A stretch of 64,000 nt of DNA from a virus (IMGVR_UViG_3300020472_000017:1-64000), one strand, 5' to 3'. Shown: positions 1 to 64,000, counted from the stretch's first letter. The notes: a model not told the origin generated them from the sequence alone. A program made the numbers and translations.

Positions 1-3000
1 TAACCATCAAGTAGATCTGCGTTCAGGTTAGAACATACAGTTGTAGAACTAACTGTAATTGGTGCAGTACCAGTTGCAACAGTAGACTTAAGTTGACTGC
101 TAGCTTCGACTGAACCACCAACCATTAACTGTGATCCAGAACCAGTGCTTACACCAGATCCTTTGTTAATGAATACTCTACCAGTAGCAGAGTAGATTGA
201 TAATGCTGAGTTATTCTTAGCATTAGTTTGGAAGTTAGTTGTTAATGCACCAGAAGCAGTAGCAAAGTTTCTAATACAGAACCATGATTCATCATTATCA
301 TCCTGACCCATCTGCCAACCTGCGTCATTGTCAGTGTCAGTAAAGGTCATGTATGAAGATGATCCATCTCCACCAAATGTTATTCTATGATATCCTGCAC
401 GACCATCTCTAAAGTCTGCAAATAGAGTTGCACCATCACCTTGGTTAACAATCTCAAGAGGTGATCCAGGATTGCTATCGCCAATACCTAAACGTCCATT
501 ACGGAAGTATACATTGTTGTATGATAAGTGAGTTCCATTCCAACCAAAGTCATTACCATCAGTACCAAAGCGGATGTAACCAACAGAACCACTGTTTCTA
601 CCCTTGATGGCTAGAGAGTTAGTTGCTGCCTTACCTAGGTCAACACCATTAGCACCAGCAAGTTGTAAAACTCCAGTACCAGTGTTATTGAATACACCTT
701 GGTCAGCAGTTAAATCGTTAACTGTAAGGTGTCCAGAAGCGTCTCTGCGTGCGATTGTATTACCACTTGCTGCAGTAGACTGGGTGAAACCATCTAAGTA
801 ATGAGCGTCTAGCTGTGAGGAACTACCATCGTTACCTGCGTGCCACACGGTGTTACCATTAACGGTAATATCACCAGTGTTAATTCTTAAAGTACCATTT
901 CCGTTGTTAGTGTTACCACCAGAAATGATCATCTGAACATCATAATCAGGTGCTTGACCAGATGATCTAAAGTCTATCGTTGGAGTTGTAGAAGTAGCTG
1001 CCTTACCAATTTGTAATTTAGCACCTGCAGCAGCATCACGTAATCCAATAACAGTAGTAGAACCACCAGAGATTAGGTTAGATGATGTTACAGTCCACTT
1101 AGTTCCTGGGTTAGGACCTACGACATATATGTTTGCGTTGGTATTATTACCAACAAATGCGATCGTACCTGTGACTAAGGTGTAGATTTCACCCGATGTG
1201 TGAGTAAGTTCACTAACACCTGTAGAATCAACTACGATAGAACCAATATTATTTGTTGCACCTACATCAGAGTAGATAGTGTAAGTACCGCTTGGGTTAA
1301 TGTTACCGTTAGTACCAGTTCTTGCATGATAATCAGGAATGTATAGTGTATACTTCAGACCACTATCGTTAAGATAGAAGTTCTCGAAGACCATCTTATC
1401 CTGACCAAGAACCTCAGGTAAGAATACATCACCCATAGGTTTGTTGATGCCACCCTGAGAAGCACCGAAGTTATAACCAGACTGATACCATAGACCTTGA
1501 TGTCCATCTAGTTGATCAGCATCTAATCCACTTGCAGCACCATCATTAGCACCCGACCAGACCTTATTCCAGTTACCATATACAGCATTACCACCAGAGT
1601 TACCTCTAATCCAAAGGTTGTCATTATCAGTCCAACCTAGTTGAATAGCAGCAGAACCTGTTGCTTCTCTCCTATAAGTTGTAATACCGTGGGTTGAACC
1701 ACCATCATTAAGACCAGTAGCAGCATTATTTCTTAATGCAGCTGCAACACCATTTGCTGCCTGAGCAGGTGATGGGTTGGAAGTTAGAGATGCAGTCTCG
1801 TTGAATATTCTGTTTGCAGTGTCTGCAGTACCAGATATAGAGATGTTGTAAGTAGTATTTGCAAGACGTGCAGGATCAATAGTACCAGCGGTTAAGTTAC
1901 CAGCGTTCTGATAGAATGGACCATGGTTGCCGTCTAGCTTATCAGCATTGAGTTCAGATCCTGGTCCTTGGTCAATAGCAACCTGACCATTAGCATCAAT
2001 TAAGAAACCACCTTCTGATTGGTTACCAATTGCTTGGTTAGCAACATCCTTACGGAAACGGAATACACCGTAGTTACCATAGACAGTAGCAGCAGGTGTT
2101 AAGTTATCACCCTTCCTAAGGTCAATTTCAATGTTACCATAAACACGGTTGATTGTACCTTTAGTAGCAGCTAAGATTGCTCCAGAACCACCACCAAATT
2201 CAGTTGGGATAGTTATAGAGAAGTCTGCAGTATATCCAGTACCAGAGTCAGTTACGGTAGCAGATGTAATAACACCACCAGATACAATGTAAGTTGCTCT
2301 TGCAACACCTGCATCAGTGATACTGACGTTACCACCTTCTAGTGGTAAGTTCTGATATGTACCATTAGTATATCCTGTACCACCATTTGTAATGGTAATA
2401 GTATCGATATAAGAACTATCAGTTACAGATCCACCAATAACTACACAATCCTGAGTAGTTGGTCTAATTGCTTGTAGTGCATACTCCCATGATGAATCAC
2501 CACGTAAGAACGTGTAAGAGTTAGATACACCTTTACTTGCTAATCTCTCTGGGTCAACTGTACCAGCAACGATGTTAGAAGCATCGATGTTAGTTGATGT
2601 TAACTGTGTCCAGTTAGCAATGTTACTACCAGAAGTATTAATTACCCTGTTGAGGTCAACAATTCTCTTTCTGGAAACGTTACCAGAAGTACTTGCTGAT
2701 GAAGCAGAAGTTACTGTATATTCACCAGAGTTGACTAGAGTAATAGAGTAGAAGCCATCAGCACCTCCACCACTTGTGAAATCTAAGTATGCTAGAGCAC
2801 CATTAGAAAGACCGTGACTGCTCTCAGAAACTGTGATAGTTGTACCAGTCTGAGAATACGTACCAGTTCCTAAGTTTGCAGCTGCACCATCAAGAATATA
2901 ATCAGAAGCATCAAACTTGATGTTGTTAGCAATATTAATGTTAACTCTACCTTCAATCTGAGCAGCAACAACTGCGTTATTGTTTGTAGGTGAGTTAGGT

Positions 3001-6000
3001 GCGGTTACAGTTGGCTGTGTATAATATCCAGAACCAGCGTTAGTAATAGTAACCTTAGTTACAACACCACTTGTTACGTTAGCAGTAGCAGCTGCCTGTA
3101 CACCAGAACCTGAATCAGGTGCTCCAATTGTTAGAGCAAAGTCACCAGTATAGTCTCCACCACCATCAGTAATAACGAAGTTGTAAATTTGACCATCGTT
3201 ATAAGATTGAATAGTACCACGAGCAGTCGTTGTACTACCAGCTACGATAGCACCATTAGTGAATGAATAAGCTGAATTAGGCTGGAATGCTAAGAACTGA
3301 GATTCTAAGTCATTCTCCAAGATATAGGAAACAGCAACACCATCAGTCTCAAATGAATGAGTACCAGTACCTTGACCAGTTAAATCAATTGCTTGGTTGT
3401 TAGTTGCGTTAGACTTAGTAGTAGCAAGCTTAACATTGTTATCATCTACCTTTATAACGAAGTACTTGGTGTTAGTTGAAAGGCCACCAATTGCAGTAGT
3501 GCCTTGTGTATATGTTAATCCATCACCATCATTTGAACCATGACCTGTAATAGTAATGGTCTCAGTACCTGTATTGACACTTGCAGGTGCTACGCTGAAT
3601 GTTGTAGCAGTTGTTTGAATTGCAATGTCACCAGATTTTGCATCCTCAATAGCAAGTCTCTCTGCTTCAGATGTAACAGAGGTGATATTAAATGGACGTA
3701 AAGCAGGTATCTGATCAATGTTAATCTTACCTGAAGACGTTAACTGAACCAGTGCAGATGGAACTGCGTTTGTTGAATATGGCTGGTTGAGGTATGGTCC
3801 TAGATTGTTTGAAATATAATCTTTAACTGATGCCTGAGTAGGTAGTAATGCATCAGATGCGAATGTACCACCAAGAGTATCAGCGTCAGAGAAACCTGTA
3901 ATCGTGATGTCACCACCAACGATCTTAATAGATGATAGTTCAGAGATACTAACAGTACCAACGAAACTAATGTTACCTGTTCTGTTGTAGATAGTAACGA
4001 AATTACCAACCTTGAAGTCACCAAATTCGTTAGTACCTGAGGTGTAAACCTGACCGAAGGATTGTTCAGATGCTTCGTATGCAGTACCTAAACCAAATCC
4101 ACCGTTCTGTGGTAGAGCAGCATAGGTGTTACCAGATCCAGCGTATTCCCAAGTATGAGCAGATGAGTTAACAACAGATGGTCTGTGGAATTTAATTGAT
4201 TTACCTACAAGACCGCCTAGGTTACCATCAGCATATCTGTAACGAGTGTTAGGACTTGCATCTAGCGTGTAGTCCATCGACCTGTTGGTCGTGATCTTAG
4301 CAACAATCTGAGTTCCTGGAGAACCACTAACAACCTCAGTTTCAAGAATGATGTGCTCAACAGCAGGATCAGTAGGTGATACATCACCAATTCTAATGAT
4401 ATAGTCTTCAGTAGGAATCTGTGTTAGAGCTGTACCACTAACCTGAATGACCTGTCTTCCAGATTCAACTTGGTTACCATCAACATCATTAGTAATACTG
4501 TCAATGACACCAATGTCAAAGCTGTATGGGTCTGCTCTAAATCCACTTGCACGTAAAGCATATGTACCAAAGTTAGAAGCAGAGTTGGTTATGGATGCAT
4601 ATCCACCAGACTGGCAAACAACACCATCTTGACAGAAGATAGCGAACACAGAAACGACCTGTGTATATCCATCGTTAGTAATATTATATGCAGTACCACC
4701 AAAGGAAATGATAGTGAATGCGTTTGCAACCATCGACTTACCTTGTGGGTCGAATTGTGCAATGGTGTTACCTTGTCCGTCTAGCTTAAGACCAGGACGA
4801 GGTACGTTTGGTGTAGCGCACTTAGCACCGTCAATATCACAACCAGAACCTCCAAGGAATGAAATAACAGAAGAGTTCTGAATGAATGGAGATGCCTCAA
4901 TAACAGGCAAGTCTAAGAAGATATTGAGTAGTGGGAATGAGAACTTAGCAGCACCCTGTTCAGTAATAACTGGATCAGGATCTGTAACAGTACCGCTATA
5001 TGCAGTGGCACTTGATAGAACATTGTCCAGAATACCCCAATTGGTAGTGAGTGCAGAGATTACGTTAGCACACTCAGGTGCACTTGAATCTACTGTAATA
5101 GATCCATTAGAAACAGGAGCAATCTTCGAGAAGAACCCTGGTTCAAGACTATTTCTTATTGCTTTGATTGATAACTCTTTAGCATATGCAAAAATTGCAC
5201 GAGTATAATCAACCTCTTGAGTAACATGAGATATTGCACCACTACTAATGTATAGGTTAGCAGCTTCAACTATCTTGGAGTTACCAGTATAACGAAGGTC
5301 GAATTGGAATGCTTTAACGATGTGAAGAATGTCATCAATACACTGTTGATCTCCAGGTGAAATCGTTCTTGTTGCTGGAAGACTACCATAGCCACCTGCA
5401 GAGGTTCCTAGGGCAGTTGTAACAGTGGTAAAGAATGTTGTAACCGCAGATGCTACATCAGTACATGTAGGTGTAGTAGCTGCTGTATCTGTAGCATGTG
5501 TAAGACTATCTGTATTGATTGCTTGTTCTACAATTGAGAACAATGTATCAATTGATGATTTAACTGATGTACATCCACCAGGTTCTACTGTAATTGTAAG
5601 ATCCTTAGTCTGATCAATACCATGCCAACCCTTAACGTTGACTGTTTCGTTAGCAGCAACCTGTTGAGCAATTTCACTTGCCATCTCAAAGACAGCACGA
5701 GCTTGGAATTCTTCTCCATCTACATGAGGAGTTCCAACAAAGTATCCTGCATGATCGTATACAGCATCATTACCACCATTGGTTAAGTTGTATGCTACTG
5801 CTCTTAGAACGTCAGAAGCATCATCCTTACAATCTTGATTGTGATTAGGAATTGTAAATCCAGGATCAGCAATTGGGTCTGTTGATCTTGGATAGCTGCT
5901 AGTGCCACCACCACCATGAGTACAACTCAACTGTAGTGATTCTATTGCAATCTTAACTGTAGAAGTTGCATAACTAACAGAATCGGCAGCAGCAGATACA

Positions 6001-9000
6001 AATGTATGTGCTGTAGTATTAGTAGAAGGTATAGTAGTTAATACTAATACATCAAAAGTATTTGCAGTTACATTGGCAATACTAATCCACTTATCGCTAA
6101 TTGGGTCAGTTGATCTTGGGTAAGAATGGTTACCACCACCATGAGTACATGTGAAGGTAAATGCATTATCTGCTAGCTTGACCCTATCACCAGGCTTAAA
6201 TCCATGGTTATTAATAGTAACTGTAAGAATACCAGTATTCGGATCATACGCACCGTCAATCGGAGTGTGCGTAGTTGGAGCAGTGAGTTCATTGGATCCA
6301 ACCGTTAATACAAGAGCACCTGTTGCGGGATCGTATGTTCCTGCAGAAGGTACGTAATTATTAATTGTAGAAGAAGTTGATCTCTTAACACCATTAGTTG
6401 TTGAAGATACCCATGTGTGTGCATAGTTACCACCAGTGATAACTGAGTTATTCAACGCAGACTGATAGGTATGTGTTGTAGTGTTAGAAGAAATACCAAC
6501 ATCAAGAGTTACTGTAGTTCCAGTTGTAGCTACAATAGGAATTGAAGTATTATATGACTTGTCACGTTTCTGCTGAATACCATTAGCAGTAGCAGATATG
6601 AATGTATGAGCATCAGTGTTGGTTGAAGGAAGTGCATCAAGAACTTGTAGATCAAATGTAGTTGAAGTTACGTTGAATACCTTCTGCCACTGATTATAGA
6701 TTGGGTCTGTTGCTCTTGGATAAGACTTATTAACTTGACCACCACCGCCAAATCCACAACTAAATGTGATAGAATTCTCTGCAAACTTAACCCAGTCACC
6801 GTTTCTCATTCCATGAGCAGCGGTTGTGGTGATCTTCATAATACCCGTTGTTGGGTTATATGTTGTACCAGCACCAGCAGTATGTGAATCAACTACAGCT
6901 CTTGGATAAGCGTGTTCTGTAGATCCACCATCCTCATCACACTTGAATGTAATAGCACCTGTTGTTAGTTTTACATGCTCTTTAACATGCTTCAGACTAT
7001 TAGCAGTTGCAGATACAAATGTATGAGCGTCACTAACTGATAGTGCAACACCACCAGTACAATCAAAGTCAAATGTATTTGCAGTTACGTTCCATATATT
7101 AACATACTTACCGTCAATTGGTTGACCTGCTTTTGGATAAGACTCATTACCACCGCCACCATATCCACAGCTCATCTGGATAGTACCAGTAGCAATGTTA
7201 ATCTTGTCTCCCTCTTGGAAACCGTGATCAGTGACAGTAACAGTCATCACACCAGTGGTGACATTCAATGCAGCACCAGAGACCGTATGACTAGTAGGAG
7301 CCGAAAGATTGTGATTACCAATAGTAACTTCTACAAGACCCGTTGCAGGGGTGTATACAGCGTTTGTAGGAGTGAACGTAACAGGAGGAGTAGTACCTAC
7401 GTTAATATCGAAAGAATTCTGTGTAACATTAGTAACACTCTTCCAAACATTAAGAGCTGGATCAGTCGATCTTGGATATGTGTGCTTGGAGAAATTATCA
7501 TCCATAGCACAAGTAAAGGTCAATGAATCCTGTGCGACCTGTACTTTCTCACCAGCGGTAAATCCGTGGTTAGGAATTGTAAGAGTTAAGACACCTGTAA
7601 TTGGTTCATATGTAGCACCAGTTACAGTATGCTTCGTGAAACCTGTGTCATTATAAACGACTGCTCTTGTAACACAATTGCTAACTGAAGATACCCAAGT
7701 ATGTGGAGTAACATCAGTATTTGCTTTACCAACATTAACTTTAATATTATTTGCGTCTACTCTTCTAACACCCATCCACTTATTGTAGAATGGGTCGGTT
7801 GTACGAGGATAATCTTTCTGTGTGGCATTACTGTCTAGTCCACAAGTAAACTTCAATCCATCAGCTGCGATCTGAAGTCTGTCCCCATCTACAAATGGGT
7901 GACTTGCAATGGTAAGAACCATTTCACCTGTAATAGGATCATACTTAGCACCAGTTGGAGTAAACTGATATGCGGATACACCTTGGAATGTATGAGCAGT
8001 TGTGTTTGTTGGAGTAGTACCGTTTAAAGCATTGATAGTAATATCATTGCCAGATACTGCTTCAACTGGTACATCAGTCAAGCTAGAGATGAAACGCTCA
8101 ACTGCTTCTTCTGAAATAAACTTATTATTAGTATTAAGTAGATTTGCAGCATCCTGAGTTAAGTTAGGAACAGTTCCATACGTACCCCTATCTAAAGTAA
8201 TAGTCTCATATTGCTGAGCTGCAGTACTATGAGGATGTCTTAGGATTGGCAGATTACGGATAACCTTTAATGCATAATCCTTTGCATAGTTAAATGCTTC
8301 TACATACCTATCTTGATTACTTGTAGTTACCTGAGTGATGAAGTAGTTACAAGCATCATATACTCTGTCATTACCACCCCATTTAAGGTTGTGATATAAG
8401 GACTTCTGAAGGAAGTCAGTAATATCATCAGTACAATTTGAAGTATTGCCAGGAACGTTATATCCACCATTAGCAGCAAGCATTCTCTTAACTGCTACCT
8501 CAGATATCAACTCAGCGTTGTGAGCGAGAAGATCTGCAGCATCAGCTTGCTTATTATTAGCTGGGAAACTATTTGGAGTTCTATATGGTTTCCTTATATC
8601 AGTGAATGTACCATCTGTTCCAGTGGTAGCATTACTAACAATATTTTCACCAATTTCTAATATAAAAGTTCTATGGTCAACAATATCACTAACAGCCCAC
8701 TTACCATTGATACCAGCAGTTCCACTACCAGCAATCGTTACATTAGCAGCAACACCAACATTAACTGTAATTGATGAAGCAGCATCTACAGCGGTAATTG
8801 CAGTTGCTGTATTATATACTGGATCACTAGATCTTGGATATGTGTGAGATGTTTGATGATTATCTCTCGAACATGTAAAGCTTAATTTTCCTGCACCAAT
8901 TGTTACAGTATCAGCAGTTGTGAAGGTATGAGCACCAATGGTCATTACCAACTCACCTGTTACTGAATTGTATGTGGCTGCAGTTACATCCTTCTGAACA

Positions 9001-12000
9001 CTACCAGCAGTTATTGTGATAGCATTGGATGAAGTACCACCATTATAGGTGTGAGTATGATTTCTAAATCCTCTGAAGAGGTTGTGTCCTGTATTAACTT
9101 TAACTGTAAGTTTGTTATAGTTAACAGTCCAACTATCAATTGGATGAGCAAATGTATCACCTAATGCATTAAATGTAGTAGACCCAATTGTTAAATTGCT
9201 TGCTCTAGTAGCAGAATTTTCATGATATGATTTGACATATCCATATGCTTCTTCTGCAATAAATTCTTGGTTAACTTTAATAGCTTCAGCACCATCTCTA
9301 AACCTAGCAGTTTGAGAGATCTTAGTAAATCCATAAGGAGAGTTCCTTAAAGATGCTAGAACATAGTTACTAGATGAGATAACCGCTTGGTTACCAGTTG
9401 GGTTGAGTGTTGCATCAAATACACCAACAGCTGCTCTTACAACAAATTGTAAAGAGTAACCATCAGGACGTTCAATACGATGAGTGATATATTTACGACC
9501 ATTAAGATCTTCAACGTTATCTAATACACTAACTGTAGATCCACTAGCAGTTGCAGTGTTAGTTGTTGATTGAATATTTGCTGCTTTAAGAACAAAGATA
9601 GCAGTTGTATTGGAACTATTATACTTCGCAGTACCCATGCCCAATTCAGTATTACCTGGAAGAGTTGGAGTTCCAGCACCTGTAGCAAAGGTATCAATCT
9701 GATAAATCTTACTTAATGCTTCTGAACCAGCTCCACTGAAGTTAAACTTAAGTCCACATTCTCCAAGTGAAACCCAATTACCGAATAATGTACTAGTGAG
9801 TGCGTTATCACAACCAGTAATAGTAACTGTAACTTCACCACTTGCTAAAGCCCATGAGGTATTAGTAGATGCACCAAAGTTAATTGCACTACTTACGAAA
9901 CCATATAACTGAACTTCCTGTCCAACTTCATAGTCATGGTAAGAAGTACCAGATAAAGTAAATGTAGGTCCAAGATAAGTCTGCTGTGTAGCTAATGAAG
10001 TATCAATCGTATTGATTGATAGAACTCTACTCGCTATTTCAAATCTTTGATATCCAGAACCTGTATCGGTAAAGGTAAGAGTAACTGGATTATCATTACC
10101 CTGAGCATCTTTTTGTACAGCGTTGGCAGCAGATGTAGCAAGTCTTATCCAATCAGTATTCTCTTTATAAACATAATAAGTAGTACCATCTACAAGACCA
10201 GAGATGCCACCCATCTTGCTGGCACGATATACTATACCATCACCAGTTGCATACTGGTGTGTGGGGATATTAATACGATTACCTTCTGGCATAATCTGGC
10301 CAGAGGTGAATAGATGAAGATTAGTATTTGTAGATACTGCAGTGATATCTTTAATACCTGTAGTAGCTGTAATTGTTGTAGAATTAAGCCAGGTATCATA
10401 AAGTTCAATAGTGTTGGAATCAACAGCTCTTACGTAATAAAGCGTATCATCAGCAAGACCTGCTAGTACAGCAGCTTCATCCTTTTGATAATAAACTTGA
10501 TCACCAGTCTTTAATAAGTGACCAGTAATTGTAATCCTATTTGTAGTTAAGTTAACCTTAGTAGCATCAGCAGGGAAAGCTATAGTTTCTCTTTCTGAAT
10601 TAATTGTATGCTGATAGATCTGATTAGAGATAGTCTCTAATTCAGGTCTTAATGATTCAGCGTCAGAAACGTCAAATCTGTTAGATGGATTATTCTGTAA
10701 GTCAGTAACAATATTTGCTGCTACAGCATCATAGAATATTTTTTCAGCGTCCTGGAATACATCATTAACACCTGATGTAATTAATATCTTAACACTACCA
10801 GTTGAATATGGAGATGCTTGTGGACCTGTGAAGGTAATCTCTTGAATAGTACCTAGTGTACCAGAAGATCCACCTTGTACGAAGTAACCAACTACAAGAG
10901 TAGTATTGTTACCTGTATGGTTAGTGAAAGTAATATTGAAGAGGTTATCACCACGGAATTTATCACCAGGAACAGCTGGGATCTGTCCTAATTCTGGTTC
11001 GTAGTAAAGTCTTTGCTTATCGTCAAATACGAATGCATACTTCCAAGTATGAATTACAGTACTCTGTGGGTCTGAAGAGTTCTGAAGTGCGTCTCTAAGT
11101 ACACAACCAGCAACATATGTTTCGTTAGATGCCTTAAGAAGGTGACGGTCGGCGTTCATCGGTCTGATGATAACACGACGTAAGTTGTCACCAATTAGAG
11201 AACAGTTCCTTGGAACTGAAATTGGGTTATCTTCTAGATATTCACCACCAGAAACAATCAGTGAAACGTATTCATCACTAGGATCTGGTTGAGCTTTCTG
11301 TAAACCGTAAGCAATTTGTGCTGCTTTCTTAATAGTTTTTACAGGTCTTGCAGCAGAACGACCATCATTTAGATCACTACCAATAGTCTGAGAGACATAT
11401 ACACGTCCACCAGTGTCATTTGTAGCAACTTTATAAACAAAATCTGTAGTTGCGATACGCCTTGACTGATCAGTCAGGGGTGGGGTATCAGCAGTTGGGT
11501 AAAATGTTTGACCGTATGTATTACTTGTTACGTCTGTATCTTCATAGTTAAACAGATTAGGCCCACGAAGATCCAACGCAGGGTTGATTATAGTCTGAAT
11601 ATCTAAGTTAACGACCTGTGCAGTGTCAGAAATGATAGAACGTGTCGTTCTGATTTGACCTTCTACATCAAGCTCGTACTGAGGATCGGTAGTATTAACA
11701 CCAACACGAATATTATTTTGAGGATTTAAATTTAAAGTTAATGCATCTTTCTCATTAGCATCAACACCCACAGACATTTCTATGGATTGGTCACCTTGAA
11801 TACTTAGAGATCTTACTCTCTTATATGCTAGAGTATTACCAGCAGTAATTACACCTAAATTTGCACTTTGGAATGAAAGATTATCATCATCTACCTTGGT
11901 TACAGTATAAGTTCCATCAGTTTCACCACCAGAGGTAAAATCGACGTACAACTTTTCACTACCAATAAATCCATGAGCAACAGAAAGGATATTAACTACA

Positions 12001-12101
12001 CCTGCAACCGTTCTACTGTAAGTGGCATTTATCCAATTACCTGTAGGAGTACTTCCAGAAGCTTGTATTCTTTGCTGGTCTGAATTAATCTTAAGAGCCA
12101 T
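1..12101 (-). CDS. Giant tail-fibre-like structural protein, C-terminus beyond the window
   Basis: An open frame runs from an ATG at 12101 to the left edge without a stop, giving at least 4033 residues; the C-terminus is missing. The N-terminus (MALKINSDQQRI) leads into a segment with the fibre-like motif 'YELDVEGQIRTTRSI'. Residues about 220-355 (YVSQTIGSDLNDG onward) resemble a right-handed beta-helix head. Residues about 1080-2080 hold about eight copies of a 'C...HTYPRSTDP' module also found in the gp7-like protein encoded at 30889-47142. Between and after these lie 'NLKWGGN'-type modules. The C-terminal part has several 'LDADQLDGHQG' or 'LNADLLDG' motifs, typical of cyanophage tail fibres. 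It is last in the visible structural block, 13 bp after the 12115-12648 gene. I infer a virion adhesin or long fibre; the receptor is unknown. Confidence 0.9.
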   Translation of the reverse strand, partial: MALKINSDQQRIQASGSTPTGNWINATYSRTVAGVVNILSVAHGFIGSEKLYVDFTSGGETDGTYTVTKVDDDNLSFQSANLGVITAGNTLAYKRVRSLSIQGDQSIEMSVGVDANEKDALTLNLNPQNNIRVGVNTTDPQYELDVEGQIRTTRSIISDTAQVVNLDIQTIINPALDLRGPNLFNYEDTDVTSNTYGQTFYPTADTPPLTDQSRRIATTDFVYKVATNDTGGRVYVSQTIGSDLNDGRSAARPVKTIKKAAQIAYGLQKAQPDPSDEYVSLIVSGGEYLEDNPISVPRNCSLIGDNLRRVIIRPMNADRHLLKASNETYVAGCVLRDALQNSSDPQSTVIHTWKYAFVFDDKQRLYYEPELGQIPAVPGDKFRGDNLFNITFTNHTGNNTTLVVGYFVQGGSSGTLGTIQEITFTGPQASPYSTGSVKILITSGVNDVFQDAEKIFYDAVAANIVTDLQNNPSNRFDVSDAESLRPELETISNQIYQHTINSERETIAFPADATKVNLTTNRITITGHLLKTGDQVYYQKDEAAVLAGLADDTLYYVRAVDSNTIELYDTWLNSTTITATTGIKDITAVSTNTNLHLFTSGQIMPEGNRINIPTHQYATGDGIVYRASKMGGISGLVDGTTYYVYKENTDWIRLATSAANAVQKDAQGNDNPVTLTFTDTGSGYQRFEIASRVLSINTIDTSLATQQTYLGPTFTLSGTSYHDYEVGQEVQLYGFVSSAINFGASTNTSWALASGEVTVTITGCDNALTSTLFGNWVSLGECGLKFNFSGAGSEALSKIYQIDTFATGAGTPTLPGNTELGMGTAKYNSSNTTAIFVLKAANIQSTTNTATASGSTVSVLDNVEDLNGRKYITHRIERPDGYSLQFVVRAAVGVFDATLNPTGNQAVISSSNYVLASLRNSPYGFTKISQTARFRDGAEAIKVNQEFIAEEAYGYVKSYHENSATRASNLTIGSTTFNALGDTFAHPIDSWTVNYNKLTVKVNTGHNLFRGFRNHTHTYNGGTSSNAITITAGSVQKDVTAATYNSVTGELVMTIGAHTFTTADTVTIGAGKLSFTCSRDNHQTSHTYPRSSDPVYNTATAITAVDAASSITVNVGVAANVTIAGSGTAGINGKWAVSDIVDHRTFILEIGENIVSNATTGTDGTFTDIRKPYRTPNSFPANNKQADAADLLAHNAELISEVAVKRMLAANGGYNVPGNTSNCTDDITDFLQKSLYHNLKWGGNDRVYDACNYFITQVTTSNQDRYVEAFNYAKDYALKVIRNLPILRHPHSTAAQQYETITLDRGTYGTVPNLTQDAANLLNTNNKFISEEAVERFISSLTDVPVEAVSGNDITINALNGTTPTNTTAHTFQGVSAYQFTPTGAKYDPITGEMVLTIASHPFVDGDRLQIAADGLKFTCGLDSNATQKDYPRTTDPFYNKWMGVRRVDANNIKVNVGKANTDVTPHTWVSSVSNCVTRAVVYNDTGFTKHTVTGATYEPITGVLTLTIPNHGFTAGEKVQVAQDSLTFTCAMDDNFSKHTYPRSTDPALNVWKSVTNVTQNSFDINVGTTPPVTFTPTNAVYTPATGLVEVTIGNHNLSAPTSHTVSGAALNVTTGVMTVTVTDHGFQEGDKINIATGTIQMSCGYGGGGNESYPKAGQPIDGKYVNIWNVTANTFDFDCTGGVALSVSDAHTFVSATANSLKHVKEHVKLTTGAITFKCDEDGGSTEHAYPRAVVDSHTAGAGTTYNPTTGIMKITTTAAHGMRNGDWVKFAENSITFSCGFGGGGQVNKSYPRATDPIYNQWQKVFNVTSTTFDLQVLDALPSTNTDAHTFISATANGIQQKRDKSYNTSIPIVATTGTTVTLDVGISSNTTTHTYQSALNNSVITGGNYAHTWVSSTTNGVKRSTSSTINNYVPSAGTYDPATGALVLTVGSNELTAPTTHTPIDGAYDPNTGILTVTINNHGFKPGDRVKLADNAFTFTCTHGGGNHSYPRSTDPISDKWISIANVTANTFDVLVLTTIPSTNTTAHTFVSAAADSVSYATSTVKIAIESLQLSCTHGGGGTSSYPRSTDPIADPGFTIPNHNQDCKDDASDVLRAVAYNLTNGGNDAVYDHAGYFVGTPHVDGEEFQARAVFEMASEIAQQVAANETVNVKGWHGIDQTKDLTITVEPGGCTSVKSSIDTLFSIVEQAINTDSLTHATDTAATTPTCTDVASAVTTFFTTVTTALGTSAGGYGSLPATRTISPGDQQCIDDILHIVKAFQFDLRYTGNSKIVEAANLYISSGAISHVTQEVDYTRAIFAYAKELSIKAIRNSLEPGFFSKIAPVSNGSITVDSSAPECANVISALTTNWGILDNVLSSATAYSGTVTDPDPVITEQGAAKFSFPLLNIFLDLPVIEASPFIQNSSVISFLGGSGCDIDGAKCATPNVPRPGLKLDGQGNTIAQFDPQGKSMVANAFTIISFGGTAYNITNDGYTQVVSVFAIFCQDGVVCQSGGYASITNSASNFGTYALRASGFRADPYSFDIGVIDSITNDVDGNQVESGRQVIQVSGTALTQIPTEDYIIRIGDVSPTDPAVEHIILETEVVSGSPGTQIVAKITTNRSMDYTLDASPNTRYRYADGNLGGLVGKSIKFHRPSVVNSSAHTWEYAGSGNTYAALPQNGGFGLGTAYEASEQSFGQVYTSGTNEFGDFKVGNFVTIYNRTGNISFVGTVSISELSSIKIVGGDITITGFSDADTLGGTFASDALLPTQASVKDYISNNLGPYLNQPYSTNAVPSALVQLTSSGKINIDQIPALRPFNITSVTSEAERLAIEDAKSGDIAIQTTATTFSVAPASVNTGTETITITGHGSNDGDGLTYTQGTTAIGGLSTNTKYFVIKVDDNNVKLATTKSNATNNQAIDLTGQGTGTHSFETDGVAVSYILENDLESQFLAFQPNSAYSFTNGAIVAGSTTTARGTIQSYNDGQIYNFVITDGGGDYTGDFALTIGAPDSGSGVQAAATANVTSGVVTKVTITNAGSGYYTQPTVTAPNSPTNNNAVVAAQIEGRVNINIANNIKFDASDYILDGAAANLGTGTYSQTGTTITVSESSHGLSNGALAYLDFTSGGGADGFYSITLVNSGEYTVTSASSASTSGNVSRKRIVDLNRVINTSGSNIANWTQLTSTNIDASNIVAGTVDPERLASKGVSNSYTFLRGDSSWEYALQAIRPTTQDCVVIGGSVTDSSYIDTITITNGGTGYTNGTYQNLPLEGGNVSITDAGVARATYIVSGGVITSATVTDSGTGYTADFSITIPTEFGGGSGAILAATKGTINRVYGNIEIDLRKGDNLTPAATVYGNYGVFRFRKDVANQAIGNQSEGGFLIDANGQVAIDQGPGSELNADKLDGNHGPFYQNAGNLTAGTIDPARLANTTYNISISGTADTANRIFNETASLTSNPSPAQAANGVAAALRNNAATGLNDGGSTHGITTYRREATGSAAIQLGWTDNDNLWIRGNSGGNAVYGNWNKVWSGANDGAASGLDADQLDGHQGLWYQSGYNFGASQGGINKPMGDVFLPEVLGQDKMVFENFYLNDSGLKYTLYIPDYHARTGTNGNINPSGTYTIYSDVGATNNIGSIVVDSTGVSELTHTSGEIYTLVTGTIAFVGNNTNANIYVVGPNPGTKWTVTSSNLISGGSTTVIGLRDAAAGAKLQIGKAATSTTPTIDFRSSGQAPDYDVQMIISGGNTNNGNGTLRINTGDITVNGNTVWHAGNDGSSSQLDAHYLDGFTQSTAASGNTIARRDASGHLTVNDLTADQGVFNNTGTGVLQLAGANGVDLGKAATNSLAIKGRNSGSVGYIRFGTDGNDFGWNGTHLSYNNVYFRNGRLGIGDSNPGSPLEIVNQGDGATLFADFRDGRAGYHRITFGGDGSSSYMTFTDTDNDAGWQMGQDDNDESWFCIRNFATASGALTTNFQTNAKNNSALSIYSATGRVFINKGSGVSTGSGSQLMVGGSVEASSQLKSTVATGTAPITVSSTTVCSNLNADLLDG
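5860..8860 (-). repeat. Tandem 'HTYPRSTDP' protein modules in the edge fibre gene
   Basis: About eight diverged coding repeats, each roughly 90-110 codons. Each has a 'YxPxTGxMxxTI..HG' strand pair, a 'GD.IKI' turn, 'FTC', then H-x-Y-P-R-x-(T/S)-D-P, a 'TFDVQVL' or 'ITVNVG' strand and 'T.HTF'. On the plus strand the DP-YPR core shows as copies near 5875, 6105, 6705, 6895, 7120, 7450, 7790 and 8820. I counted these by eye. Confidence 0.75.
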
Positions 12102-12114
12102 TAGTTCCCAAACA

Positions 12115-12648
12115 CTATGATACGACTGTAATATCTAAAATACCAATCCATTTAACGATGGAATTGGTTGTCACCGACTTTACCTCAAATGTAAAGTATG
12201 GGTCATTTCCTATCTGAAAAGCATCTGGAGTTACACTCCAAAGCTCTTGTCCAGGAGGACTATTTTTAATTATGTTTTCATATTCTGCTGTTATTGATGG
12301 AGTACCATCATTAGCAGTGTTAACGATAACATCAAACTTGGTAGCATAAACGTATGAATTGTTGGTAGTCTCCTGCCCAAAAACTCTTGCCTTAATGAAA
12401 GAAACTCTATCAGCAGCTAATGCAGCAGAGTTTGTTGATAGAGCAGTGGTACCATCCAATGTCAACTGTAAAGTATTATTGGCAGCATCAGTAACTCTCT
12501 TCATGAGATACTTGTCATGACTCGCATCAGCAAAGTTATCGCTGACCATGTGAATCGCAGAGACATTCTTAAGCTCGAAAGCTGTATTAATAATCTCGGT
12601 TTGACCTACTGAGAAGCCCCCAATGGATGAGAAATTCTTTACTGGCAT
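12115..12648 (-). CDS. Small virion-associated protein, 177 aa, function unknown
   Basis: A complete ATG-started frame (MPVKNFSSIGGFSVGQTEI) lying between the two giant fibre genes. A late-promoter box (TATAAATA) lies 22 bp upstream of its start. The sequence has alternating hydrophobic and polar residues typical of beta-rich phage structural proteins, and no signal peptide, membrane segment or catalytic motif that I can see. Its position, 13 bp before the edge fibre gene, suggests a fibre-associated or adaptor protein made late in infection. I do not recognise a named family. Confidence 0.8.
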   Translation of the reverse strand: MPVKNFSSIGGFSVGQTEIINTAFELKNVSAIHMVSDNFADASHDKYLMKRVTDAANNTLQLTLDGTTALSTNSAALAADRVSFIKARVFGQETTNNSYVYATKFDVIVNTANDGTPSITAEYENIIKNSPPGQELWSVTPDAFQIGNDPYFTFEVKSVTTNSIVKWIGILDITVVS

Positions 12649-12669
12649 GACTCTATATTACCTAAGGGT

Positions 12670-12677
12670 TATTTATA
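12670..12677 (-). promoter_or_regulatory. T4-type late promoter box
   Basis: TATTTATA on the plus strand reads TATAAATA on the minus strand, the consensus of T4-like late promoters. It lies just before the 12648 start and overlaps the last codons of the 2448-aa fibre gene. Confidence 0.7.
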
Positions 12678-15600
12678 CCTTGACTTTAGTAGTTGTATAT
12701 CTACCCGTGAAGGATGTGGATGATGTGGCTGCAGATGATTTGTTCAAACTGATGTTCACGTTGTTAGCAGCAACTGCAACTGTGGCATCCATCAGATCAT
12801 TATCTGAAGTAATGGAGTTAGTAACAGTAGCATGTGCAACTGTTCCAGCGGCACTACATACAGCGGTTACTTCAAACATCTGAACTTTACCATCATCACT
12901 TTCAATAGTAATTAGGGTCTTAGCACCTTTATATGCTGTCTTATCAAATGCTGTAATAGAAGCGTTAGATGCGAAAGAAGTCATCTGTCCACCTTCTACT
13001 CTACAATCATCAAGTTCTACGAAATCAGCAGTAGAATCAAATACTGTTAGATAGCTTTCTGTACCACCTGCTTGCCAATTTCTATTAATCTTCCACTTAC
13101 ACTCAGATGCATTAGAATCTAGAGCAATAAATGCTTTAGCATCTAATCTAGTAATATAATCCTGTAGAAGAATATCATTACGAGTGTATGGTGTAGATGC
13201 ACTAGAGATAGTATCAACTCTAATAGTTACGTCTTGAGATGGAGTTAATCCACCAAGAGCAGTACCTAATACTCTCAATACTTCACCATTTCCAGCGGAA
13301 GGAGAAGATGCTGCTTCATATCCAGTACCACCAGCGTTGATAGTAACTGTCGTAACAGTTCCAGCACCATCAACAACAATATCTAATGTTGCTCCACTAC
13401 CTTCAACAGATGATGCTGTTGTAACTCCAGTGAATGTTTGAGATGCTGTATATGAGGTTGCAACCTGTGTTAGTGTTGCAGGGTCAAGAGTAGCAGCAAC
13501 ACCCTGTGCAGGAACATTACGTAATCTTAGACCACCAGTAACTTCAAGGTCTTTCTTAGCTCTTACAGATACAATATTCTGTGACTCTACTAAAACATTA
13601 AGTGGGTTAACATCATATAATGTACCTTTAAGTGTATATCCACCAGTAACTGTTGCAAGATGAGATGTAGCATATGTAGTACCCGTCATGTTCGTCTTGA
13701 ACGCGAGGGTAGTATTATTCAATGAAAGGTTATTAATACCTGCAGCAAAGAACTCAAATGTATCTTCATCAGCATTTGGAGATGACTCAGTTAATATGTA
13801 AGTATCTTGGTCAACGTCTCTAACACCACCAAGAGAAACGAAATCATTTCCGTTGTATCCCTCAAACTGTTGTTGAGTACTATTGAATCTAATAGCACCT
13901 GCTATTCTATCATTAGTAAGTGGACGTTGGTTTGTAGTACCAGCTGGTATAATAAGTGAACCAGTTGATTTAACATAAGCACTCTTACCGCCACCTGGTT
14001 TGAGGACAATACCTTGACCTTGTGTATCAGTAATAGTAACAGTGTTTCCAGAACCACCACCAATCGTAGCAGGGTTAAATGTTATTTCATCACCAACATG
14101 ATAGTTGTGACCCTTAGCAGCAGCAGTTACCGTTGCAGCAGTAATAGCACCACCAGAAACAGTAACATCGAAAGTTGCAGCAGTACCAATTCCAGTAGTT
14201 GCAGTGACAGTACATGCACTATAAGAACCATCAGTGTAACCAGTTCCTGTGCCAGTGACTGCAACTGTTAATATTTCACCGAAGGAATTCGTTCCTCCAA
14301 TATCTGCATTCTCAATACTATTAGTTTGGAACTTAAGCTTTTCATCAATTTTCAAACTACCAGTAATTTCAGTATCACCAGTCTGAGTATCAACAAAGAA
14401 TTTCTTATTAGCAAGATTACCGTCATTAACTTGGAACTCCCTATCAGCTGCACCAGTGATAACCATATCACCAGTTCCTTTTGGAGTGATAGTGACAGGA
14501 ATATTAGCGTCTTGACCATCAGCAGTTAGTACAGCAGCGTTATTAAGCACAAGTCCTGCATTTGCACTACCAACAGTAAGAGTTTCAGCAGTAGAATCTA
14601 CTTTAAAGAATGGAGCAGCATTACCTATAGTACTGTCAGCGATAATATCACCAGCAGTTTGTATACTAGTTCCATTAATTACATGCTTCTGAACTCCACC
14701 ATGAGCAATACTAAACTCATCAGCAGCAGATCTGTAGATACCAGTCGTAGGTTCATTAGAAAGAGTGATGGTTGGTGCTGCAGCAGTACCACCTGATTGA
14801 ATACTTATTCTTGCATTTTCTATGAAGTTATCTGTTCCGTTAGCTGCAATATTGCCACTAAATGTAGAAATTCCAGTAACACCAAAGGTTCCACCAACAG
14901 TAGCATCGGTTGATATGGTAGCATTACCTGATGCTTGAACATTAGTTGTTGATAATGTATCAGATGAAAGAGTACTTGTAGTACCAGTTCCAACTGTTAA
15001 GGTTCCTGTAGTAGAGAAGTTAAAATTCCCTGAAGTTAATGAACCATCACCAGCAATTGTTGTTATTGATGTAGTAACAATATCGTTTGCAACCATTGCA
15101 AAGTTACTACCAGCACCCATTCCACCAAACTGAAGTGTATCAAATACAACTGTCTGTCCACTAAAGAATCCAGAACCACCATTACCTTCTGCAATAGTAG
15201 CACTATCAGCATAACCAGCTTTTGTTACTGTAAATACAAATCCAGCACCAACTCCAGAATTACCGACATCAGCATCAGCAACAGAAAGTTGATCATTAAC
15301 AGCGTATCCAGAACCAGATGCCTGAATATCAGTTACGCTGAATATACCAGTATCGTTACCAGTAATTGTATATTGGAACCCAGTTCCATTACCAATAAGA
15401 GTATCAGATGAAGCTACGAGAACATCGCCAACATTATAACCAGATCCCTGCATACCAGTTGAGAAAGTAGCAGCAGTAACTGCACCACCTACAACAGTTA
15501 TATCAAGTTGTGCACCAGATCCAGATTCACCAGCAGTACCAGTAGTAACATTGATTGTTGCATTCTCTGACATGGGACGACCATGTGAAGAACACTCATA

Positions 15601-18600
15601 ATATGCAGTTGCACCAATGGTTGCACTAGCCTTACACATAACATCAACATATGCACCAGCATTACCTGGAGTACCATACGAAAAGGTTGCCCACTCAGAT
15701 GTAGCAGCTTGTGATGTTGCATCAAGAACCAATGGATGACCTGCAACAGTGGCATCAGACATATCAAAGCGATATGTATTACCCCTAATCATGGTCAAGT
15801 CTGGAGCTTCAACAGCACCTGCTCCAATATTGATGAAATATCTATTAATATCTTCGGGAAGACCACTAGTAGTTAAACTACCACCACTAGTAAAGTTAAC
15901 TACTTCTGCAGCTTGATATACTCCAGAAGTTACGGTTACATAAACAAAACTGTCAATACCTGCAGTTGCATTACCAACATCAGTTACAGTACCAGTTGCT
16001 CCAGATGTTGCACCTGTAGCAGTATCACCAACGTTTACAGTTCCTGTAATTCCACTAGTAACACAAGGAATTTTATGTCTTGCAGCAACTGTAACTGGCC
16101 AAGTAGCAGCTCTATTAAGGTTAACTACATCAATCTGATTATATTCTGATGCGGTATATCCACTACCACCAGTAATTGTTCCGAAAAGTCCTCTGACTGT
16201 AAAGGTTGCAGCAGCATTTGTACCAGATCCACCAGTAAATGATACGTTAGCATATGTACCAGCAACGTATCCAGATCCAGCAGCAGTAATATTACCACCA
16301 ACAGGCAATATGTTAATACCTGCAGTACCTCCAGTTCCAGAACCACCACTAATAACTACAGTTGGTGTTGATGAATATCCTTCACCAGCCTGTGTTAAAG
16401 CTACACTACCTACTTGTCCAAGTTCAGTATCTAATGTTGCAGTTGCAACAGCATCATTTGTTGGAGTTCCACCACCACTAAAGCTAACAATAGGTACAGA
16501 TGAATAACCATACCCACCATTAGATAATGTAACAGAAGCAACAGTAAAGGTTAAGTTTGCAACTGTTGCAGCTGCTCCAGATCCAGTAGTATCATTGGTA
16601 TCATTCGTAAATGATAATGTTGGTATACTTGCATATACACCATCACCTGTAGTACTGACAGAAGTAATATCAGTACCAAGAGTAATAGTAAATGTAGCAT
16701 CTGTGACTCCACCACCAGTCTCACTCATTGTAAGAGTTGGAGATGAACCAATTGTATATCCTGATCCTCTATCACTTATAGCAACCGCTGTAATAGCACC
16801 AGCAGCTACAGTTACTGCACCAGCAACAGCAGTGAATCCTCTGATAATGTGCATCTCCTGAGCACCAGTAGCAGTCAAGGCTATTGGTGTACCACCTGAA
16901 GTTGCAGCAAGTTGAATAGTAAAGGTTGTTGTATTTCTGTTTACAACATAATATGTTGTACCATTTGTTAGGTTGGTTAGATCACTATTAGTATTATTAT
17001 CATAAATTACCTTGTCACCATCCCTAAAGTTATTGGTGGTATATGTAATTGCATTATTTGCAATAGCAGTATTAGCATCAAACTCTCTATCAGGAGGAGC
17101 AGTAAATGTTCCTGTAGGTGTTGAATATCCAGCACCACCAGAAGCAACAGCAATTATACCAACATCACCAGTATCACCCATAGATGCGATAAATGCTGTT
17201 GTTCCTGTTACTGGAGTTAGGTTTGCAGCTACCGTTGGGTTGTGTGTATATAACGATCCACCATTAGTAATATTAATAGTACCTATAGCACCATTTGCAG
17301 ACAGAGTAGCAGTTGCAGTTGCAACCTGATCTGGGTTTGATAAAATCTGAGCAGTATAGGCACCTGGAGTATATCCAGTACCTTCGTTAGTTATAGTAAG
17401 ACCAGTTCCAGTATCATTTAGAGACTTTTTATTAACACCAAAGTTTCTATTAGAGAAGATACCATAAGAGGAGAAACCTGCCTGAGCATATGTACCAACT
17501 GTAAATGCACAAGAAGAGTTACCAGTACCTAGGATAGATGCTAGTCTGTTAGAGTCAAAGTAAATATTTTCTGGACAAACTACCTGACCATTAAGTGTAA
17601 TATCTTCGTCACCAGCAGGGTCAAGGATGATCTTACCAGCAGTAGATGTTAGACTGTTACCTGCTAATCGTAAGTTACCTGTTTCAACGTATGCAGGATA
17701 GATGTTTGTAGTACCAGTTCCATCAGTTAAAGTAATGTTTGCAGCAGATTGAGCAGTAGATGTTGCTTCAAACTGAACATTTCCTGTCTGTTGATCAACT
17801 GTAAATGCAGTACCTACTCTAAAATCACCCTTATGGTCAGTTGAAGAATAGAATACTTTACCATTATTGAGTTCTTCTACTTCGTTAGCTTGAACTGCAA
17901 GTGATGGGTCATTGGTATAGTCAGAACCAGCACCAACATATGCAAATTGATGTGCTGTTAAATTGAGTTTAGTACCAGCACCGTCTGCAACAGCACCTTT
18001 AGTACCATAAACGTTTGTGGATGAAAGAGCACGTACCTCACAACCAAATTCAGAATAGTCAGCAGTGACTACAGAAGTAGCAGAATCACCACCATTAGAA
18101 CGAACGTCACTAGTACCACCAGACTCATCTGTAAAGGTAGTAGAAGCGTCTGTGCCATTGCCATGTAATAATAATACAGTATTGTTATCAGAAGTATACT
18201 CACTTGTTGTAGGAGTAAATGCACCAGTGAAACGGGCAGCACCCTTACTAAATCTTACTTCATCAATCCAACCATTAAGTGCTTCAGCAGGAGCACTAGT
18301 ATCATAATTTGAACCAATTGCTACTGGTTTAGTAGATCCATAATCATTAGTATCAGCACCAGTTGCTAATTCTGTTCCATCAAGGAATAATTTTGTTGTA
18401 CCACCATTTCTTGCAACAGCAACATGATACCAAGTACCAATAGCTAAAGTACCACCACTAAGTGTAGATGAGTTACCGACACCATAATGAAGTGCAGTAC
18501 CATTTAAATAAAGCTTTCCTGCAGTATCTGTAGCAGAAGCATCTCTAAGATCAAATATATGCTGTATGCCAGTTACACTATTAGGACGTACAAATGCCTC

Positions 18601-20019
18601 AAGACAGAAGTTTGATGTACCAAGTCCAAAGTCTTCGCCAGTTGGCACCATCAAGTTATCCTGAGTACCATCAAATAAGAATGATGCAGTACCGAATTTC
18701 TTTTGAGCAGTATCTATCTGTGTGTCACCAAACCTACTTAATACCTTTACTGGTTTGAGTGAAGTTGTGAATATACCAGTTCCCTTACCACTAATATAGA
18801 TGTAAGTTCCATCATTACTATCAATAACTCCACGTCCTACTGCCTTCTTGTAAGTTACGTTGTTGGCAGTGATTGTACCAGATGCTGCATCAGTATAAGT
18901 GAACGTATTAGCATCTACTACAGTTACTTGATAGAAATTATCTGTAGCACCACCACTAATATGGTCTGCATAGATGTAATCATTACTTGCTAAACCATGA
19001 CCAGTTCTTGTTAAAGTAACTGTGGTTCCAGAACGAACATATGTACCAGACTGGAATCCATCTTCCAACTGATAAACTATCTCTGCAGCAGAGAATGTTC
19101 CACTAGTACCACCAAGTTTTAAACGAGTTTTACCAGCACCATACTTACCTGTTGCACCCTGAAGACCTTTAATACCTTCAGCAGCAAAGTAAATAAATCC
19201 ATTTAACCACTCAACACGAACACCATTAGTACAAAGTATACCAATAGAGTTTGGAACTATGAACGTACACTCATTAAAGAGTACAGCAGCGTGTTGTGAA
19301 GCAGCATTAATCTGAGCACCATCTAGCTTAGCACCACGTCCAGCATCTCCTTGAGCGAAACCATAAGGATCAGCACCAGAAGTTACACTACCTTTAGTAG
19401 ATACAGTACATCTTTCTACATAAGGACTTCTATCTGAGTTTAATGAAGAAACAAGTTCAAATGCATATCCGTCATCATTACCACTATCATAGAAAAAATC
19501 TTTAATAGTCAAATCGGAGACATGACAATCTCCTGAAAGCTTAAAAGCAGTATTACTTTGAGTTACACTTGTAGGTTTAACTGATGTTGCACGTAAATTA
19601 GTACCACGTAAAGTAACCCCATCAGGAACTGTCATGGGGAAGACTTCTTGATATTCTCCTGGAGATACTAAAATACTGTCACCAGAAGTGGCAGTAGCAA
19701 GTGCTTTAGTTATTGTTAAAAATGCAGTATCTGGATGCTTACCACCAGCACCAGAGTTTGCTAATGTAGTAGTATCAGCACCATTCTTCGAGACATAATA
19801 AGTGCTACCAGGACCATTTGTAATGTCCGTGGCAAGCATTGCAGTAGTAACCTCACCTGTATTAGGTTTTTGGTTTGCAATTTCGACTATTGCTGCGCCA
19901 TTTCTGGCGTATAATTTTTGATCGGCTATATTTACCGCAACTTCCCCGTCTTCTAAATTAGAAGTCGTCGGGACTGTTGTCGCTGTTGTCGATCTTTTGA
20001 GCTTGATTCTCGTTGCCAT
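12673..20019 (-). CDS. Giant tail fibre, 2448 aa, with beta-helix, LamG-like and cupredoxin-like parts
   Basis: The N-terminus (MATRIKLKRSTTATTVP...LEDGEVAVNI) matches the short fibre-attachment motif common in cyanophage fibres. Residues about 90-250 (YYVSKNGADTTT...SPGEYQEVFP) look like a pectate-lyase-type right-handed beta-helix. Residues about 460-620 (FGTASFLFDGTQDNLMVP...GWIDEVRFSKGAARF) resemble a LamG/concanavalin-like jelly roll. Residues about 880-1300 hold 'GGSGY..PTV.ISGGSGTGA' beta repeats. Residues about 1400-1490 look like a cupredoxin: His in 'GHPL', then Cys-Ser-Ser-His and a Met four residues after that His. The C-terminal half is beta-rich and ends in YTTTKVKV. The start overlaps the preceding coiled-coil gene by 62 bp. 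I infer a virion adhesin with glycan-binding capacity. Confidence 0.9.
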   Translation of the reverse strand: MATRIKLKRSTTATTVPTTSNLEDGEVAVNIADQKLYARNGAAIVEIANQKPNTGEVTTAMLATDITNGPGSTYYVSKNGADTTTLANSGAGGKHPDTAFLTITKALATATSGDSILVSPGEYQEVFPMTVPDGVTLRGTNLRATSVKPTSVTQSNTAFKLSGDCHVSDLTIKDFFYDSGNDDGYAFELVSSLNSDRSPYVERCTVSTKGSVTSGADPYGFAQGDAGRGAKLDGAQINAASQHAAVLFNECTFIVPNSIGILCTNGVRVEWLNGFIYFAAEGIKGLQGATGKYGAGKTRLKLGGTSGTFSAAEIVYQLEDGFQSGTYVRSGTTVTLTRTGHGLASNDYIYADHISGGATDNFYQVTVVDANTFTYTDAASGTITANNVTYKKAVGRGVIDSNDGTYIYISGKGTGIFTTSLKPVKVLSRFGDTQIDTAQKKFGTASFLFDGTQDNLMVPTGEDFGLGTSNFCLEAFVRPNSVTGIQHIFDLRDASATDTAGKLYLNGTALHYGVGNSSTLSGGTLAIGTWYHVAVARNGGTTKLFLDGTELATGADTNDYGSTKPVAIGSNYDTSAPAEALNGWIDEVRFSKGAARFTGAFTPTTSEYTSDNNTVLLLHGNGTDASTTFTDESGGTSDVRSNGGDSATSVVTADYSEFGCEVRALSSTNVYGTKGAVADGAGTKLNLTAHQFAYVGAGSDYTNDPSLAVQANEVEELNNGKVFYSSTDHKGDFRVGTAFTVDQQTGNVQFEATSTAQSAANITLTDGTGTTNIYPAYVETGNLRLAGNSLTSTAGKIILDPAGDEDITLNGQVVCPENIYFDSNRLASILGTGNSSCAFTVGTYAQAGFSSYGIFSNRNFGVNKKSLNDTGTGLTITNEGTGYTPGAYTAQILSNPDQVATATATLSANGAIGTINITNGGSLYTHNPTVAANLTPVTGTTAFIASMGDTGDVGIIAVASGGAGYSTPTGTFTAPPDREFDANTAIANNAITYTTNNFRDGDKVIYDNNTNSDLTNLTNGTTYYVVNRNTTTFTIQLAATSGGTPIALTATGAQEMHIIRGFTAVAGAVTVAAGAITAVAISDRGSGYTIGSSPTLTMSETGGGVTDATFTITLGTDITSVSTTGDGVYASIPTLSFTNDTNDTTGSGAAATVANLTFTVASVTLSNGGYGYSSVPIVSFSGGGTPTNDAVATATLDTELGQVGSVALTQAGEGYSSTPTVVISGGSGTGGTAGINILPVGGNITAAGSGYVAGTYANVSFTGGSGTNAAATFTVRGLFGTITGGSGYTASEYNQIDVVNLNRAATWPVTVAARHKIPCVTSGITGTVNVGDTATGATSGATGTVTDVGNATAGIDSFVYVTVTSGVYQAAEVVNFTSGGSLTTSGLPEDINRYFINIGAGAVEAPDLTMIRGNTYRFDMSDATVAGHPLVLDATSQAATSEWATFSYGTPGNAGAYVDVMCKASATIGATAYYECSSHGRPMSENATINVTTGTAGESGSGAQLDITVVGGAVTAATFSTGMQGSGYNVGDVLVASSDTLIGNGTGFQYTITGNDTGIFSVTDIQASGSGYAVNDQLSVADADVGNSGVGAGFVFTVTKAGYADSATIAEGNGGSGFFSGQTVVFDTLQFGGMGAGSNFAMVANDIVTTSITTIAGDGSLTSGNFNFSTTGTLTVGTGTTSTLSSDTLSTTNVQASGNATISTDATVGGTFGVTGISTFSGNIAANGTDNFIENARISIQSGGTAAAPTITLSNEPTTGIYRSAADEFSIAHGGVQKHVINGTSIQTAGDIIADSTIGNAAPFFKVDSTAETLTVGSANAGLVLNNAAVLTADGQDANIPVTITPKGTGDMVITGAADREFQVNDGNLANKKFFVDTQTGDTEITGSLKIDEKLKFQTNSIENADIGGTNSFGEILTVAVTGTGTGYTDGSYSACTVTATTGIGTAATFDVTVSGGAITAATVTAAAKGHNYHVGDEITFNPATIGGGSGNTVTITDTQGQGIVLKPGGGKSAYVKSTGSLIIPAGTTNQRPLTNDRIAGAIRFNSTQQQFEGYNGNDFVSLGGVRDVDQDTYILTESSPNADEDTFEFFAAGINNLSLNNTTLAFKTNMTGTTYATSHLATVTGGYTLKGTLYDVNPLNVLVESQNIVSVRAKKDLEVTGGLRLRNVPAQGVAATLDPATLTQVATSYTASQTFTGVTTASSVEGSGATLDIVVDGAGTVTTVTINAGGTGYEAASSPSAGNGEVLRVLGTALGGLTPSQDVTIRVDTISSASTPYTRNDILLQDYITRLDAKAFIALDSNASECKWKINRNWQAGGTESYLTVFDSTADFVELDDCRVEGGQMTSFASNASITAFDKTAYKGAKTLITIESDDGKVQMFEVTAVCSAAGTVAHATVTNSITSDNDLMDATVAVAANNVNISLNKSSAATSSTSFTGRYTTTKVKV

Positions 20020-20161
20020 TTGTTATAGCATCACTAGGTTGTTCGCTTATACTATTTAACTGACTTTGCAGATCCTGTATCTGCGCTTCCAGCATCACAT
20101 TAATAAGGGTCAACTCAGATACTTTTTTTTGTAATGTAGCAATAACAATTTGTCCGTTCAT
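19958..20161 (-). CDS. Small coiled-coil protein, 67 aa
   Basis: The ATG at 20161 abuts the stop of the 561-aa fibre gene. Residues about 1-40 (MNGQIVIATLQKKVSELTLINVMLEAQIQDL) show heptad-like hydrophobic spacing expected of a trimeric or dimeric coiled coil. The tail is acidic, Asn/Gln-rich and probably disordered. It overlaps the start of the 2448-aa fibre gene by 62 bp in another frame. Tiny coiled-coil genes are common between cyanophage fibre genes, and a fibre-assembly or hinge role is my inference. No family recognised. Confidence 0.7.
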   Translation of the reverse strand: MNGQIVIATLQKKVSELTLINVMLEAQIQDLQSQLNSISEQPSDAITNGNENQAQKIDNSDNSPDDF

Positions 20162-21847
20162 TTAGAAAGTTCCACCATCTATTGTGTTTGTCCATACAGG
20201 AACTCCACCACTAGTTACTGTTAGTATCTGATAAGATTCAGCTACGTCAGGAGCAGATCCAGGAGTAGACATATTAGCAGCTCCAGTTACTTGTAAAGCA
20301 CCTGCAGCATTACCATATATGATACCATTTTGAGTGAATGTACTAGCACCAGTACCACCGTATTCAACTACGAGGTCGTTATCTAGTTCTAGATCACCAA
20401 TAAGAACAGTACCACGGTTTCCAGTTACCCCGAATACAGTACCTGTGTCAGTTGCTTCTTCAATGAATGTCCAAGCACCTGCACCATCGTTACCACCTGT
20501 ACGGTCATAACCGAAGAAACCAAACTTGTTAGTTCCAGAAGCATTGTAGTGTACTTTAACACCACGATCCATTGCATCATCAGCACCTCTAACTGTAACT
20601 AGAGTAGCACCTACAACTTGGTCAGCAGTGATTGCTGCACTTAATGTAAGTGTTTTTGTGCCTGTATTGATAGCAGAGATTGTAGTTCCACCAGGAATAC
20701 CAGTACCAGTTATAGTGTCATTCACTTGTAACTGTTCTACAGCATCAACCTGAACAGCAACTGTTGCATTACCTGCAAAGGTAGCTAGTGTTTTAACTGT
20801 GACAGGTGTAGTAGGATCACCCAATTCAATAGTAGGATCGTTAACACTCATTGAAGCAGAGTTAACAGTCGTTGTAGTACCATCAATTTGAAGATCACCT
20901 TTAATTATGACCAAACCATCAGCGTCTCCACCTGCAGGATATGGGTCAATAATCAATTCTTGTATACTATTAATAGTGGAAAGTGTATTTCCATCTAATT
21001 TCAGATTGTCAATTTCAATTTGACCAGTCTGAGATGTATTACCAGTAATGTTTGTTAGACCATTAAAGGTAACTTGGTTTTGGAAGGTTGTAGTTGCATT
21101 AACTTCCAGTGTATCTGTGTTTGCAGTACCAAGAACTGTGTTGTCATCAACCTTAAAGTCCTTAACCCATGCAGTTGCACCAACACCAATACCACCAGCA
21201 AAGGTTACAGATGCAGTTGCTACGTTGGAAGCATCAGTTGTATCTGCATAGTTTGCAGTAACACCAACAGCATAGTTCCAGTCAGCACCTTCAACCTGTA
21301 CTTTATCTGTTGTTGTTTCATCGTAGTAGATAGAAGCATCCTTTGTATTACCGAAGTGAAGCTTCATATCATCAGCGATACGCAGGTCGGGGGTTCCTGT
21401 TACACGCTTGATATCTACAACAGCATCAGAATCGTTAAATACAAACTCTACATCACCTGTAGTACCAAATTCTAGTTCTTGTCCATCTTCGATGACAAGT
21501 TTACCTGTACCATTTGCTCTGAATATAAGGTCAGTATCTGTGGTAGCAGTTGTAATGACGTTAGCATTCAAGTTAATGTCATCAACATTCCAAGTATCTA
21601 CCTTTGAATTACTGTCTACAATAACAGCAGAAGCAGCAGTAAGAGTTCCATGAACATGATCCAACATGTCTGTGAAATATCTACCACCAACTACTTGAGC
21701 AGCACTACTATTATCACCAACGAATAAACGGTCACCCGAATTCGCTTGTGTACCAGATCCACCAGTAGTTATGGCTAACTCACCATATGTAATGGTTCCT
21801 GGTGCAGTTGTTCCAGTACTCCTTTTAATTAGGATATTTGATGCCAT
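20162..21847 (-). CDS. Tail-fibre-like protein, 561 aa
   Basis: The N-terminus (MASNILIKRSTGTTAPGTITYGELAITTGG) is the same fibre N-terminal motif type as in the 2448-aa gene. It is followed by 'GDRLFVGDNSS' and a long run of short beta repeats (LIFRANGTGKLVIEDGQELEFGTTGDVEF), a pattern I know from cyanophage tail-fibre proteins. It ends in 'GVPVWTNTIDGGTF', close to the 'INGGSF' end of the 73-aa protein upstream, so the two may share an end motif. The start overlaps the 73-aa gene's stop, which fits translational coupling. I see no enzymatic domain. I infer a fibre or adaptor subunit; the stoichiometry and receptor are unknown. Confidence 0.85.
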   Translation of the reverse strand: MASNILIKRSTGTTAPGTITYGELAITTGGSGTQANSGDRLFVGDNSSAAQVVGGRYFTDMLDHVHGTLTAASAVIVDSNSKVDTWNVDDINLNANVITTATTDTDLIFRANGTGKLVIEDGQELEFGTTGDVEFVFNDSDAVVDIKRVTGTPDLRIADDMKLHFGNTKDASIYYDETTTDKVQVEGADWNYAVGVTANYADTTDASNVATASVTFAGGIGVGATAWVKDFKVDDNTVLGTANTDTLEVNATTTFQNQVTFNGLTNITGNTSQTGQIEIDNLKLDGNTLSTINSIQELIIDPYPAGGDADGLVIIKGDLQIDGTTTTVNSASMSVNDPTIELGDPTTPVTVKTLATFAGNATVAVQVDAVEQLQVNDTITGTGIPGGTTISAINTGTKTLTLSAAITADQVVGATLVTVRGADDAMDRGVKVHYNASGTNKFGFFGYDRTGGNDGAGAWTFIEEATDTGTVFGVTGNRGTVLIGDLELDNDLVVEYGGTGASTFTQNGIIYGNAAGALQVTGAANMSTPGSAPDVAESYQILTVTSGGVPVWTNTIDGGTF

Positions 21848-22068
21848 CAGAAGCTACCCCCGTTGATAGTGATGTCGTTTAAAATGTTTGTTGGTACAAA
21901 TTTTGTATCTGCAGCAGAATAAACTAGCACTGCACCATTTGCTAGTCCTCCTTGAGAAGTGTCTGTTAAATCTACATCGGACATTCCTCCGATAGTACCG
22001 CCGCCACCACCAGTAGCGACTCTAGTTACTCTGGGGACCGATTGGTCTCCAAATCTAAGTCTTGCCAT
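21847..22068 (-). CDS. Small fibre-associated protein, 73 aa
   Basis: MARLRFGDQSVPRVTRVATGGGGG, a glycine hinge, then 'VDLTDTSQGGLANGAVLVYSAADTKFVPTNIL' and 'ITINGGSF'. The segment 'NGAVLVYSAADTKFVPTN' is a short beta unit that recurs in cyanophage fibre-tip and connector proteins. The start codon overlaps the stop of the 112-aa gene (TAATG), and its stop overlaps the start of the 561-aa fibre gene, so the three are probably translated together. I infer a structural accessory of the fibre; no enzymatic motif is visible. Confidence 0.75.
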   Translation of the reverse strand: MARLRFGDQSVPRVTRVATGGGGGTIGGMSDVDLTDTSQGGLANGAVLVYSAADTKFVPTNILNDITINGGSF

Positions 22069-22406
22069 TAGACAGTTACCCCCTCAAGTACGCTGACAGA
22101 TCCTTCCAGAACTCTGGATTTTATACCAGAAGTTGCTGTAATAACAACATCATATACGTAACGACCACTCTTCATCGCGGCAGTTTGGGCATTCGTTAGA
22201 GACAATTGTATTTGTCCAGCAGTAGCAGGAGATAAAATCGCTGCTGTTACTGTAGTAGAAGAACTACTTGTATAGTGTTTCTTTATCTTACAAGCAACTG
22301 TATATCCAGTCAGATTGAATACTGTCCCATTATCGTTTTCAATGGTGAAATCGATAATAAAGTCAGAACCTTGATAGATTAACAGGTTGGATACAGCAGA
22401 AGCCAT
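22068..22406 (-). CDS. Beta-sandwich structural protein, 112 aa
   Basis: MASAVSNLLIYQGSDFIIDFTIENDNGTVFNLTGYTVACKIKKHY with 'GQIQLSLTNAQTAAMKSGRYVYDVVIT'. This layout (a stretch with 'G.DF.ID...NDNGTV.NLTGY' and then 'SGRYVYDV') resembles the small beta-sandwich domains found at the attachment ends of phage fibres and baseplates (BppU-N-like); I hold that likeness loosely. A late-promoter box lies 22 bp upstream. It starts the group of small fibre-associated genes and is joined to the 73-aa gene by a TAATG overlap. Confidence 0.75.
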   Translation of the reverse strand: MASAVSNLLIYQGSDFIIDFTIENDNGTVFNLTGYTVACKIKKHYTSSSSTTVTAAILSPATAGQIQLSLTNAQTAAMKSGRYVYDVVITATSGIKSRVLEGSVSVLEGVTV

Positions 22407-22428
22407 TCTCTAATAGAATCCTAAGTAT

Positions 22429-22436
22429 TATTTAGC
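22429..22436 (-). promoter_or_regulatory. Late promoter box GCTAAATA
   Basis: TATTTAGC on the plus strand reads GCTAAATA on the minus strand, upstream of the 22406 start. A second near-match, GATAAATA, lies at 22444-22451 inside the end of the preceding gene. Both fit the T4-like late consensus apart from the first two bases. Confidence 0.5.
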
Positions 22437-22442
22437 TTAACT

Positions 22443-22667
22443 CTATTTATCCGCTTTCTCAACCAAAGTTTTCACAAGTGCCTTAAGCTCTGCTACTTCA
22501 CCCTTTAACGTAGTCATTTCCTCGTTCTTCCTCTTTGTTTCCCTACGAGCTCTCTTATATGCTTCGTATGCAGTAACATCAGTATTGATTATTGCATTAG
22601 ACGAAGGATCCCTACCAAGTTGATTATGACCATCAACAGGGATCAGTTCAATTATATCTCTATCCAT
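22443..22667 (-). CDS. Small coiled-coil protein, 74 aa
   Basis: MDRDIIELIPVDGHNQLGRDPSSNAIINTDVTAYEAYKRARRETKRKNEEMTTLKGEVAELKALVKTLVEKADK in full, described here by parts: a short N-terminal beta or loop segment, then from about residue 30 a highly charged helix with clear heptads (LKGEVAELKALVKTLVEKA). The ATG overlaps the stop of the 2227-aa gene by one base. Proteins with 'VDGHNxLxRD...AIIN' followed by a helix occur next to cyanophage structural genes. A virion-assembly or virion-component role is inferred. Confidence 0.75.
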   Translation of the reverse strand: MDRDIIELIPVDGHNQLGRDPSSNAIINTDVTAYEAYKRARRETKRKNEEMTTLKGEVAELKALVKTLVEKADK

Positions 22668-25600
22668 TATGCAAGTGCTATTGCTCTAAAGTCCTTAACC
22701 CTAGGTATGTATGGTTGATTATAACCAAGAAGACTAATCTTAACCTGGAATGCATCAAAGTCATTAGTTTCTTCTATAGTAAACTCATAATCAGTAAATG
22801 TGATTAGATCATTCTGTGGAATTAGCTTTCCGTTATCTGGAACACCAGTAGTGTTAAAGAATTCAAATGGTAGATCATCAAGATTACCAGCATAACCAAC
22901 TGGAACTAACTTATACATCACTACGATCTTAGATGAATCGAATGTGTTAGCAGCAAGCATAACCTTAAGTCCACTAGCACTCTTCTCTAATCTTGCAACC
23001 TTAGTAATATAGTTACCAGCACATTCCCCACCAACACCTGTAGTTGGGGTAATATTATTATATACGTTTGAGGTTGTAATGATTGCACATTGAGTTAAGT
23101 CAACAACTGGAGAAAGGTGAGATACTTCAGAACTTATATCCAATTCCATAGTGAATGACTTGGCACTACTCATTCTATTGATTTCATTCAACTGGTTAGC
23201 AATAACCTTAGTAGATGGGAAGTAATTCTCCTCACCAATTGTAATGTCATTGTAAATTGTATCCTTAACAAATGAAGTCTCTGCAGTATTTCCAGCTGGG
23301 AAAGGTCCACAAGAGGTACCACTAGTACCAAGAACTCTAGCAACAATGCTAGTCTTAGGTTCTACCTGACTTTGAACTTGTGGTGTAAGAACATCCCAAG
23401 GAATATTCTGAGATACTAGTATATTTGTTCCACCAGAGTTAATACTCTTACCAGCATTCTTATTAGTAATCTTCAAGTTGTAACTATGAGGACTATTAAT
23501 TGAAACTACACCACCAGTTGTACTGTTATGAGTTGAGTTAATTAATGTTAGAGGAATACCGCATAGGTTATAACATTCAACCACTGCATTATCAGCATGT
23601 GCTAATCCAGTTCCAGAACCTGCAGCTCCACTATATGCTCTACCTGCAGAGTTAATAGTAATAACATTACCAGCAATACCTTCGTATGCAATGATTTCAT
23701 CACCACTTCCATCCTCTTGGGTACCAAGTATCCTAAGGAATCCAAGGTTTGAATTGCTTACTGCAGATCCACCAATAGTTGTGTGGAAATTACTTGCATC
23801 ATCTACAGTCAATGAAAGTCCTGTAGTTGTTAAACCAGCAGCCATATTGACCTTAGTAGGTGCAATCTCTGAGGTTACTCCACTCATCTCAACATAGTTA
23901 AGACCAGATTGCATACCATGATTACTATGGAACACTCTAATCTGATCACTACCAGATGTTGTCTGTAGTGAATTAGGTCCAAGGTTCAAATAACCACCAT
24001 TTCCTTCTCCAAGCTGTGCATTCTCAAGAATAAGTCTTGAAGGTGATGCCGTGGATGGAAGAGTGAATTCTGCTCTATAGATCTTAAACATAAGATCTTC
24101 ATACTGAGAAGGTGTCCAAGTAGATGCGTTCTGTGACTTGAATAGTACACCAATATATGGCTGTTCAGATATCTTCTCACCAGCATGTGCAGCATCAATA
24201 GCATCCTTACCAAGGAGTGAGATGAATACCTTATACTGGTTAGAGTCTGAGGTCAATACAATAGCATGTTCCTTTCTATGTGGAATGTATACAGGAGCTT
24301 GGAATGTAAACGTGGTTGGTTTAGAAGCATCTGTAGATGTAAATACGTCCTCAGGATCTTTAATTACTTTAGAGAATGGTAGAATAGTCTGTGTTGGAGT
24401 ACCATTTTCAACAGTTCTAACATCCAATGAAACAGGAATTTCTGCATCCTTAGTGAAGAAGAATATATCAATCTTAGTAAGGAATACTCCACCTTCAAGA
24501 TTTGAATCTTCAACAAGGAAAGTCTGAGCAAGAGGGTCAACCCATCTAGTCTCTTCTGTTACAGCCTGACTTGAGCTAGTTAATGTCCTAGCATCCTTCA
24601 TGTCTTCTGAAGTTACCCTAGCATTTCTTACAGATATAAGTGTTTCTTGCTGTGTCTGTAAGATACCAGAAGCTGTAAATTCTGCTTCACCACTAGAATC
24701 AGATACACCAACAACCTTACTATCAGTAGAATCATCACTAAGTCTGAATAGTTTAGTACCAGTCTTAAACTTCAAATTACCTTGAACATTAGGAGCATCA
24801 ATAAAGAATGATCCTCTAAGATTACCTTTCTTATCGGTAATTAAATCCTTATTAGAAACTTTAGCAACAGCACCAGATGTCTCTCCAACAATATAATCAT
24901 TAATCTTTGGAGATCCATAATAAGTACCTTTTGCTTGATCTGCTAAAGACTTAGTATCAATATTAACGAAAGATAGATTAGACTTGTAATCACTAATACT
25001 TGTAATATCTGTACCGTCTAATGGTTGAATAGCATACTCATCATTAGGAGCTGCTACTCTTCCCTTAAATCTAAACTTACCATTTCCTTTCTTAACATGG
25101 ATAGTTTCTCCAATCTGGAAAGGAATACTATTTGTTTGAGAATCACTACTAGGATCTTTAATAAGACCAATAACTTTTGGAGTAACAAGCTTCTTAGGAA
25201 TTGCAATTCCATCAAAGAAAGCATAGAACTTAGTTCTTGGCTTTAACTTCTTACAATCGAATTGGATGTTCCTAGAACGCATCCACTGTATGTGTTCAAC
25301 AGAAACAACTCTACTTCCTAAAGATTGCTGTTCAATAACTGGAGTTACTCTATATCTAATACCAGTTCTAGTTTGCTTAGTAGTAGTTGTAGTTGTAGTA
25401 GTAACAGTTCTCCTCTGCTGGAATCTACCTTTACCATGTCCTCTCCAACCACCACGATCAATACCTGTTATTGCACTTCCAGTCCAAGTAGTTTTCCATG
25501 CATTCCAATGTATAGGTGAGAAACCATTCTGATCAGCATTATATTCTCTAACAGTTGTCATGAAGTTTCCTTCTACAACTGGTCCTTTAATAGGACTAAG

Positions 25601-28600
25601 TGTTTTAGTATCTACCCAGTTATCAGTTTCTGGATATAATGCTATGTCACCAGTATATGTGAATACGTTAAATGGGTTAACGTTTTCCACAGCTGATGCA
25701 TATGGCTGATCAATAAGAACAGTAGATGCATATGGGAGTGTAATTACATCATCAGTTTGTGTTACATTAGTGGATGATGTACCATATGTTAATGGAACCT
25801 GTGTTGTATAGTGAGCTGGTCTCAATTGACCTTCTTCAAAATCAACTGATACTCTATAATCAACATGTAAAGTATCACTAGTAGAAAGACTAGCAAAGTT
25901 GTCTACAATAAATCCATTCTTATATCTGCTAAGACCACTAGTATCTCTGATCTCCATACTTGCGGTTTCACCCTCAAGTAATGAAAGTTGAGTGTAGTAC
26001 TCAAGTGTCTTAATTCTATCTTCAAGTACTTGAATATCTCGGAATGTATATCTCTTATAATTCGTCTCTACAATAGTAATATCATCATCAATGTCAAAGA
26101 TATATGGCTTCAATTCCACTGTTGCCAATAACATTGCATCATCAATGTCATCAGGAGCATCAGGATCAGTAGAAGGAGCACCCTTAACTACCTGTACCAC
26201 ACCATCCTTACTCATAAAGATCTTATCTTGCCTTCCAAGATAATACTGAAGACTTATAATAGTAGTATCACCAACTCCTGGTAAACCAGTTAAGTTACCA
26301 GTAAATGCTCTATTATCGAAGTCAAGATACTTAGTAGCACTTAATGTCCATGGAGAAGCAACAGAACCAGATCCAGTGAGCTGTGAAGCTACAATAGGTC
26401 TAAAGTCAATTAAATCTCTTAGTGGTACATCATCATAATCAGGAATAATCTTATACTCAGAAGCAGGATATGAGTCTACTGTATATGGATTAATACCAGC
26501 AGTAGTAAGGAAACGATCAAGAATTACAAAAAGTCTATGTGTAGGTGCTGTATAACCAGCCTTTCTAACAATAGTTGAATAATCATAGTATTGATCTCTC
26601 TGACCATCATCAAGGTCAAAGCTATCAGTTACATCAGTTGATCCAGTATTATTACTACCAGCAACAATCTTAAGAGTAGCATTTGGTCCAGTGATAGTCT
26701 CACCATCAGTGAACTTATCATCTTCTACTGGAAGATAATAAACATAGTTACTTGTAGTAGAAACTACTCTAGCTCTTGATCCAGAAGTATCTCCAGAGAT
26801 AATTTCATCTACTGATACAGTACCAAGTAAGTTTGTATACTGGAAATTGGGAATTATTGGATCATTATCATCTTCTGATTCAAGAATTGCTTTAATCTTG
26901 AATACATCACCAGTACCAAGAGAAATACGATCATCATCTATTCTATATGCATTACCTGTAGTAGCTGTAGTTAAACCATTAGGACTACCACTTACAGTTG
27001 TCTTATCCAACTTGAGAATTCTCATAGTCTCAGTTGTCTTGGCTTTTGCAGATCTATTAGAACTGTATACTGTTACAGTAACATCAATAGTACCATTACC
27101 ACCACCAAGAAGACCTGAAAGTGCAACACTCTGAGTATTTTGTGAAGGGGATCCTGTAGTAAAGTCACCTTCTTCTAGAATATCACCATCACCTGTACCA
27201 GATGTGACACTGACTGTAAAGTCATCACCATCATCAGCATCCCTAATTGTCAAACCTGATCCTACATCAACAGTAGCAGCACCACTAGTTACAGATATGT
27301 TTGTAAGAGTAGTCCTAAAGTATCCTGCAGGGTTCTGAGTATTGTTATTATTTGTATTCTTTAATGCTTCATATCCAAGAGGTGTTAATAGTTGCCTATT
27401 AGTTGCTTCCTTAACCTCTGGACGTGTTCTAACTACAGGACTGGTAAGTGCACCATTAGCAATATTATGTGGTCCTAAGCTTGTAATATTGAAATTATAC
27501 GCATCAGTAACAGCACTAACTGTTGCTTTCTGAGGTAAATTGTTATTTGAGAACTCAACAACATCCCCAACTTTTAACTGTGTATTAAAGTTAGAAAGGG
27601 TTGCTGTAATAGTACCTGTAGCACCTGCACCAGTACCAGATACAGTAGACAGAATAGGACCAGAACCAGGTAATGCTACCTTGACATCTAATACAGAATC
27701 AGCAGTACCACCACCTGAATTGAATGCATATGATTTTACATCACTGAAACTATAATTTTTAGTTCCACTTGATGCAATAGTACCATGAGTAGCACCACCA
27801 CTATTATTAACTTTTAGGACTTCTCCATCCTGGAAAGTACCATTAACCTGGTAAAGATATCCAGTAGTACCAGAACCCGATTGTACGAAACCTGTTGCCC
27901 CTGACGTTGCTCCATAGATCCTCCTACCATTTGTCCAAGTAGCACTACCAGTGCAAATAATTTGTGTATATAATTGAGTATCTGAAAGATTTGCTCTATA
28001 AAGAGTAGTCTGGGTATTCTTTGCACCAGATTCAAAAGAGAAATTAAGTACTCTTGCTTTACCTATAACAGTACCAGCAGGAGTTCCTGGTGTACTTGTT
28101 ACGGTATCTCTGAGTTCAATAGTTTCATATAACGAAGGCATTTGGTGCTGATTCGTCATAAAGACGTAATTACCAAAGCTTGATGTAATAGACTGATTAG
28201 TAACAGTATCAAAAGTTCTTGGCTTAACTACATCCTTATAAGTTGTAGATAGTCTTTCTGTTCTATATCCAGAAATATATGCAGAACCACCAGATAATTG
28301 AATAGCTATATTATCTTCACTAGCCGCATTACCATCACCAGTAGTAGCCCCTGCAGCATATACACCATTATTAAATCCATCATCAAGGTTCTCTCTTGCA
28401 TCTACAGAGAACTTCTTAACATAATAGTTTCCAGATTCTTCTTTAGTTCTAGTAGCGAGGATATCATTAATAAATCCAAGATCACTACGTTCTACTTTCT
28501 TCTGAATCTTACCAATATTGGTTCTAAGAAGTTCAATAAAGTCAGCAGCATTAGGATCTGATGGTAACTTCTTAACTAGAGTTAAGTTAACTTTAAACCT

Positions 28601-29350
28601 ATCAGCACCTGGAGCTGAGAAGTTTGTACTACCAATTGCATTATCGTAAAGAGATGCATCTTCATCAGCAGTAATAATTCTTTCTTCTACCTTTAGACCT
28701 ACCTTATATGAAGGTGTAGTACCATACTGGTCTAAGATAAGGATCTGTTCTGTTACAGGAACAAAATATCCTCTAACATAGTAGATACCAGCACCAATAT
28801 TAGCAGTTGAACCCCTAGAATTTGAAGCAGAGTTTAAGAGCTGTGCAATAGGCGTTCCAGCAGCAATAGTTGTAGAGGCATAAGTAATATCACTTTCAGA
28901 AGTAAAAGTTTCACCGTCAGTGAACGTAGTCGTGACATTATCGTCTGCTTTCTGTAAATAATTTAAATAAAATGTTATCTGATTCTTAGTTGATGTTGTA
29001 GCAGAGATTGAGAACAATATTCTTGCTCGTACTCCAGAAGTGGATCCTTTAATGACCAATCCATCAAGAGCAGCTCTGTATAATTCTACATCTAAGTTAA
29101 GGTAAGTATTCTGTATAAGGACACATGGTACATCATTGTTCAATGTAATTCCACCAGGAACTACCATGGAACCTTCTTTATACACACCCTGACCAAATGT
29201 GTCTATCTGATTTTGCAGTACACTCTGCAGAGTAGTAAGTTCTCTAGCCTGGACAGGATACCCTGGCTTAAACAATACTTTTAGGAAGCCCTTATTCTGA
29301 TCAAAATCGTCGTAATAAGGAGCTATGTTCAGGTTTGTATTCTGTGCCAT
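22667..29350 (-). CDS. DUF4815-type large virion structural protein, 2227 aa
   Basis: The N-terminus (MAQNTNLNIAPYYDDFDQNKGFLKVLFKPG...QARELTTLQSVLQNQI) is the hallmark of DUF4815 proteins found beside the baseplate genes of cyanophages. The middle has 'NPYTVDSYPASEYKIIPDYDDVPLRDLIDFRP', then 'YTQLSLLEGETASMEIRDTSGLSRYKNGF'. An eight-Thr tract lies near residue 1318 (coding DNA about 25375-25405), followed by a basic 'KQTRTGIRYRVTP'. It follows gp8 with no gap. The family is reported as a virion component; a T4 gp10-like baseplate or fibre-connector role is inferred from gene order only. No enzyme motif is visible. Confidence 0.88.
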   Translation of the reverse strand: MAQNTNLNIAPYYDDFDQNKGFLKVLFKPGYPVQARELTTLQSVLQNQIDTFGQGVYKEGSMVVPGGITLNNDVPCVLIQNTYLNLDVELYRAALDGLVIKGSTSGVRARILFSISATTSTKNQITFYLNYLQKADDNVTTTFTDGETFTSESDITYASTTIAAGTPIAQLLNSASNSRGSTANIGAGIYYVRGYFVPVTEQILILDQYGTTPSYKVGLKVEERIITADEDASLYDNAIGSTNFSAPGADRFKVNLTLVKKLPSDPNAADFIELLRTNIGKIQKKVERSDLGFINDILATRTKEESGNYYVKKFSVDARENLDDGFNNGVYAAGATTGDGNAASEDNIAIQLSGGSAYISGYRTERLSTTYKDVVKPRTFDTVTNQSITSSFGNYVFMTNQHQMPSLYETIELRDTVTSTPGTPAGTVIGKARVLNFSFESGAKNTQTTLYRANLSDTQLYTQIICTGSATWTNGRRIYGATSGATGFVQSGSGTTGYLYQVNGTFQDGEVLKVNNSGGATHGTIASSGTKNYSFSDVKSYAFNSGGGTADSVLDVKVALPGSGPILSTVSGTGAGATGTITATLSNFNTQLKVGDVVEFSNNNLPQKATVSAVTDAYNFNITSLGPHNIANGALTSPVVRTRPEVKEATNRQLLTPLGYEALKNTNNNNTQNPAGYFRTTLTNISVTSGAATVDVGSGLTIRDADDGDDFTVSVTSGTGDGDILEEGDFTTGSPSQNTQSVALSGLLGGGNGTIDVTVTVYSSNRSAKAKTTETMRILKLDKTTVSGSPNGLTTATTGNAYRIDDDRISLGTGDVFKIKAILESEDDNDPIIPNFQYTNLLGTVSVDEIISGDTSGSRARVVSTTSNYVYYLPVEDDKFTDGETITGPNATLKIVAGSNNTGSTDVTDSFDLDDGQRDQYYDYSTIVRKAGYTAPTHRLFVILDRFLTTAGINPYTVDSYPASEYKIIPDYDDVPLRDLIDFRPIVASQLTGSGSVASPWTLSATKYLDFDNRAFTGNLTGLPGVGDTTIISLQYYLGRQDKIFMSKDGVVQVVKGAPSTDPDAPDDIDDAMLLATVELKPYIFDIDDDITIVETNYKRYTFRDIQVLEDRIKTLEYYTQLSLLEGETASMEIRDTSGLSRYKNGFIVDNFASLSTSDTLHVDYRVSVDFEEGQLRPAHYTTQVPLTYGTSSTNVTQTDDVITLPYASTVLIDQPYASAVENVNPFNVFTYTGDIALYPETDNWVDTKTLSPIKGPVVEGNFMTTVREYNADQNGFSPIHWNAWKTTWTGSAITGIDRGGWRGHGKGRFQQRRTVTTTTTTTTKQTRTGIRYRVTPVIEQQSLGSRVVSVEHIQWMRSRNIQFDCKKLKPRTKFYAFFDGIAIPKKLVTPKVIGLIKDPSSDSQTNSIPFQIGETIHVKKGNGKFRFKGRVAAPNDEYAIQPLDGTDITSISDYKSNLSFVNIDTKSLADQAKGTYYGSPKINDYIVGETSGAVAKVSNKDLITDKKGNLRGSFFIDAPNVQGNLKFKTGTKLFRLSDDSTDSKVVGVSDSSGEAEFTASGILQTQQETLISVRNARVTSEDMKDARTLTSSSQAVTEETRWVDPLAQTFLVEDSNLEGGVFLTKIDIFFFTKDAEIPVSLDVRTVENGTPTQTILPFSKVIKDPEDVFTSTDASKPTTFTFQAPVYIPHRKEHAIVLTSDSNQYKVFISLLGKDAIDAAHAGEKISEQPYIGVLFKSQNASTWTPSQYEDLMFKIYRAEFTLPSTASPSRLILENAQLGEGNGGYLNLGPNSLQTTSGSDQIRVFHSNHGMQSGLNYVEMSGVTSEIAPTKVNMAAGLTTTGLSLTVDDASNFHTTIGGSAVSNSNLGFLRILGTQEDGSGDEIIAYEGIAGNVITINSAGRAYSGAAGSGTGLAHADNAVVECYNLCGIPLTLINSTHNSTTGGVVSINSPHSYNLKITNKNAGKSINSGGTNILVSQNIPWDVLTPQVQSQVEPKTSIVARVLGTSGTSCGPFPAGNTAETSFVKDTIYNDITIGEENYFPSTKVIANQLNEINRMSSAKSFTMELDISSEVSHLSPVVDLTQCAIITTSNVYNNITPTTGVGGECAGNYITKVARLEKSASGLKVMLAANTFDSSKIVVMYKLVPVGYAGNLDDLPFEFFNTTGVPDNGKLIPQNDLITFTDYEFTIEETNDFDAFQVKISLLGYNQPYIPRVKDFRAIALA

Positions 29351-30865
29351 TTAGAATTCAATTACTACTTTGAGCTCTTCGTTCTGATCAGCAGATCTTG
29401 TGATCGGAATCCTGTTATCGATATAAAGCATTTCACCTGAGTTTAATTCAATCTCTTCATTGGCATACCCAATGACGAAAGAAAGACCCAACTCATACAC
29501 AGAAACACCAATTGTAATCTGTGATAGTGGAACAGAAGATGTTCCAAATGTCGCATCAGGAGTTGCTGTATAAGCATTTACTGATGATGTAATCTGATTA
29601 GATCCAGAGAATGCGACTATATTTCCAGAAACTACACCATCGGCAGCGTCCTGATAATATTTCAATACTTTTGTTGTAGCATTATAGGAAACTACAAATC
29701 CTTTTGCACCTGTTGTTGTCTGAGTAATAGTCTCACCAGGAGCAAAATTGCCACTAGGAGTACCTGTACCAGACTGAGGGAAGATCATTGCCTTTACAGC
29801 AGATCTAGTATTCTGACTACACACTGTTGTAGTATTGTAATCATAAGGGTTCAATACAAGACCAACCCTTCTATAAGACAGGTCATTAGGGAAATCAACA
29901 AATGCACTAGTAGTTTCTAACTTACTAGTAAACATTAAACGATAAGAACCTAACTCTCTTACAGCATCCGCACCATGACCGTTATTAGGCGGTAATACAA
30001 CATCAAGATTTGCACCTGTACCATTACCAATATTAGTAATGAGTGCAACATCAATAGTACCAAAACTATATCCAGCACCAGCCTGAGTTATAGTAACTGC
30101 AGAAACAGAACCAGAAACAACTGTTACTGTACAAAGTGCTTGTGTTCCACCATTAATGGACCAATCTCCACGAACAGGAACGTTGGTATAAGTACCGTTG
30201 TTATATCCAGCACCAGCTGCTTCAACAACAACTGTATCAACTGAACCTGGGTTTGCAGCGGATTTCACGAGAGTATTCGATAAAACAGGAATAAACTCAG
30301 ATGTAACAAACTTTAGAATGTTGTCAGCATCAATGGTATACATGTACTTCCAACGATAGGAGTACACACCAGGACTATCTGAAGTTTCAATGATAGTTGT
30401 CGATGTACCAGTTGGTTCTACCAAAGAAGGTCTTCCTCTTGGATAGTCTGGATCCTGACCATTGTACAAACATTTGTACACATTAAAGTCAGAGTTCATA
30501 ACATAGAAGTTACTATCATAAAGACGAGAAGCACCATTAGCAGTTGTCTTAGTAGGTGCATAATCAGGCTTGTACATTGAATATGTACGACCAACTCCAC
30601 CAGTTGTCTTAGTGGGGTCAACCCAATCAACCCTAGGTACTACCAATGCAGTATCAGATATGTCAACACGCTTAAAGGCGACAGAATCCTGATAAGTATT
30701 TCTTGCATACTCAAAACTATCGATAGGTTCACCTACTGGTGGAACATCAGATGATCCCCAAGTTTTCGCCCTACCGACGAACATATACACCTTATTCGCG
30801 CTAGTCAGAGTATTTCTGAAGCTCTCGGCAGCGTATATTCTAAATTTGTCAGTGACTAATGCCAT
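29351..30865 (-). CDS. 8: Baseplate wedge protein gp8-like, 504 aa
   Basis: MALVTDKFRIYAAESFRNTLTSANKVYMFVGRAKTW... is the N-terminal pattern of cyanophage gp8 homologues ('F.NSL...N..Y.F.GR...W'). 'YTIDADNILKFVTSEFIPV' and 'FTSKLETTSAFVDFPNDLSYRRVGLVLNPYDY' follow. The order gp6, gp7, gp8 matches T4. The length is well above T4 gp8 (about 334 aa); the extra part includes two 'AAGAGYNNGTYTNVPV..GD' and 'QAGAGYSFGTIDV' beta repeats. It has its own late promoter 21 bp upstream. In T4, gp8 forms a dimer in each baseplate wedge. Confidence 0.88.
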   Translation of the reverse strand: MALVTDKFRIYAAESFRNTLTSANKVYMFVGRAKTWGSSDVPPVGEPIDSFEYARNTYQDSVAFKRVDISDTALVVPRVDWVDPTKTTGGVGRTYSMYKPDYAPTKTTANGASRLYDSNFYVMNSDFNVYKCLYNGQDPDYPRGRPSLVEPTGTSTTIIETSDSPGVYSYRWKYMYTIDADNILKFVTSEFIPVLSNTLVKSAANPGSVDTVVVEAAGAGYNNGTYTNVPVRGDWSINGGTQALCTVTVVSGSVSAVTITQAGAGYSFGTIDVALITNIGNGTGANLDVVLPPNNGHGADAVRELGSYRLMFTSKLETTSAFVDFPNDLSYRRVGLVLNPYDYNTTTVCSQNTRSAVKAMIFPQSGTGTPSGNFAPGETITQTTTGAKGFVVSYNATTKVLKYYQDAADGVVSGNIVAFSGSNQITSSVNAYTATPDATFGTSSVPLSQITIGVSVYELGLSFVIGYANEEIELNSGEMLYIDNRIPITRSADQNEELKVVIEF

Positions 30866-30885
30866 GCCTTATAAGCTTTATTGGT

Positions 30886-30893
30886 TATTTATA
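30886..30893 (-). promoter_or_regulatory. T4-type late promoter box TATAAATA
   Basis: Exact TATAAATA on the minus strand, 20 bp upstream of the gp8 ATG and overlapping the stop region of the 5417-aa gene. It lets gp8 and everything downstream be expressed without transcribing the 16-kb gene. Confidence 0.7.
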
Positions 30894-33800
30894 ATGATCT
30901 CAGACGAACTTCTGGCAGAAGCGAGACGTTTCCGCTAGTTGTGCGCGAGAATGGATATTGAACTGTGAATGTAGTTGTGTTGGTGACTGTTACCTTGTAA
31001 GTACCATCAAAACCATCACCAGTGGTGTGATCTAAGTAAAACTCCATTCCAGTAACTAAATTGTGAGCACTTGCTGTAGTAACCGTACATGTTGTACCAC
31101 TGGAAGTATATGTGCCAGTTAATATTGTATGAGCATGTGCGGTGGTTCCACCATACCCTCTACCGCCTGTTGCGACCGTAAGAGTATTTCCAGATGTGTT
31201 CTTAGCACCATATAGAATTCTTTCTACTGTCCACACACTGTTTGCACTACTATAGAATGGGATAAGAACCTCACCTTCGTCAGGGAATCCATTCTTCTGT
31301 GAAACATCATACCAGACATTCGTTAAGTTTAAGGTAGTACCTACAGCTGTAACTGTTGTAGTCAAGTAAGCATTAGCAAGCATATTAGAATCAGAGATCA
31401 ATCTGTTTCTTTGCTTCCTCTCAATATGTAGTGGATGAGTTGGGAGAACAGTTGGGACAGTAGTGTAATTATTACCACCTTGTAGGTTAATAACACTAAG
31501 TACCTTACCACTTCCAGCTTCAATAGTTGTCTCAGCAAATGCACCTTCTCCACCCCCACCTTGGAAGAGTAGGATAGGTGGATTTTCATAATTAGATCCA
31601 GGACTGGTTATAGCAACCTGAGTAATCTTTCCATTAACTAATGTAGCATTAAACTCAGCAGGAGTTGGTCTCAATCCAGTATATTCATAACTGTCAATAG
31701 AAGTAGAGCTGGAAACTGTCGCAATTAAACGATCTGTACCTTCACTAGCAACTTGAAGTCTATCACCAGGATCAATAGAGTTAAATGTCTTACTGACAAG
31801 AACGTCATCAGAAGATCCAGTAAAGATAAACGCAGTACATTGTGATCCTGCTCTTGGAGCTTCACTGAATTCAATAATAGATCCTCTTAAGTCATATGCA
31901 ACTCCAGGTTCCTGGAATACACCATTTAAGAAGATGACCAAGTTATTTGATGCAATAACAGCAGCATTATCACTTTCCAGTGAAATTGGTTCATTATCTT
32001 GCTTCATAGTAAATGTTAACTTTGCATTATCAAAGTAAGGTGCAAGATCATCAATTAATGACATCTTACCAAAGTAGAACCCATAGAAGTCCATACCAGG
32101 TATAGGTGCCTCATTAAAGGTTATTGTGCTACCAGTATATGTGTAAGAATCTGTACTACCCTTAACCTGTAAAGTGCTATTCAAGAATAGTAAGAAGTTA
32201 TCAGATGCAGGTAGTGTCTGAGTAGAACCATCAACCTGAGCTGTGAATGTTGTATCTGTACCATCAAAGTTTACTGTACCGACTTTAATCTGGAAGTCAG
32301 GAGCACCTGAAGCAGTTCTAGTAACACTATTAAGGTTTCCAGTTGATCCAACATTACAAGTAATAGTTGTACCAGTTACAGCAGTAATCGGTATAGCAGT
32401 ATTGTATACAGGGTCAGTTGTACGTGGATAGGTGTGTGAAGTAGCATTACTATCCAAACTACAAGTAAATGATAGCTTATCAGCACCAATCGTAACGGTA
32501 TCGGAGGTTGTAAAGGAATGAGCACCAATAGTCATTTCCAAGATACCAGTATCAGGACTATAAGTTGCAGCAGTTACATCCTTCTGGACACTACCAGCAG
32601 TTATTGTAATAGCATTAGATGAGGTTCCACCGTTATAAATGTGTGCTCCTGAACCAACTGCAGTAGTAACAATATTAAAGAGCGTTGTGATAGTAGATGC
32701 AACATCTTGACAATCATTAGTATCATAAACTGTATTTCCACTATCATTAGTGATAGTTAGATCCCTAACTTGAGTGCCCTGAGTAAATGTATTAGTTGTA
32801 ACTACAATGTTACGCATTACCTCACGACAAATATCTCTAGCATGATTAAAGACTTCAACAGTCTCACCTTCCTCTCCTTCTACATGAACAGTACCAACAT
32901 AGTAGACAGCAGCATCGTAGGTAGCATCATTTCCACCAAATTCAACGTTATCTGCAACAGCATCTACAATAAGTTTTGTATCACGAATACATTTCGCATA
33001 ACTTGGAACTGTGAATGATGGATTATTAACCTTCATTCTTCCATATGCAGTTGTTGCAATAAATCCAAGGTTGGTTCTAATTAAACTTCCAGCATCAGCA
33101 AGCTTATCGTAAGCATATACACCAGTAGATACAATTGCTCGTTCTACTGCAGTTGCAGTTGCAGATACAAACGCATGTCTGTCACCTGCTTTAATAGCAC
33201 CAGCATTAGAAGTAATGAATTTATGAGTATAGTTACCACCAGCAATAACTGAATTAGCAAGTGCAGAATGGAACTTATGCTTGTATGTGCTAGTAGACTG
33301 AGCAGTATTCAGAACATCAACAAAGATAGAATCGCTTGTTGTAGAAGTAATCTCTAAAGAAGCATCATAAAATGGATCAACTTTCTTCTTAATGGGTAGG
33401 ATAGTAATACTATCAGTAACTGCTCCAACAAATGTATGAACTGTTGTATTAGTAGAAGGTGCCTTAGTTAATACCTGAATATCAAATGTATTGTAAGTAA
33501 CGTTAGAAACAGGAATAGCATTACCGCTAATAGGATCCTTATGAACAATACCATTAGCAGCTGCAGCAACTACCTTATGAGTTGTTACATTAGTAGAAGG
33601 AACTGTATCAAGAACCTTAACCTCAAAACTATTCAATCTCTTATTGAAGATCTTCAACCACTTACCACTTACAGGGTCAGTAGAGCGAGGATATGAGTGT
33701 TGTCCAGCACCTTGAGTACACTCAAGTGTTATAGCACTATCATTGAACTTAATCCAATCACCATTACTCATACCGTGATTAGTAGTAGTCTCAATCTTAA

Positions 33801-36800
33801 GAATACCTGTCTCAGGATAATAATGTGAACCACCCCTCATTAGAGCAGCACTTGCTGTACCACCAGTCCATGTATGTGCATAAGCACCACCAGAAATAAT
33901 AGCATTGGTTCCAACAGATCCAGGCTTCCATCTATGTAATGATTGATCTGGAGATACACCAACATTTAATGTTATAGTTGTATCAGATACAGCAGTAATA
34001 GTTACTGCAGTGTCATATGCAGGGTCTGAAGAACGTGGATATGTGTGGTCAGTTCCATAATTGTCTTTAGCACACTGGAATGTTAGTGAATTTGCAGTGA
34101 ATTTAACAGTTTCGCCCACAAAGAAGTCATGAGCACCAATTTCTAACTCAAGTGAACCACCTGCAGGATCATAAGTACCATCTGTTGCAGTGTAATTAAC
34201 AATAGGTGACTTACCAACAAATATAGTAGCTGTAGTTCCAGTTACTGCTGTAACTGCCATATCTTTACCGAAGTATGGATCAGTTGCTCTAGGATAAGAC
34301 TTAGTAGCAGTATTTCCATCCATTGCACATGTAAACTTCAATGAATTAGGTGCAACTCTAGCTACAGAGGATGCACGACTAATACCAGTGGCAGTACATG
34401 ATACAAATGTATGTGTATCATTAGTTGTTGCAGGGATCTTATCAAGAACCTGAACATCAAATGTATCAGTTGTTGTATTGAATATTTGTATCCACTTACC
34501 ACTTACAGGATCAGTTGCTCTAGGATAAGTATTTGTTCCAGAACTTACTCCAACATTAACACTAAGAGTATCTGCAGTATTTGCAGTAATTGCTAAAGCT
34601 GTGTTATATGCAGGGTCTGTTGTACGTGGATAATAATGAGCAGTTTGATGACTATCCTTAGTACAAGTAAATCCAATAGAATTAGCAGCAATCGTAATAG
34701 TATTGGAAGTTGTTAAGTTGTGAGCAGCAGATGTCGTTAAGTTTAACGTTCCATTTACAGGATTGTAAGAAGCAGAAGTTATATTATGCTGAGTGGAAGT
34801 ATTATCTGTAAATGCATTAGTAACAGTACCACTAACATATAGATGAGAACCAGCTCCACGATCACAAGTGAAGTTCAATGCATTGTCATCAATCTTAATC
34901 AAATCTCCATCATCCCATCCATGTCCAGCAACAGTAAGTGTCATAACACCTGTTGATGGAATATATGTACCAGCGGTTGCTTGATGAGTTGAAGGAGCAG
35001 TAAATGCATGAGATCCACAAGTCAATTCTGCAAGACCTGTAGCAGCATCAAATGTACCAGTGGTTACATCATAAGAATTAGTAGGAATAGCAGCAGTAAA
35101 TGTATCCTGAGAAGCTCTTGGATACTTATGAGTACCTAAACCTTGAGTACAACTGAATGAGAATGCCTCATCAGCAACTCTAATATGATCACCATTTACT
35201 AATCCATGACCTACTTGTACACATCCAGTAGTTGCATTCTGGAAGGTATGTGTAACAGCATGACTAATAGCACCTTGTCCACCGTTAGCATTAACAGTAA
35301 TTGTATTAGAAGTTACTGCTGTAATTGCAATATCAACGTTGTATAAGTAATCTGCACCATTACCAGTATTAGCACCTGTGGCACGAGGATATGTCTTAGT
35401 CTGTGTCTGACTATTGTACTCACAACTAAAGGATAATGAGTTTGCGTCTAATCTAATAGTATCCAGTGTGGTTAATGTATGAGTACCAATTTGTAGTACT
35501 AAGTCACCACTATTCCCATCATAAGTCGCAGATGAGACATTAAATCTTTCATTCTGTATAGTCATTACACCCGTAGTTGGGTCGTAATCTGCAAAATGAG
35601 GTGATAACTTACTGTTACTTACAAATGAATGAGGATCAGTGTTAGTGGAAGGTATATCATCAAGAACAGTGACATCAAAAGCATTAGTTTGGACATTAGA
35701 GATCTTTAACCATCTATCGTATGCATAATCAGTGGATCTTGGGTATTGCTTCTTAGCTGTATTACCATCAAGGTTACAAGTCATTGTTAGTGACTTCTCC
35801 TTAATCTTAATCCAGTCATTATTTACAAATCCATGAGCAGGAGATGTAATTGTCATTACACCATTGTTAGGATTGTAATCTACACCAGTAACTTCAAATC
35901 CTTCTGTAGATGTTCTAGGATAGCTTGTGACAGTTTGATGATTGTTCTTATCACAACTGAATGAAACAGCACCATCAGAAAGTTTAATACTTTGACCAGC
36001 AGATAGGTTATGAGCACCTATAACTAACTCCATAACACCCGTAGTTGGTTCGTATAAGGCGTTAGAAGGTGTATAAGTCTTAAGAGGTGTCTTACCAACG
36101 TTAACTGTAATACTATCGCTTGTAATAGCAGATACAGCAAGTGCAGATTTATAAGCAGGATCAGATTTTCTAGGATAAGTATGCTGAGTAGCCCTCTTAT
36201 CCATCTCACAAGTAAAGATTAATCCATTTTCATCAATGGTTATTGTATCTTGTGCTACTGTGAGACAATCGGCATCAATAGATGAGAATGAGTGAGTGTA
36301 GTTACCACCACTTTGAACTGCGTTAGATGCAGTACCACCATTCCAAGTATGTGGGGTGATGTCAGTAGTCGCTCCCTGTCCACCATTTACATTGACCGTG
36401 ATGGTGTCAGTAGTTGTTGCTGTAATAGCAATTGCAGTATCATAGGCATAGTCTGCGCCTCCTGCGGCGGCTGATCCAGAAGCCCTAGGATATGTCTTAT
36501 CAGTCGAATAATTGTCACCTTGATAGTTACACCTGAATGTTAATGAATTAGCAGCGATCTTAATACTTTCGCCAGTAACTAATCCATGATCTTTAATAGT
36601 TAGTGCTAAATCACCTGTAGTTGGATTATATGTTGCATTTGTTACATCATGGTTAACTACTAGAGATGCACCAATTTGAACATCAAATGTATTGGCCTGT
36701 ACGTTGAATACCTCAACAAACTTACCACTGAAAGGATCAGTTGTTCTTGGATAAGACTTAACAGAAGTATTACCATCCATTAAGCAAGTAAGCTTAACAG

Positions 36801-39800
36801 CACCATCAGCAATCTTAACTCTATCTCCACTCTTAAGAGTATGACCATTTAAAGTCAAAGTCATTACTCCAGTAGCAGGAACATATGCTGCACTAGTTGG
36901 AGAAAGGGTAGTTGGAGCTAATAATGGATGAGCTCCGATTGTTAATGATAAATCACCAGTTGCTGCGTTATATGTTGAAGCAGTAGGTGTATATTCTTGT
37001 CTTATACCTGTACCAACGTTAACCTTGAAGGAATCTGTAGTTACAGAGTAAATTGTTAGGAAAGCTCCAGCAGCAGGGTCTGAAGAGCGAGGGTAAGTAT
37101 GATTAGTAGCATTGTTGTCCTTAGAACAAGTAAATGTTAGTGAATTGTCAGTAAACTTGATTCTATCACCATTATCCATTCCATGAGCAGCAGCTGTTAT
37201 CATCATCTCACCTGTTGCTGCGGTATAAACAACCGAAGTAGGTTGGAACTGATAAGTACTTAATCCTTGGAAGGTATGAGTAGTAGTATTAGTTGCAGCA
37301 GTACCATTAAGTGCATTAACTGTAATAGTAGTACCAGTTACAGCATCAACAGGAATATCAGATAGATTTCCATGTGGATCTGTTGATCTTGGGTAAGTAT
37401 GATTACCAGCAGCTTCAGTACAACTGAATATTAGGGCATTGTTAGCAATTCTAATGTATGACCTAGCATGTTTAATTGCATCAGTTACAGCAGAAGAGAA
37501 TGTATGAACTGTAGTATTAGTAGATGGAACAGTATCTAATACTTGTACACTGAATGTATTAGCAGATACATCAAATATTGGGATCCACTTACTGCTAACA
37601 GGGTCAGTAGCACGAGGATATGCATGAGTACCACCACCTTGAGTACAAGTGAATACGATTGCACTATCGTCAAACTTAACCTTCTCACCATTCTGGAATC
37701 CATGATTAGCAATGGTAACAACCATTATGCCAGTCCAAGGATCGTAAGTAGCAGCAGTAGCAGTATGATCTGTAGGTGCCAACAGTGTATGTGACCCAAT
37801 AGTCATCTCTAGTACACCTGTACTAGGTGCATATGCTGCTGCAGAAGGTGCGTAGTTGTTAGTTAGGGATGAACCTACCTCAGATAAACCCAAAACATCA
37901 TCCTGGGTATATCCATTACCAGCCTGACTTAGTACAACATTAGTTACCTTCTGTCCACTAACTGTAATATCAGCAGTAGCACCAGAACCAGAACCTAATC
38001 TATTCTTAAGGGGAACTCCTGTATATGTACCATCCGTATATCCATATCCACCAGTTAATCCATTAGCTACATCAAAGGTCTTAATTTCATCTCCAATCTG
38101 ATCTAACTGGAAACTACTTGTATATGATGCACGATCATAGTACATCACAAGGATAGTGGTTCCAGAAAGTAAAGGACTATTAAAGGTTAGAATATCATTG
38201 GCAAAGGTATAATTTGCAGGATTTTGTACAATACCATTGGCAATAACAAATAATTGATCCTTATCTGGAGTTTTGCCAAGCTTTGTGGTAAGTCCTGTAC
38301 CATCACTACGCATTCTAAATTGGGTATTAGTGCCATCAACAGAGACTCTAAGTGTATGTCCAACTCCAGAACCAATAGCACTTATACCAATTGCAGGTCC
38401 ACCAGGGATTTCTCTAACTTCAATAGTGTTTGCATCAACTACTTTAACGTAATATCCACCAGCATTAGTTAATCCACCAATAGCAGTTCCAGTTCTTACT
38501 TGAGGATAGTTTCCTACATCTGGATTAGGTAATGTTGAAGGATTATCAATACCATCAGCAATAATCTTTGCAAGTGTTGTAATGGCACTTGTGACAGTTG
38601 CACAACCGTCTGAAGGTGCAGTAATACTTAAATCTTTTATAGGAGCTAACGTAGTATATGTACCAATAGGTAGGTTGTTGACTACAGCAAGGTTACATAA
38701 GTCTCTTGCCTTATTAAATGCAAATATAGTTTCAGTCTCTTCCCCAACAACATGCTTAAGGTAATTTGATGGGTTAGTTCTAGTTACGGAAGCAAGGCTA
38801 TTAGAAGAAAGAGCAGTAGTAATAATGTCAAAGAGAGTGTCCATTGCAGAAGAGACACTAGCACATGTAGCAGCAATGTAAGTAGGTGAAGTATTAGTGA
38901 CTTGAGTAAGACCGTGATTTCCTTGAACAGTGATTGCCTCATTAATGATTACCTTAGCAGCCAGTTCCTTACACTTATTGAAACACCATATCGCTTGTGT
39001 CTCTTCACCATCAACAGGAGCAGGATTAGAGTATACGCCATCAACATAGAAGTTTCCAGCATCCCATGTCTCACTATTGCCACCATAACGCAAGTTATAT
39101 GCAATAGCTTCCATTGCATCAACTAAGTCATCAATACAATTATCATTATGACCTGGAATACCTGGATAACCACTTGGAACACCTACAGTAGGATCTAATA
39201 ACATCAAATACACTGCTTCTTCAGCAATGAACTTCATGTTGTCCTTAATTAGGTTAGCAGCATCAATATGAGCATTACTTAGTGAAACTACTCCACCAAC
39301 ATATGCATTAGTAGCATCTAATGTGAACCAGTTACCACCATACCTTAAGTCATTTGCCCAAGCAGCTAATACTAGTCTTATATCTCTAGCACATGTAGTT
39401 GAGTTGTATGTAAGACTTGGATATGAAGCATTTAGTGATCCAATTGTCTCTTCAATGATATAATCAATGTTTGAGATGATTAAATCTCTAGCATCTTGGA
39501 ATCTATCTCCACCAGCGTTATAAACCATACGCTGATTGTCAACTAATCCATGATTAGTTAATGTAATTTGATTATTAGCAGTACTTACTATACTTGAGGA
39601 TGATCCATCAAATGTAATAGACTTATCACTAACATCATCTATCTTATAAGAAATACAAGATAATATCTTCTGAATATCTAATAACTGTCTACCATAAACC
39701 TGAACCTCAGTTGGAACTGCAGCTGTATAATCTGCTTTACCTAAAGCAAAGTTCTGAATCTGAGAAAGTTTACCAGTTGCCTTTGCAGATGGCTTAGGAA

Positions 39801-42800
39801 TTACGTAAGTAGTACCATTAAAGGTAGTTCCTAGACTATTAGTTCCAGAAACCCACCAATCGTAGCTATTACCAGCACTTAAGTTAAGTGAAGACTTTGC
39901 TCTATAATCCTTAAGACTTGCTTGTGATAGTACTTGTGTACCAACTACTTTGAAACCTGCAGGGTGAGCAGCATACTTAAGTGGGTTCTTCCAATCATTA
40001 ATATTAATGGATGAAGAGATATCATATGAGAATTCCTGATACCTATCACTGTCATATAGTCTCTGTTCGTTAAGATCTAAGAAACCAGTGGTTCTTTCCC
40101 ACTTAGTTGCAGAAATACTAATTGGTGAAACTTCAAATACAGCATCTGCTCTAGTGAATGTATGAATCTGACCAAATGCAGCAGTCTCTTCACCAAATAC
40201 AGGTTCTCCAATCTTAAACTCACCTTCTACTATCTCTACACTAACAACACGTCCAGAAGCATCCCAATTCTTAACATAACCATATGCAGTATATGAAGTA
40301 CTAGATGCACCCTGATAAATCCTTTCTCCAACAGAGAAAGTAGCAGGCTTCATGTATGCAGTGATGTTATCGCCAAGATCAGTAGTTTCTAATGTAAAGT
40401 ATGTCTGTCCTGTTAGTTGATCACCCACTGGATTACCAGTAAATGCTATAAAGGTTCCAAGATTAGCATTTGCAAGACTAGATGCAAGTTGAATTTGATT
40501 ATCTGCTAATGCAGTATTCTTTTCTCTAGATATCGCATAATAGGTTGTGTCAACAACTAATGGTGTTGGGAATTGTCCTGTAATCTCTTTAAGAGTTACT
40601 TCTGTACCATTTGGGATTTTTGTATTATATGGGAAGTTTAATGTACTACTTGACTTTAATCCAACCCAAGTATGAGTTACCTTAGCTTTTACAGTAGGTG
40701 CAGATAAGAAACCTCTACCAGCCTTAATTACCTCTATTGACTGTATAACCTCATTTTCCAATAATGCCTTCAATTCATAGAGTGATCCACTTCCACCTTC
40801 AAGAACAACCTCAGGTGTAGAAACAAAGTTAGCTCCACCATTAATAACATCAAAATAGTCAATAACTTGAGTTCTTGTTAATTGTAAGTTATATGTTGTG
40901 TTTAACTCTGGTTTTAGGGTTCTATCGTGAGAATAGTTAAATGTGATATTATCTCCACCGATTTTCAGTATTTTGCCCAAATCGGAAGATTTAAGTAGTA
41001 TAGAAGCTCCAGAACCTGTTTTTTGCGTAATATTGACTACAGGAGCACTTTGGAACTGTATTCCAGCATTTTCGATGTTAATCTGGTTTACACCTTCATT
41101 TAAGATGGTTGAATTGAATTTTGAGTTAATTCCATTACCACCACTAACAGTAATGTTTGGTGATGACAAATAACCAGATCCAGTGTTTGTAACTGTAATT
41201 GTATCAACAGAAGCGTCTAATAACGTCGAAATAGTTGCTGGATCAGCATGTGCCAATGTAGTAACTGTAATAGTGAAATCTTCATTTCCAGCACCACCAG
41301 GAAGCTTTGTACCATCAAAAGTGATTACATCACCTAATGAGTATCCAGTACCGCCAGTTGTGCAAGTAACCGTTGCAATTGCACCATTACCATCTGTAAC
41401 AACTGTAAATTCAGCATTTACTCCATTAACGGGAGCAACACTTGTTTGAGTTACTCCAGTAGTTGTTGTATCTGGAGTAAAGGCATTTGCAACAGATTCA
41501 TTGATAGATCCGACTGTATCGACTGATCCATAGTAAGGATCATCAAATATGATGGCTGGAGCAGCTCTATAGTTAGATCCAGGGTTAGTAACAGTAACAC
41601 CAGTAAGTTGACCACCACCAGAAACAGCAGTAGCAACAATAGCTTGAACTCCACTTATTGCAGTAATTGAAGCTTGTGAATCAGCACTGTATACATTGTT
41701 AGTAGCAGCAGTGCCAGTACTGAACATGATGTAACCTTTATTACCAGCACCAACTCTTTCGTTCTTGAGAGGTTTAACTCTTAATACTGAAGTAATTACA
41801 TTCCAAGAGATGACTTGACCTCTAGCAGTTTGATTTCCTTGAGTTTCTTGTGAAATAATGACTTCATCCTTAATAAAGGCTCCAAGTACACCTGTAAGTG
41901 TTAAATCAACAAAATCAGGTAATGTTACAACTCCAGTTGGTAAAGATGACTGATTATATCCAGATCCATCATTCGTAATGGAAACATTGGATAAAGTACC
42001 AGAAATAGTAGCAACTGCGGTTGCACCAGATCCAGATCTAGTGGATCCAGTCAATTTTGGAAGAGATGAGTAATTTCTTCCAGTATCACCGATAGAGATG
42101 GTTGCAATACCACCCTCAGGGTAAATTGAGTTTGTAGTGTAGCTGATACCCGTACTATACCCAATTTCAGGTTCTAGAACAGTTATGTACTTATATGTCT
42201 TATCTGTCTTCTCACTAACGGTCTGTGTCCCTACAACAGGGTCATTCATAGCTGTAAAGTAACTTCCAGTTACAGTTCCTTCAATATCGAAATAATAGAA
42301 GATACCAGGAAGATCTTTAACGTAAATTGTAATAGAATCCTGATCTCCTGTAATTGGATCTTTTACTTCATCAGAAATATTCTTATAAGTGAAAATATCG
42401 GTATTTGCAGGATCTAACGTGAATGCAAGTGTTTTTCCAATATTACTTGTATCTGAAGTGTCGAACTTGTACTTATGACCCAAAATAAGTTGTAATTTGG
42501 GTTCTTTCACATAAACTTCAGCAGAAGCTGTATTAGCGGCTGCAATAGACGCAAAATTGCGTTTTACGGTAAATCTACGATTACTTTCAGTTCTAACAAC
42601 TGAATAATCTGTTTTATTGTATCCAGCAGGAGAAACTCCCGAAATATTAACAATATCGCCAATTCCAACCTGATGTGCAAGGCTTGAATGGATTTGAGCT
42701 TCAATTTCAACTTCAGTTAATGTAATAGTGAATCCTGATCCTGCAGGACTTAATGCATTACCTAGATTGACATTAGCAGCAGTAATAGTGTCACCGACAT

Positions 42801-45800
42801 CATAAGAGGTTCCTACACTTGTAATAGTCACTGAAGTAACTGCATTACCAGAAACAACAATAGTTGCCTTACCACCAGTACCAGAGCCGTTACTTGTTAG
42901 GGGAACTTGCTCATAAGTGCCATTTGCGTAATTACTTCCTCCAGTAATACTTGACCAACCACCTTGGTATAAATTACCGTCTGTACGCTTTCTAATATAG
43001 GTCCAATTCATTGAACCATCAGTTACAGTACCAGATTCATGAGTTGGAGCTGAAGAACTAGAAGTTCCACTTGCAGCTGCCTTATAAACCCTATCTTGAG
43101 TGAAAATAAGGTCTCCTTGAGTATATGCAGTAGTATTAGCGTATTCTGTCAACAACTTCATTGTTGAAGCATTGAAATACTTAAAGTGATACTTTGAACC
43201 AATGATCTTTGTATCAATTACTCTAGTATAAAGATTATCAGTCAAACTAACAGTAACATTCTCTCCAACTTGCAAATAGTGATTTTCTAGAGTGGTTATT
43301 GTTGTTGTACAGATGTCATCAGTGGCACCTACAGCATTTGCAAGAGTACTGACTGTTCCACCAGCAACAGCTGATACAATAGCACTAATTCCTTCTCCAC
43401 CAGTGTCTGTATTATCAAATGTTAGTCTATCATTGACTTTATACTCTTTACCGCCACCTTCAACTAGATATTGGTCAACTCCAGAGGAAGAATACTTATT
43501 AGTCGCGGAAACAACCAATGAATCCGCAGTACCACCTCTAATAACTGGATAATAACTGAAATACCCAATTCCATCTTCAAGGTAGCTTAATACTTCACCA
43601 GTTTCCATCACAATCAATGTTGTGGTGTCTTCAAGTGCTAAGAAGAAGTCAATCTTGTTGTCAAGCTTCTTTCTCTTTGCTACAATGTTATCAACACCGA
43701 TAAATGGTGCTTTATAGCGAATTGCGTCTTCTGTAAAGTTTTTCTGCAGACCATTTCCATTCCAGTTAACAGCATCCGCTTCTGAGTAGAAATTTGGTCC
43801 TATAAAGTACGGGAATTTGGGTTCTCCAGCAGAACCCTTAATTGTAGCGAAATATGCATAAACTCCATTTGGATATTCTGGAGTAACGCAGAAACGACCG
43901 TTATATTGGTCTAAATCACCATATCCTTCTCTATATTCATAATCTTCAATATAAGTGCCCATAGGGTCTGTCAGACCGTTTAGAAGAGCATCTCTAGATG
44001 ACTTAACAAGGTAACTAGAGACCATCAACTTAAATGAATTATAAGGAGTGGTATTTTCAGGATCCTCAAATCCATATGGTCCATAAATTGGATGTCCATC
44101 ATAAGCCCAACCAATAATAGGAGAGTGTGAGGTTGGATTTAATTCTTGTAGGGTGTCATCAATATTATCTCTTAAGAGGAACCTAAGTTGCTTAGGGTTA
44201 TACAGATATCCATATTCTCCGTCATATATCAAGTAGTTTTCTCCTTGGAAAACTCCACCACCTGCAGTATCAGTAGTTTTACGTGCTACGAAAGTATTTG
44301 AACCCAATTCTGCGCCAGTTGCTGCTTCGTTAAAGCTCAATTCCGTTAACTTAGTTTGGAATGAAGCTCCTGTACCTGGATATACAATACTAATCGATGT
44401 ATTACCTGCGCTATATCCCGCGCCCTTGTTTGTTACAATAATACCAGTAACAATATTGGTAGCAAGGTCTACTTGAGCAAATGCAGTAGCACCAACTCCA
44501 TCTCCAGTAATAACAACGTCTGGAGCACCATAATACCCACTACCACCGAATGTTACGATAACACTTTCGATCTTTCCGTTTAAAATGGAAGGATACGCAA
44601 CAGCACCACTACCAGAGATTAACTTAATAGTGGGTTCGTAAGTATATTGAGTTCCAGCATTAGTGATATTGATAGTATTGATTGGTCCTCGACAAATAGA
44701 GGTAGCAGTAGCACCTGTGCCATTTCCTCCACTTATAGAAACACTAGGAACACTAGTATAACCAGTACCTCCATTAGTTACAGTAATTCCAGTAACAATA
44801 CCTGATGTGATCTGAGCAGTAGCAGTTGCCTGATTGTCATTACCAGCTCCACCACCAGTAATCGATATAATTGGTTCTGTTGTATACCCACTACCACCAT
44901 TAGTAACGTTAATAGCAATTACTGAACCTAAAACGGAAACTGTTGCCGCGGCTGGTGTACCTTCATACTCCCAAGTGATAGCACCTATAGTTGCAGTCCC
45001 AGTAGTATGTGTTGGGTAAGCAGTATTTGATGAAAGACCACTATCAATAGCTCTATACCTATTACCATTATATTTTACTCTAACACCTGAAGAATAAACT
45101 GTATTGAGCTTATAATCTTCTTCAAACTCTACTGTAGGTGGGTTTGTGATATCATATCCATCTCCACCCGCATTTTTATCAATAGCTTTCAATCCACCAA
45201 ACTTCTTCTTGGTTTCTCCCTTATATGAGAATATTGGAACACCATTTGAACCAATACCAATTTGACCAACTGGAGTAGCTGTTTTTGTACTTTTAGTAGA
45301 TGGTGTAAGAGGTATTCTCTTAAGATATCTCTGGTTACCAGGAGTTAGGTCACCAACAGCAAATGGACCTATTTTATGCGATGGTACACCTGTACTAGCG
45401 ACAATAGCATCTTTAGATGATTTGTAGGTATTCTGAACGTCTGCAGTATAATCCTTGATTGAATTGTTAATAGAAGCGTAATCACTGACACCATATGCAA
45501 ATTCTCTAGAAATAAAGAATTCAAATCCACTAATACCTTGAGCTGGTGTAGATGAGAATAAAAATTCAAATTCCGTATCAGAAACAATACCAACAACATC
45601 ATGAAGATTATTGTAGATGTCTTCTGGAGCATTTAGAACTCTAATGACATCATCTCGCTTCAAACGATGCTTTTCTTTAGTCTTAACGGTACAACGAACA
45701 CTTCCATTAGGATTAACAGTTCCTAGGGTCGCAGATTCGCCTCTGAGTGCCCTTCTGACGTTATATTGGAAAGTTTCCCATATTGGGTCAATACTATCAA

Positions 45801-47142
45801 ATCCTGGTGCTATAGGGGTCGTAACCTTACTGTTGGGAAGGTAATACTGACCGCCATCAGTCAATACAACACCTCTAGTGCCTCCATAGACCTTTAATTG
45901 GATTTCCGAGTTGTCTACATTGGAATATCCGTAAATCTTGAATGCAGCAAATACTTCTTGACCTGCATCATGAGCTACATTAGTTGTACCCTCTCTTGCA
46001 CGAGTACATCCTAAAAACTGGCTGACAGTTTTATCAGAATATGTTATAATTTCATCTTCTATCCTAAAACGACCATTTATTTCTGGCCAACCAAGAGTAG
46101 AATCAACAGTAACAATTTGATCGGATATATTAGCTCCAAGATCAGCTGAAAGGACTGATTTGTATGGAGTTACAAATGCTCCTAGTGAATTATTAGTATC
46201 TACGTCAATTTCAAAGATTGAACCGCTAGAAGTGAAAACTTCAACAACGCCTTTTACGTAAATTCGCGCAGCTGCAACATTTGGATCATTTGTATCATTT
46301 TCTTGATACAGAACTTGACCAACTAACGCACCTGGGTCTCCAGTAACCGCAACAGCACGAATAACTTCCCTAGAAGTGTAATATGCGTCTGATGGCTTGA
46401 AAATACGATCTCTAGGATAGTTAATTTCCGAATCTACGCCAAAAAGCGTCCTTAAGACGAATTGGAAAGACCTTGTAGACCCTTTAGAGGCATAAAAGTC
46501 CTTAATTCTCTTAATTACGGTTGATTCAGTAACTCCATCCGCAAAATTCTTTGGAAATGTCGATAAAAACTGTTCTTTGAACTTTCCGAGTATATAAAGC
46601 GGAAAAATATTGTTTAAATTGGTAACTTTTGCTCCAAGAGCATGAGATGCAGCTACAGTTTCTTCAAATTTGTAATCTGCCTCTTCACCAATTGTTTTTA
46701 TGGCGTTAAAACCTCTCGCACAGTCCTGAAAAAGCGTAGATCCTTTCTGTTGGTAGTAAATGATCTCATCACCAACTAAAAGTAGCCCTTCAGATGGGAA
46801 ATCCCGCGTACTTTCAACGTCAACAGTTGTAGAAGATGTACTTAACGCGGAAATAAGTTTTGTTTCAGTAACTAATCCACCATAATTATCAATATTGTAG
46901 TAATCACCCCAGTTTTGGATAATATCGAAGCAATATCCTTTTAATTCTTGTGACTTATAGTATGACTTAACAAACGAAATGAAGGTAGGATAATTTTCCT
47001 GTATAAACGAAGCAAACTGTCCCGCAATATTGTGGGAAATCTGCGATTTAGATTCAGGACTGACCTCTGACGGTACTGGTGTAGTTGTAACCGTAGTGGT
47101 CGGTGTAGTCCACGAACTAACCTTCCAGGAAGAATTTGTCAT
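30889..47142 (-). CDS. 7: Giant gp7-like baseplate wedge protein, 5417 aa, highly modular
   Basis: The N-terminal 480 or so residues (IAGQFASFIQENYPTFISFVKSYY...FASKGSTRSFQFVLRTLFG-type text) match cyanophage gp7 proteins, and the gene sits between gp6 and gp8. In order follow: 'GGSGYTTEPIISITGGGAG' beta repeats (about 735-915); a YHYH domain (about 990-1110, GWAYDGHPIYGPYGFEDP); a cupredoxin-like fold lacking metal ligands (about 1545-1635, LGHKYKFDTSD); two 'NLRYGGN' modules (about 2540-2720); and about 16 'HTYPRSTDP' modules (about 3090-4910) with a third NLRYGGN-type module near 4740. T4 gp7 is about 1032 residues, so this is five times larger. I infer that the wedge core carries surface-exposed adhesive arms. 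No internal stop interrupts it. Confidence 0.88.
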   Translation of the reverse strand: MTNSSWKVSSWTTPTTTVTTTPVPSEVSPESKSQISHNIAGQFASFIQENYPTFISFVKSYYKSQELKGYCFDIIQNWGDYYNIDNYGGLVTETKLISALSTSSTTVDVESTRDFPSEGLLLVGDEIIYYQQKGSTLFQDCARGFNAIKTIGEEADYKFEETVAASHALGAKVTNLNNIFPLYILGKFKEQFLSTFPKNFADGVTESTVIKRIKDFYASKGSTRSFQFVLRTLFGVDSEINYPRDRIFKPSDAYYTSREVIRAVAVTGDPGALVGQVLYQENDTNDPNVAAARIYVKGVVEVFTSSGSIFEIDVDTNNSLGAFVTPYKSVLSADLGANISDQIVTVDSTLGWPEINGRFRIEDEIITYSDKTVSQFLGCTRAREGTTNVAHDAGQEVFAAFKIYGYSNVDNSEIQLKVYGGTRGVVLTDGGQYYLPNSKVTTPIAPGFDSIDPIWETFQYNVRRALRGESATLGTVNPNGSVRCTVKTKEKHRLKRDDVIRVLNAPEDIYNNLHDVVGIVSDTEFEFLFSSTPAQGISGFEFFISREFAYGVSDYASINNSIKDYTADVQNTYKSSKDAIVASTGVPSHKIGPFAVGDLTPGNQRYLKRIPLTPSTKSTKTATPVGQIGIGSNGVPIFSYKGETKKKFGGLKAIDKNAGGDGYDITNPPTVEFEEDYKLNTVYSSGVRVKYNGNRYRAIDSGLSSNTAYPTHTTGTATIGAITWEYEGTPAAATVSVLGSVIAINVTNGGSGYTTEPIISITGGGAGNDNQATATAQITSGIVTGITVTNGGTGYTSVPSVSISGGNGTGATATSICRGPINTINITNAGTQYTYEPTIKLISGSGAVAYPSILNGKIESVIVTFGGSGYYGAPDVVITGDGVGATAFAQVDLATNIVTGIIVTNKGAGYSAGNTSISIVYPGTGASFQTKLTELSFNEAATGAELGSNTFVARKTTDTAGGGVFQGENYLIYDGEYGYLYNPKQLRFLLRDNIDDTLQELNPTSHSPIIGWAYDGHPIYGPYGFEDPENTTPYNSFKLMVSSYLVKSSRDALLNGLTDPMGTYIEDYEYREGYGDLDQYNGRFCVTPEYPNGVYAYFATIKGSAGEPKFPYFIGPNFYSEADAVNWNGNGLQKNFTEDAIRYKAPFIGVDNIVAKRKKLDNKIDFFLALEDTTTLIVMETGEVLSYLEDGIGYFSYYPVIRGGTADSLVVSATNKYSSSGVDQYLVEGGGKEYKVNDRLTFDNTDTGGEGISAIVSAVAGGTVSTLANAVGATDDICTTTITTLENHYLQVGENVTVSLTDNLYTRVIDTKIIGSKYHFKYFNASTMKLLTEYANTTAYTQGDLIFTQDRVYKAAASGTSSSSAPTHESGTVTDGSMNWTYIRKRTDGNLYQGGWSSITGGSNYANGTYEQVPLTSNGSGTGGKATIVVSGNAVTSVTITSVGTSYDVGDTITAANVNLGNALSPAGSGFTITLTEVEIEAQIHSSLAHQVGIGDIVNISGVSPAGYNKTDYSVVRTESNRRFTVKRNFASIAAANTASAEVYVKEPKLQLILGHKYKFDTSDTSNIGKTLAFTLDPANTDIFTYKNISDEVKDPITGDQDSITIYVKDLPGIFYYFDIEGTVTGSYFTAMNDPVVGTQTVSEKTDKTYKYITVLEPEIGYSTGISYTTNSIYPEGGIATISIGDTGRNYSSLPKLTGSTRSGSGATAVATISGTLSNVSITNDGSGYNQSSLPTGVVTLPDFVDLTLTGVLGAFIKDEVIISQETQGNQTARGQVISWNVITSVLRVKPLKNERVGAGNKGYIMFSTGTAATNNVYSADSQASITAISGVQAIVATAVSGGGQLTGVTVTNPGSNYRAAPAIIFDDPYYGSVDTVGSINESVANAFTPDTTTTGVTQTSVAPVNGVNAEFTVVTDGNGAIATVTCTTGGTGYSLGDVITFDGTKLPGGAGNEDFTITVTTLAHADPATISTLLDASVDTITVTNTGSGYLSSPNITVSGGNGINSKFNSTILNEGVNQINIENAGIQFQSAPVVNITQKTGSGASILLKSSDLGKILKIGGDNITFNYSHDRTLKPELNTTYNLQLTRTQVIDYFDVINGGANFVSTPEVVLEGGSGSLYELKALLENEVIQSIEVIKAGRGFLSAPTVKAKVTHTWVGLKSSSTLNFPYNTKIPNGTEVTLKEITGQFPTPLVVDTTYYAISREKNTALADNQIQLASSLANANLGTFIAFTGNPVGDQLTGQTYFTLETTDLGDNITAYMKPATFSVGERIYQGASSTSYTAYGYVKNWDASGRVVSVEIVEGEFKIGEPVFGEETAAFGQIHTFTRADAVFEVSPISISATKWERTTGFLDLNEQRLYDSDRYQEFSYDISSSININDWKNPLKYAAHPAGFKVVGTQVLSQASLKDYRAKSSLNLSAGNSYDWWVSGTNSLGTTFNGTTYVIPKPSAKATGKLSQIQNFALGKADYTAAVPTEVQVYGRQLLDIQKILSCISYKIDDVSDKSITFDGSSSSIVSTANNQITLTNHGLVDNQRMVYNAGGDRFQDARDLIISNIDYIIEETIGSLNASYPSLTYNSTTCARDIRLVLAAWANDLRYGGNWFTLDATNAYVGGVVSLSNAHIDAANLIKDNMKFIAEEAVYLMLLDPTVGVPSGYPGIPGHNDNCIDDLVDAMEAIAYNLRYGGNSETWDAGNFYVDGVYSNPAPVDGEETQAIWCFNKCKELAAKVIINEAITVQGNHGLTQVTNTSPTYIAATCASVSSAMDTLFDIITTALSSNSLASVTRTNPSNYLKHVVGEETETIFAFNKARDLCNLAVVNNLPIGTYTTLAPIKDLSITAPSDGCATVTSAITTLAKIIADGIDNPSTLPNPDVGNYPQVRTGTAIGGLTNAGGYYVKVVDANTIEVREIPGGPAIGISAIGSGVGHTLRVSVDGTNTQFRMRSDGTGLTTKLGKTPDKDQLFVIANGIVQNPANYTFANDILTFNSPLLSGTTILVMYYDRASYTSSFQLDQIGDEIKTFDVANGLTGGYGYTDGTYTGVPLKNRLGSGSGATADITVSGQKVTNVVLSQAGNGYTQDDVLGLSEVGSSLTNNYAPSAAAYAPSTGVLEMTIGSHTLLAPTDHTATAATYDPWTGIMVVTIANHGFQNGEKVKFDDSAIVFTCTQGGGTHAYPRATDPVSSKWIPIFDVSANTFSVQVLDTVPSTNTTVHTFSSAVTDAIKHARSYIRIANNALIFSCTEAAGNHTYPRSTDPHGNLSDIPVDAVTGTTITVNALNGTAATNTTTHTFQGLSTYQFQPTSVVYTAATGEMMITAAAHGMDNGDRIKFTDNSLTFTCSKDNNATNHTYPRSSDPAAGAFLTIYSVTTDSFKVNVGTGIRQEYTPTASTYNAATGDLSLTIGAHPLLAPTTLSPTSAAYVPATGVMTLTLNGHTLKSGDRVKIADGAVKLTCLMDGNTSVKSYPRTTDPFSGKFVEVFNVQANTFDVQIGASLVVNHDVTNATYNPTTGDLALTIKDHGLVTGESIKIAANSLTFRCNYQGDNYSTDKTYPRASGSAAAGGADYAYDTAIAITATTTDTITVNVNGGQGATTDITPHTWNGGTASNAVQSGGNYTHSFSSIDADCLTVAQDTITIDENGLIFTCEMDKRATQHTYPRKSDPAYKSALAVSAITSDSITVNVGKTPLKTYTPSNALYEPTTGVMELVIGAHNLSAGQSIKLSDGAVSFSCDKNNHQTVTSYPRTSTEGFEVTGVDYNPNNGVMTITSPAHGFVNNDWIKIKEKSLTMTCNLDGNTAKKQYPRSTDYAYDRWLKISNVQTNAFDVTVLDDIPSTNTDPHSFVSNSKLSPHFADYDPTTGVMTIQNERFNVSSATYDGNSGDLVLQIGTHTLTTLDTIRLDANSLSFSCEYNSQTQTKTYPRATGANTGNGADYLYNVDIAITAVTSNTITVNANGGQGAISHAVTHTFQNATTGCVQVGHGLVNGDHIRVADEAFSFSCTQGLGTHKYPRASQDTFTAAIPTNSYDVTTGTFDAATGLAELTCGSHAFTAPSTHQATAGTYIPSTGVMTLTVAGHGWDDGDLIKIDDNALNFTCDRGAGSHLYVSGTVTNAFTDNTSTQHNITSASYNPVNGTLNLTTSAAHNLTTSNTITIAANSIGFTCTKDSHQTAHYYPRTTDPAYNTALAITANTADTLSVNVGVSSGTNTYPRATDPVSGKWIQIFNTTTDTFDVQVLDKIPATTNDTHTFVSCTATGISRASSVARVAPNSLKFTCAMDGNTATKSYPRATDPYFGKDMAVTAVTGTTATIFVGKSPIVNYTATDGTYDPAGGSLELEIGAHDFFVGETVKFTANSLTFQCAKDNYGTDHTYPRSSDPAYDTAVTITAVSDTTITLNVGVSPDQSLHRWKPGSVGTNAIISGGAYAHTWTGGTASAALMRGGSHYYPETGILKIETTTNHGMSNGDWIKFNDSAITLECTQGAGQHSYPRSTDPVSGKWLKIFNKRLNSFEVKVLDTVPSTNVTTHKVVAAAANGIVHKDPISGNAIPVSNVTYNTFDIQVLTKAPSTNTTVHTFVGAVTDSITILPIKKKVDPFYDASLEITSTTSDSIFVDVLNTAQSTSTYKHKFHSALANSVIAGGNYTHKFITSNAGAIKAGDRHAFVSATATAVERAIVSTGVYAYDKLADAGSLIRTNLGFIATTAYGRMKVNNPSFTVPSYAKCIRDTKLIVDAVADNVEFGGNDATYDAAVYYVGTVHVEGEEGETVEVFNHARDICREVMRNIVVTTNTFTQGTQVRDLTITNDSGNTVYDTNDCQDVASTITTLFNIVTTAVGSGAHIYNGGTSSNAITITAGSVQKDVTAATYSPDTGILEMTIGAHSFTTSDTVTIGADKLSFTCSLDSNATSHTYPRTTDPVYNTAIPITAVTGTTITCNVGSTGNLNSVTRTASGAPDFQIKVGTVNFDGTDTTFTAQVDGSTQTLPASDNFLLFLNSTLQVKGSTDSYTYTGSTITFNEAPIPGMDFYGFYFGKMSLIDDLAPYFDNAKLTFTMKQDNEPISLESDNAAVIASNNLVIFLNGVFQEPGVAYDLRGSIIEFSEAPRAGSQCTAFIFTGSSDDVLVSKTFNSIDPGDRLQVASEGTDRLIATVSSSTSIDSYEYTGLRPTPAEFNATLVNGKITQVAITSPGSNYENPPILLFQGGGGEGAFAETTIEAGSGKVLSVINLQGGNNYTTVPTVLPTHPLHIERKQRNRLISDSNMLANAYLTTTVTAVGTTLNLTNVWYDVSQKNGFPDEGEVLIPFYSSANSVWTVERILYGAKNTSGNTLTVATGGRGYGGTTAHAHTILTGTYTSSGTTCTVTTASAHNLVTGMEFYLDHTTGDGFDGTYKVTVTNTTTFTVQYPFSRTTSGNVSLLPEVRLRSL
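32400..37860 (-). repeat. Tandem 'HTYPRSTDP' modules in the gp7-like gene
   Basis: About 16 diverged copies counted by eye. Plus-strand cores lie near 32410, 33685, 34020, 34285, 34510, 34615, 35100, 35385, 35735, 35905, 36160, 36480, 36740, 37080, 37380 and 37605. Each copy encodes a conserved Cys, then His-x-Tyr-Pro-Arg and Asp-Pro, and often 'VLDTVPSTNTTVHTF'. The same module occurs in the fibre gene at the left edge. Confidence 0.75.
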
Positions 47143-47149
47143 CTGTTAA

Positions 47150-49003
47150 CTAACTATAGCTTGACTCTGGTACAACTCCCGTACCAGAAAGGTTTGAACC
47201 GCTACTGATAGTGTCTTCTACAACACTTACAGTCGTATTATCTATACCCAATGTGAGATAGGTTTCTCGCAATGATACTAAATCATTAGATTCAGGAATT
47301 CCAGAGATCTGTAATAGATTACCTGCAACCCTTGTTGATGTAATAATCAAATCATTAATGACAATTTCACCCATACTATAGTCAACAGTGCCCCATAGAC
47401 CATCAACATATTCTTTTTCACCAGTTCCTTTGATGTAATAGAGACGCAATAGACCTGCACCATCATCATTTATGTAATAAGTATTAAATGCATCACCACT
47501 AATCTTAAATCCACTGGTAGAAACAGTAGGATCTGTAGTAGTTCCTTGCTTAATCCTATTACCATAACAGATTTTATAGTTCACACGAGCATTTAAATCG
47601 ACTGTTACGTTCTTTCTCATCTTGAGACGAGTGATATTAGAGGTAATTGATGTTTCTGAGTTGTCAATTACACCCTGAAGCCTGGAGTATTTGAATTTTC
47701 CACCAAATTTATTAAACTCTCCACTGACATTCAGTTGAGTTAGTGATATAATCACTAAATTCTTAACTTCTGAAGGTTCACGACGAGTAACATTTGGGTT
47801 AAAGTAGACAAAAGTGTCCAAATCAATGTATAATATAGATGGGTCAATGATTGAAGGTTGAATTGCCGCTACAGAGTAGTCTCTAAGCTTCTTAAGAATG
47901 ACATTTTTCTCCGAAAGTGATAATCTATCAGCATTTTTTGGTTTAATTGCCAAAAATACCTTACCATATTCAGGTGGAGACGCTTCTTCACCACCATAAC
48001 AAGCAATTGAAGATACATTTGGGTAAATTTGTGGAATAATTGCTTCATAATCACGGGTTGAGACTGCTCTACCGAAGGCAGAATAGAATTTTGGTGCTGC
48101 AAACTTGATAGATTCAGTAGTTTCCGCTAATGAACCTCCATCTGGATCACTTGTAGTAGTAACTGTAATGCCAGAAGTGATAGAATTGCCTGTATTATCT
48201 CTAAAGTTACCAATATTTTCAAATACTTTCAATCCATTAGCTCCAGTTCCACTAGAAGTGGTATACTGAACCTCAACAACATCACCATTTGTAAGATCCT
48301 TACCCATTATTCCATCACCAAAGAGGATTTCTGGGATCTCTTGCTCAGATTCTTCTAAAAAGAAGACCTTTGAAGTGGAATCTATCTTAGTAATATCAGT
48401 TGCTTGTAAATAACGCTCTGTAACAGTACCTGAAGTTACCTCAACACGCATACTAGATGTATCTGCAGTTCCATTTGTAAGAATGAAACGCTGCCTTTGG
48501 TTAGTATCCCGCACAAAAGTGTCTGTAAGGAACACTCCTTCATACAAAACAACACCAGTAAAGGTTGCAATACCAGAAGTACTATCTACACTCTGTGTAG
48601 TATCGACTGGTAAAGAGAAAACAAAGTTATTATTATCTAATCCTGTGAAATTTAATACTAATCCTCTACCAATAGTAACTGTTTTGGGATATGGAACTAC
48701 AGTTTGTACACTAATATTGACAGTTGTTTGTGCAGAACGAGCTGACTTGGGTGTATAACCAAGCATTCTTGCTAATTTTACAACATTTTCACGTAAAACA
48801 GCAGTTTCTAAGAAGCCTTCATTGACTGTAAGGTTGGCATTTACACTAGTATAGTAAGTATTATATGCTAACGTATCAAGAAGCACCGTCAAAGAAGATC
48901 CCTCGAAGTCATAATCGGAGAATTGTTCCTGAGCTCGAAGATAATCTTTTATTTGTGCCTTAATTTGGTTGAACTCTAAGGCGTTGACCTGATTGAATGC
49001 CAT
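47150..49003 (-). CDS. 6: Baseplate wedge protein gp6, 617 aa
   Basis: MAFNQVNALEFNQIKAQIKDYLRAQEQFSDYDFEGSSLTVLLDTLAYNTYYTSVNANLTVNE is the typical N-terminus of T4-like gp6 (baseplate J-like family). 'SAFGRAVSTRDYEAIIPQIYPNVSSIACYGGEE' in the middle is a second family signature. The length fits T4 gp6 (about 660 aa). In T4, gp6 dimers link neighbouring wedges into the inner baseplate ring. The start overlaps the gp25 stop (TAATG), indicating coupled translation, and the gp7-like gene starts 7 bp after its stop. Confidence 0.95.
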   Translation of the reverse strand: MAFNQVNALEFNQIKAQIKDYLRAQEQFSDYDFEGSSLTVLLDTLAYNTYYTSVNANLTVNEGFLETAVLRENVVKLARMLGYTPKSARSAQTTVNISVQTVVPYPKTVTIGRGLVLNFTGLDNNNFVFSLPVDTTQSVDSTSGIATFTGVVLYEGVFLTDTFVRDTNQRQRFILTNGTADTSSMRVEVTSGTVTERYLQATDITKIDSTSKVFFLEESEQEIPEILFGDGIMGKDLTNGDVVEVQYTTSSGTGANGLKVFENIGNFRDNTGNSITSGITVTTTSDPDGGSLAETTESIKFAAPKFYSAFGRAVSTRDYEAIIPQIYPNVSSIACYGGEEASPPEYGKVFLAIKPKNADRLSLSEKNVILKKLRDYSVAAIQPSIIDPSILYIDLDTFVYFNPNVTRREPSEVKNLVIISLTQLNVSGEFNKFGGKFKYSRLQGVIDNSETSITSNITRLKMRKNVTVDLNARVNYKICYGNRIKQGTTTDPTVSTSGFKISGDAFNTYYINDDGAGLLRLYYIKGTGEKEYVDGLWGTVDYSMGEIVINDLIITSTRVAGNLLQISGIPESNDLVSLRETYLTLGIDNTTVSVVEDTISSGSNLSGTGVVPESSYS

Positions 49004-49392
49004 TATGGTTTAAATGCTACGTCGATAGAATCAAATTTGGCTGGAATTCCCATGATTACATATGCTATACTCACGTTTAATTCATTATTATTCTCATCAA
49101 CCTTCACTTTAATCTCATAAACTGCTACTCTAGGTTCATAAGTATCAATAGCTTCCCGAAGTCTTTTCTTAATTCTCTGAGCAGAGTTTGGTATAAAGTT
49201 TTCAAAGAGCAATCCAATTATATTCCCACCGAAAGCAGGATCAAAAGGTTTCTCATAGAAGTTATAAAGGACAATATTTTTGACTGAAGCTTTAATGGCT
49301 GACTCATTGTTCAGTGCTAATATGTCATTAGTCACTGCATTCTTTTCAAAAGTCAAAGAGAAGTCTCTAAAGGACTTCGATGTTAAAGCCAT
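49003..49392 (-). CDS. 25: Baseplate wedge protein gp25, 129 aa
   Basis: A GPW/gp25-family protein: 'LYNFYEKPFDPAFGGNIIGLLFENF' and the diagnostic Glu-Pro-Arg at residues 86-88 (YEPRVAVYEIKV). The length matches T4 gp25 (132 aa). It is a wedge component at the sheath-baseplate junction that acts as a nucleus for sheath polymerisation. A late promoter box lies 26 bp upstream. Its position directly before gp6 is the usual cyanophage order. Confidence 0.95.
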   Translation of the reverse strand: MALTSKSFRDFSLTFEKNAVTNDILALNNESAIKASVKNIVLYNFYEKPFDPAFGGNIIGLLFENFIPNSAQRIKKRLREAIDTYEPRVAVYEIKVKVDENNNELNVSIAYVIMGIPAKFDSIDVAFKP

Positions 49393-49404
49393 TCGGCTAC
49401 AATA

Positions 49405-49665
49405 TTAACCTTCTTTATATTTATACTGGTTTTGTAATAATCTCTTCTCTGCTTCACGGACTACATCCTCAGCACTCTTTTCAAAGTCTGGTGTAGCTTC
49501 ATGTCTAGACTGATATTGCTTTGATTTCTTTAGATAAGCATCAGAACGAGGGTCAGTAATAAGGTACTTACACTCCTCCCATCCGTTCTCATGGAAGTCA
49601 TCAGACATATCCACGGGAACGTTATGATTTCTTTGACCGTTTACTATTCTATTTGCCTTGGCCAC
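49405..49665 (-). CDS. Conserved small cyanophage protein, 86 aa
   Basis: Starts at a GTG (49663-49665). Charged and mostly helical: MAKANRIVNGQRNHNVPVDMSDDFHENGW, then 'ECKYLITDPRSDAYLKKSKQ' and a helical C-terminus (DVVREAEKRLLQNQYKYKEG). It sits between the small basic protein and gp25, as similar unnamed proteins do in cyanophages. It overlaps the upstream basic-protein gene by 17 bp. Function unknown; a baseplate-assembly role is only suggested by position. Confidence 0.75.
   Translation of the reverse strand: MAKANRIVNGQRNHNVPVDMSDDFHENGWEECKYLITDPRSDAYLKKSKQYQSRHEATPDFEKSAEDVVREAEKRLLQNQYKYKEG
49418..49425 (-). promoter_or_regulatory. T4-type late promoter box TATAAATA
   Basis: Exact TATAAATA on the minus strand, 26 bp upstream of the gp25 ATG, inside the 3' end of the 86-aa gene. 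It is well placed to drive gp25, gp6 and the gp7-like gene. Confidence 0.75.
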
Positions 49666-49798
49666 GATACCTCTTTCTTGCCTTATTACGTGATGTAGCA
49701 GAATACTTCGTGTGCATAGAACTGCCTTGACGAGTTTTCTTTGGTTTTGCTTCTACTGTTATGTGAGTACCAAAACCACCTGCTTTTGTAATTGCCAT
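49649..49798 (-). CDS. Small basic protein, 49 aa
   Basis: Short frame found by reading the gap: MAITKAGGFGTHITVEAK, then a Lys/Arg-rich tail (KYSATSRNKARKRYRGQGK), stop TAG. It starts 3 bp after the PAAR gene's stop and overlaps the next gene by 17 bp. The highly basic C-terminus suggests nucleic-acid or virion-surface contact. I recall near-identical small proteins in other T4-like cyanophages at this place, but no function is known to me. Confidence 0.75.
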   Translation of the reverse strand: MAITKAGGFGTHITVEAKPKKTRQGSSMHTKYSATSRNKARKRYRGQGK

Positions 49799-49800
49799 AA

Positions 49801-50091
49801 TTAACCACCTGCGAATACGTTTGATGAACCTGCAGCGACTGATGTACAGCCACTTACACTATCTCCTACTCTACCACACCCTTTACCATTTATAAAGACA
49901 CTTGTAGATCCTGTAGCTATTGGTGCTGCATGAGAAGGACATGGAACACCTGGTAATAAGTGTCCAGTGTTATTATCTCCTTGACGAGAGATAGGAATAT
50001 CATTACAGAATACATTACCAGAACCCTGTGCTCTGACCATGCCAGAACAATGGGCTACATCTGCATCTCCAATTCTAGTTACTGCTGGCAT
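49801..50091 (-). CDS. PAAR-motif spike-tip protein, 96 aa
   Basis: MPAVTRIGDADVAHCSGMVRAQGSG...VFCNDIPISRQGDNNTGH...CPSHAAPIATGSTSVFINGKGCGRVGDSV has the repeated 'G...V..NG.P..R.GD' pattern and the His/Cys residues of PAAR proteins. These sharpen the end of the central spike of contractile tails; T4 gp5.4 (97 aa) is the counterpart and binds a metal ion near the tip. The length agrees. Its neighbours are baseplate genes, and its start overlaps the stop of the upstream 104-aa gene. Confidence 0.9.
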   Translation of the reverse strand: MPAVTRIGDADVAHCSGMVRAQGSGNVFCNDIPISRQGDNNTGHLLPGVPCPSHAAPIATGSTSVFINGKGCGRVGDSVSGCTSVAAGSSNVFAGG

Positions 50092-50405
50092 TAGTATCCT
50101 CCAAATGGATCATCTTGGGGTTCATACTCAGAAGGAGCAGTTTCTTCCCAATCGAATGTTTTAACGGGTGGTTCTTGTATCTTTTCAGATCCACCACCTA
50201 GATTCTCTGAGCCACCCACTGCAAATGGATTATACTTTGCAGTTGCTATTTCATACATCTTCTGATGTATAGTGACCTGTGGCGGGTCAATATTGACAAC
50301 ATTATCCAATGCCTTGTCTCTTGCAATAGGCATAGTATCTAAAGGATTTGGTTTATCATCAAACCAATCATCTTTCGGTGTCATCTTTGGTGCTGGATAG
50401 GACAT
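50091..50405 (-). CDS. Proline/acid-rich virion-region protein, 104 aa
   Basis: MSYPAPKMTPKDDWFDDKPNPLDTMPIARDK, 'VTIHQKMYEIATAKYNPFAVGG', a Gly-rich linker and an acidic 'DWEETAPSEYEPQDDPFGGY' end. It is low-complexity and probably largely disordered. It starts at the stop of the 159-aa gene and stops at the PAAR start, so it belongs to the same translation unit. No family recognised; a spike- or baseplate-assembly role is inferred from position. Confidence 0.7.
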   Translation of the reverse strand: MSYPAPKMTPKDDWFDDKPNPLDTMPIARDKALDNVVNIDPPQVTIHQKMYEIATAKYNPFAVGGSENLGGGSEKIQEPPVKTFDWEETAPSEYEPQDDPFGGY

Positions 50406-50884
50406 TAATAATAATTATCAACTACGGAACGGATACCTTCCCACTCATTATTTATTTTCATTGTAAGTGTAAAGGTTTCAGGGGTTTGGGCTACGTTAAT
50501 TAAATCATATGATACAGTAATAATAAAGGTTTTAGTTGTATAGGCAGTCATATCCTGATCAAGATCAAAGAAGATCTTATCAGCAGGTAGATTATCAACC
50601 CCACTTACAGTAGTAGGTGTCTGGGTCTTATCTGATTGGCCTGCATCAATATAAGTAAAACTATCTGAATAGGGGTCAGCAAAAGACCCTGTAATTGCCA
50701 CCGAGGTAGTTCCTGGGGTAATCACAAGGTCAGGTTCTGTACCATCTACTGTAGCCGTTACGTTAGTAATCTCTTCATCGGCAAGAGAAGCAGATGCAGT
50801 AATAGTCTGGCTAATTGTAAATGTAGGTCTTGTTCTATCGGGTATAGACCATGGCTCAGCAAATGGAGATACAGAGATAGTCAT
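50405..50884 (-). CDS. Beta-rich structural-region protein, 159 aa
   Basis: MTISVSPFAEPWSIPDRTRPTFTISQTITASASLADEEITNVTATVDGTEPDLVITPGTT shows alternating beta strands with Thr/Ser-rich edges, similar to Ig-like phage domains. Near the end 'KTFIITVSYDLINVAQTPETFTLTMKINNEWEGIRSVVDNYY' contains a further strand pair. There is no signal peptide or membrane segment. An ATGA overlap joins it to the 68-aa gene and a TAATG overlap to the 104-aa gene. Probably a virion or assembly protein; no named family recognised. Confidence 0.7.
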   Translation of the reverse strand: MTISVSPFAEPWSIPDRTRPTFTISQTITASASLADEEITNVTATVDGTEPDLVITPGTTSVAITGSFADPYSDSFTYIDAGQSDKTQTPTTVSGVDNLPADKIFFDLDQDMTAYTTKTFIITVSYDLINVAQTPETFTLTMKINNEWEGIRSVVDNYY

Positions 50885-51087
50885 TTAACCTCTCTGGTCA
50901 TGAGTTGCTGTAGATAGTCTGAATATTTGCCCATAGCAGTATGCTGCTCCTCTGTATGTGGAGGATCTGGAATAGTAGGTTCAAACCTTATAAGATGATC
51001 AAACGTATCTGGTAGATCGCGTACATTGTTATAAGTTACCAGTTTCCCATTGTTTGATATGGTGAATACGCCGTTCAAGTCGTCCAT
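50881..51087 (-). CDS. Small structural-region protein, 68 aa
   Basis: MDDLNGVFTISNNGKLVTYNNVRDLPDTFDHLIRFEPTIPDPPHTEEQHTAMGKYSDYLQQLMTREVK is read in full; the first half is a short beta unit and the second half a Pro-rich linker and a helix. A late-promoter-like TCTAAATA box lies 14 bp upstream. It overlaps the next gene by ATGA. Proteins of this type sit near the baseplate cluster in cyanophages, but the function is unknown. Confidence 0.7.
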   Translation of the reverse strand: MDDLNGVFTISNNGKLVTYNNVRDLPDTFDHLIRFEPTIPDPPHTEEQHTAMGKYSDYLQQLMTREVK

Positions 51088-51100
51088 AGTTTTTTGGAAT

Positions 51101-51108
51101 TATTTAGA
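51101..51108 (-). promoter_or_regulatory. Late-promoter-like box TCTAAATA
   Basis: TATTTAGA on the plus strand, TCTAAATA on the minus strand, 14 bp before the 51087 ATG. The same 8-mer occurs at 59752-59759. Confidence 0.5.
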
Positions 51109-51361
51109 GACCCTTCGCGGTTTTGGACGCGATTTTTTCCTCAAGGGTACTCAACCTATCCTCATTCCTCTTCTGAGTTGCCCCAGTGGGTTTTGGATGT
51201 GCCATTCCTTCGAGATCTCTTATAGTGTTCTCATGGTCACATACGACATCTACAAGTCTCTCGTAGTTCTCAGAGCCAGGTCGTCTCATCAAGAGAAGGG
51301 ACTGTTCCACTCTCTTCTCAAGTGTTGACAGTCTTACTTCTAGTTCCTCATTGCTCAACAT
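51104..51361 (-). CDS. Coiled-coil protein, 85 aa
   Basis: MLSNEELEVRLSTLEKRVEQSLLLMRRPGSENYERLVDVVCDHENTIRDLEGM and then 'RNEDRLSTLEEKIASKTAKGL'. The two segments 'RLSTLEKRVEQ' and 'RLSTLEEKIAS' are near repeats with heptad spacing at both ends of the protein, as in a coiled-coil hairpin or dimer. It overlaps the 69-aa gene upstream by 14 bp. Function unknown. Confidence 0.7.
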   Translation of the reverse strand: MLSNEELEVRLSTLEKRVEQSLLLMRRPGSENYERLVDVVCDHENTIRDLEGMAHPKPTGATQKRNEDRLSTLEEKIASKTAKGL

Positions 51362-51557
51362 AGAGTTCTTTATTCAAAAATACTTCGTTTCTATCGTAGT
51401 TTAAACGGTGTCTCTCGGTATTGACATAATGACCTACGATGTCATTACCGTCACAACGGTACCCGTACCCTGTAACGTTCTCGTGTCTTCCATCAATGCG
51501 AAACTTTTTATTCTTGTCTGTGAGATAGCTGTGGTATCGTTCGTCGAGGTTGATCAT
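51348..51557 (-). CDS. Small charged protein, 69 aa
   Basis: MINLDERYHSYLTDKNKKFRIDGRHENVTGYGYRCDGNDIVGHYVNTERHRLNYDRNEVFLNKELYVEQ, described by parts: a basic N-terminal half and Tyr/His-rich middle, with one Cys. It is the first gene after the consensus promoter at 51588-51616 and has a leader of about 25 bases. It overlaps the coiled-coil gene. I do not recognise the family; the promoter suggests it is made early or by host polymerase. Confidence 0.65.
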   Translation of the reverse strand: MINLDERYHSYLTDKNKKFRIDGRHENVTGYGYRCDGNDIVGHYVNTERHRLNYDRNEVFLNKELYVEQ

Positions 51558-51587
51558 GGTTCTCGGAGGGTGGCTGGTATAGTATGT

Positions 51588-51616
51588 ATTATATCACGAT
51601 TTACACACAATGTCAA
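51588..51616 (-). promoter_or_regulatory. Perfect sigma70-type promoter
   Basis: On the minus strand TTGACA (51611-51616), a 17-bp spacer, then TATAAT (51588-51593), all consensus. It points left to the 69-aa gene and the structural block. Host RNA polymerase should read it without phage factors. Confidence 0.8.
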
Positions 51617-51778
51617 AAAGGGGTCGGGCGGCGCGATACCCTGAGAAATATTTTTAGAAAAATTATATTTCTTTTATCGAACTCGCTCATGCAAGACTTT
51701 ATAGCTTAGCTTTGATAGGGATCCTAAGCTAGGGGGCGGGGGCAAACCGCCCAAGGGGGGCGGCACTGCCTCGACTGC
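51617..51778. other. GC-rich non-coding stretch with overlapping inverted repeats
   Basis: No gene seen. TAGCTTAG (51702-51709) pairs with CTAAGCTA (51724-51731). Then GGGCGG (51734-51739), CCGCCC (51747-51752) and GGGCGG (51758-51763) follow, so the middle arm can pair with either side but not both. It lies downstream of the 51779-51931 gene on the minus strand and may end that unit or act as an attenuator. Confidence 0.6.
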
Positions 51779-51931
51779 CTAGAGGTGCGGCGGCGCAATC
51801 TCAGCACGCCATCCCATTTTGGCAAAGTCCTCTAAGATTTGCAACGCTGACTCATAATTTGAAAAACTGATCAGTCTTGCGTTTTGTTGCCGATCCGTCC
51901 AATAACGGACCTTCGTGTTGATTTTTGCCAT
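51779..51931 (-). CDS. Small conserved-looking protein, 50 aa
   Basis: I chose the ATG at 51931: MAKINTKVRYWTDRQQNARLISFSNYESALQILEDFAKMGWRAEIAPPHL, a compact beta-alpha unit ('VRYWTD..QNARLISFSNYESAL...GWRAEI') of a type common among small cyanophage proteins that sit on beta-beta-alpha folds. An in-frame ATG at 52000 would add 23 residues with no such pattern and no clear ribosome-binding site. The gene ends just before the GC-rich hairpin stretch. Function unknown. Confidence 0.55.
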   Translation of the reverse strand: MAKINTKVRYWTDRQQNARLISFSNYESALQILEDFAKMGWRAEIAPPHL

Positions 51932-52012
51932 TGTGTAAAGAAGTGACGGAGTTGAGAAAATAGTAAGATACTGTGGGCGTTGGGTGTAGAATTGCTTCAT
52001 ACACGGATGAAC

Positions 52013-52150
52013 TCAGTTCTTGCATAGGGTTGGATCGATTTGGCAAATTTGGGCATCTCTAGAATTGGTCATGTTGGAAACTTGGGTGATCAGATGCCCT
52101 CCTATGAACACCCCTCCTATAATGACCCCTAGCATGAAAGCGATTCTCAT
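52013..52150 (-). CDS. Small membrane-anchored or secreted peptide, 45 aa
   Basis: Short frame read from the gap: MRIAFMLGVIIGGVFIGGHL, then 'ITQVSNMTNSRDAQICQIDPTLCKN'. The N-terminus is a positively charged residue followed by a Gly-rich hydrophobic stretch (residues 4-20), as in a signal anchor; the rest is polar with two Cys (C-x6-C) facing the other side. A terminator hairpin lies just upstream, so it would need its own promoter. The function is unknown and the call rests on composition. Confidence 0.45.
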   Translation of the reverse strand: MRIAFMLGVIIGGVFIGGHLITQVSNMTNSRDAQICQIDPTLCKN

Positions 52151-52154
52151 GGCA

Positions 52155-52182
52155 GCAAAAAAGCGATCAGTGACGATCGCTT
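52155..52182 (-). terminator. Hairpin terminator overlapping a coding end
   Basis: On the minus strand AAGCGATC, a six-base loop, GATCGCTT then a T run (TTTTTTG). The stop codon of the 60-aa gene (52167) lies inside the hairpin. The plus strand has no good T run, so it acts mainly leftward. Confidence 0.7.
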
Positions 52183-52349
52183 ATATTCCATGTGCCCGAA
52201 GGGTGAGGGCGAAATGTGAAATTGTCCTCTGCGAGTTTGGTCATTGCTGCCATCACTGCTTGGTCCTTGGTCGCCGCCTCATTCATTAGGACTGATCCGT
52301 TGAACATGGGGCGAAGGTCGGAGTTGAACATTTGGGAATTCGTTTTCAT
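52167..52349 (-). CDS. Small protein of unknown function, 60 aa
   Basis: The ATG at 52349 starts MKTNSQMFNSDLRPMFNGSVLMNEAATKDQAVMAAMTKLAEDNFTFRPHPSGTWNISDRH; the longer frame upstream is out of character. A TATTAT -10-like box sits 8 bases before the ATG. The middle helix (KDQAVMAAMTKLAED) and an aromatic C-terminus are visible. Its last codons form the left arm of a terminator hairpin, so the gene ends its own transcript. No family recognised. Confidence 0.55.
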   Translation of the reverse strand: MKTNSQMFNSDLRPMFNGSVLMNEAATKDQAVMAAMTKLAEDNFTFRPHPSGTWNISDRH

Positions 52350-52430
52350 GATTCTATAATACACGATTTTGAATAGCATGGGTGCTCTATTAGGACACTT
52401 TGTCAGGTGGCACACGAGAGAGCGTTCTAA

Positions 52431-52460
52431 TAAAAAATCCAGCCGCCCGTGGACAGTTGG
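52431..52460 (+). repeat. TGGACAGTT repeat, copy A
   Basis: Core TCCAGCCGCCCGTGGACAGT, nearly the same as copy B at 54301-54326 and related to copy C at 54884-54922. This copy has no second arm, so it cannot form the hairpin that copy B does. Confidence 0.6.
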
Positions 52461-52475
52461 ATGAGTGGCACAAGG

Positions 52476-52515
52476 GTTTGTGTTACTTAGTGGGGACACA
52501 GTTTGTGTTAATTAG
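52476..52515 (+). repeat. Two 15-bp direct repeats, 25-bp period
   Basis: GTTTGTGTTACTTAG at 52476-52490 and GTTTGTGTTAATTAG at 52501-52515, one mismatch. It lies in a 230-bp gap between two minus-strand genes and could be a pair of protein-binding sites. Confidence 0.5.
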
Positions 52516-52518
52516 AGA

Positions 52519-52574
52519 CCAAAGAGTTCAAGAAAGAAAATGATAAATTCCAATTGAACTCTGTTGATCTTTGG
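52519..52574 (-). terminator. Long imperfect inverted repeat after the DUF3574-like gene
   Basis: CCAAAGAGTTCAA (52519-52531) pairs with TTGAACTC (52554-52561) and, across a 7-base bulge, CTTTGG (52569-52574). It lies just past the stop of the gene at 52582 on the minus strand, so it may stabilise or end that transcript. It lacks a clear T run. Confidence 0.45.
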
Positions 52575-52581
52575 TTTACAC

Positions 52582-52920
52582 TCAAGCGAAGACGATTTCC
52601 TCGACGTTTGTGTAACTGTAGAGGACGCAATCCTGTCGGAATTGTTGTTTGTATACGTCCCCGATTGTCTTGAGGTTGTTGACAATTTGTGTAGAATGTG
52701 TAGTACGTTCGTCTACAGTTACCTCGATGATTTTAGTCTTTTCAAGTGTACCTTTGTAGACGCCGATTGCGTCACTAATAGTACAAAACTGTAATCGAGT
52801 TAGTAACTCATTCTGAACAAATTGCAACCACATCTGATTATTAACCGTTCCTGAGTTAGGTATATTTAACCCAAGAACAATGCGGTGAGTTTGCATAAAG
52901 AATTCAGTTGACCTTTTCAT
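52582..52920 (-). CDS. DUF3574-like protein, 112 aa
   Basis: From the ATG at 52920: MKRSTEFFMQTHRIVLGLNIPNSGTVNNQMWLQFVQNELLTRLQF, then 'FCTISDAIGVYKGTLEKTKIIEVTVDERTTHSTQIVNNLKTIGDVYKQQFRQDCVLYSYTNVEEIVF'. The order (beta strand, 'W..F....L...' helix, 'G.w......E.s..v.i', helix 'I..vY...F.Q.sVl') resembles the DUF3574 family of bacterial and phage proteins with no assigned function. A TATAAT box overlaps the ATG, so a start at the next Met (52896) is possible. The gene is alone between hairpins. Confidence 0.6.
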   Translation of the reverse strand: MKRSTEFFMQTHRIVLGLNIPNSGTVNNQMWLQFVQNELLTRLQFCTISDAIGVYKGTLEKTKIIEVTVDERTTHSTQIVNNLKTIGDVYKQQFRQDCVLYSYTNVEEIVFA

Positions 52921-52957
52921 TATAGACGATTTTGCCACGGCAACCCAGAGCTCTGTG

Positions 52958-52981
52958 CCACTTAAATAAGTGGACTTTTTT
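52958..52981 (+). terminator. Rho-independent terminator-like hairpin
   Basis: CCACTT, loop AAAT, AAGTGG, then AC and six T on the plus strand. No plus-strand gene lies immediately upstream, so it may stop readthrough or end an unseen short RNA. Confidence 0.55.
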
Positions 52982-53057
52982 GTTAACTCGTGTAACGTTT
53001 GGGATTTTGTCAACCCCATCTCGTGTAAAATTAGGGAGTACAAACGCCAGCATCCAA

Positions 53058-53372
53058 ATGCCAGCATCCGCTAAGTCTGCTCCATCCGTCTCAACTGCTA
53101 AAGCAAAACCAGCACGCAAGACCAGAGCACGCAAAGCACCTGCCACCCCTCGCACTCGCAAGGCAGCGGCAAACCCCACACCTCAACCAGTCGCCCAAGT
53201 GGCACCCGTTGAGACCCTTCAGCAAAAGGAGTTGAAGGCGTGGCAAGATCTCTTCACCCTCAGAGGAATTGAGATCGTGGTCCTTCCTTTGATTTTCCTC
53301 GAAGCATGGGCGGTTCAAATCCTCAACAACGCAGGACTTGAAGTCAGTGTTCCAGGAATCAAAACCAGTTGA
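53058..53372 (+). CDS. Pro/Ala/Lys-rich protein with hydrophobic C-terminal helix, 104 aa
   Basis: First gene of the only rightward unit. I chose the ATG at 53058 (MPASAKSAPSVSTAKAKP) because upstream codons look non-coding. Residues 1-55 are a basic, histone-tail-like low-complexity region rich in Ala, Pro, Lys and Arg. Residues 56-100 hold 'ELKAWQDLFTLRGIEIVVLPLIFLEAWAVQILNNAGLEV', an amphipathic then strongly hydrophobic helix. It could be a small DNA- or membrane-contacting protein. It is followed 17 bp later by a strong terminator. GC-richer than its neighbours. No family recognised. Confidence 0.7.
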   Translation: MPASAKSAPSVSTAKAKPARKTRARKAPATPRTRKAAANPTPQPVAQVAPVETLQQKELKAWQDLFTLRGIEIVVLPLIFLEAWAVQILNNAGLEVSVPGIKTS

Positions 53373-53389
53373 CAAACTGGCACACTCAG

Positions 53390-53410
53390 ACCCCCACTAG
53401 GGGGTTTTTT
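53390..53410 (+). terminator. Rho-independent terminator
   Basis: CCCCC, loop ACTA, GGGGG and six T, just after the stop at 53372. An A-T pair extends the stem. Confidence 0.85.
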
Positions 53411-53511
53411 CATGTATATTAAAAGAGTGGGGGGAATTGAGGCAATATCCTTCGGGAACACTGACCCAACGCCCCCACATTTCACTTCACTTAACAACGC
53501 TAATTTCATTC

Positions 53512-53757
53512 ATGATTTTACGTCAACTCGGTTCAAATATGACCGAACTAAGTTTCAACAATGGAGACTCAATCTTCTTTAGTTATGAAACTCCAGTCGC
53601 AGGATTTACTCCAAAAGTAGGACATTTCAAGACTGAAACTTACTACTCCAGGACTACATCGAAGCACATCAATCAGTACATGAAACATGCACCTAATGTT
53701 CGCACAGTTGATGATAGTTTCATCGTCTCACTTTGTCACCCTGAAGGTATCAAATAA
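53512..53757 (+). CDS. DUF8033-like small protein, 81 aa
   Basis: From the ATG at 53512: MILRQLGSNMTELSFNNGDSIFFSYETPVAGF, then 'YYSRTTSKHINQYMK'. The pattern 'F.NG...FSYETPVA....' followed by 'SKTTSKHIN' is one I associate with DUF8033-type small phage proteins; the name is from memory and held loosely. The stop TAA overlaps the ATG of the next gene (TAATG). Function unknown. Confidence 0.65.
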   Translation: MILRQLGSNMTELSFNNGDSIFFSYETPVAGFTPKVGHFKTETYYSRTTSKHINQYMKHAPNVRTVDDSFIVSLCHPEGIK

Positions 53758-53924
53758 TGAGCGAAACTATACGGACAATTCGTGTTACTGAAGACGAGGA
53801 ATCTGTCCTCGTTGAGATGATACAATTCTTCAATGATATGGGGTGGATAAATGAATCCACCCAAACAGATTATGACTCACTATGTGATACTATCTGTGAA
53901 CCAAGTCCTTTCGATTATTCTTAA
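53757..53924 (+). CDS. Small acidic protein, 55 aa
   Basis: MSETIRTIRVTEDEESVLVEMIQFFND, then 'MGWINESTQTDYDSLCDTICEPSPFDYS'. Acidic, with one amphipathic helix and two Cys in the tail. It starts on the TAATG overlap with the previous gene and is followed one base later by the next ATG, which argues that it is a real gene. No family recognised; part of the plus-strand island. Confidence 0.65.
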   Translation: MSETIRTIRVTEDEESVLVEMIQFFNDMGWINESTQTDYDSLCDTICEPSPFDYS

Positions 53925-53925
53925 C

Positions 53926-54084
53926 ATGTCCTGCCTACAAAATGAAGCAATTCTTGAGAACATCTTCGACGAAATCCTTGAGAAATGTTATCAACGTAAC
54001 CTGCATTTACTCTTTGGTGAACAAGAATTAGAAGAACTTGCAGCAACATTGACTAAAGAACGTTGGGAGAGATTGTATGACTAA
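53926..54084 (+). CDS. Small helical protein, 52 aa
   Basis: ATG at 53926: MSCLQNEAILENIFDEILEKCYQRNLHLLFGEQELEELAATLTKERWERLYD. Two amphipathic helices (NEAILENIFDEILEKCYQ; EQELEELAATLTKERWERLY) suggest a helix hairpin that pairs with itself or a partner. It begins 1 base after the preceding gene and overlaps the following one by 8 bp. Function unknown. Confidence 0.65.
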   Translation: MSCLQNEAILENIFDEILEKCYQRNLHLLFGEQELEELAATLTKERWERLYD

Positions 54085-54250
54085 ATCACAATTTCGCTTC
54101 ACAATCGACTTTGAGTTAAATGATAAAGAGCATGAATTCAATTCTAGACACTTTGCCGAAGAGATTGAAAGCTATTTGTTAAACTATTGTGGACTAGATA
54201 GCAAGGTGTTAAATTACACTAACTCTTGCCCAATCTACAAATACGATTAA
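54077..54250 (+). CDS. Small protein of unknown function, 57 aa
   Basis: ATG at 54077: MTKSQFRFTIDFELNDKEHE, then 'FNSRHFAEEIESYLLNYCGLDSKVLNYTNSCPIYKYD'. A beta strand, a helix and a short beta end, like a small one-domain alpha/beta protein. It overlaps the previous stop by 8 bp, so it is probably coupled to it, and is followed 6 bases later by a long perfect hairpin. No family recognised. Confidence 0.65.
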   Translation: MTKSQFRFTIDFELNDKEHEFNSRHFAEEIESYLLNYCGLDSKVLNYTNSCPIYKYD

Positions 54251-54256
54251 CAAATA

Positions 54257-54284
54257 GAGTGGACGGTTCCCCAACTGTCCACTC
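54257..54284 (+). repeat. Palindromic hairpin with the GTGGAC core
   Basis: GAGTGGACGGTT pairs with AACTGTCCACTC through one G-U wobble, with a CCCC loop. It shares the TGGAC(A/G)GTT core of the repeat family and sits right after the gene ending at 54250. No T run follows. Confidence 0.65.
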
Positions 54285-54316
54285 TCGGCCTGAATCCTTG
54301 AAAATTCCAGCCGCCC

Positions 54317-54346
54317 ATGGACAGTTGAGAGACTGTCCATTTTTTA
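54317..54346 (+). terminator. Terminator formed by TGGACAGTT repeat, copy B
   Basis: ATGGACAGT, loop TGAGAG, ACTGTCCAT and a T run. The left arm belongs to the repeat element AAAATTCCAGCCGCCC-ATGG. It ends the rightward unit before the 54381 gene. Confidence 0.75.
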
Positions 54347-54380
54347 TTGAATGGGGTCTGAAATCGTGTATTATAAGGGT

Positions 54381-54560
54381 ATGAAATTCAAAGACCAATT
54401 CTCACTCGTTCTTAATTCTCAAGAACACGCCATGCTCGAAGAGATGGCATCCTTCTGCGCTCAATTTGATTTCACAGAGCACAACGATCCTGAAATCTTC
54501 GAGATGCTCTGGGACAAAATCCTAGACGCAGATCACAAAGTCGTTGAGGCAAATTCATGA
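54381..54560 (+). CDS. Small acidic helical protein, 59 aa
   Basis: ATG at 54381, 3 bases after an AAGGG ribosome-binding site and preceded by TATTAT, so the unit may have its own promoter. MKFKDQFSLVLNSQEHAMLEEMASFCAQFDF, then 'DPEIFEMLWDKILDADHKVVEANS': two helices, acidic overall. An ATGA overlap joins it to the next gene. I recognise no family. Its position after terminator B makes it the first gene of a second plus-strand operon. Confidence 0.65.
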   Translation: MKFKDQFSLVLNSQEHAMLEEMASFCAQFDFTEHNDPEIFEMLWDKILDADHKVVEANS

Positions 54561-54724
54561 GCACGATCAGCGAATTCTATTCAGGTCTGCTAGACAAGGG
54601 TTACTCAGAGCGAGAAATTCGCGAGAGTGCTCAGAAACATTCCCAACGGGTCGCGCCAGATTGGTTCAACGGGACGTACTCAGAATATTTGGATCACATG
54701 CACGAATTTCTAAATGGCATGTAA
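54557..54724 (+). CDS. Small protein of unknown function, 55 aa
   Basis: ATG at 54557 inside an ATGA overlap: MSTISEFYSGLLDKGYSEREIRESAQK, then 'SQRVAPDWFNGTYSEYLDHMHEFLNGM'. Helical, with an aromatic middle. 'DKGYSEREIRESA' looks like a short helix-turn-helix-like pair but is too small to call. It overlaps the next gene by 11 bp. Function unknown. Confidence 0.6.
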   Translation: MSTISEFYSGLLDKGYSEREIRESAQKHSQRVAPDWFNGTYSEYLDHMHEFLNGM

Positions 54725-54869
54725 TCAATTTTCTGATCTGCAGGAATACACATTCCTGCACGACACCCTAGGCAAATTCACCGTGATGGAAGACAACTTG
54801 CCCGACGCTCTCAAAAAAGTGCCACGATCTGCAATCCTAATTGCAGTCAACGGCGACCCTCGCTTCTGA
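54714..54869 (+). CDS. Small protein of unknown function, 51 aa
   Basis: ATG at 54714: MACNQFSDLQEYTFLHDTLGKF, then 'TVMEDNLPDALKKVPRSAILIAVNGDPRF'. The end 'PRSAILIAVNGD' is a likely beta strand and turn. The frame overlaps the previous gene by 11 bp, and the stop lies in the terminator stem, so it ends the rightward operon. No family recognised. Confidence 0.55.
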   Translation: MACNQFSDLQEYTFLHDTLGKFTVMEDNLPDALKKVPRSAILIAVNGDPRF

Positions 54870-54878
54870 GGGTTTTTT
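54856..54878 (+). terminator. Rho-independent terminator overlapping a stop codon
   Basis: ACCCTC, loop GCTTCT, GAGGGT and a run of T. The TGA at 54867-54869 lies inside the hairpin. It faces the leftward operon that ends at 54940. Confidence 0.75.
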
Positions 54879-54883
54879 ACTGA

Positions 54884-54922
54884 AAAATTCCAGCTGACCG
54901 TGGACGATCTCCAAACCGTCCA
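54884..54922 (-). terminator. TGGACAGTT-type repeat, copy C, possible leftward terminator
   Basis: TGGACG (54901-54906) pairs with CGTCCA (54917-54922); on the minus strand the hairpin is followed by GGAATTTTTC. The flank AAAAATTCCAGC matches copies A and B. It is placed after the 54940 stop of the leftward operon. Confidence 0.5.
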
Positions 54923-54939
54923 TAGTACACAAATACTCT

Positions 54940-55134
54940 TTACTTTTCCTCTGCAGTTGTAGGGACATAATAACACAAACCCTCTGCAATATATCTCTGA
55001 GATATTAACAACATCTCAGGGATATTTTGTATTAGGTCAGTGTCAATTAAGAACTGCACTAGTTCTACACTCTCATCGGGATCTAGTCCCCCTAATTTAT
55101 ACTTAGCGAGAAGGAATCGTATGCGTTCAGTCAT
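54940..55134 (-). CDS. Small helical protein, 64 aa
   Basis: MTERIRFLLAKYKLGGLDPDESVELVQFLIDTDLIQNIPEMLLISQRYIAEGLCYYVPTTAEEK, described by parts: three helices with 'GLDPDESVELVQFLIDTDLI' in the middle, which resembles small helical phage regulators or scaffolds. It overlaps the 56-aa gene by 8 bp. Last gene of a three-gene unit that starts at the promoter near 55.6 kb. Confidence 0.65.
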   Translation of the reverse strand: MTERIRFLLAKYKLGGLDPDESVELVQFLIDTDLIQNIPEMLLISQRYIAEGLCYYVPTTAEEK

Positions 55135-55297
55135 ACTCCTCCTCTAATAGGTCCTTATCTATTCTCATCCTACCTCTGTTACTTATCTCATCTAAGTAAC
55201 CACTACTAGCCAAATCTTCATATTCTTGCAATTCCTTCTTTTTCTGTGAAAATGAACCTTTTTTGTTGGTTCCTCTGTAATCCCAGGTTTTGGCCAT
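55127..55297 (-). CDS. Small charged protein, 56 aa
   Basis: ATG at 55297, 2 bp after the preceding stop: MAKTWDYRGTNKKGSFSQKKKELQEYEDLASSGYLDEISNRGRMRIDKDLLEEEYD by parts. The N-terminus is basic (KKGSFSQKKKEL) and the C-terminus acidic (DLLEEEYD), both helical. It overlaps the next gene by 8 bp. Too short for the automated frame list but kept for its overlaps. Function unknown. Confidence 0.55.
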   Translation of the reverse strand: MAKTWDYRGTNKKGSFSQKKKELQEYEDLASSGYLDEISNRGRMRIDKDLLEEEYD

Positions 55298-55299
55298 TT

Positions 55300-55557
55300 T
55301 TAGGTGTTTTGCGTGATTTGCTTGAGATCGCCACTTTTCAGTGAATCATTATAAAATCTTCCAAGTGACACAGAAGTTGGGTCTTTCACGAAACCGTCAA
55401 GAGTTGACAGTAATTTCGCATTTGCAGGTTTCCAAGCATACTCGTAGGTTTTCTCATTTCCTGAGAAGTTTATGAAAACCTTGGATCCTTGCACGACTAT
55501 TTTATCTAGTGCAGAACTCAACTCGCCGATCTCGAAGGTGTGCTTTTTCGTAGCCAT
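55300..55557 (-). CDS. Protein of unknown function, 85 aa
   Basis: MATKKHTFEIGELSSALDKIVVQGSKVFINFSGNEKTYEYAWKPANAKLLSTLDGFVKDPTSVSLGRFYNDSLKSGDLKQITQNT by parts: a basic start, 'VFINFSGNEKTYEYAWKP' beta pair, then 'FVKDPTSVSLGRFYNDSLKSGDL', an SH3- or KOW-sized domain. It is the first gene after a consensus sigma70 promoter, so it is likely expressed early. No family recognised. Confidence 0.7.
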   Translation of the reverse strand: MATKKHTFEIGELSSALDKIVVQGSKVFINFSGNEKTYEYAWKPANAKLLSTLDGFVKDPTSVSLGRFYNDSLKSGDLKQITQNT

Positions 55558-55580
55558 GGTCTTTGCTTTGTTACCTACTA

Positions 55581-55609
55581 ATTATAATCGATCTGGTCTT
55601 CAAAGTCAA
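55581..55609 (-). promoter_or_regulatory. Strong sigma70-type promoter
   Basis: On the minus strand TTGACT (55604-55609), a 17-bp spacer and TATAAT (55581-55586). It directs the three-gene unit 55557 to 54940. The rest of the gap, 55610-55765, holds nothing I can name. Confidence 0.75.
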
Positions 55610-55765
55610 GCTCTGAGGTCACTTTGAGAACTGGCACAAGGTCGCTTGACTTTCGGTCCACTGCGGGCTTAGACTGCAAAGGGTCTCCAAGCAATCACGG
55701 AGTAGTACGCACAAACTAGTTTTTATTAACATTTCTTAAAAGGGTAGTATCCTAGAGTATCTTAC

Positions 55766-56350
55766 TCACATTCTACCTCTTCCCTCCCTCCATATATCAA
55801 AAATCAGTGAATATCTAACGTTTTCACCCTGATTTTCTACCTTATGCAGCGCGGAAGACTTAAAAACTAGGAGCTTACCCTCCGCAAGGGGTCTAGACTC
55901 ATTCTCTACAGATAGTATAGAGATTGTGTCACTCAATGGTAGGTTACAACGATATCTTACTGTTGTCTTACCTGGATCAGGATCAAAATGCCATCCTAAC
56001 TCACTCTTACCTGCTAATCTTACTATCCCTACGTATACTGTCTCTCCTAACCAATACATTGTCTTCATTAACCTAGGCAATACCTTTCTATTGTTAGGGT
56101 ATGGCATATGATTAACAAATAATGGTGCTACACTCCACTTAGCATTTGTATCTGCTATAGGTGCACTCATGTATGCATTACAATCTATCTCATGTCCCTT
56201 TCCTTCCTCTGCTAGGGTCTTACGTTGATAGTCTGTAAAGTCTTTAAATTCTAGTTGATTGTAGTATTGGTCAAACTCTTCCTTTAATGTAGGATATACT
56301 AATTGTATTCCTTTAAGGCGATTGTTTATTTGTTCAGGCTTGAGAAACAT
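55766..56350 (-). CDS. Asp/Asn beta-hydroxylase-like 2OG-Fe(II) oxygenase, 194 aa
   Basis: The double-stranded beta-helix signature is clear: H121-x-D123 in 'ELGWHFDPDPGK', then 'RYRCNLPLSDT', the distal H169 in 'LLVFKSSALHKVEN' and R179 in 'NVRYSLIFDIWR' for 2-oxoglutarate. Spacing and the last motif resemble aspartyl/asparaginyl beta-hydroxylases (PF05118). The enzyme would need Fe(II), 2-oxoglutarate and O2; the substrate, maybe a protein or small molecule, is unknown. It ends a run of five small overlapping genes; the first, at 57131, follows the 35-bp leader element. Confidence 0.8.
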   Translation of the reverse strand: MFLKPEQINNRLKGIQLVYPTLKEEFDQYYNQLEFKDFTDYQRKTLAEEGKGHEIDCNAYMSAPIADTNAKWSVAPLFVNHMPYPNNRKVLPRLMKTMYWLGETVYVGIVRLAGKSELGWHFDPDPGKTTVRYRCNLPLSDTISILSVENESRPLAEGKLLVFKSSALHKVENQGENVRYSLIFDIWREGRGRM

Positions 56351-56493
56351 TCTTCTGGCGTTCTCGTATCATCATTCTCTGCCCATATAGTACACACATT
56401 GTATACTTGGTTCTGGGCTTTGGATAAGTGAGAATGCAGTGCTGTTAGACACTGCCTCCTCCTCTCCAATATATGTTCGTTTAATTCTTTCAT
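56326..56493 (-). CDS. Small basic protein, 55 aa
   Basis: ATG at 56493 in an ATGA overlap with the previous gene: MKELNEHILERRRQCLTALHSHLSKAQNQVYNVCTIWAEN, then 'DDTRTPEECFSSLNK'. An N-terminal helix rich in Arg and Gln suggests nucleic-acid or protein binding. It overlaps the start of the oxygenase gene by 25 bp. I read it from the gap; the overlaps support it. No family recognised. Confidence 0.55.
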   Translation of the reverse strand: MKELNEHILERRRQCLTALHSHLSKAQNQVYNVCTIWAENDDTRTPEECFSSLNK

Positions 56494-56717
56494 CTACTAC
56501 GGGCTTTCACTCCTTTACCTAGTACATTCTTAGATGTTGTACCATATTGTGAATAGAGTTTGGCATCGTTAATAGCCTGATCTTCGCTCCTGAATGGACC
56601 ATAAGATTGAGGTACAGTTGAGTAATGCCAATATACGCCTTTACGCTTCTGATTCAGTTCAACTAATATATCCTGGTTAAGGACATTGAACTGGACTTTC
56701 TTAGGGGACTTAGCCAT
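56490..56717 (-). CDS. Small protein of unknown function, 75 aa
   Basis: MAKSPKKVQFNVLNQDILVELNQKRKGVYWHYSTVPQSYGPFRSEDQAINDAKLYSQYG and a basic tail (KNVLGKGVKARSR). The middle 'GVYWHYSTVPQSYGPFRSEDQAINDA' is a beta-beta-alpha unit typical of small phage proteins that bind partners on a sheet. It overlaps the previous gene by 8 bp and the next by ATGA. Function unknown. Confidence 0.65.
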   Translation of the reverse strand: MAKSPKKVQFNVLNQDILVELNQKRKGVYWHYSTVPQSYGPFRSEDQAINDAKLYSQYGTTSKNVLGKGVKARSR

Positions 56718-56922
56718 TTGATTGGTCCTTAGGACGAGGTTGGATTTCTGCCCAATAGTCAGGATAGACTAGGACATTAACTTGAGCATAGCCATGGAGT
56801 GTTCCCTCCTTTGGCCATTGATGCGTACACACAGTAACGTATGCACCATCGACAAAACTGATGAAGCCTTCATGCCCATCATAGTATACAGGATCACCGA
56901 CACTAAATGGACACTTCATCAC
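56710..56922 (-). CDS. SH3-like small protein, 70 aa
   Basis: MMKCPFSVGDPVYYDGHEGFISFVDGAYVTVCTHQWPKEGTLHGYAQVNVLVYPDYWAEIQP: a beta-barrel pattern in which 'VGDPVYYDGHEGFISFVDGAYVTV' resembles KOW/SH3 barrels. Near-identical small proteins occur in other T4-like cyanophages, with no function assigned that I know of. The start (ATGATG) overlaps the stop of the 62-aa gene. Early or middle expression is suggested by its place next to sigma70-like boxes. Confidence 0.7.
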   Translation of the reverse strand: MMKCPFSVGDPVYYDGHEGFISFVDGAYVTVCTHQWPKEGTLHGYAQVNVLVYPDYWAEIQPRPKDQSNG

Positions 56923-57107
56923 CCATTACCAAAACCATTACCACTATTTAACTCTCGTCTCTGTTGATACATTTCACGTAATGATCGTTTCATGTATCGT
57001 ATCTCCTCATCCTTAAACAGGAATGGATCAGCATCACTCGCTTTTAATGTGCGCTTGAGCTGTGAGATACGTTTGGACAGAATACTGGAGTCAAGAATAG
57101 TGGACAT
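56919..57107 (-). CDS. Small helical protein, 62 aa
   Basis: MSTILDSSILSKRISQLKRTLKASDADPFLFKDEEIRYMKRSLREMYQQRRELNSGNGFGNG by parts: two basic helices (SILSKRISQLKRTLK; EIRYMKRSLREMYQQRREL) with a Gly/Asn tail. Helix-rich and positively charged, so it may bind nucleic acid or a polymerase subunit. An ATGA-type overlap joins it to the SH3-like gene. No family recognised. Confidence 0.65.
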   Translation of the reverse strand: MSTILDSSILSKRISQLKRTLKASDADPFLFKDEEIRYMKRSLREMYQQRRELNSGNGFGNG

Positions 57108-57130
57108 GGCTTCAATGTGCGGTTATATGT

Positions 57131-57235
57131 TTATAGGGCTGTCTCTACCTCTTCTGCAATATGATCTAGAACTTCAAGGATCTCAGTACCGTTGTTGGTC
57201 TGGTCAAGAAGGAATACTGCAAATTCGTTTGACAT
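57131..57235 (-). CDS. Very small conserved-looking protein, 34 aa
   Basis: ATG at 57235: MSNEFAVFLLDQTNNGTEIL, then EVLDHIAEEVETAL. A hydrophobic strand is followed by an amphipathic helix. I recall very similar tiny proteins in other cyanophages. It lies 23 bp upstream of the next gene and downstream of the leader element at 57322-57356, so it is the first gene of the unit that ends with the oxygenase. Function unknown. Confidence 0.6.
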   Translation of the reverse strand: MSNEFAVFLLDQTNNGTEILEVLDHIAEEVETAL

Positions 57236-57321
57236 GATGAAAATAAAACAGGGTTTACAAAAAATGGACGGAGATACATATTCTCCTTACTGGAGACCCA
57301 TTGTATCATCGGGGGGACTTA

Positions 57322-57356
57322 TTGACGTTGCCCTTGCCGCCCATACACATATTATA
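57322..57356 (-). promoter_or_regulatory. Promoter/leader element, copy 1 of a 35-bp pair
   Basis: On the minus strand TATAAT followed by ATGTGTATGGGCGGCAAGG and CAACGTCAA. It matches 60143-60177 at about 27 of 35 positions. The run GGCAAGGG is kept in both. It precedes the 34-aa gene by about 85 bases. Confidence 0.6.
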
Positions 57357-57648
57357 ACTTGTCTAGGTCGCCTCCGACACGTTCAGTGGACTGTTTGTTG
57401 GCTGTCACACTGTCTTTCTGCATCTGTCTCAAATTGTTAAATGTTTTGACAGACCAGTCGTATGAGGTCTTGGCTAATGGTACAATGACATCCTTGGTAA
57501 ATTCATCCCATTCAAACAGGTGAATTTGCCAACGTACCTTGGCATCGTCAATATATTCACCAAGACTGATGTTGGTCTCGTCTGGACGATCAGTTGGTGG
57601 CTTGTAAATGCTACCCTTGATCTTTCGCTGGTGTTCTTCTGTACTCAT
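57352..57648 (-). CDS. Small protein of unknown function, 98 aa
   Basis: MSTEEHQRKIKGSIYKPPTDRPDETNISLGEYIDDAKVRWQIHLFEWDEFTKDVIVPLAKTSYDWSVKTFNNLRQMQKD and a tail. Mostly helical, with an aromatic cluster in 'VRWQIHLFEWDEFTKDVIVPLAK'. A TATAAT box lies about 30 bases upstream. The gene's last bases form part of the leader element for the next unit. I do not recognise the family. Confidence 0.65.
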   Translation of the reverse strand: MSTEEHQRKIKGSIYKPPTDRPDETNISLGEYIDDAKVRWQIHLFEWDEFTKDVIVPLAKTSYDWSVKTFNNLRQMQKDSVTANKQSTERVGGDLDKL

Positions 57649-57678
57649 GGATCTATAAGGTCGTTACCAATATGTATA

Positions 57679-58260
57679 TTATAGCACACCTAGTTTCTTT
57701 TGCAACACTGGACCTATCCTATTGCGTAAGAATGTGAAATATTCCTCACATGTGAACTGTGCATCCACCACGTTGAGGATATCGTTCACTCCATACACAT
57801 TAACACCCTTGTTATTGTACTTCTTAAGGATGCTCTTGGGTATGTCTGCCTTGACTGGACAGAAGTATCCACTCTCGACTGCAACAGCTAGTGTATCAGA
57901 TATATCATTGATCTTTTGGTTAGATGCCTTGATCTTCTCACTATCGAAATCTAGGTTGCATTTACATTCAAGGTAATAGGTCAACTCCTCAACCTTGAAC
58001 AAATGATCTAACTGTCGTTCATGTGATCCTACAATCAGCATGTTATCCTCCTCTATGAGGTTCTCAGCTGTGTTGCTATCACTGATGACAGTATTCCAGA
58101 ACTCCTCAATCTTATTACCAAAGGAGATCCATACAGATGGATGTGATCGCACTTCTCCTAATCCACATGCCTCTAGGACGAATGAACTGGTGGTCTTAGG
58201 CTCGATACTCTCAATTAATGGGAGTAGGTGCTCTTCGAGGTAGGATGGTCGTAATTTCAT
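57679..58260 (-). CDS. Putative PD-(D/E)XK nuclease next to Dam methylase, 193 aa
   Basis: The core motif is visible: D85 in 'SHERQLDHLFKV', then E98-C99-K100 in 'TYYLECKCNLDFDSEK', spaced 12 residues apart, with an upstream Glu (E52/E53). This fits restriction endonucleases and related nucleases. The gene starts 12 bp after the Dam stop and has an AGGAG ribosome-binding site after a TATAAT box. Together they look like a restriction-modification pair, or a protective methylase plus a nuclease acting on host DNA. I cannot name a specific family; the length (193 aa) is usual for a type II enzyme. Confidence 0.6.
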   Translation of the reverse strand: MKLRPSYLEEHLLPLIESIEPKTTSSFVLEACGLGEVRSHPSVWISFGNKIEEFWNTVISDSNTAENLIEEDNMLIVGSHERQLDHLFKVEELTYYLECKCNLDFDSEKIKASNQKINDISDTLAVAVESGYFCPVKADIPKSILKKYNNKGVNVYGVNDILNVVDAQFTCEEYFTFLRNRIGPVLQKKLGVL

Positions 58261-58272
58261 GCTCCTATTATA

Positions 58273-59118
58273 TCAGGTACATACTTCTAACAAGCCAGGA
58301 TTGGCCAGTGCATGAAGTGTCATATCATTCTCGTAATTGGTCACGTACATGTGCGATACTGATGCATTGGCATGGTTCTTACCCTTGCCCCATCGTTGTG
58401 AGTATCCAAAGTCTTTGTATATGATATGATAGTCCTTGAGCTCACGCTTATAGAAATCATCTTCAGTATGTACGAAGAGCCATGGTGCAGTTGTTTCCTT
58501 CATGGCAGCAACCAAACGTTCATGTAGATCCTCACCACCGTCACCAGTAGTATATCCTGCTCGTGCACGATAAGGTGGATCAATGAATATCCAGTCATTA
58601 TTACTGGCAGCAACAAATGCCTGGTAGAAATCACCTGATGTGATCTCAGCATTCTGTAAGAACTGCATGTGCTCCCAATTGAGATTACAAGAGAACTTCT
58701 TGTAGTGTCCAAAGGGAACATTAAACTGTCCCTTACTATTGTAACGTTCCATGCCACTAAAGCACAACTGTCTTACAATAATATAACTGACTGCCCATTT
58801 GTATGGGTCACGTTCATCACCATTGATATAATCACGAGCTTCATAGTATTTGTCGCTCAATGCGTCATGATCTAGGGTCTTACAGTGACATACCTCCGAA
58901 AAGACCTCTTGAAACTCTATTTTATCTTTAATTTGATTGTATGCGTTGATCAATCCATCGTTCACGTCATTTAAAATGCATGGTTTTTGCAGGTTAAATG
59001 ACACAGCAGCACCACCACAGAAGGGTTCAACCACTTTGTCGAACTCATCAGGTAGTAACTGCTTGATAATGGGTAGCTCTTTGGTCTTGCCACCTTGATA
59101 CTTAACAAATGGCTTCAT
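58273..59118 (-). CDS. dam: Dam-type N6-adenine DNA methyltransferase, 281 aa
   Basis: Start at 59118: MKPFVKYQGGKTKELPIIK. Motif I (EPFCGGAAVSF, residues 31-41) comes before motif IV (DPPY, residues 180-183), the order of alpha-class adenine methyltransferases (D12 family, T4 Dam, DpnII-type); 'KYQGGKT' at residues 6-12 is the classic N-terminus. GATC methylation is expected but not shown by sequence alone. It overlaps the upstream 49-aa gene by ATGA and is followed 12 bp later by the nuclease gene. It would protect phage DNA from GATC-cutting enzymes or mark it. Confidence 0.93.
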   Translation of the reverse strand: MKPFVKYQGGKTKELPIIKQLLPDEFDKVVEPFCGGAAVSFNLQKPCILNDVNDGLINAYNQIKDKIEFQEVFSEVCHCKTLDHDALSDKYYEARDYINGDERDPYKWAVSYIIVRQLCFSGMERYNSKGQFNVPFGHYKKFSCNLNWEHMQFLQNAEITSGDFYQAFVAASNNDWIFIDPPYRARAGYTTGDGGEDLHERLVAAMKETTAPWLFVHTEDDFYKRELKDYHIIYKDFGYSQRWGKGKNHANASVSHMYVTNYENDMTLHALANPGLLEVCT

Positions 59119-59264
59119 GTATTCAAAACATAGATCAATCGAATGACCATACATGTGAAGAACACATAGTATGTCCACATGATCCACATACCCACCTTAT
59201 TATGGAGTGAACCACGTTTGTATGGATGAACAACACCAGGTGCACTGTCCCATCCATCTTGCAT
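59115..59264 (-). CDS. Small membrane protein, 49 aa
   Basis: ATG at 59264: MQDGWDSAPGVVHPYKRGSL, then HNKVGMWIMWTYYVFFTCMV and IRLIYVLNT. A single transmembrane helix (about residues 26-46) with a Lys/Arg-bearing N-terminus. Its stop overlaps the Dam ATG (ATGA), so it is translated with Dam. Similar small membrane proteins occur in cyanophages. Function unknown. Confidence 0.6.
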   Translation of the reverse strand: MQDGWDSAPGVVHPYKRGSLHNKVGMWIMWTYYVFFTCMVIRLIYVLNT

Positions 59265-59271
59265 GTATTCT

Positions 59272-59496
59272 TTAGGATCTATTCTTGCCACGATGATTAG
59301 TAATGTAATTACGTGCAGACTGTTCGTTCCTGCACTCTTTGATTATAGCACCATCATGGATAATACACAACTTCGTGTTACTACCCATTACAGGTACAGC
59401 ATAGTATCCATCGTTAGTGGCAAATCCTTCAGTACTATTCTTGTAGAACCTGGCTATTGCCTTTAGTTCCTTCTCCGTTTCGTTCACAATGCTCAT
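59272..59496 (-). CDS. Small protein of unknown function, 74 aa
   Basis: I chose the ATG at 59496: MSIVNETEKELKAIARFYKN, then 'EGFATNDGYYAVPVMGSNTKLCIIHDGAIIKECRNEQSARNYITNHRGKN'. A helix followed by two beta hairpins; the track's longer start (a TTG) is unlikely. It overlaps the 96-aa gene by 62 bp and stops 7 bases before the 49-aa membrane gene. Looks like a small sensor-like or nucleic-acid-contacting fold, but no family is recognised. Confidence 0.6.
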   Translation of the reverse strand: MSIVNETEKELKAIARFYKNSTEGFATNDGYYAVPVMGSNTKLCIIHDGAIIKECRNEQSARNYITNHRGKNRS

Positions 59497-59725
59497 CCCA
59501 AGGGTGTTTGTAGTTTCTATCTGCAAGCTTATGAATAGTCAGGTGTACATCGTCACCCCAACTGTTCATCCTCCGAATACCTCCGAAGGACATTTCTAAA
59601 TCAGAATCGGTCCATCCTAGTTCATCTACCATTTCTTTTCTAATGTAGATGTGAAGTTCACCTTCGATAAACTTATAATCGAAGTACTTCTGGATGTCAG
59701 GATGGATACCAGGATTAACTGTCAT
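59435..59725 (-). CDS. Small protein of unknown function, 96 aa
   Basis: MTVNPGIHPDIQKYFDYKFIEGELHIYIRKEMVDELGWTDSDLEMSFGGIRRMNSWGDDVHLTIHKLADRNYKHPWDEHCERNGEGTKGNSQVLQE by parts: a short helix, 'FDYKFIEGELHIYIRKEMVDELGW' then 'DDVHLTIHKLADR'. Looks like an alpha/beta small domain. A TCTAAATA late-type box lies about 27 bases upstream. It overlaps the next gene by 62 bp. Function unknown. Confidence 0.6.
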   Translation of the reverse strand: MTVNPGIHPDIQKYFDYKFIEGELHIYIRKEMVDELGWTDSDLEMSFGGIRRMNSWGDDVHLTIHKLADRNYKHPWDEHCERNGEGTKGNSQVLQE

Positions 59726-59751
59726 AGTGTTTCAACTATTGTTCGCCGTCA

Positions 59752-59759
59752 TATTTAGA
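59752..59759 (-). promoter_or_regulatory. Late-promoter-like box TCTAAATA
   Basis: TATTTAGA on the plus strand, the same 8-mer as at 51101-51108, 27 bases before the 59725 start and overlapping the end of the 111-aa gene. Confidence 0.45.
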
Positions 59760-60090
59760 AGGGGCAAGAGGACATCTCTTCGTGGGTTAGTGTATCATCA
59801 CCACCTGCTCCGAGGAAATCACCCTTACGCTTGAAACCCCACTTGTCATAGATGACAGGGAAATTCTCTGCTTTGTAACGTAATGCTTCAAAACTCTCCT
59901 GAGATAGTTCCCAAGCTAAGATCTTACGTACATTAGCAGCATTCCGACACTGACGTGACTTAAAGCGATCTAGTTTCCAACGTCGCTCAGTCTCTGCAAA
60001 TGTAGGTGGATATTGTTTGTATAATGCCTGTGCATTCACAGTATTATACTTAGCATTATCATAATGCTGGTAATAAAACTTGCGAGGCAT
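59755..60090 (-). CDS. Protein of unknown function, 111 aa
   Basis: MPRKFYYQHYDNAKYNTVNAQALYKQYPPTFAETERRWKLDRFKSRQCRNAANVRKILAWELSQESFEALRYKAENFPVIYDKWGFKRKGDFLGAGGDDTL and an acidic end. Aromatic and basic N-terminal half, helical middle, with Arg/Lys clusters (RFKSRQCRNAANVRK) that could bind nucleic acid. It begins about 53 bases downstream of leader copy 2 and ends a one-gene stretch before the next small gene. No family recognised. Confidence 0.65.
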   Translation of the reverse strand: MPRKFYYQHYDNAKYNTVNAQALYKQYPPTFAETERRWKLDRFKSRQCRNAANVRKILAWELSQESFEALRYKAENFPVIYDKWGFKRKGDFLGAGGDDTLTHEEMSSCPF

Positions 60091-60142
60091 GGTGTCCTAT
60101 CGAATGGATTGTATGGAAGAGGTTCGATTTAAAGACGATTAG

Positions 60143-60177
60143 TGAACGTCACCCTTGCCTTCCATACATGTATTATA
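60143..60177 (-). promoter_or_regulatory. Promoter/leader element, copy 2 of a 35-bp pair
   Basis: On the minus strand TATAAT followed by ACATGTATGGAAGGCAAGGG and TGACGTTCA. The -10-like box and GGCAAGGG are kept as in copy 1 at 57322-57356. It precedes the 111-aa gene. Confidence 0.6.
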
Positions 60178-60181
60178 CACC

Positions 60182-60694
60182 TTACTGATAGTAACCAGGC
60201 TCCCACTGTGCCTCTTTATCAACTGACACAAGGTTACCAGACACAACAACCCTTTCATGTAAGCATGTATGTGGTGGCACATAGTGTGGTGCATCACCTC
60301 CGAACACATATAAATTGCCCACCTTAGGTCTTACAACCTGTAATGGTGGCATCCATGGGTGTTCAGGATCAGGAAATACTAATGGAGTACAATGTACACA
60401 GGTATCCAAATACCAGGCAAAACTATAATCAAAGCCAGGATGGCAATGACATTGAGCAAAATCTCCTTGTCTATACGTACAGCCCCAGAGTTCTTTGACT
60501 TTGTGGTTTGGGTAGAGTGCATATAACTGTTGCAACAATTCTTCAAACATAGGATGATCTTGGAGTTGCCACTCAGATACTGCTGCTTTAACAGAAGTAC
60601 CCCAGTTCTGGGCATCACCAAGATCAACAATGTTATCTGCTATTTTATGATGTGGCTTAACGTACCACTCCTCTAGTTTGAAGTTTCGTTGCAT
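60182..60694 (-). CDS. 2OG-Fe(II) oxygenase-like protein, 170 aa
   Basis: 'CHCHPGFDYSFAWYLDTC' (H83, H85), 'PLVFPDPE', 'VRPKVGNLYVFGGDAPHYVPPH' with the distal H137, then R148 in 'ERVVVSGNLV'. This order fits the putative 2OG-Fe(II) oxygenase family often found in marine phages (PF13759-like). The substrate is unknown. It overlaps the metalloprotease gene by 22 bp upstream. It is one of two such enzymes within 5 kb; the other at 55766 is of a different subtype. Confidence 0.8.
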   Translation of the reverse strand: MQRNFKLEEWYVKPHHKIADNIVDLGDAQNWGTSVKAAVSEWQLQDHPMFEELLQQLYALYPNHKVKELWGCTYRQGDFAQCHCHPGFDYSFAWYLDTCVHCTPLVFPDPEHPWMPPLQVVRPKVGNLYVFGGDAPHYVPPHTCLHERVVVSGNLVSVDKEAQWEPGYYQ

Positions 60695-61146
60695 TTCTGG
60701 TACTCTCTATACTCTTTGTACAGTACTTTCTCTCTTGCATATGCTTCTATCTCCCATGGTTCATCCATGTAAGCAGTGTCCTTAGGTACAACATCACCCT
60801 TCCATTTGTTCTCAATGAATACCTTATCAGTATGACGATGAGCAAATCTCTGAGTATGGTCACCACGTAGTCTCTGCTCAACATGAGTTAACTCATGGAA
60901 TAATGTAGTAAGATACTGTTCTTTATTATCGAGACGGTTCTCCATCTCAATTTCAAAGTATCTAGGACGTGATAGTTGATCGATGGATAAACATGTACCA
61001 TCATCCTCAGGCCACAACCTCCTGTCTATAATATGGAGATACGTGTTGAAGCGACTGAGTTTACGATGCTTGATGAACCAATCGATTGCAGTGCGGGTAA
61101 TCCGTTTACGATTAGAGTACCCACCAAACGTGACATAACAAGACAT
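60673..61146 (-). CDS. HEXXH metalloprotease-like protein, 157 aa
   Basis: I chose the ATG at 61146 (MSCYVTFGGYSNRKRITRTA); a TTG two codons earlier is less likely. Residues 84-88 are His-Glu-Leu-Thr-His in 'TLFHELTHVEQRL', the zinc site of gluzincin-like peptidases, and 'EPWEIEAYAREK' near residue 139 may give the third ligand Glu. No signal peptide. SprT-like DNA-repair proteases and WLM-type peptidases have a similar arrangement; I cannot tell which. It overlaps the oxygenase gene by 22 bp, so they form one unit. Confidence 0.75.
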   Translation of the reverse strand: MSCYVTFGGYSNRKRITRTAIDWFIKHRKLSRFNTYLHIIDRRLWPEDDGTCLSIDQLSRPRYFEIEMENRLDNKEQYLTTLFHELTHVEQRLRGDHTQRFAHRHTDKVFIENKWKGDVVPKDTAYMDEPWEIEAYAREKVLYKEYREYQKCNETSN

Positions 61147-61216
61147 GACCAATGAAGAAAGTAAATGAACGAGGAAATAAAGACTAGCTTTTCGATGCCA
61201 GTCATGTTTTTAGCAT

Positions 61217-61393
61217 TCATGCTGGTGAAGAAACCTCCCACTTATACTTGGATGTTTCTCTCTTGCAATACATGCAGTATAAAGAACTCCATGCGAAGTG
61301 ATACACTCTTGATGCTCCTTCACAATTAGGGCAGACTATCCATCTACCATCCTTAGGTGCTCTGGTGTATCTGGTTACTTTAGGAAATCTCAT
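61217..61393 (-). CDS. Small zinc-ribbon-like protein, 58 aa
   Basis: ATG at 61393 in an ATGA overlap with the preceding gene: MRFPKVTRYTRAPKDGRWIV, then CPNC (C21, C24) and, 16 residues later, CMYC (C40, C43), then KRETSKYKWEVSSPA. Two CxxC pairs at this spacing are the sign of a rubredoxin-like zinc ribbon. The basic ends suggest nucleic-acid or protein contact. It was found by reading the gap; its tight overlap supports it. Confidence 0.65.
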   Translation of the reverse strand: MRFPKVTRYTRAPKDGRWIVCPNCEGASRVYHFAWSSLYCMYCKRETSKYKWEVSSPA

Positions 61394-61653
61394 TCTTGAA
61401 TCTGATCTAAACGTAACCCACGATAACCTGATGCTGGTGCATCAAGTTCGTCCAAAGCTCGACCTAGCTCTTTGGTAAGGTGCTTTTCAAGGTGTATGTC
61501 ATCCACATTGTGTCTAACAGCAATACTGTTAGCTAAGGTTGGATCAGTAGACCACATTAGATCAATAATATATTTGATCTGTTGTGTGTCCAGTTCAACC
61601 ATCGTTACTACGCTGTCCTCCATTTCTGGTTGCTCTGTGATGATTACTTCCAT
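61390..61653 (-). CDS. Protein of unknown function, 87 aa
   Basis: ATG at 61653 (one base after the methyltransferase stop) gives MEVIITEQPEMEDSVVTMVELDTQQIKYIIDLMWSTDPTLANSIAVRHNVDDIHLEKHLTKELGRALDELDAPASGYRGLRLDQIQE by parts: an acidic N-terminus and two helices. A longer frame from 61734 would overlap the methyltransferase in another frame and is unlikely. Function unknown. Confidence 0.65.
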   Translation of the reverse strand: MEVIITEQPEMEDSVVTMVELDTQQIKYIIDLMWSTDPTLANSIAVRHNVDDIHLEKHLTKELGRALDELDAPASGYRGLRLDQIQE

Positions 61654-61654
61654 A

Positions 61655-62605
61655 TTATAAGGGCAATTGAGCAGGAATGGTGGAAATACGGTCAGTTTGT
61701 AAACTGGCATACTCCTTGTGCAATTCACACCCAAGGTATGATCTACTTAGTTTCTTGGCCACCATTGCAGTTGTGCCACTACCCATGAATGGATCTAATA
61801 TTATATCACGCTCCTCCGAACCTGCCAATATGCAGGTCTCTATCAAATCTGGTGGGTAGCAAGCGAAGTGTGCTCCTTTGTATGGTTTGTTCGTGACTGA
61901 CCATACCGAACGTTTATTCTTCTTGGGATAAGACTTTGAGAGTCCCGAATGAGGAGATAGTCCAGTACCTTTATTGTGATATTTTCCATTAGTACGATCC
62001 CTGGTTCCCCAGTCTTTTGCTGGTTCTTTGATAGCTTCGTTATCATAATAATACTTCTTGTTCTTACTTAAGAGGAAGATATACTCATGTGATTTAGTAC
62101 ATCTATCCTTCACACTCTCTGGCATAGGGTTAGGCTTATGCCATATTATATCCTGCCTGAGATACCATCCATCAGCACGTAATGCAAATGCTAACATCCA
62201 AGGGATACCAATTAGATCCTTTTCTTTTAAACCTGGTAATATATTACCACGACGAGGACATGCCTGAGGTAAATCTTGTGATGTATTACTAACTGTCTGC
62301 TGTACTAATGCTTGACCTTTACCTGGTCTATAGTTGTAATAACTATCACCCATGTTCAACCATAGTGTACCATCTTCAGTTAATACATCACGTACCTTAC
62401 TGAATACTTCCACCAAGTTATTAATATATTCTTCTGGTGTATCCTCCTTACCTATCTGTGCATCTTCACCACCATAATCACGGAGACCATAGTAAGGTGG
62501 AGATGTAACACACATTCGTGGTTGTTCTGCTATACCAACAGTAATCTCTGCACGTAAGGTACCAAGAGTTTCACGACAGTCACCAAATAGTACTGTATCT
62601 CTCAT
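61655..62605 (-). CDS. Beta-class DNA methyltransferase, 316 aa
   Basis: Motif IV (TSPPYYGL, residues 34-41) comes before motif I (DPFMGSGTTAMVA, residues 271-283), the order of beta-class N4-cytosine or N6-adenine methyltransferases. 'IIWHKPNPMPESVKDRCTKSHEYIFLLSKNKKYYYD' is the usual middle motif. The TSPPY form leans to N4-cytosine or certain N6-adenine enzymes, so the base is unsure. No partner endonuclease is adjacent. It begins on an ATGA overlap with purC and probably protects phage DNA or alters its methylation. Confidence 0.88.
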   Translation of the reverse strand: MRDTVLFGDCRETLGTLRAEITVGIAEQPRMCVTSPPYYGLRDYGGEDAQIGKEDTPEEYINNLVEVFSKVRDVLTEDGTLWLNMGDSYYNYRPGKGQALVQQTVSNTSQDLPQACPRRGNILPGLKEKDLIGIPWMLAFALRADGWYLRQDIIWHKPNPMPESVKDRCTKSHEYIFLLSKNKKYYYDNEAIKEPAKDWGTRDRTNGKYHNKGTGLSPHSGLSKSYPKKNKRSVWSVTNKPYKGAHFACYPPDLIETCILAGSEERDIILDPFMGSGTTAMVAKKLSRSYLGCELHKEYASLQTDRISTIPAQLPL

Positions 62606-63309
62606 ACAAATCGCCTGAGTTGTTTAAGTATGTACTTATATGCTGTTACTATATCACCTTCATCTTTACGAAATAGATCCTTATCAAATCGTTCTCTTGA
62701 TCCTTTCTTCCACAATCTCATATTGTCTGGGCTGAGTTCGTCAGCAAGGAAGAGATCACCATGAGCATCGTAACCAAATTCAAGCTTAAAATCAACGAGA
62801 TCAATACCACATAGAGTGAAGACAGTTTGAAGGACATTGTTTATTACCAGTGTTTGTTCAATTAAGGGCTTAGTGTCAACCCCCATAAGCCTAACGCGAT
62901 CAGGAGTGAGTAAAGGATCATTCTTACTATCATCTTTGAGGAAAAATTCTACAATTGGCGGGTTGAATAGCGTGCCTTCCGATAATGTAGTAGTTTTAAC
63001 CACACTACCAGCAGCTATATTCCTGCATATTACTTCCACTGGTAAGATTGTCAACTTCTTACATAACATCCTAGTCAGTGAAGGTGCGTCAATGTAGTGT
63101 GACTTAATACCATTCTTAGCTAGCATCTCAAATAGAAGCGCAGATATAAGACAACATGTTGCACCCTTGTCTTTTATGTAGTCCTCCTTTGCGCCATTTC
63201 CCGCAGTTACTCTATCATGAAACTCTATGAGTACCTTATCAGCCTCACCTTCCAGATCATACACACTTTTTACCTTACCCTCCAATATTGGTGGGTGTGA
63301 TACGATCAT
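62602..63309 (-). CDS. purC: SAICAR synthetase (PurC), auxiliary metabolic gene, 235 aa
   Basis: 'ILEGKVKSVYDLEGEADKVLIEFHDRVTAGNGAKEDYIKDKG', 'PVEVICRNIAAGSVVKTTTL' and 'DFKLEFGYDAHGDLFLADELSPDNMRLW' are all PurC signatures. The enzyme joins aspartate to CAIR with ATP in purine biosynthesis. I chose the ATG at 63309, because it gives the E. coli length (237 aa) and starts just before the conserved N-terminus; an in-frame ATG at 63459 would add 50 unconserved residues and overlap the upstream gene by 34 bp. Coupled by ATGA to the methyltransferase. It would support phage DNA synthesis in the host. Confidence 0.92.
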   Translation of the reverse strand: MIVSHPPILEGKVKSVYDLEGEADKVLIEFHDRVTAGNGAKEDYIKDKGATCCLISALLFEMLAKNGIKSHYIDAPSLTRMLCKKLTILPVEVICRNIAAGSVVKTTTLSEGTLFNPPIVEFFLKDDSKNDPLLTPDRVRLMGVDTKPLIEQTLVINNVLQTVFTLCGIDLVDFKLEFGYDAHGDLFLADELSPDNMRLWKKGSRERFDKDLFRKDEGDIVTAYKYILKQLRRFV

Positions 63310-63425
63310 CCTGTGTAGTTTATCAGGATTGTTGTTTGGATTTGCTTTGATTTCAGATTTCATTGTATTAGGAATGAAGGTGTTCCATAAACTTGAGGGC
63401 ACCTGTTTGTAATGATAGAATATAC

Positions 63426-63803
63426 TCACGACTTTCTGCGCGGCACTTGTATTTCCCATGAACCACCATGCAGAGTTACCATCTCAAACTCCTTCATTGC
63501 CTTCTCTCTTCTGTTTAATTCCGCTTCACGTCCTGGTTCAGGTGAAATAGAACCATAAGCAGGGCGTGGATCATCACCATCAGGATTATCAATACCAGAA
63601 GCATCACAATAATCCCAGATAGCTTGATCTACCTGAGAATAAATGCTATCTAATGTCATCCCAGTGCGTAAGTGATGCGCTATCTCATCGACCTGTTGTT
63701 CTGTAAGACAGTGATCAGGATGAAGAGCGTCACAAACAGGGATTCTTGCTTCGATAAGCTCATTGATGTTAATTCTAATTTCATAGTCTCTGTATACTGG
63801 CAT
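63426..63803 (-). CDS. Protein of unknown function, 125 aa
   Basis: MPVYRDYEIRININELIEARIPVCDALHPDHCLTEQQVDEIAHHLRTGMTLDSIYSQVDQAIWDYCDASGIDNPDGDDPRPAYGS and 'EAELNRREKAMKEFEMVTLHGGSWEIQVPRRKS'. Two helices with a Pro/Asp loop, then a beta end. It sits 21 bp downstream of tRNA-Asp and is the first protein gene of the purC unit. I do not recognise the family. Three Cys at a middle position could bind a metal but show no set motif. Confidence 0.65.
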   Translation of the reverse strand: MPVYRDYEIRININELIEARIPVCDALHPDHCLTEQQVDEIAHHLRTGMTLDSIYSQVDQAIWDYCDASGIDNPDGDDPRPAYGSISPEPGREAELNRREKAMKEFEMVTLHGGSWEIQVPRRKS

Positions 63804-63824
63804 GGACTTTAATACTAATGTGAA

Positions 63825-63898
63825 CGGGATAGATGGGATTTGAACCCACGACCTCTGCCGTGACAGGGCAGCGTTCTAAACCACTGAACTACTATCCC
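63825..63898 (-). tRNA. tRNA-Asp (anticodon GUC)
   Basis: On the minus strand GGGATAG pairs with CTATCCC in the acceptor stem; GTTC/GAAC form the D stem; CTGCC, loop CTGTCAC, GGCAG form the anticodon arm, so the anticodon is GTC. The T arm is GTGGG-TTCAAAT-CCCAT, and position 73 is G, as expected for Asp. CCA is not encoded. It is between two protein genes and likely co-transcribed. Confidence 0.95.
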
Positions 63899-63913
63899 AG
63901 AGGGGGTCTAGAA

Positions 63914-63931
63914 GACCCCTGAAGGGGTCTA
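63914..63931. repeat. Perfect hairpin beside the tRNA
   Basis: AGACCCC, loop TGAA, GGGGTCT on the plus strand, between the tRNA and the gene at the right edge. No T run follows on either strand, so it may mark RNA processing between the two. Confidence 0.5.
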
Positions 63932-64000
63932 TCTGATGTAAAGGTATGAACCTGCCCAATCTGCATTGAAGCAGCATTTCTCATAAGAGGTCTCATCTAA
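63929..64000 (-). CDS. C-terminal fragment of a gene at the right edge
   Basis: The frame from the edge ends ...LDETSYEKCCFNADWAGSYLYIR with stop TAG at 63929-63931. Only 23 residues are visible; the start lies beyond the window. The stop codon overlaps the hairpin. No family can be named from this piece. Confidence 0.4.
   Translation of the reverse strand, partial: LDETSYEKCCFNADWAGSYLYIR

Follow-up and report, generated by a model that had tools for sequence, protein, structure and literature searches.

A predicted beta-barrel module repeated in variable number in a putative gp7-family baseplate protein of cyanophages

One uninterrupted ORF on the minus strand (30889-47142, 5,417 aa) of a metagenomic virus contig (IMGVR_UViG_3300020472_000017:1-64000, a stretch of 64,000 nt hereafter called the window) holds an array of related modules, and the module, widespread and unnamed, is a subtype of a phage barrel already known, located in a known baseplate protein and showing array-length polymorphism. 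The first-pass annotation had placed a repeat at 32400-37860 in about 16 tandem copies, and this was confirmed: the array lies on the minus strand within that single ORF and contains 17 hairpins, 16 of them carrying a Tyr-Pro-Arg (YPR) motif. The proteins (through PHROGs and GenBank annotation) and the fold class are already known; the repeat as a defined module, its inserted hairpin and the law relating protein length to copy number seem to be new.

The giant ORF, its gene neighbourhood and its repeat array

The main features of this region (aa, residues of the giant protein) are:

29351-30865: gp8 (PF09215)
30889-47142, minus strand: giant protein of 5,417 aa, putative gp7-family baseplate wedge protein (ORF, synteny, 70% identity to P-HM2 gp7 over aa 1-1620)
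32317-37860, minus strand: C/YPR beta-barrel modules in an array spanning aa 3095-4942 (profile HMM with 10 full and 11-12 partial matches; 17 hairpins)
43837-44220, minus strand: YHYH domain, aa 975-1102 (Pfam PF14240, E=9.1e-28, above cut-off)
46297-46641, minus strand: region resembling T4 gp7, aa 168-282, with the motif DFYASKGSTRSFQFVLRTLFG (profile search of PDB sequences, HHalign)
47150-49003: gp6 (phrog_219 and Pfam Gp6 domains)

The giant protein is assigned by sequence to the gp7-family baseplate wedge proteins of P-HM1/P-HM2-like Prochlorococcus phages, because synteny is combined with a profile match to T4-type gp7. Upstream of the giant ORF there are gp25 (identified by PF04965) and gp6, and downstream gp8 and a DUF4815 protein; the order gp25-gp6-gp7-gp8 is shared with P-HM1, P-HM2, MED4-213 and P-SSM2, and gp6 is 79% identical to its counterparts in the first three of these. 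A search of all PDB sequences with a profile of the gp7 N-terminus matched T4-type gp7 (9f4a, E=8.8e-5; 5hx2, E=1.1e-4) over a short region centred near DFYASKG, and the profile was needed, given that a PDB search with the N-terminus as a single sequence returned no match. HHalign aligned aa 168-282 with residues 678-790 of T4 gp7 at a probability of 78%, and an AlphaFold model of the gp7 N-terminus, of low pTM (0.32), had as its best PDB match a 1,004-residue T4 baseplate chain (5iv5_BJ, E=1.2e-3, probability 0.75). T4 gp7, a baseplate wedge protein of 1,032 aa, thus resembles the window protein in lying between gp6 and gp8 and in the profile match around DFYASKG..S (E of about 1e-4), but it is five times shorter, and the match is limited to about 30-110 residues.

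Much closer are the gp7 proteins of P-HM1, P-HM2 and MED4-213 (Eurybiavirus), which share the gene order, have an array in the equivalent place and are 69-72% identical to the window gp7 in the N-terminal part and 69-71% at the C-terminus. They differ in having 6 YPR copies instead of the 16 of the window, and their annotation goes no further than 'baseplate wedge initiator' or 'hypothetical protein', leaving the repeat undescribed. From these relatives we infer the host and genus of the window virus, and from gp7 the place of the array in the virion. In cyanophage S-CREM2, virions contain a baseplate wedge protein in the gp7 position, represented by 91 unique peptides (PMC10665884).

Elsewhere in gp7, the YHYH domain belongs to a type predicted to act as a metal-dependent (Zn-dependent) hydrolase (PMC7824862), and Gly-rich beta repeats (VTNGGSGYTTEPIISITGGGAG), each about 50 aa long, are encoded at 44430-45045, near a weak Pfam CBM_5_12 match that lies below cut-off. 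Among other genes of the window, 50405-50884 encodes a small protein (PHROG 23903, labelled 'toxin') whose likely P-HM1 counterpart, annotated 'putative RTX toxin', lies just upstream of gp25 and next to a PAAR protein; the protein of 2,448 aa encoded at 12673-20019 is of the baseplate wedge type (phrog_32294), and its Laminin_G_3 domain, a concanavalin-like lectin, scores above cut-off; and 58273-63459 carries two DNA methyltransferases (MethyltransfD12, N6_N4_Mtase) and SAICAR synthetase (purC).

A motif scan of the ORF located 16 YPR sites in aa 3175-4905, besides a further YPR at aa 242, outside the array. The 17 hairpins (aa 3166-4905) comprise these 16 and one YVSG variant, and follow in the window the pattern [FLM]-x-C-x(5-10)-[HK]-x-YPR-x-x-DP. 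No module match was obtained at the identical cut-off in 200 shuffled versions of the gp7 protein. Half-modules are present within the array, and a helical stretch of about 200 aa separates the final copy from the others. A tandem array at the DNA level was considered and rejected, TRF finding none in the window; at the protein level, identity among copies is mostly 35-60%, and the copies are old. These data bear on the concern, natural for a metagenomic contig, that the repeat number might be produced by misassembled reads. We regard such an artefact as very improbable: the copies are too diverged for collapse or expansion during assembly, an independent contig with the same array (98.5% identity over the compared part) has an equal copy number, and the array is also found in cultured phages.

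Predicted fold and conserved residues of the module

The fold was analysed with a reference module, and the nearest relative found for it lies in the same protein:

36967-37269, minus strand: reference module used for structure prediction, aa 3292-3392 (AlphaFold2)
30928-31167, minus strand: aa 5326-5405, a plain beta-barrel that lacks the Cys/YPR hairpin (aligned with the module profile by HHalign)

AlphaFold2, given an alignment of 110 modules, predicted an all-beta, seven-stranded structure (mean pLDDT 83.9, core blocks about 88-96). The top PDB matches of this model in Foldseek were the endosialidases of phages phi92 and K1F, followed by UBA6, whose FCCH domain is a barrel of the module's type. 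The endosialidase matches had a probability of 0.93-1.00 and TMq of 0.46-0.50, and the link appears to be remote, since the TM value is about 0.5 and the Foldseek E about 0.03. In sequence, PF12195, the endosialidase beta-barrel, matched 17 of the 110 modules at E<=1 (best 2.8e-4, weak, the window module not being among them), and PF16190 (E1_FCCH) weakly matched six of the 110 (best 1.2e-4). E1_FCCH scores of 19.6 and 12.9 bits stayed below the gathering score of 29.5. HHalign and HMMER comparisons placed the match to K1F endosialidase at K1F aa 439-465, at the motif HGL-x-x-GD.

A predicted barrel topology and this motif are what the module has in common with the endosialidase barrels of K1F and phi92, but there a single barrel forms part of a catalytic domain, whereas the gp7 module occurs as a repeat and bears a Cys/YPR hairpin in addition, and sequence similarity is weak. 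E1_FCCH likewise has a barrel of like type with an HGF/HGL-GD motif, although it stays below the Pfam cut-off and its partial match ends ahead of the hairpin. The nearest relative of the module that we found is the plain barrel at the gp7 C-terminus, which HHalign aligned with the module profile at a probability of 96% (E=2.2e-9 for a single comparison) with one gap exactly at the hairpin. Among the 521 modules, columns 36-42 covary with 47-53, in support of the hairpin, and 17/27 covary with 76 and 21 with 75, in support of barrel closure. Together, the structure and sequence matches, the alignment and the covariation argue that the module is a known barrel, by prediction of the endosialidase beta-barrel/E1 FCCH type, into which a new Cys/YPR hairpin has been inserted, and not a new fold.

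Against PDB sequences, the module profile gave only marginal matches, to iota-carbonic anhydrase (E=0.0011, although no individual stretch passed alone) and BURRH, which were put down to chance, and Pfam detected no sialidase or propeller domain in gp7. In BFVD, all 26 strong organism-named matches (E<=0.001) were cyanophage proteins (gp7, tail fibre, structural).

Residue conservation was assessed in 521 non-redundant, near-full metagenomic modules, about 2,000 module matches having been obtained in 131 sequences (130 metagenomic loci and the window). The Cys is present in 100% of the set, Tyr-Pro-Arg in 98-100%, the next Asp in 98%, the Gly of the T-G turn in 98% and the His of the H-G-L motif in 97%. 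The His of H-x-YPR, by comparison, is found in 74% and replaced by Lys in 21%, and in the window this position is His in 10 of 17 copies, Lys in five, Thr in one and Asn in one. Of the earlier description, in which Cys and His were invariant and Asp-Pro was kept in each copy, the Cys thus stands (16/17 in the window) and the His does not; nor does Asp-Pro, which occurs in 11/17 window copies, its Pro being present in 82% of the 521 modules.

This pattern bears on the proposal that the Cys, with His, Tyr and Arg, binds metal, or that disulphides stiffen a fibre. The near-complete conservation of Cys, YPR and Asp would fit such a role, but invariant Cys and His ligands, the mark of a Cys/His metal domain, were not found: the H-x-YPR His is missing in 7/17 window copies besides its frequent exchange for Lys, and the HGL His is common to barrels without Cys, both the plain C-terminal barrel of gp7 and that of K1F. 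With about one Cys per module (mean 1.15 in the window copies), an intra-module disulphide is excluded in most copies. The proposal is thus unsupported and we consider it improbable; most simply, the Cys/YPR/Asp hairpin is a fold-stabilising element and not a metal site.

No curated family in Pfam or NCBIfam covers the module. Five PHROGs (1276, 5342, 18802, 701 and 2885) contain it, with many stretches each, but these are whole-protein clusters (unknown, tail fibre, virion structural, baseplate wedge), none of which defines a domain for the repeat. Hence the earlier impression of an undescribed repeat holds for the named domain, but not for the proteins, known as gp7 or tail fibre and grouped in PHROGs, nor for the fold class. 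The module is present in 359 annotated cyanophage records among those searched and in about 130 metagenomic loci. The alignment of divergent modules was too diverse for pattern search, and single modules served as queries; one such query, in a pattern search for close relatives, found no relative of the module in bacterial genomes, where distant ones may exist. In the open-access literature we found no description of the C/YPR repeat or of a giant cyanophage gp7.

Copy number and exchange of modules

The comparison covered 16 gp7 proteins: that of the window, those of twelve contig regions and those of three cultured phages. Their flanks are collinear, with 69-96% identity in the N-terminal part (compared over up to 2,600 aa, or 1,634-1,688 aa where the phage is a cultured one) and 61-100% in the C-terminal 457 aa. 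The array starts at about aa 3,060-3,130 in 15 of the 16, and at aa 2629 in contig L224, and contains from 3 to 16 YPR copies. Protein length follows 3,787 + 102 x copies (r=0.993, n=16), a correlation that persists without close relatives (r=0.992). Receptor variation, raised in the first-pass annotation, fits this comparison if varied repeat number between collinear flanks is taken as its source. In related metagenomic contigs (L108, L092, L094, L082 and L097), open frames longer than 6,200 aa, holding up to 30 modules, span most or all of a 20-kb locus.

Near-identical pairs have equal counts, both the window and contig L229 (16/16 YPR) and P-HM1 and P-HM2 (6/6); fast copy-number switching was therefore rejected, and copy-number change is slow. 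A profile search found no module in gp7 of S-PM2, S-SSM7, S-CAM9, P-TIM68 and S-SM2, and because these five cyanophage proteins do without it, the module is dispensable for basic gp7 function.

The module also occurs in a second gene of the window, to which parts of the gp7 array are related:

3-12101, minus strand: fibre-like second giant gene encoding at least 4,033 aa and running off the left contig end (module matches)
32317-32643, minus strand: last module of the gp7 array, aa 4834-4942 (non-orthologous by identity comparison)
32653-33225, minus strand: helix-rich segment with Cys, separating the last module from the main array (aa 4656-4829 match fibre aa 2032-2195 at 37% identity)

C/YPR modules are encoded in the second giant gene at 5835-7967 and 8733-8996. 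The last gp7 module is 74% identical to a module of this gene and 70% identical to a module of P-SSM2 gp7, other regions of which show about 25-35%, and only 52% identical to its positional counterpart in Eurybiavirus gp7. These identities indicate that this module has been exchanged between genes and between phages. The C-terminal part of the second ORF is tail-fibre-like. The helix-rich Cys repeat (ARDLI..N..FI.EE....YP.....C.RD....L....DLRYGGN......A..Y) is shared by gp7 (38443-39480 and 32653-33225) and the fibre-like gene (about 5500-8560), and had no Pfam match in the scanned part of gp7.

The array might be a passive spacer, its barrels merely lengthening a baseplate arm without binding anything, and its copy number setting reach or stiffness. 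Copy number does explain gp7 length almost fully, half-modules are tolerated, and five cyanophage gp7 proteins lack the module altogether. Nevertheless, its occurrence in a second, fibre-like gene, an exchange between genes and phages that a spacer would not need, and a glycan-binding barrel as nearest structural relative all speak against this reading, which is the main rival of surface binding and, in our judgement, possible but the less likely of the two.

A possible surface-binding array on the baseplate

Among ocean viruses, T4-like cyanophages are abundant, and to our knowledge the way in which they recognise Prochlorococcus is poorly understood. Our best guess, which we hold about as readily as its opposite, is that the modules make up a variable array on the baseplate that binds surfaces multivalently, as suggested by an analogy with K1F, by mutations seen during host adaptation, and by the copy-number variation and module exchange described above. 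K1F endosialidase has three polysialic-acid sites, and its barrel, one of these, is also a hotspot of host discrimination, in which S460R, S468D and G504V are substitutions that tell hosts apart (PMC12632334); S460 falls inside the stretch matched by the module (aa 439-465). In an evolution experiment, the particle proteins mutated in a cyanophage adapting to new hosts were mostly those of the baseplate and tail fibre (PMC6224464). A like fold need not mean a like ligand, and the ligand proposed by analogy is possibly a glycan, most likely polysaccharide or LPS. E1 FCCH, for its part, is not known to bind glycans.

The module, then, is a domain predicted to be of the endosialidase-barrel/E1 FCCH type, with an inserted beta-hairpin that has conserved Cys, Tyr-Pro-Arg and Asp, and it is built as a variable array into gp7, and also into a fibre-like protein, of Prochlorococcus cyanophages. 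Under the surface-binding reading, the array would extend outwards from the baseplate like beads on a string, each barrel using variable loops to bind material of the host surface, and copy number together with module identity would set avidity and host range. More tentatively, and rather doubtful in its full form, gp7 may carry a string of 3-16 glycan-binding barrels with the new hairpin, swapped both with the tail fibre and between phages, so that the baseplate too sets host range.

If this is true, host range would be adjustable via the baseplate wedge protein and not through the fibre alone. The array accounts for nearly all of the length variation of this giant baseplate protein, and the module is a defined, expressible unit for host-surface binding assays, whose profile would help to annotate very large marine phage proteins that are now called hypothetical.
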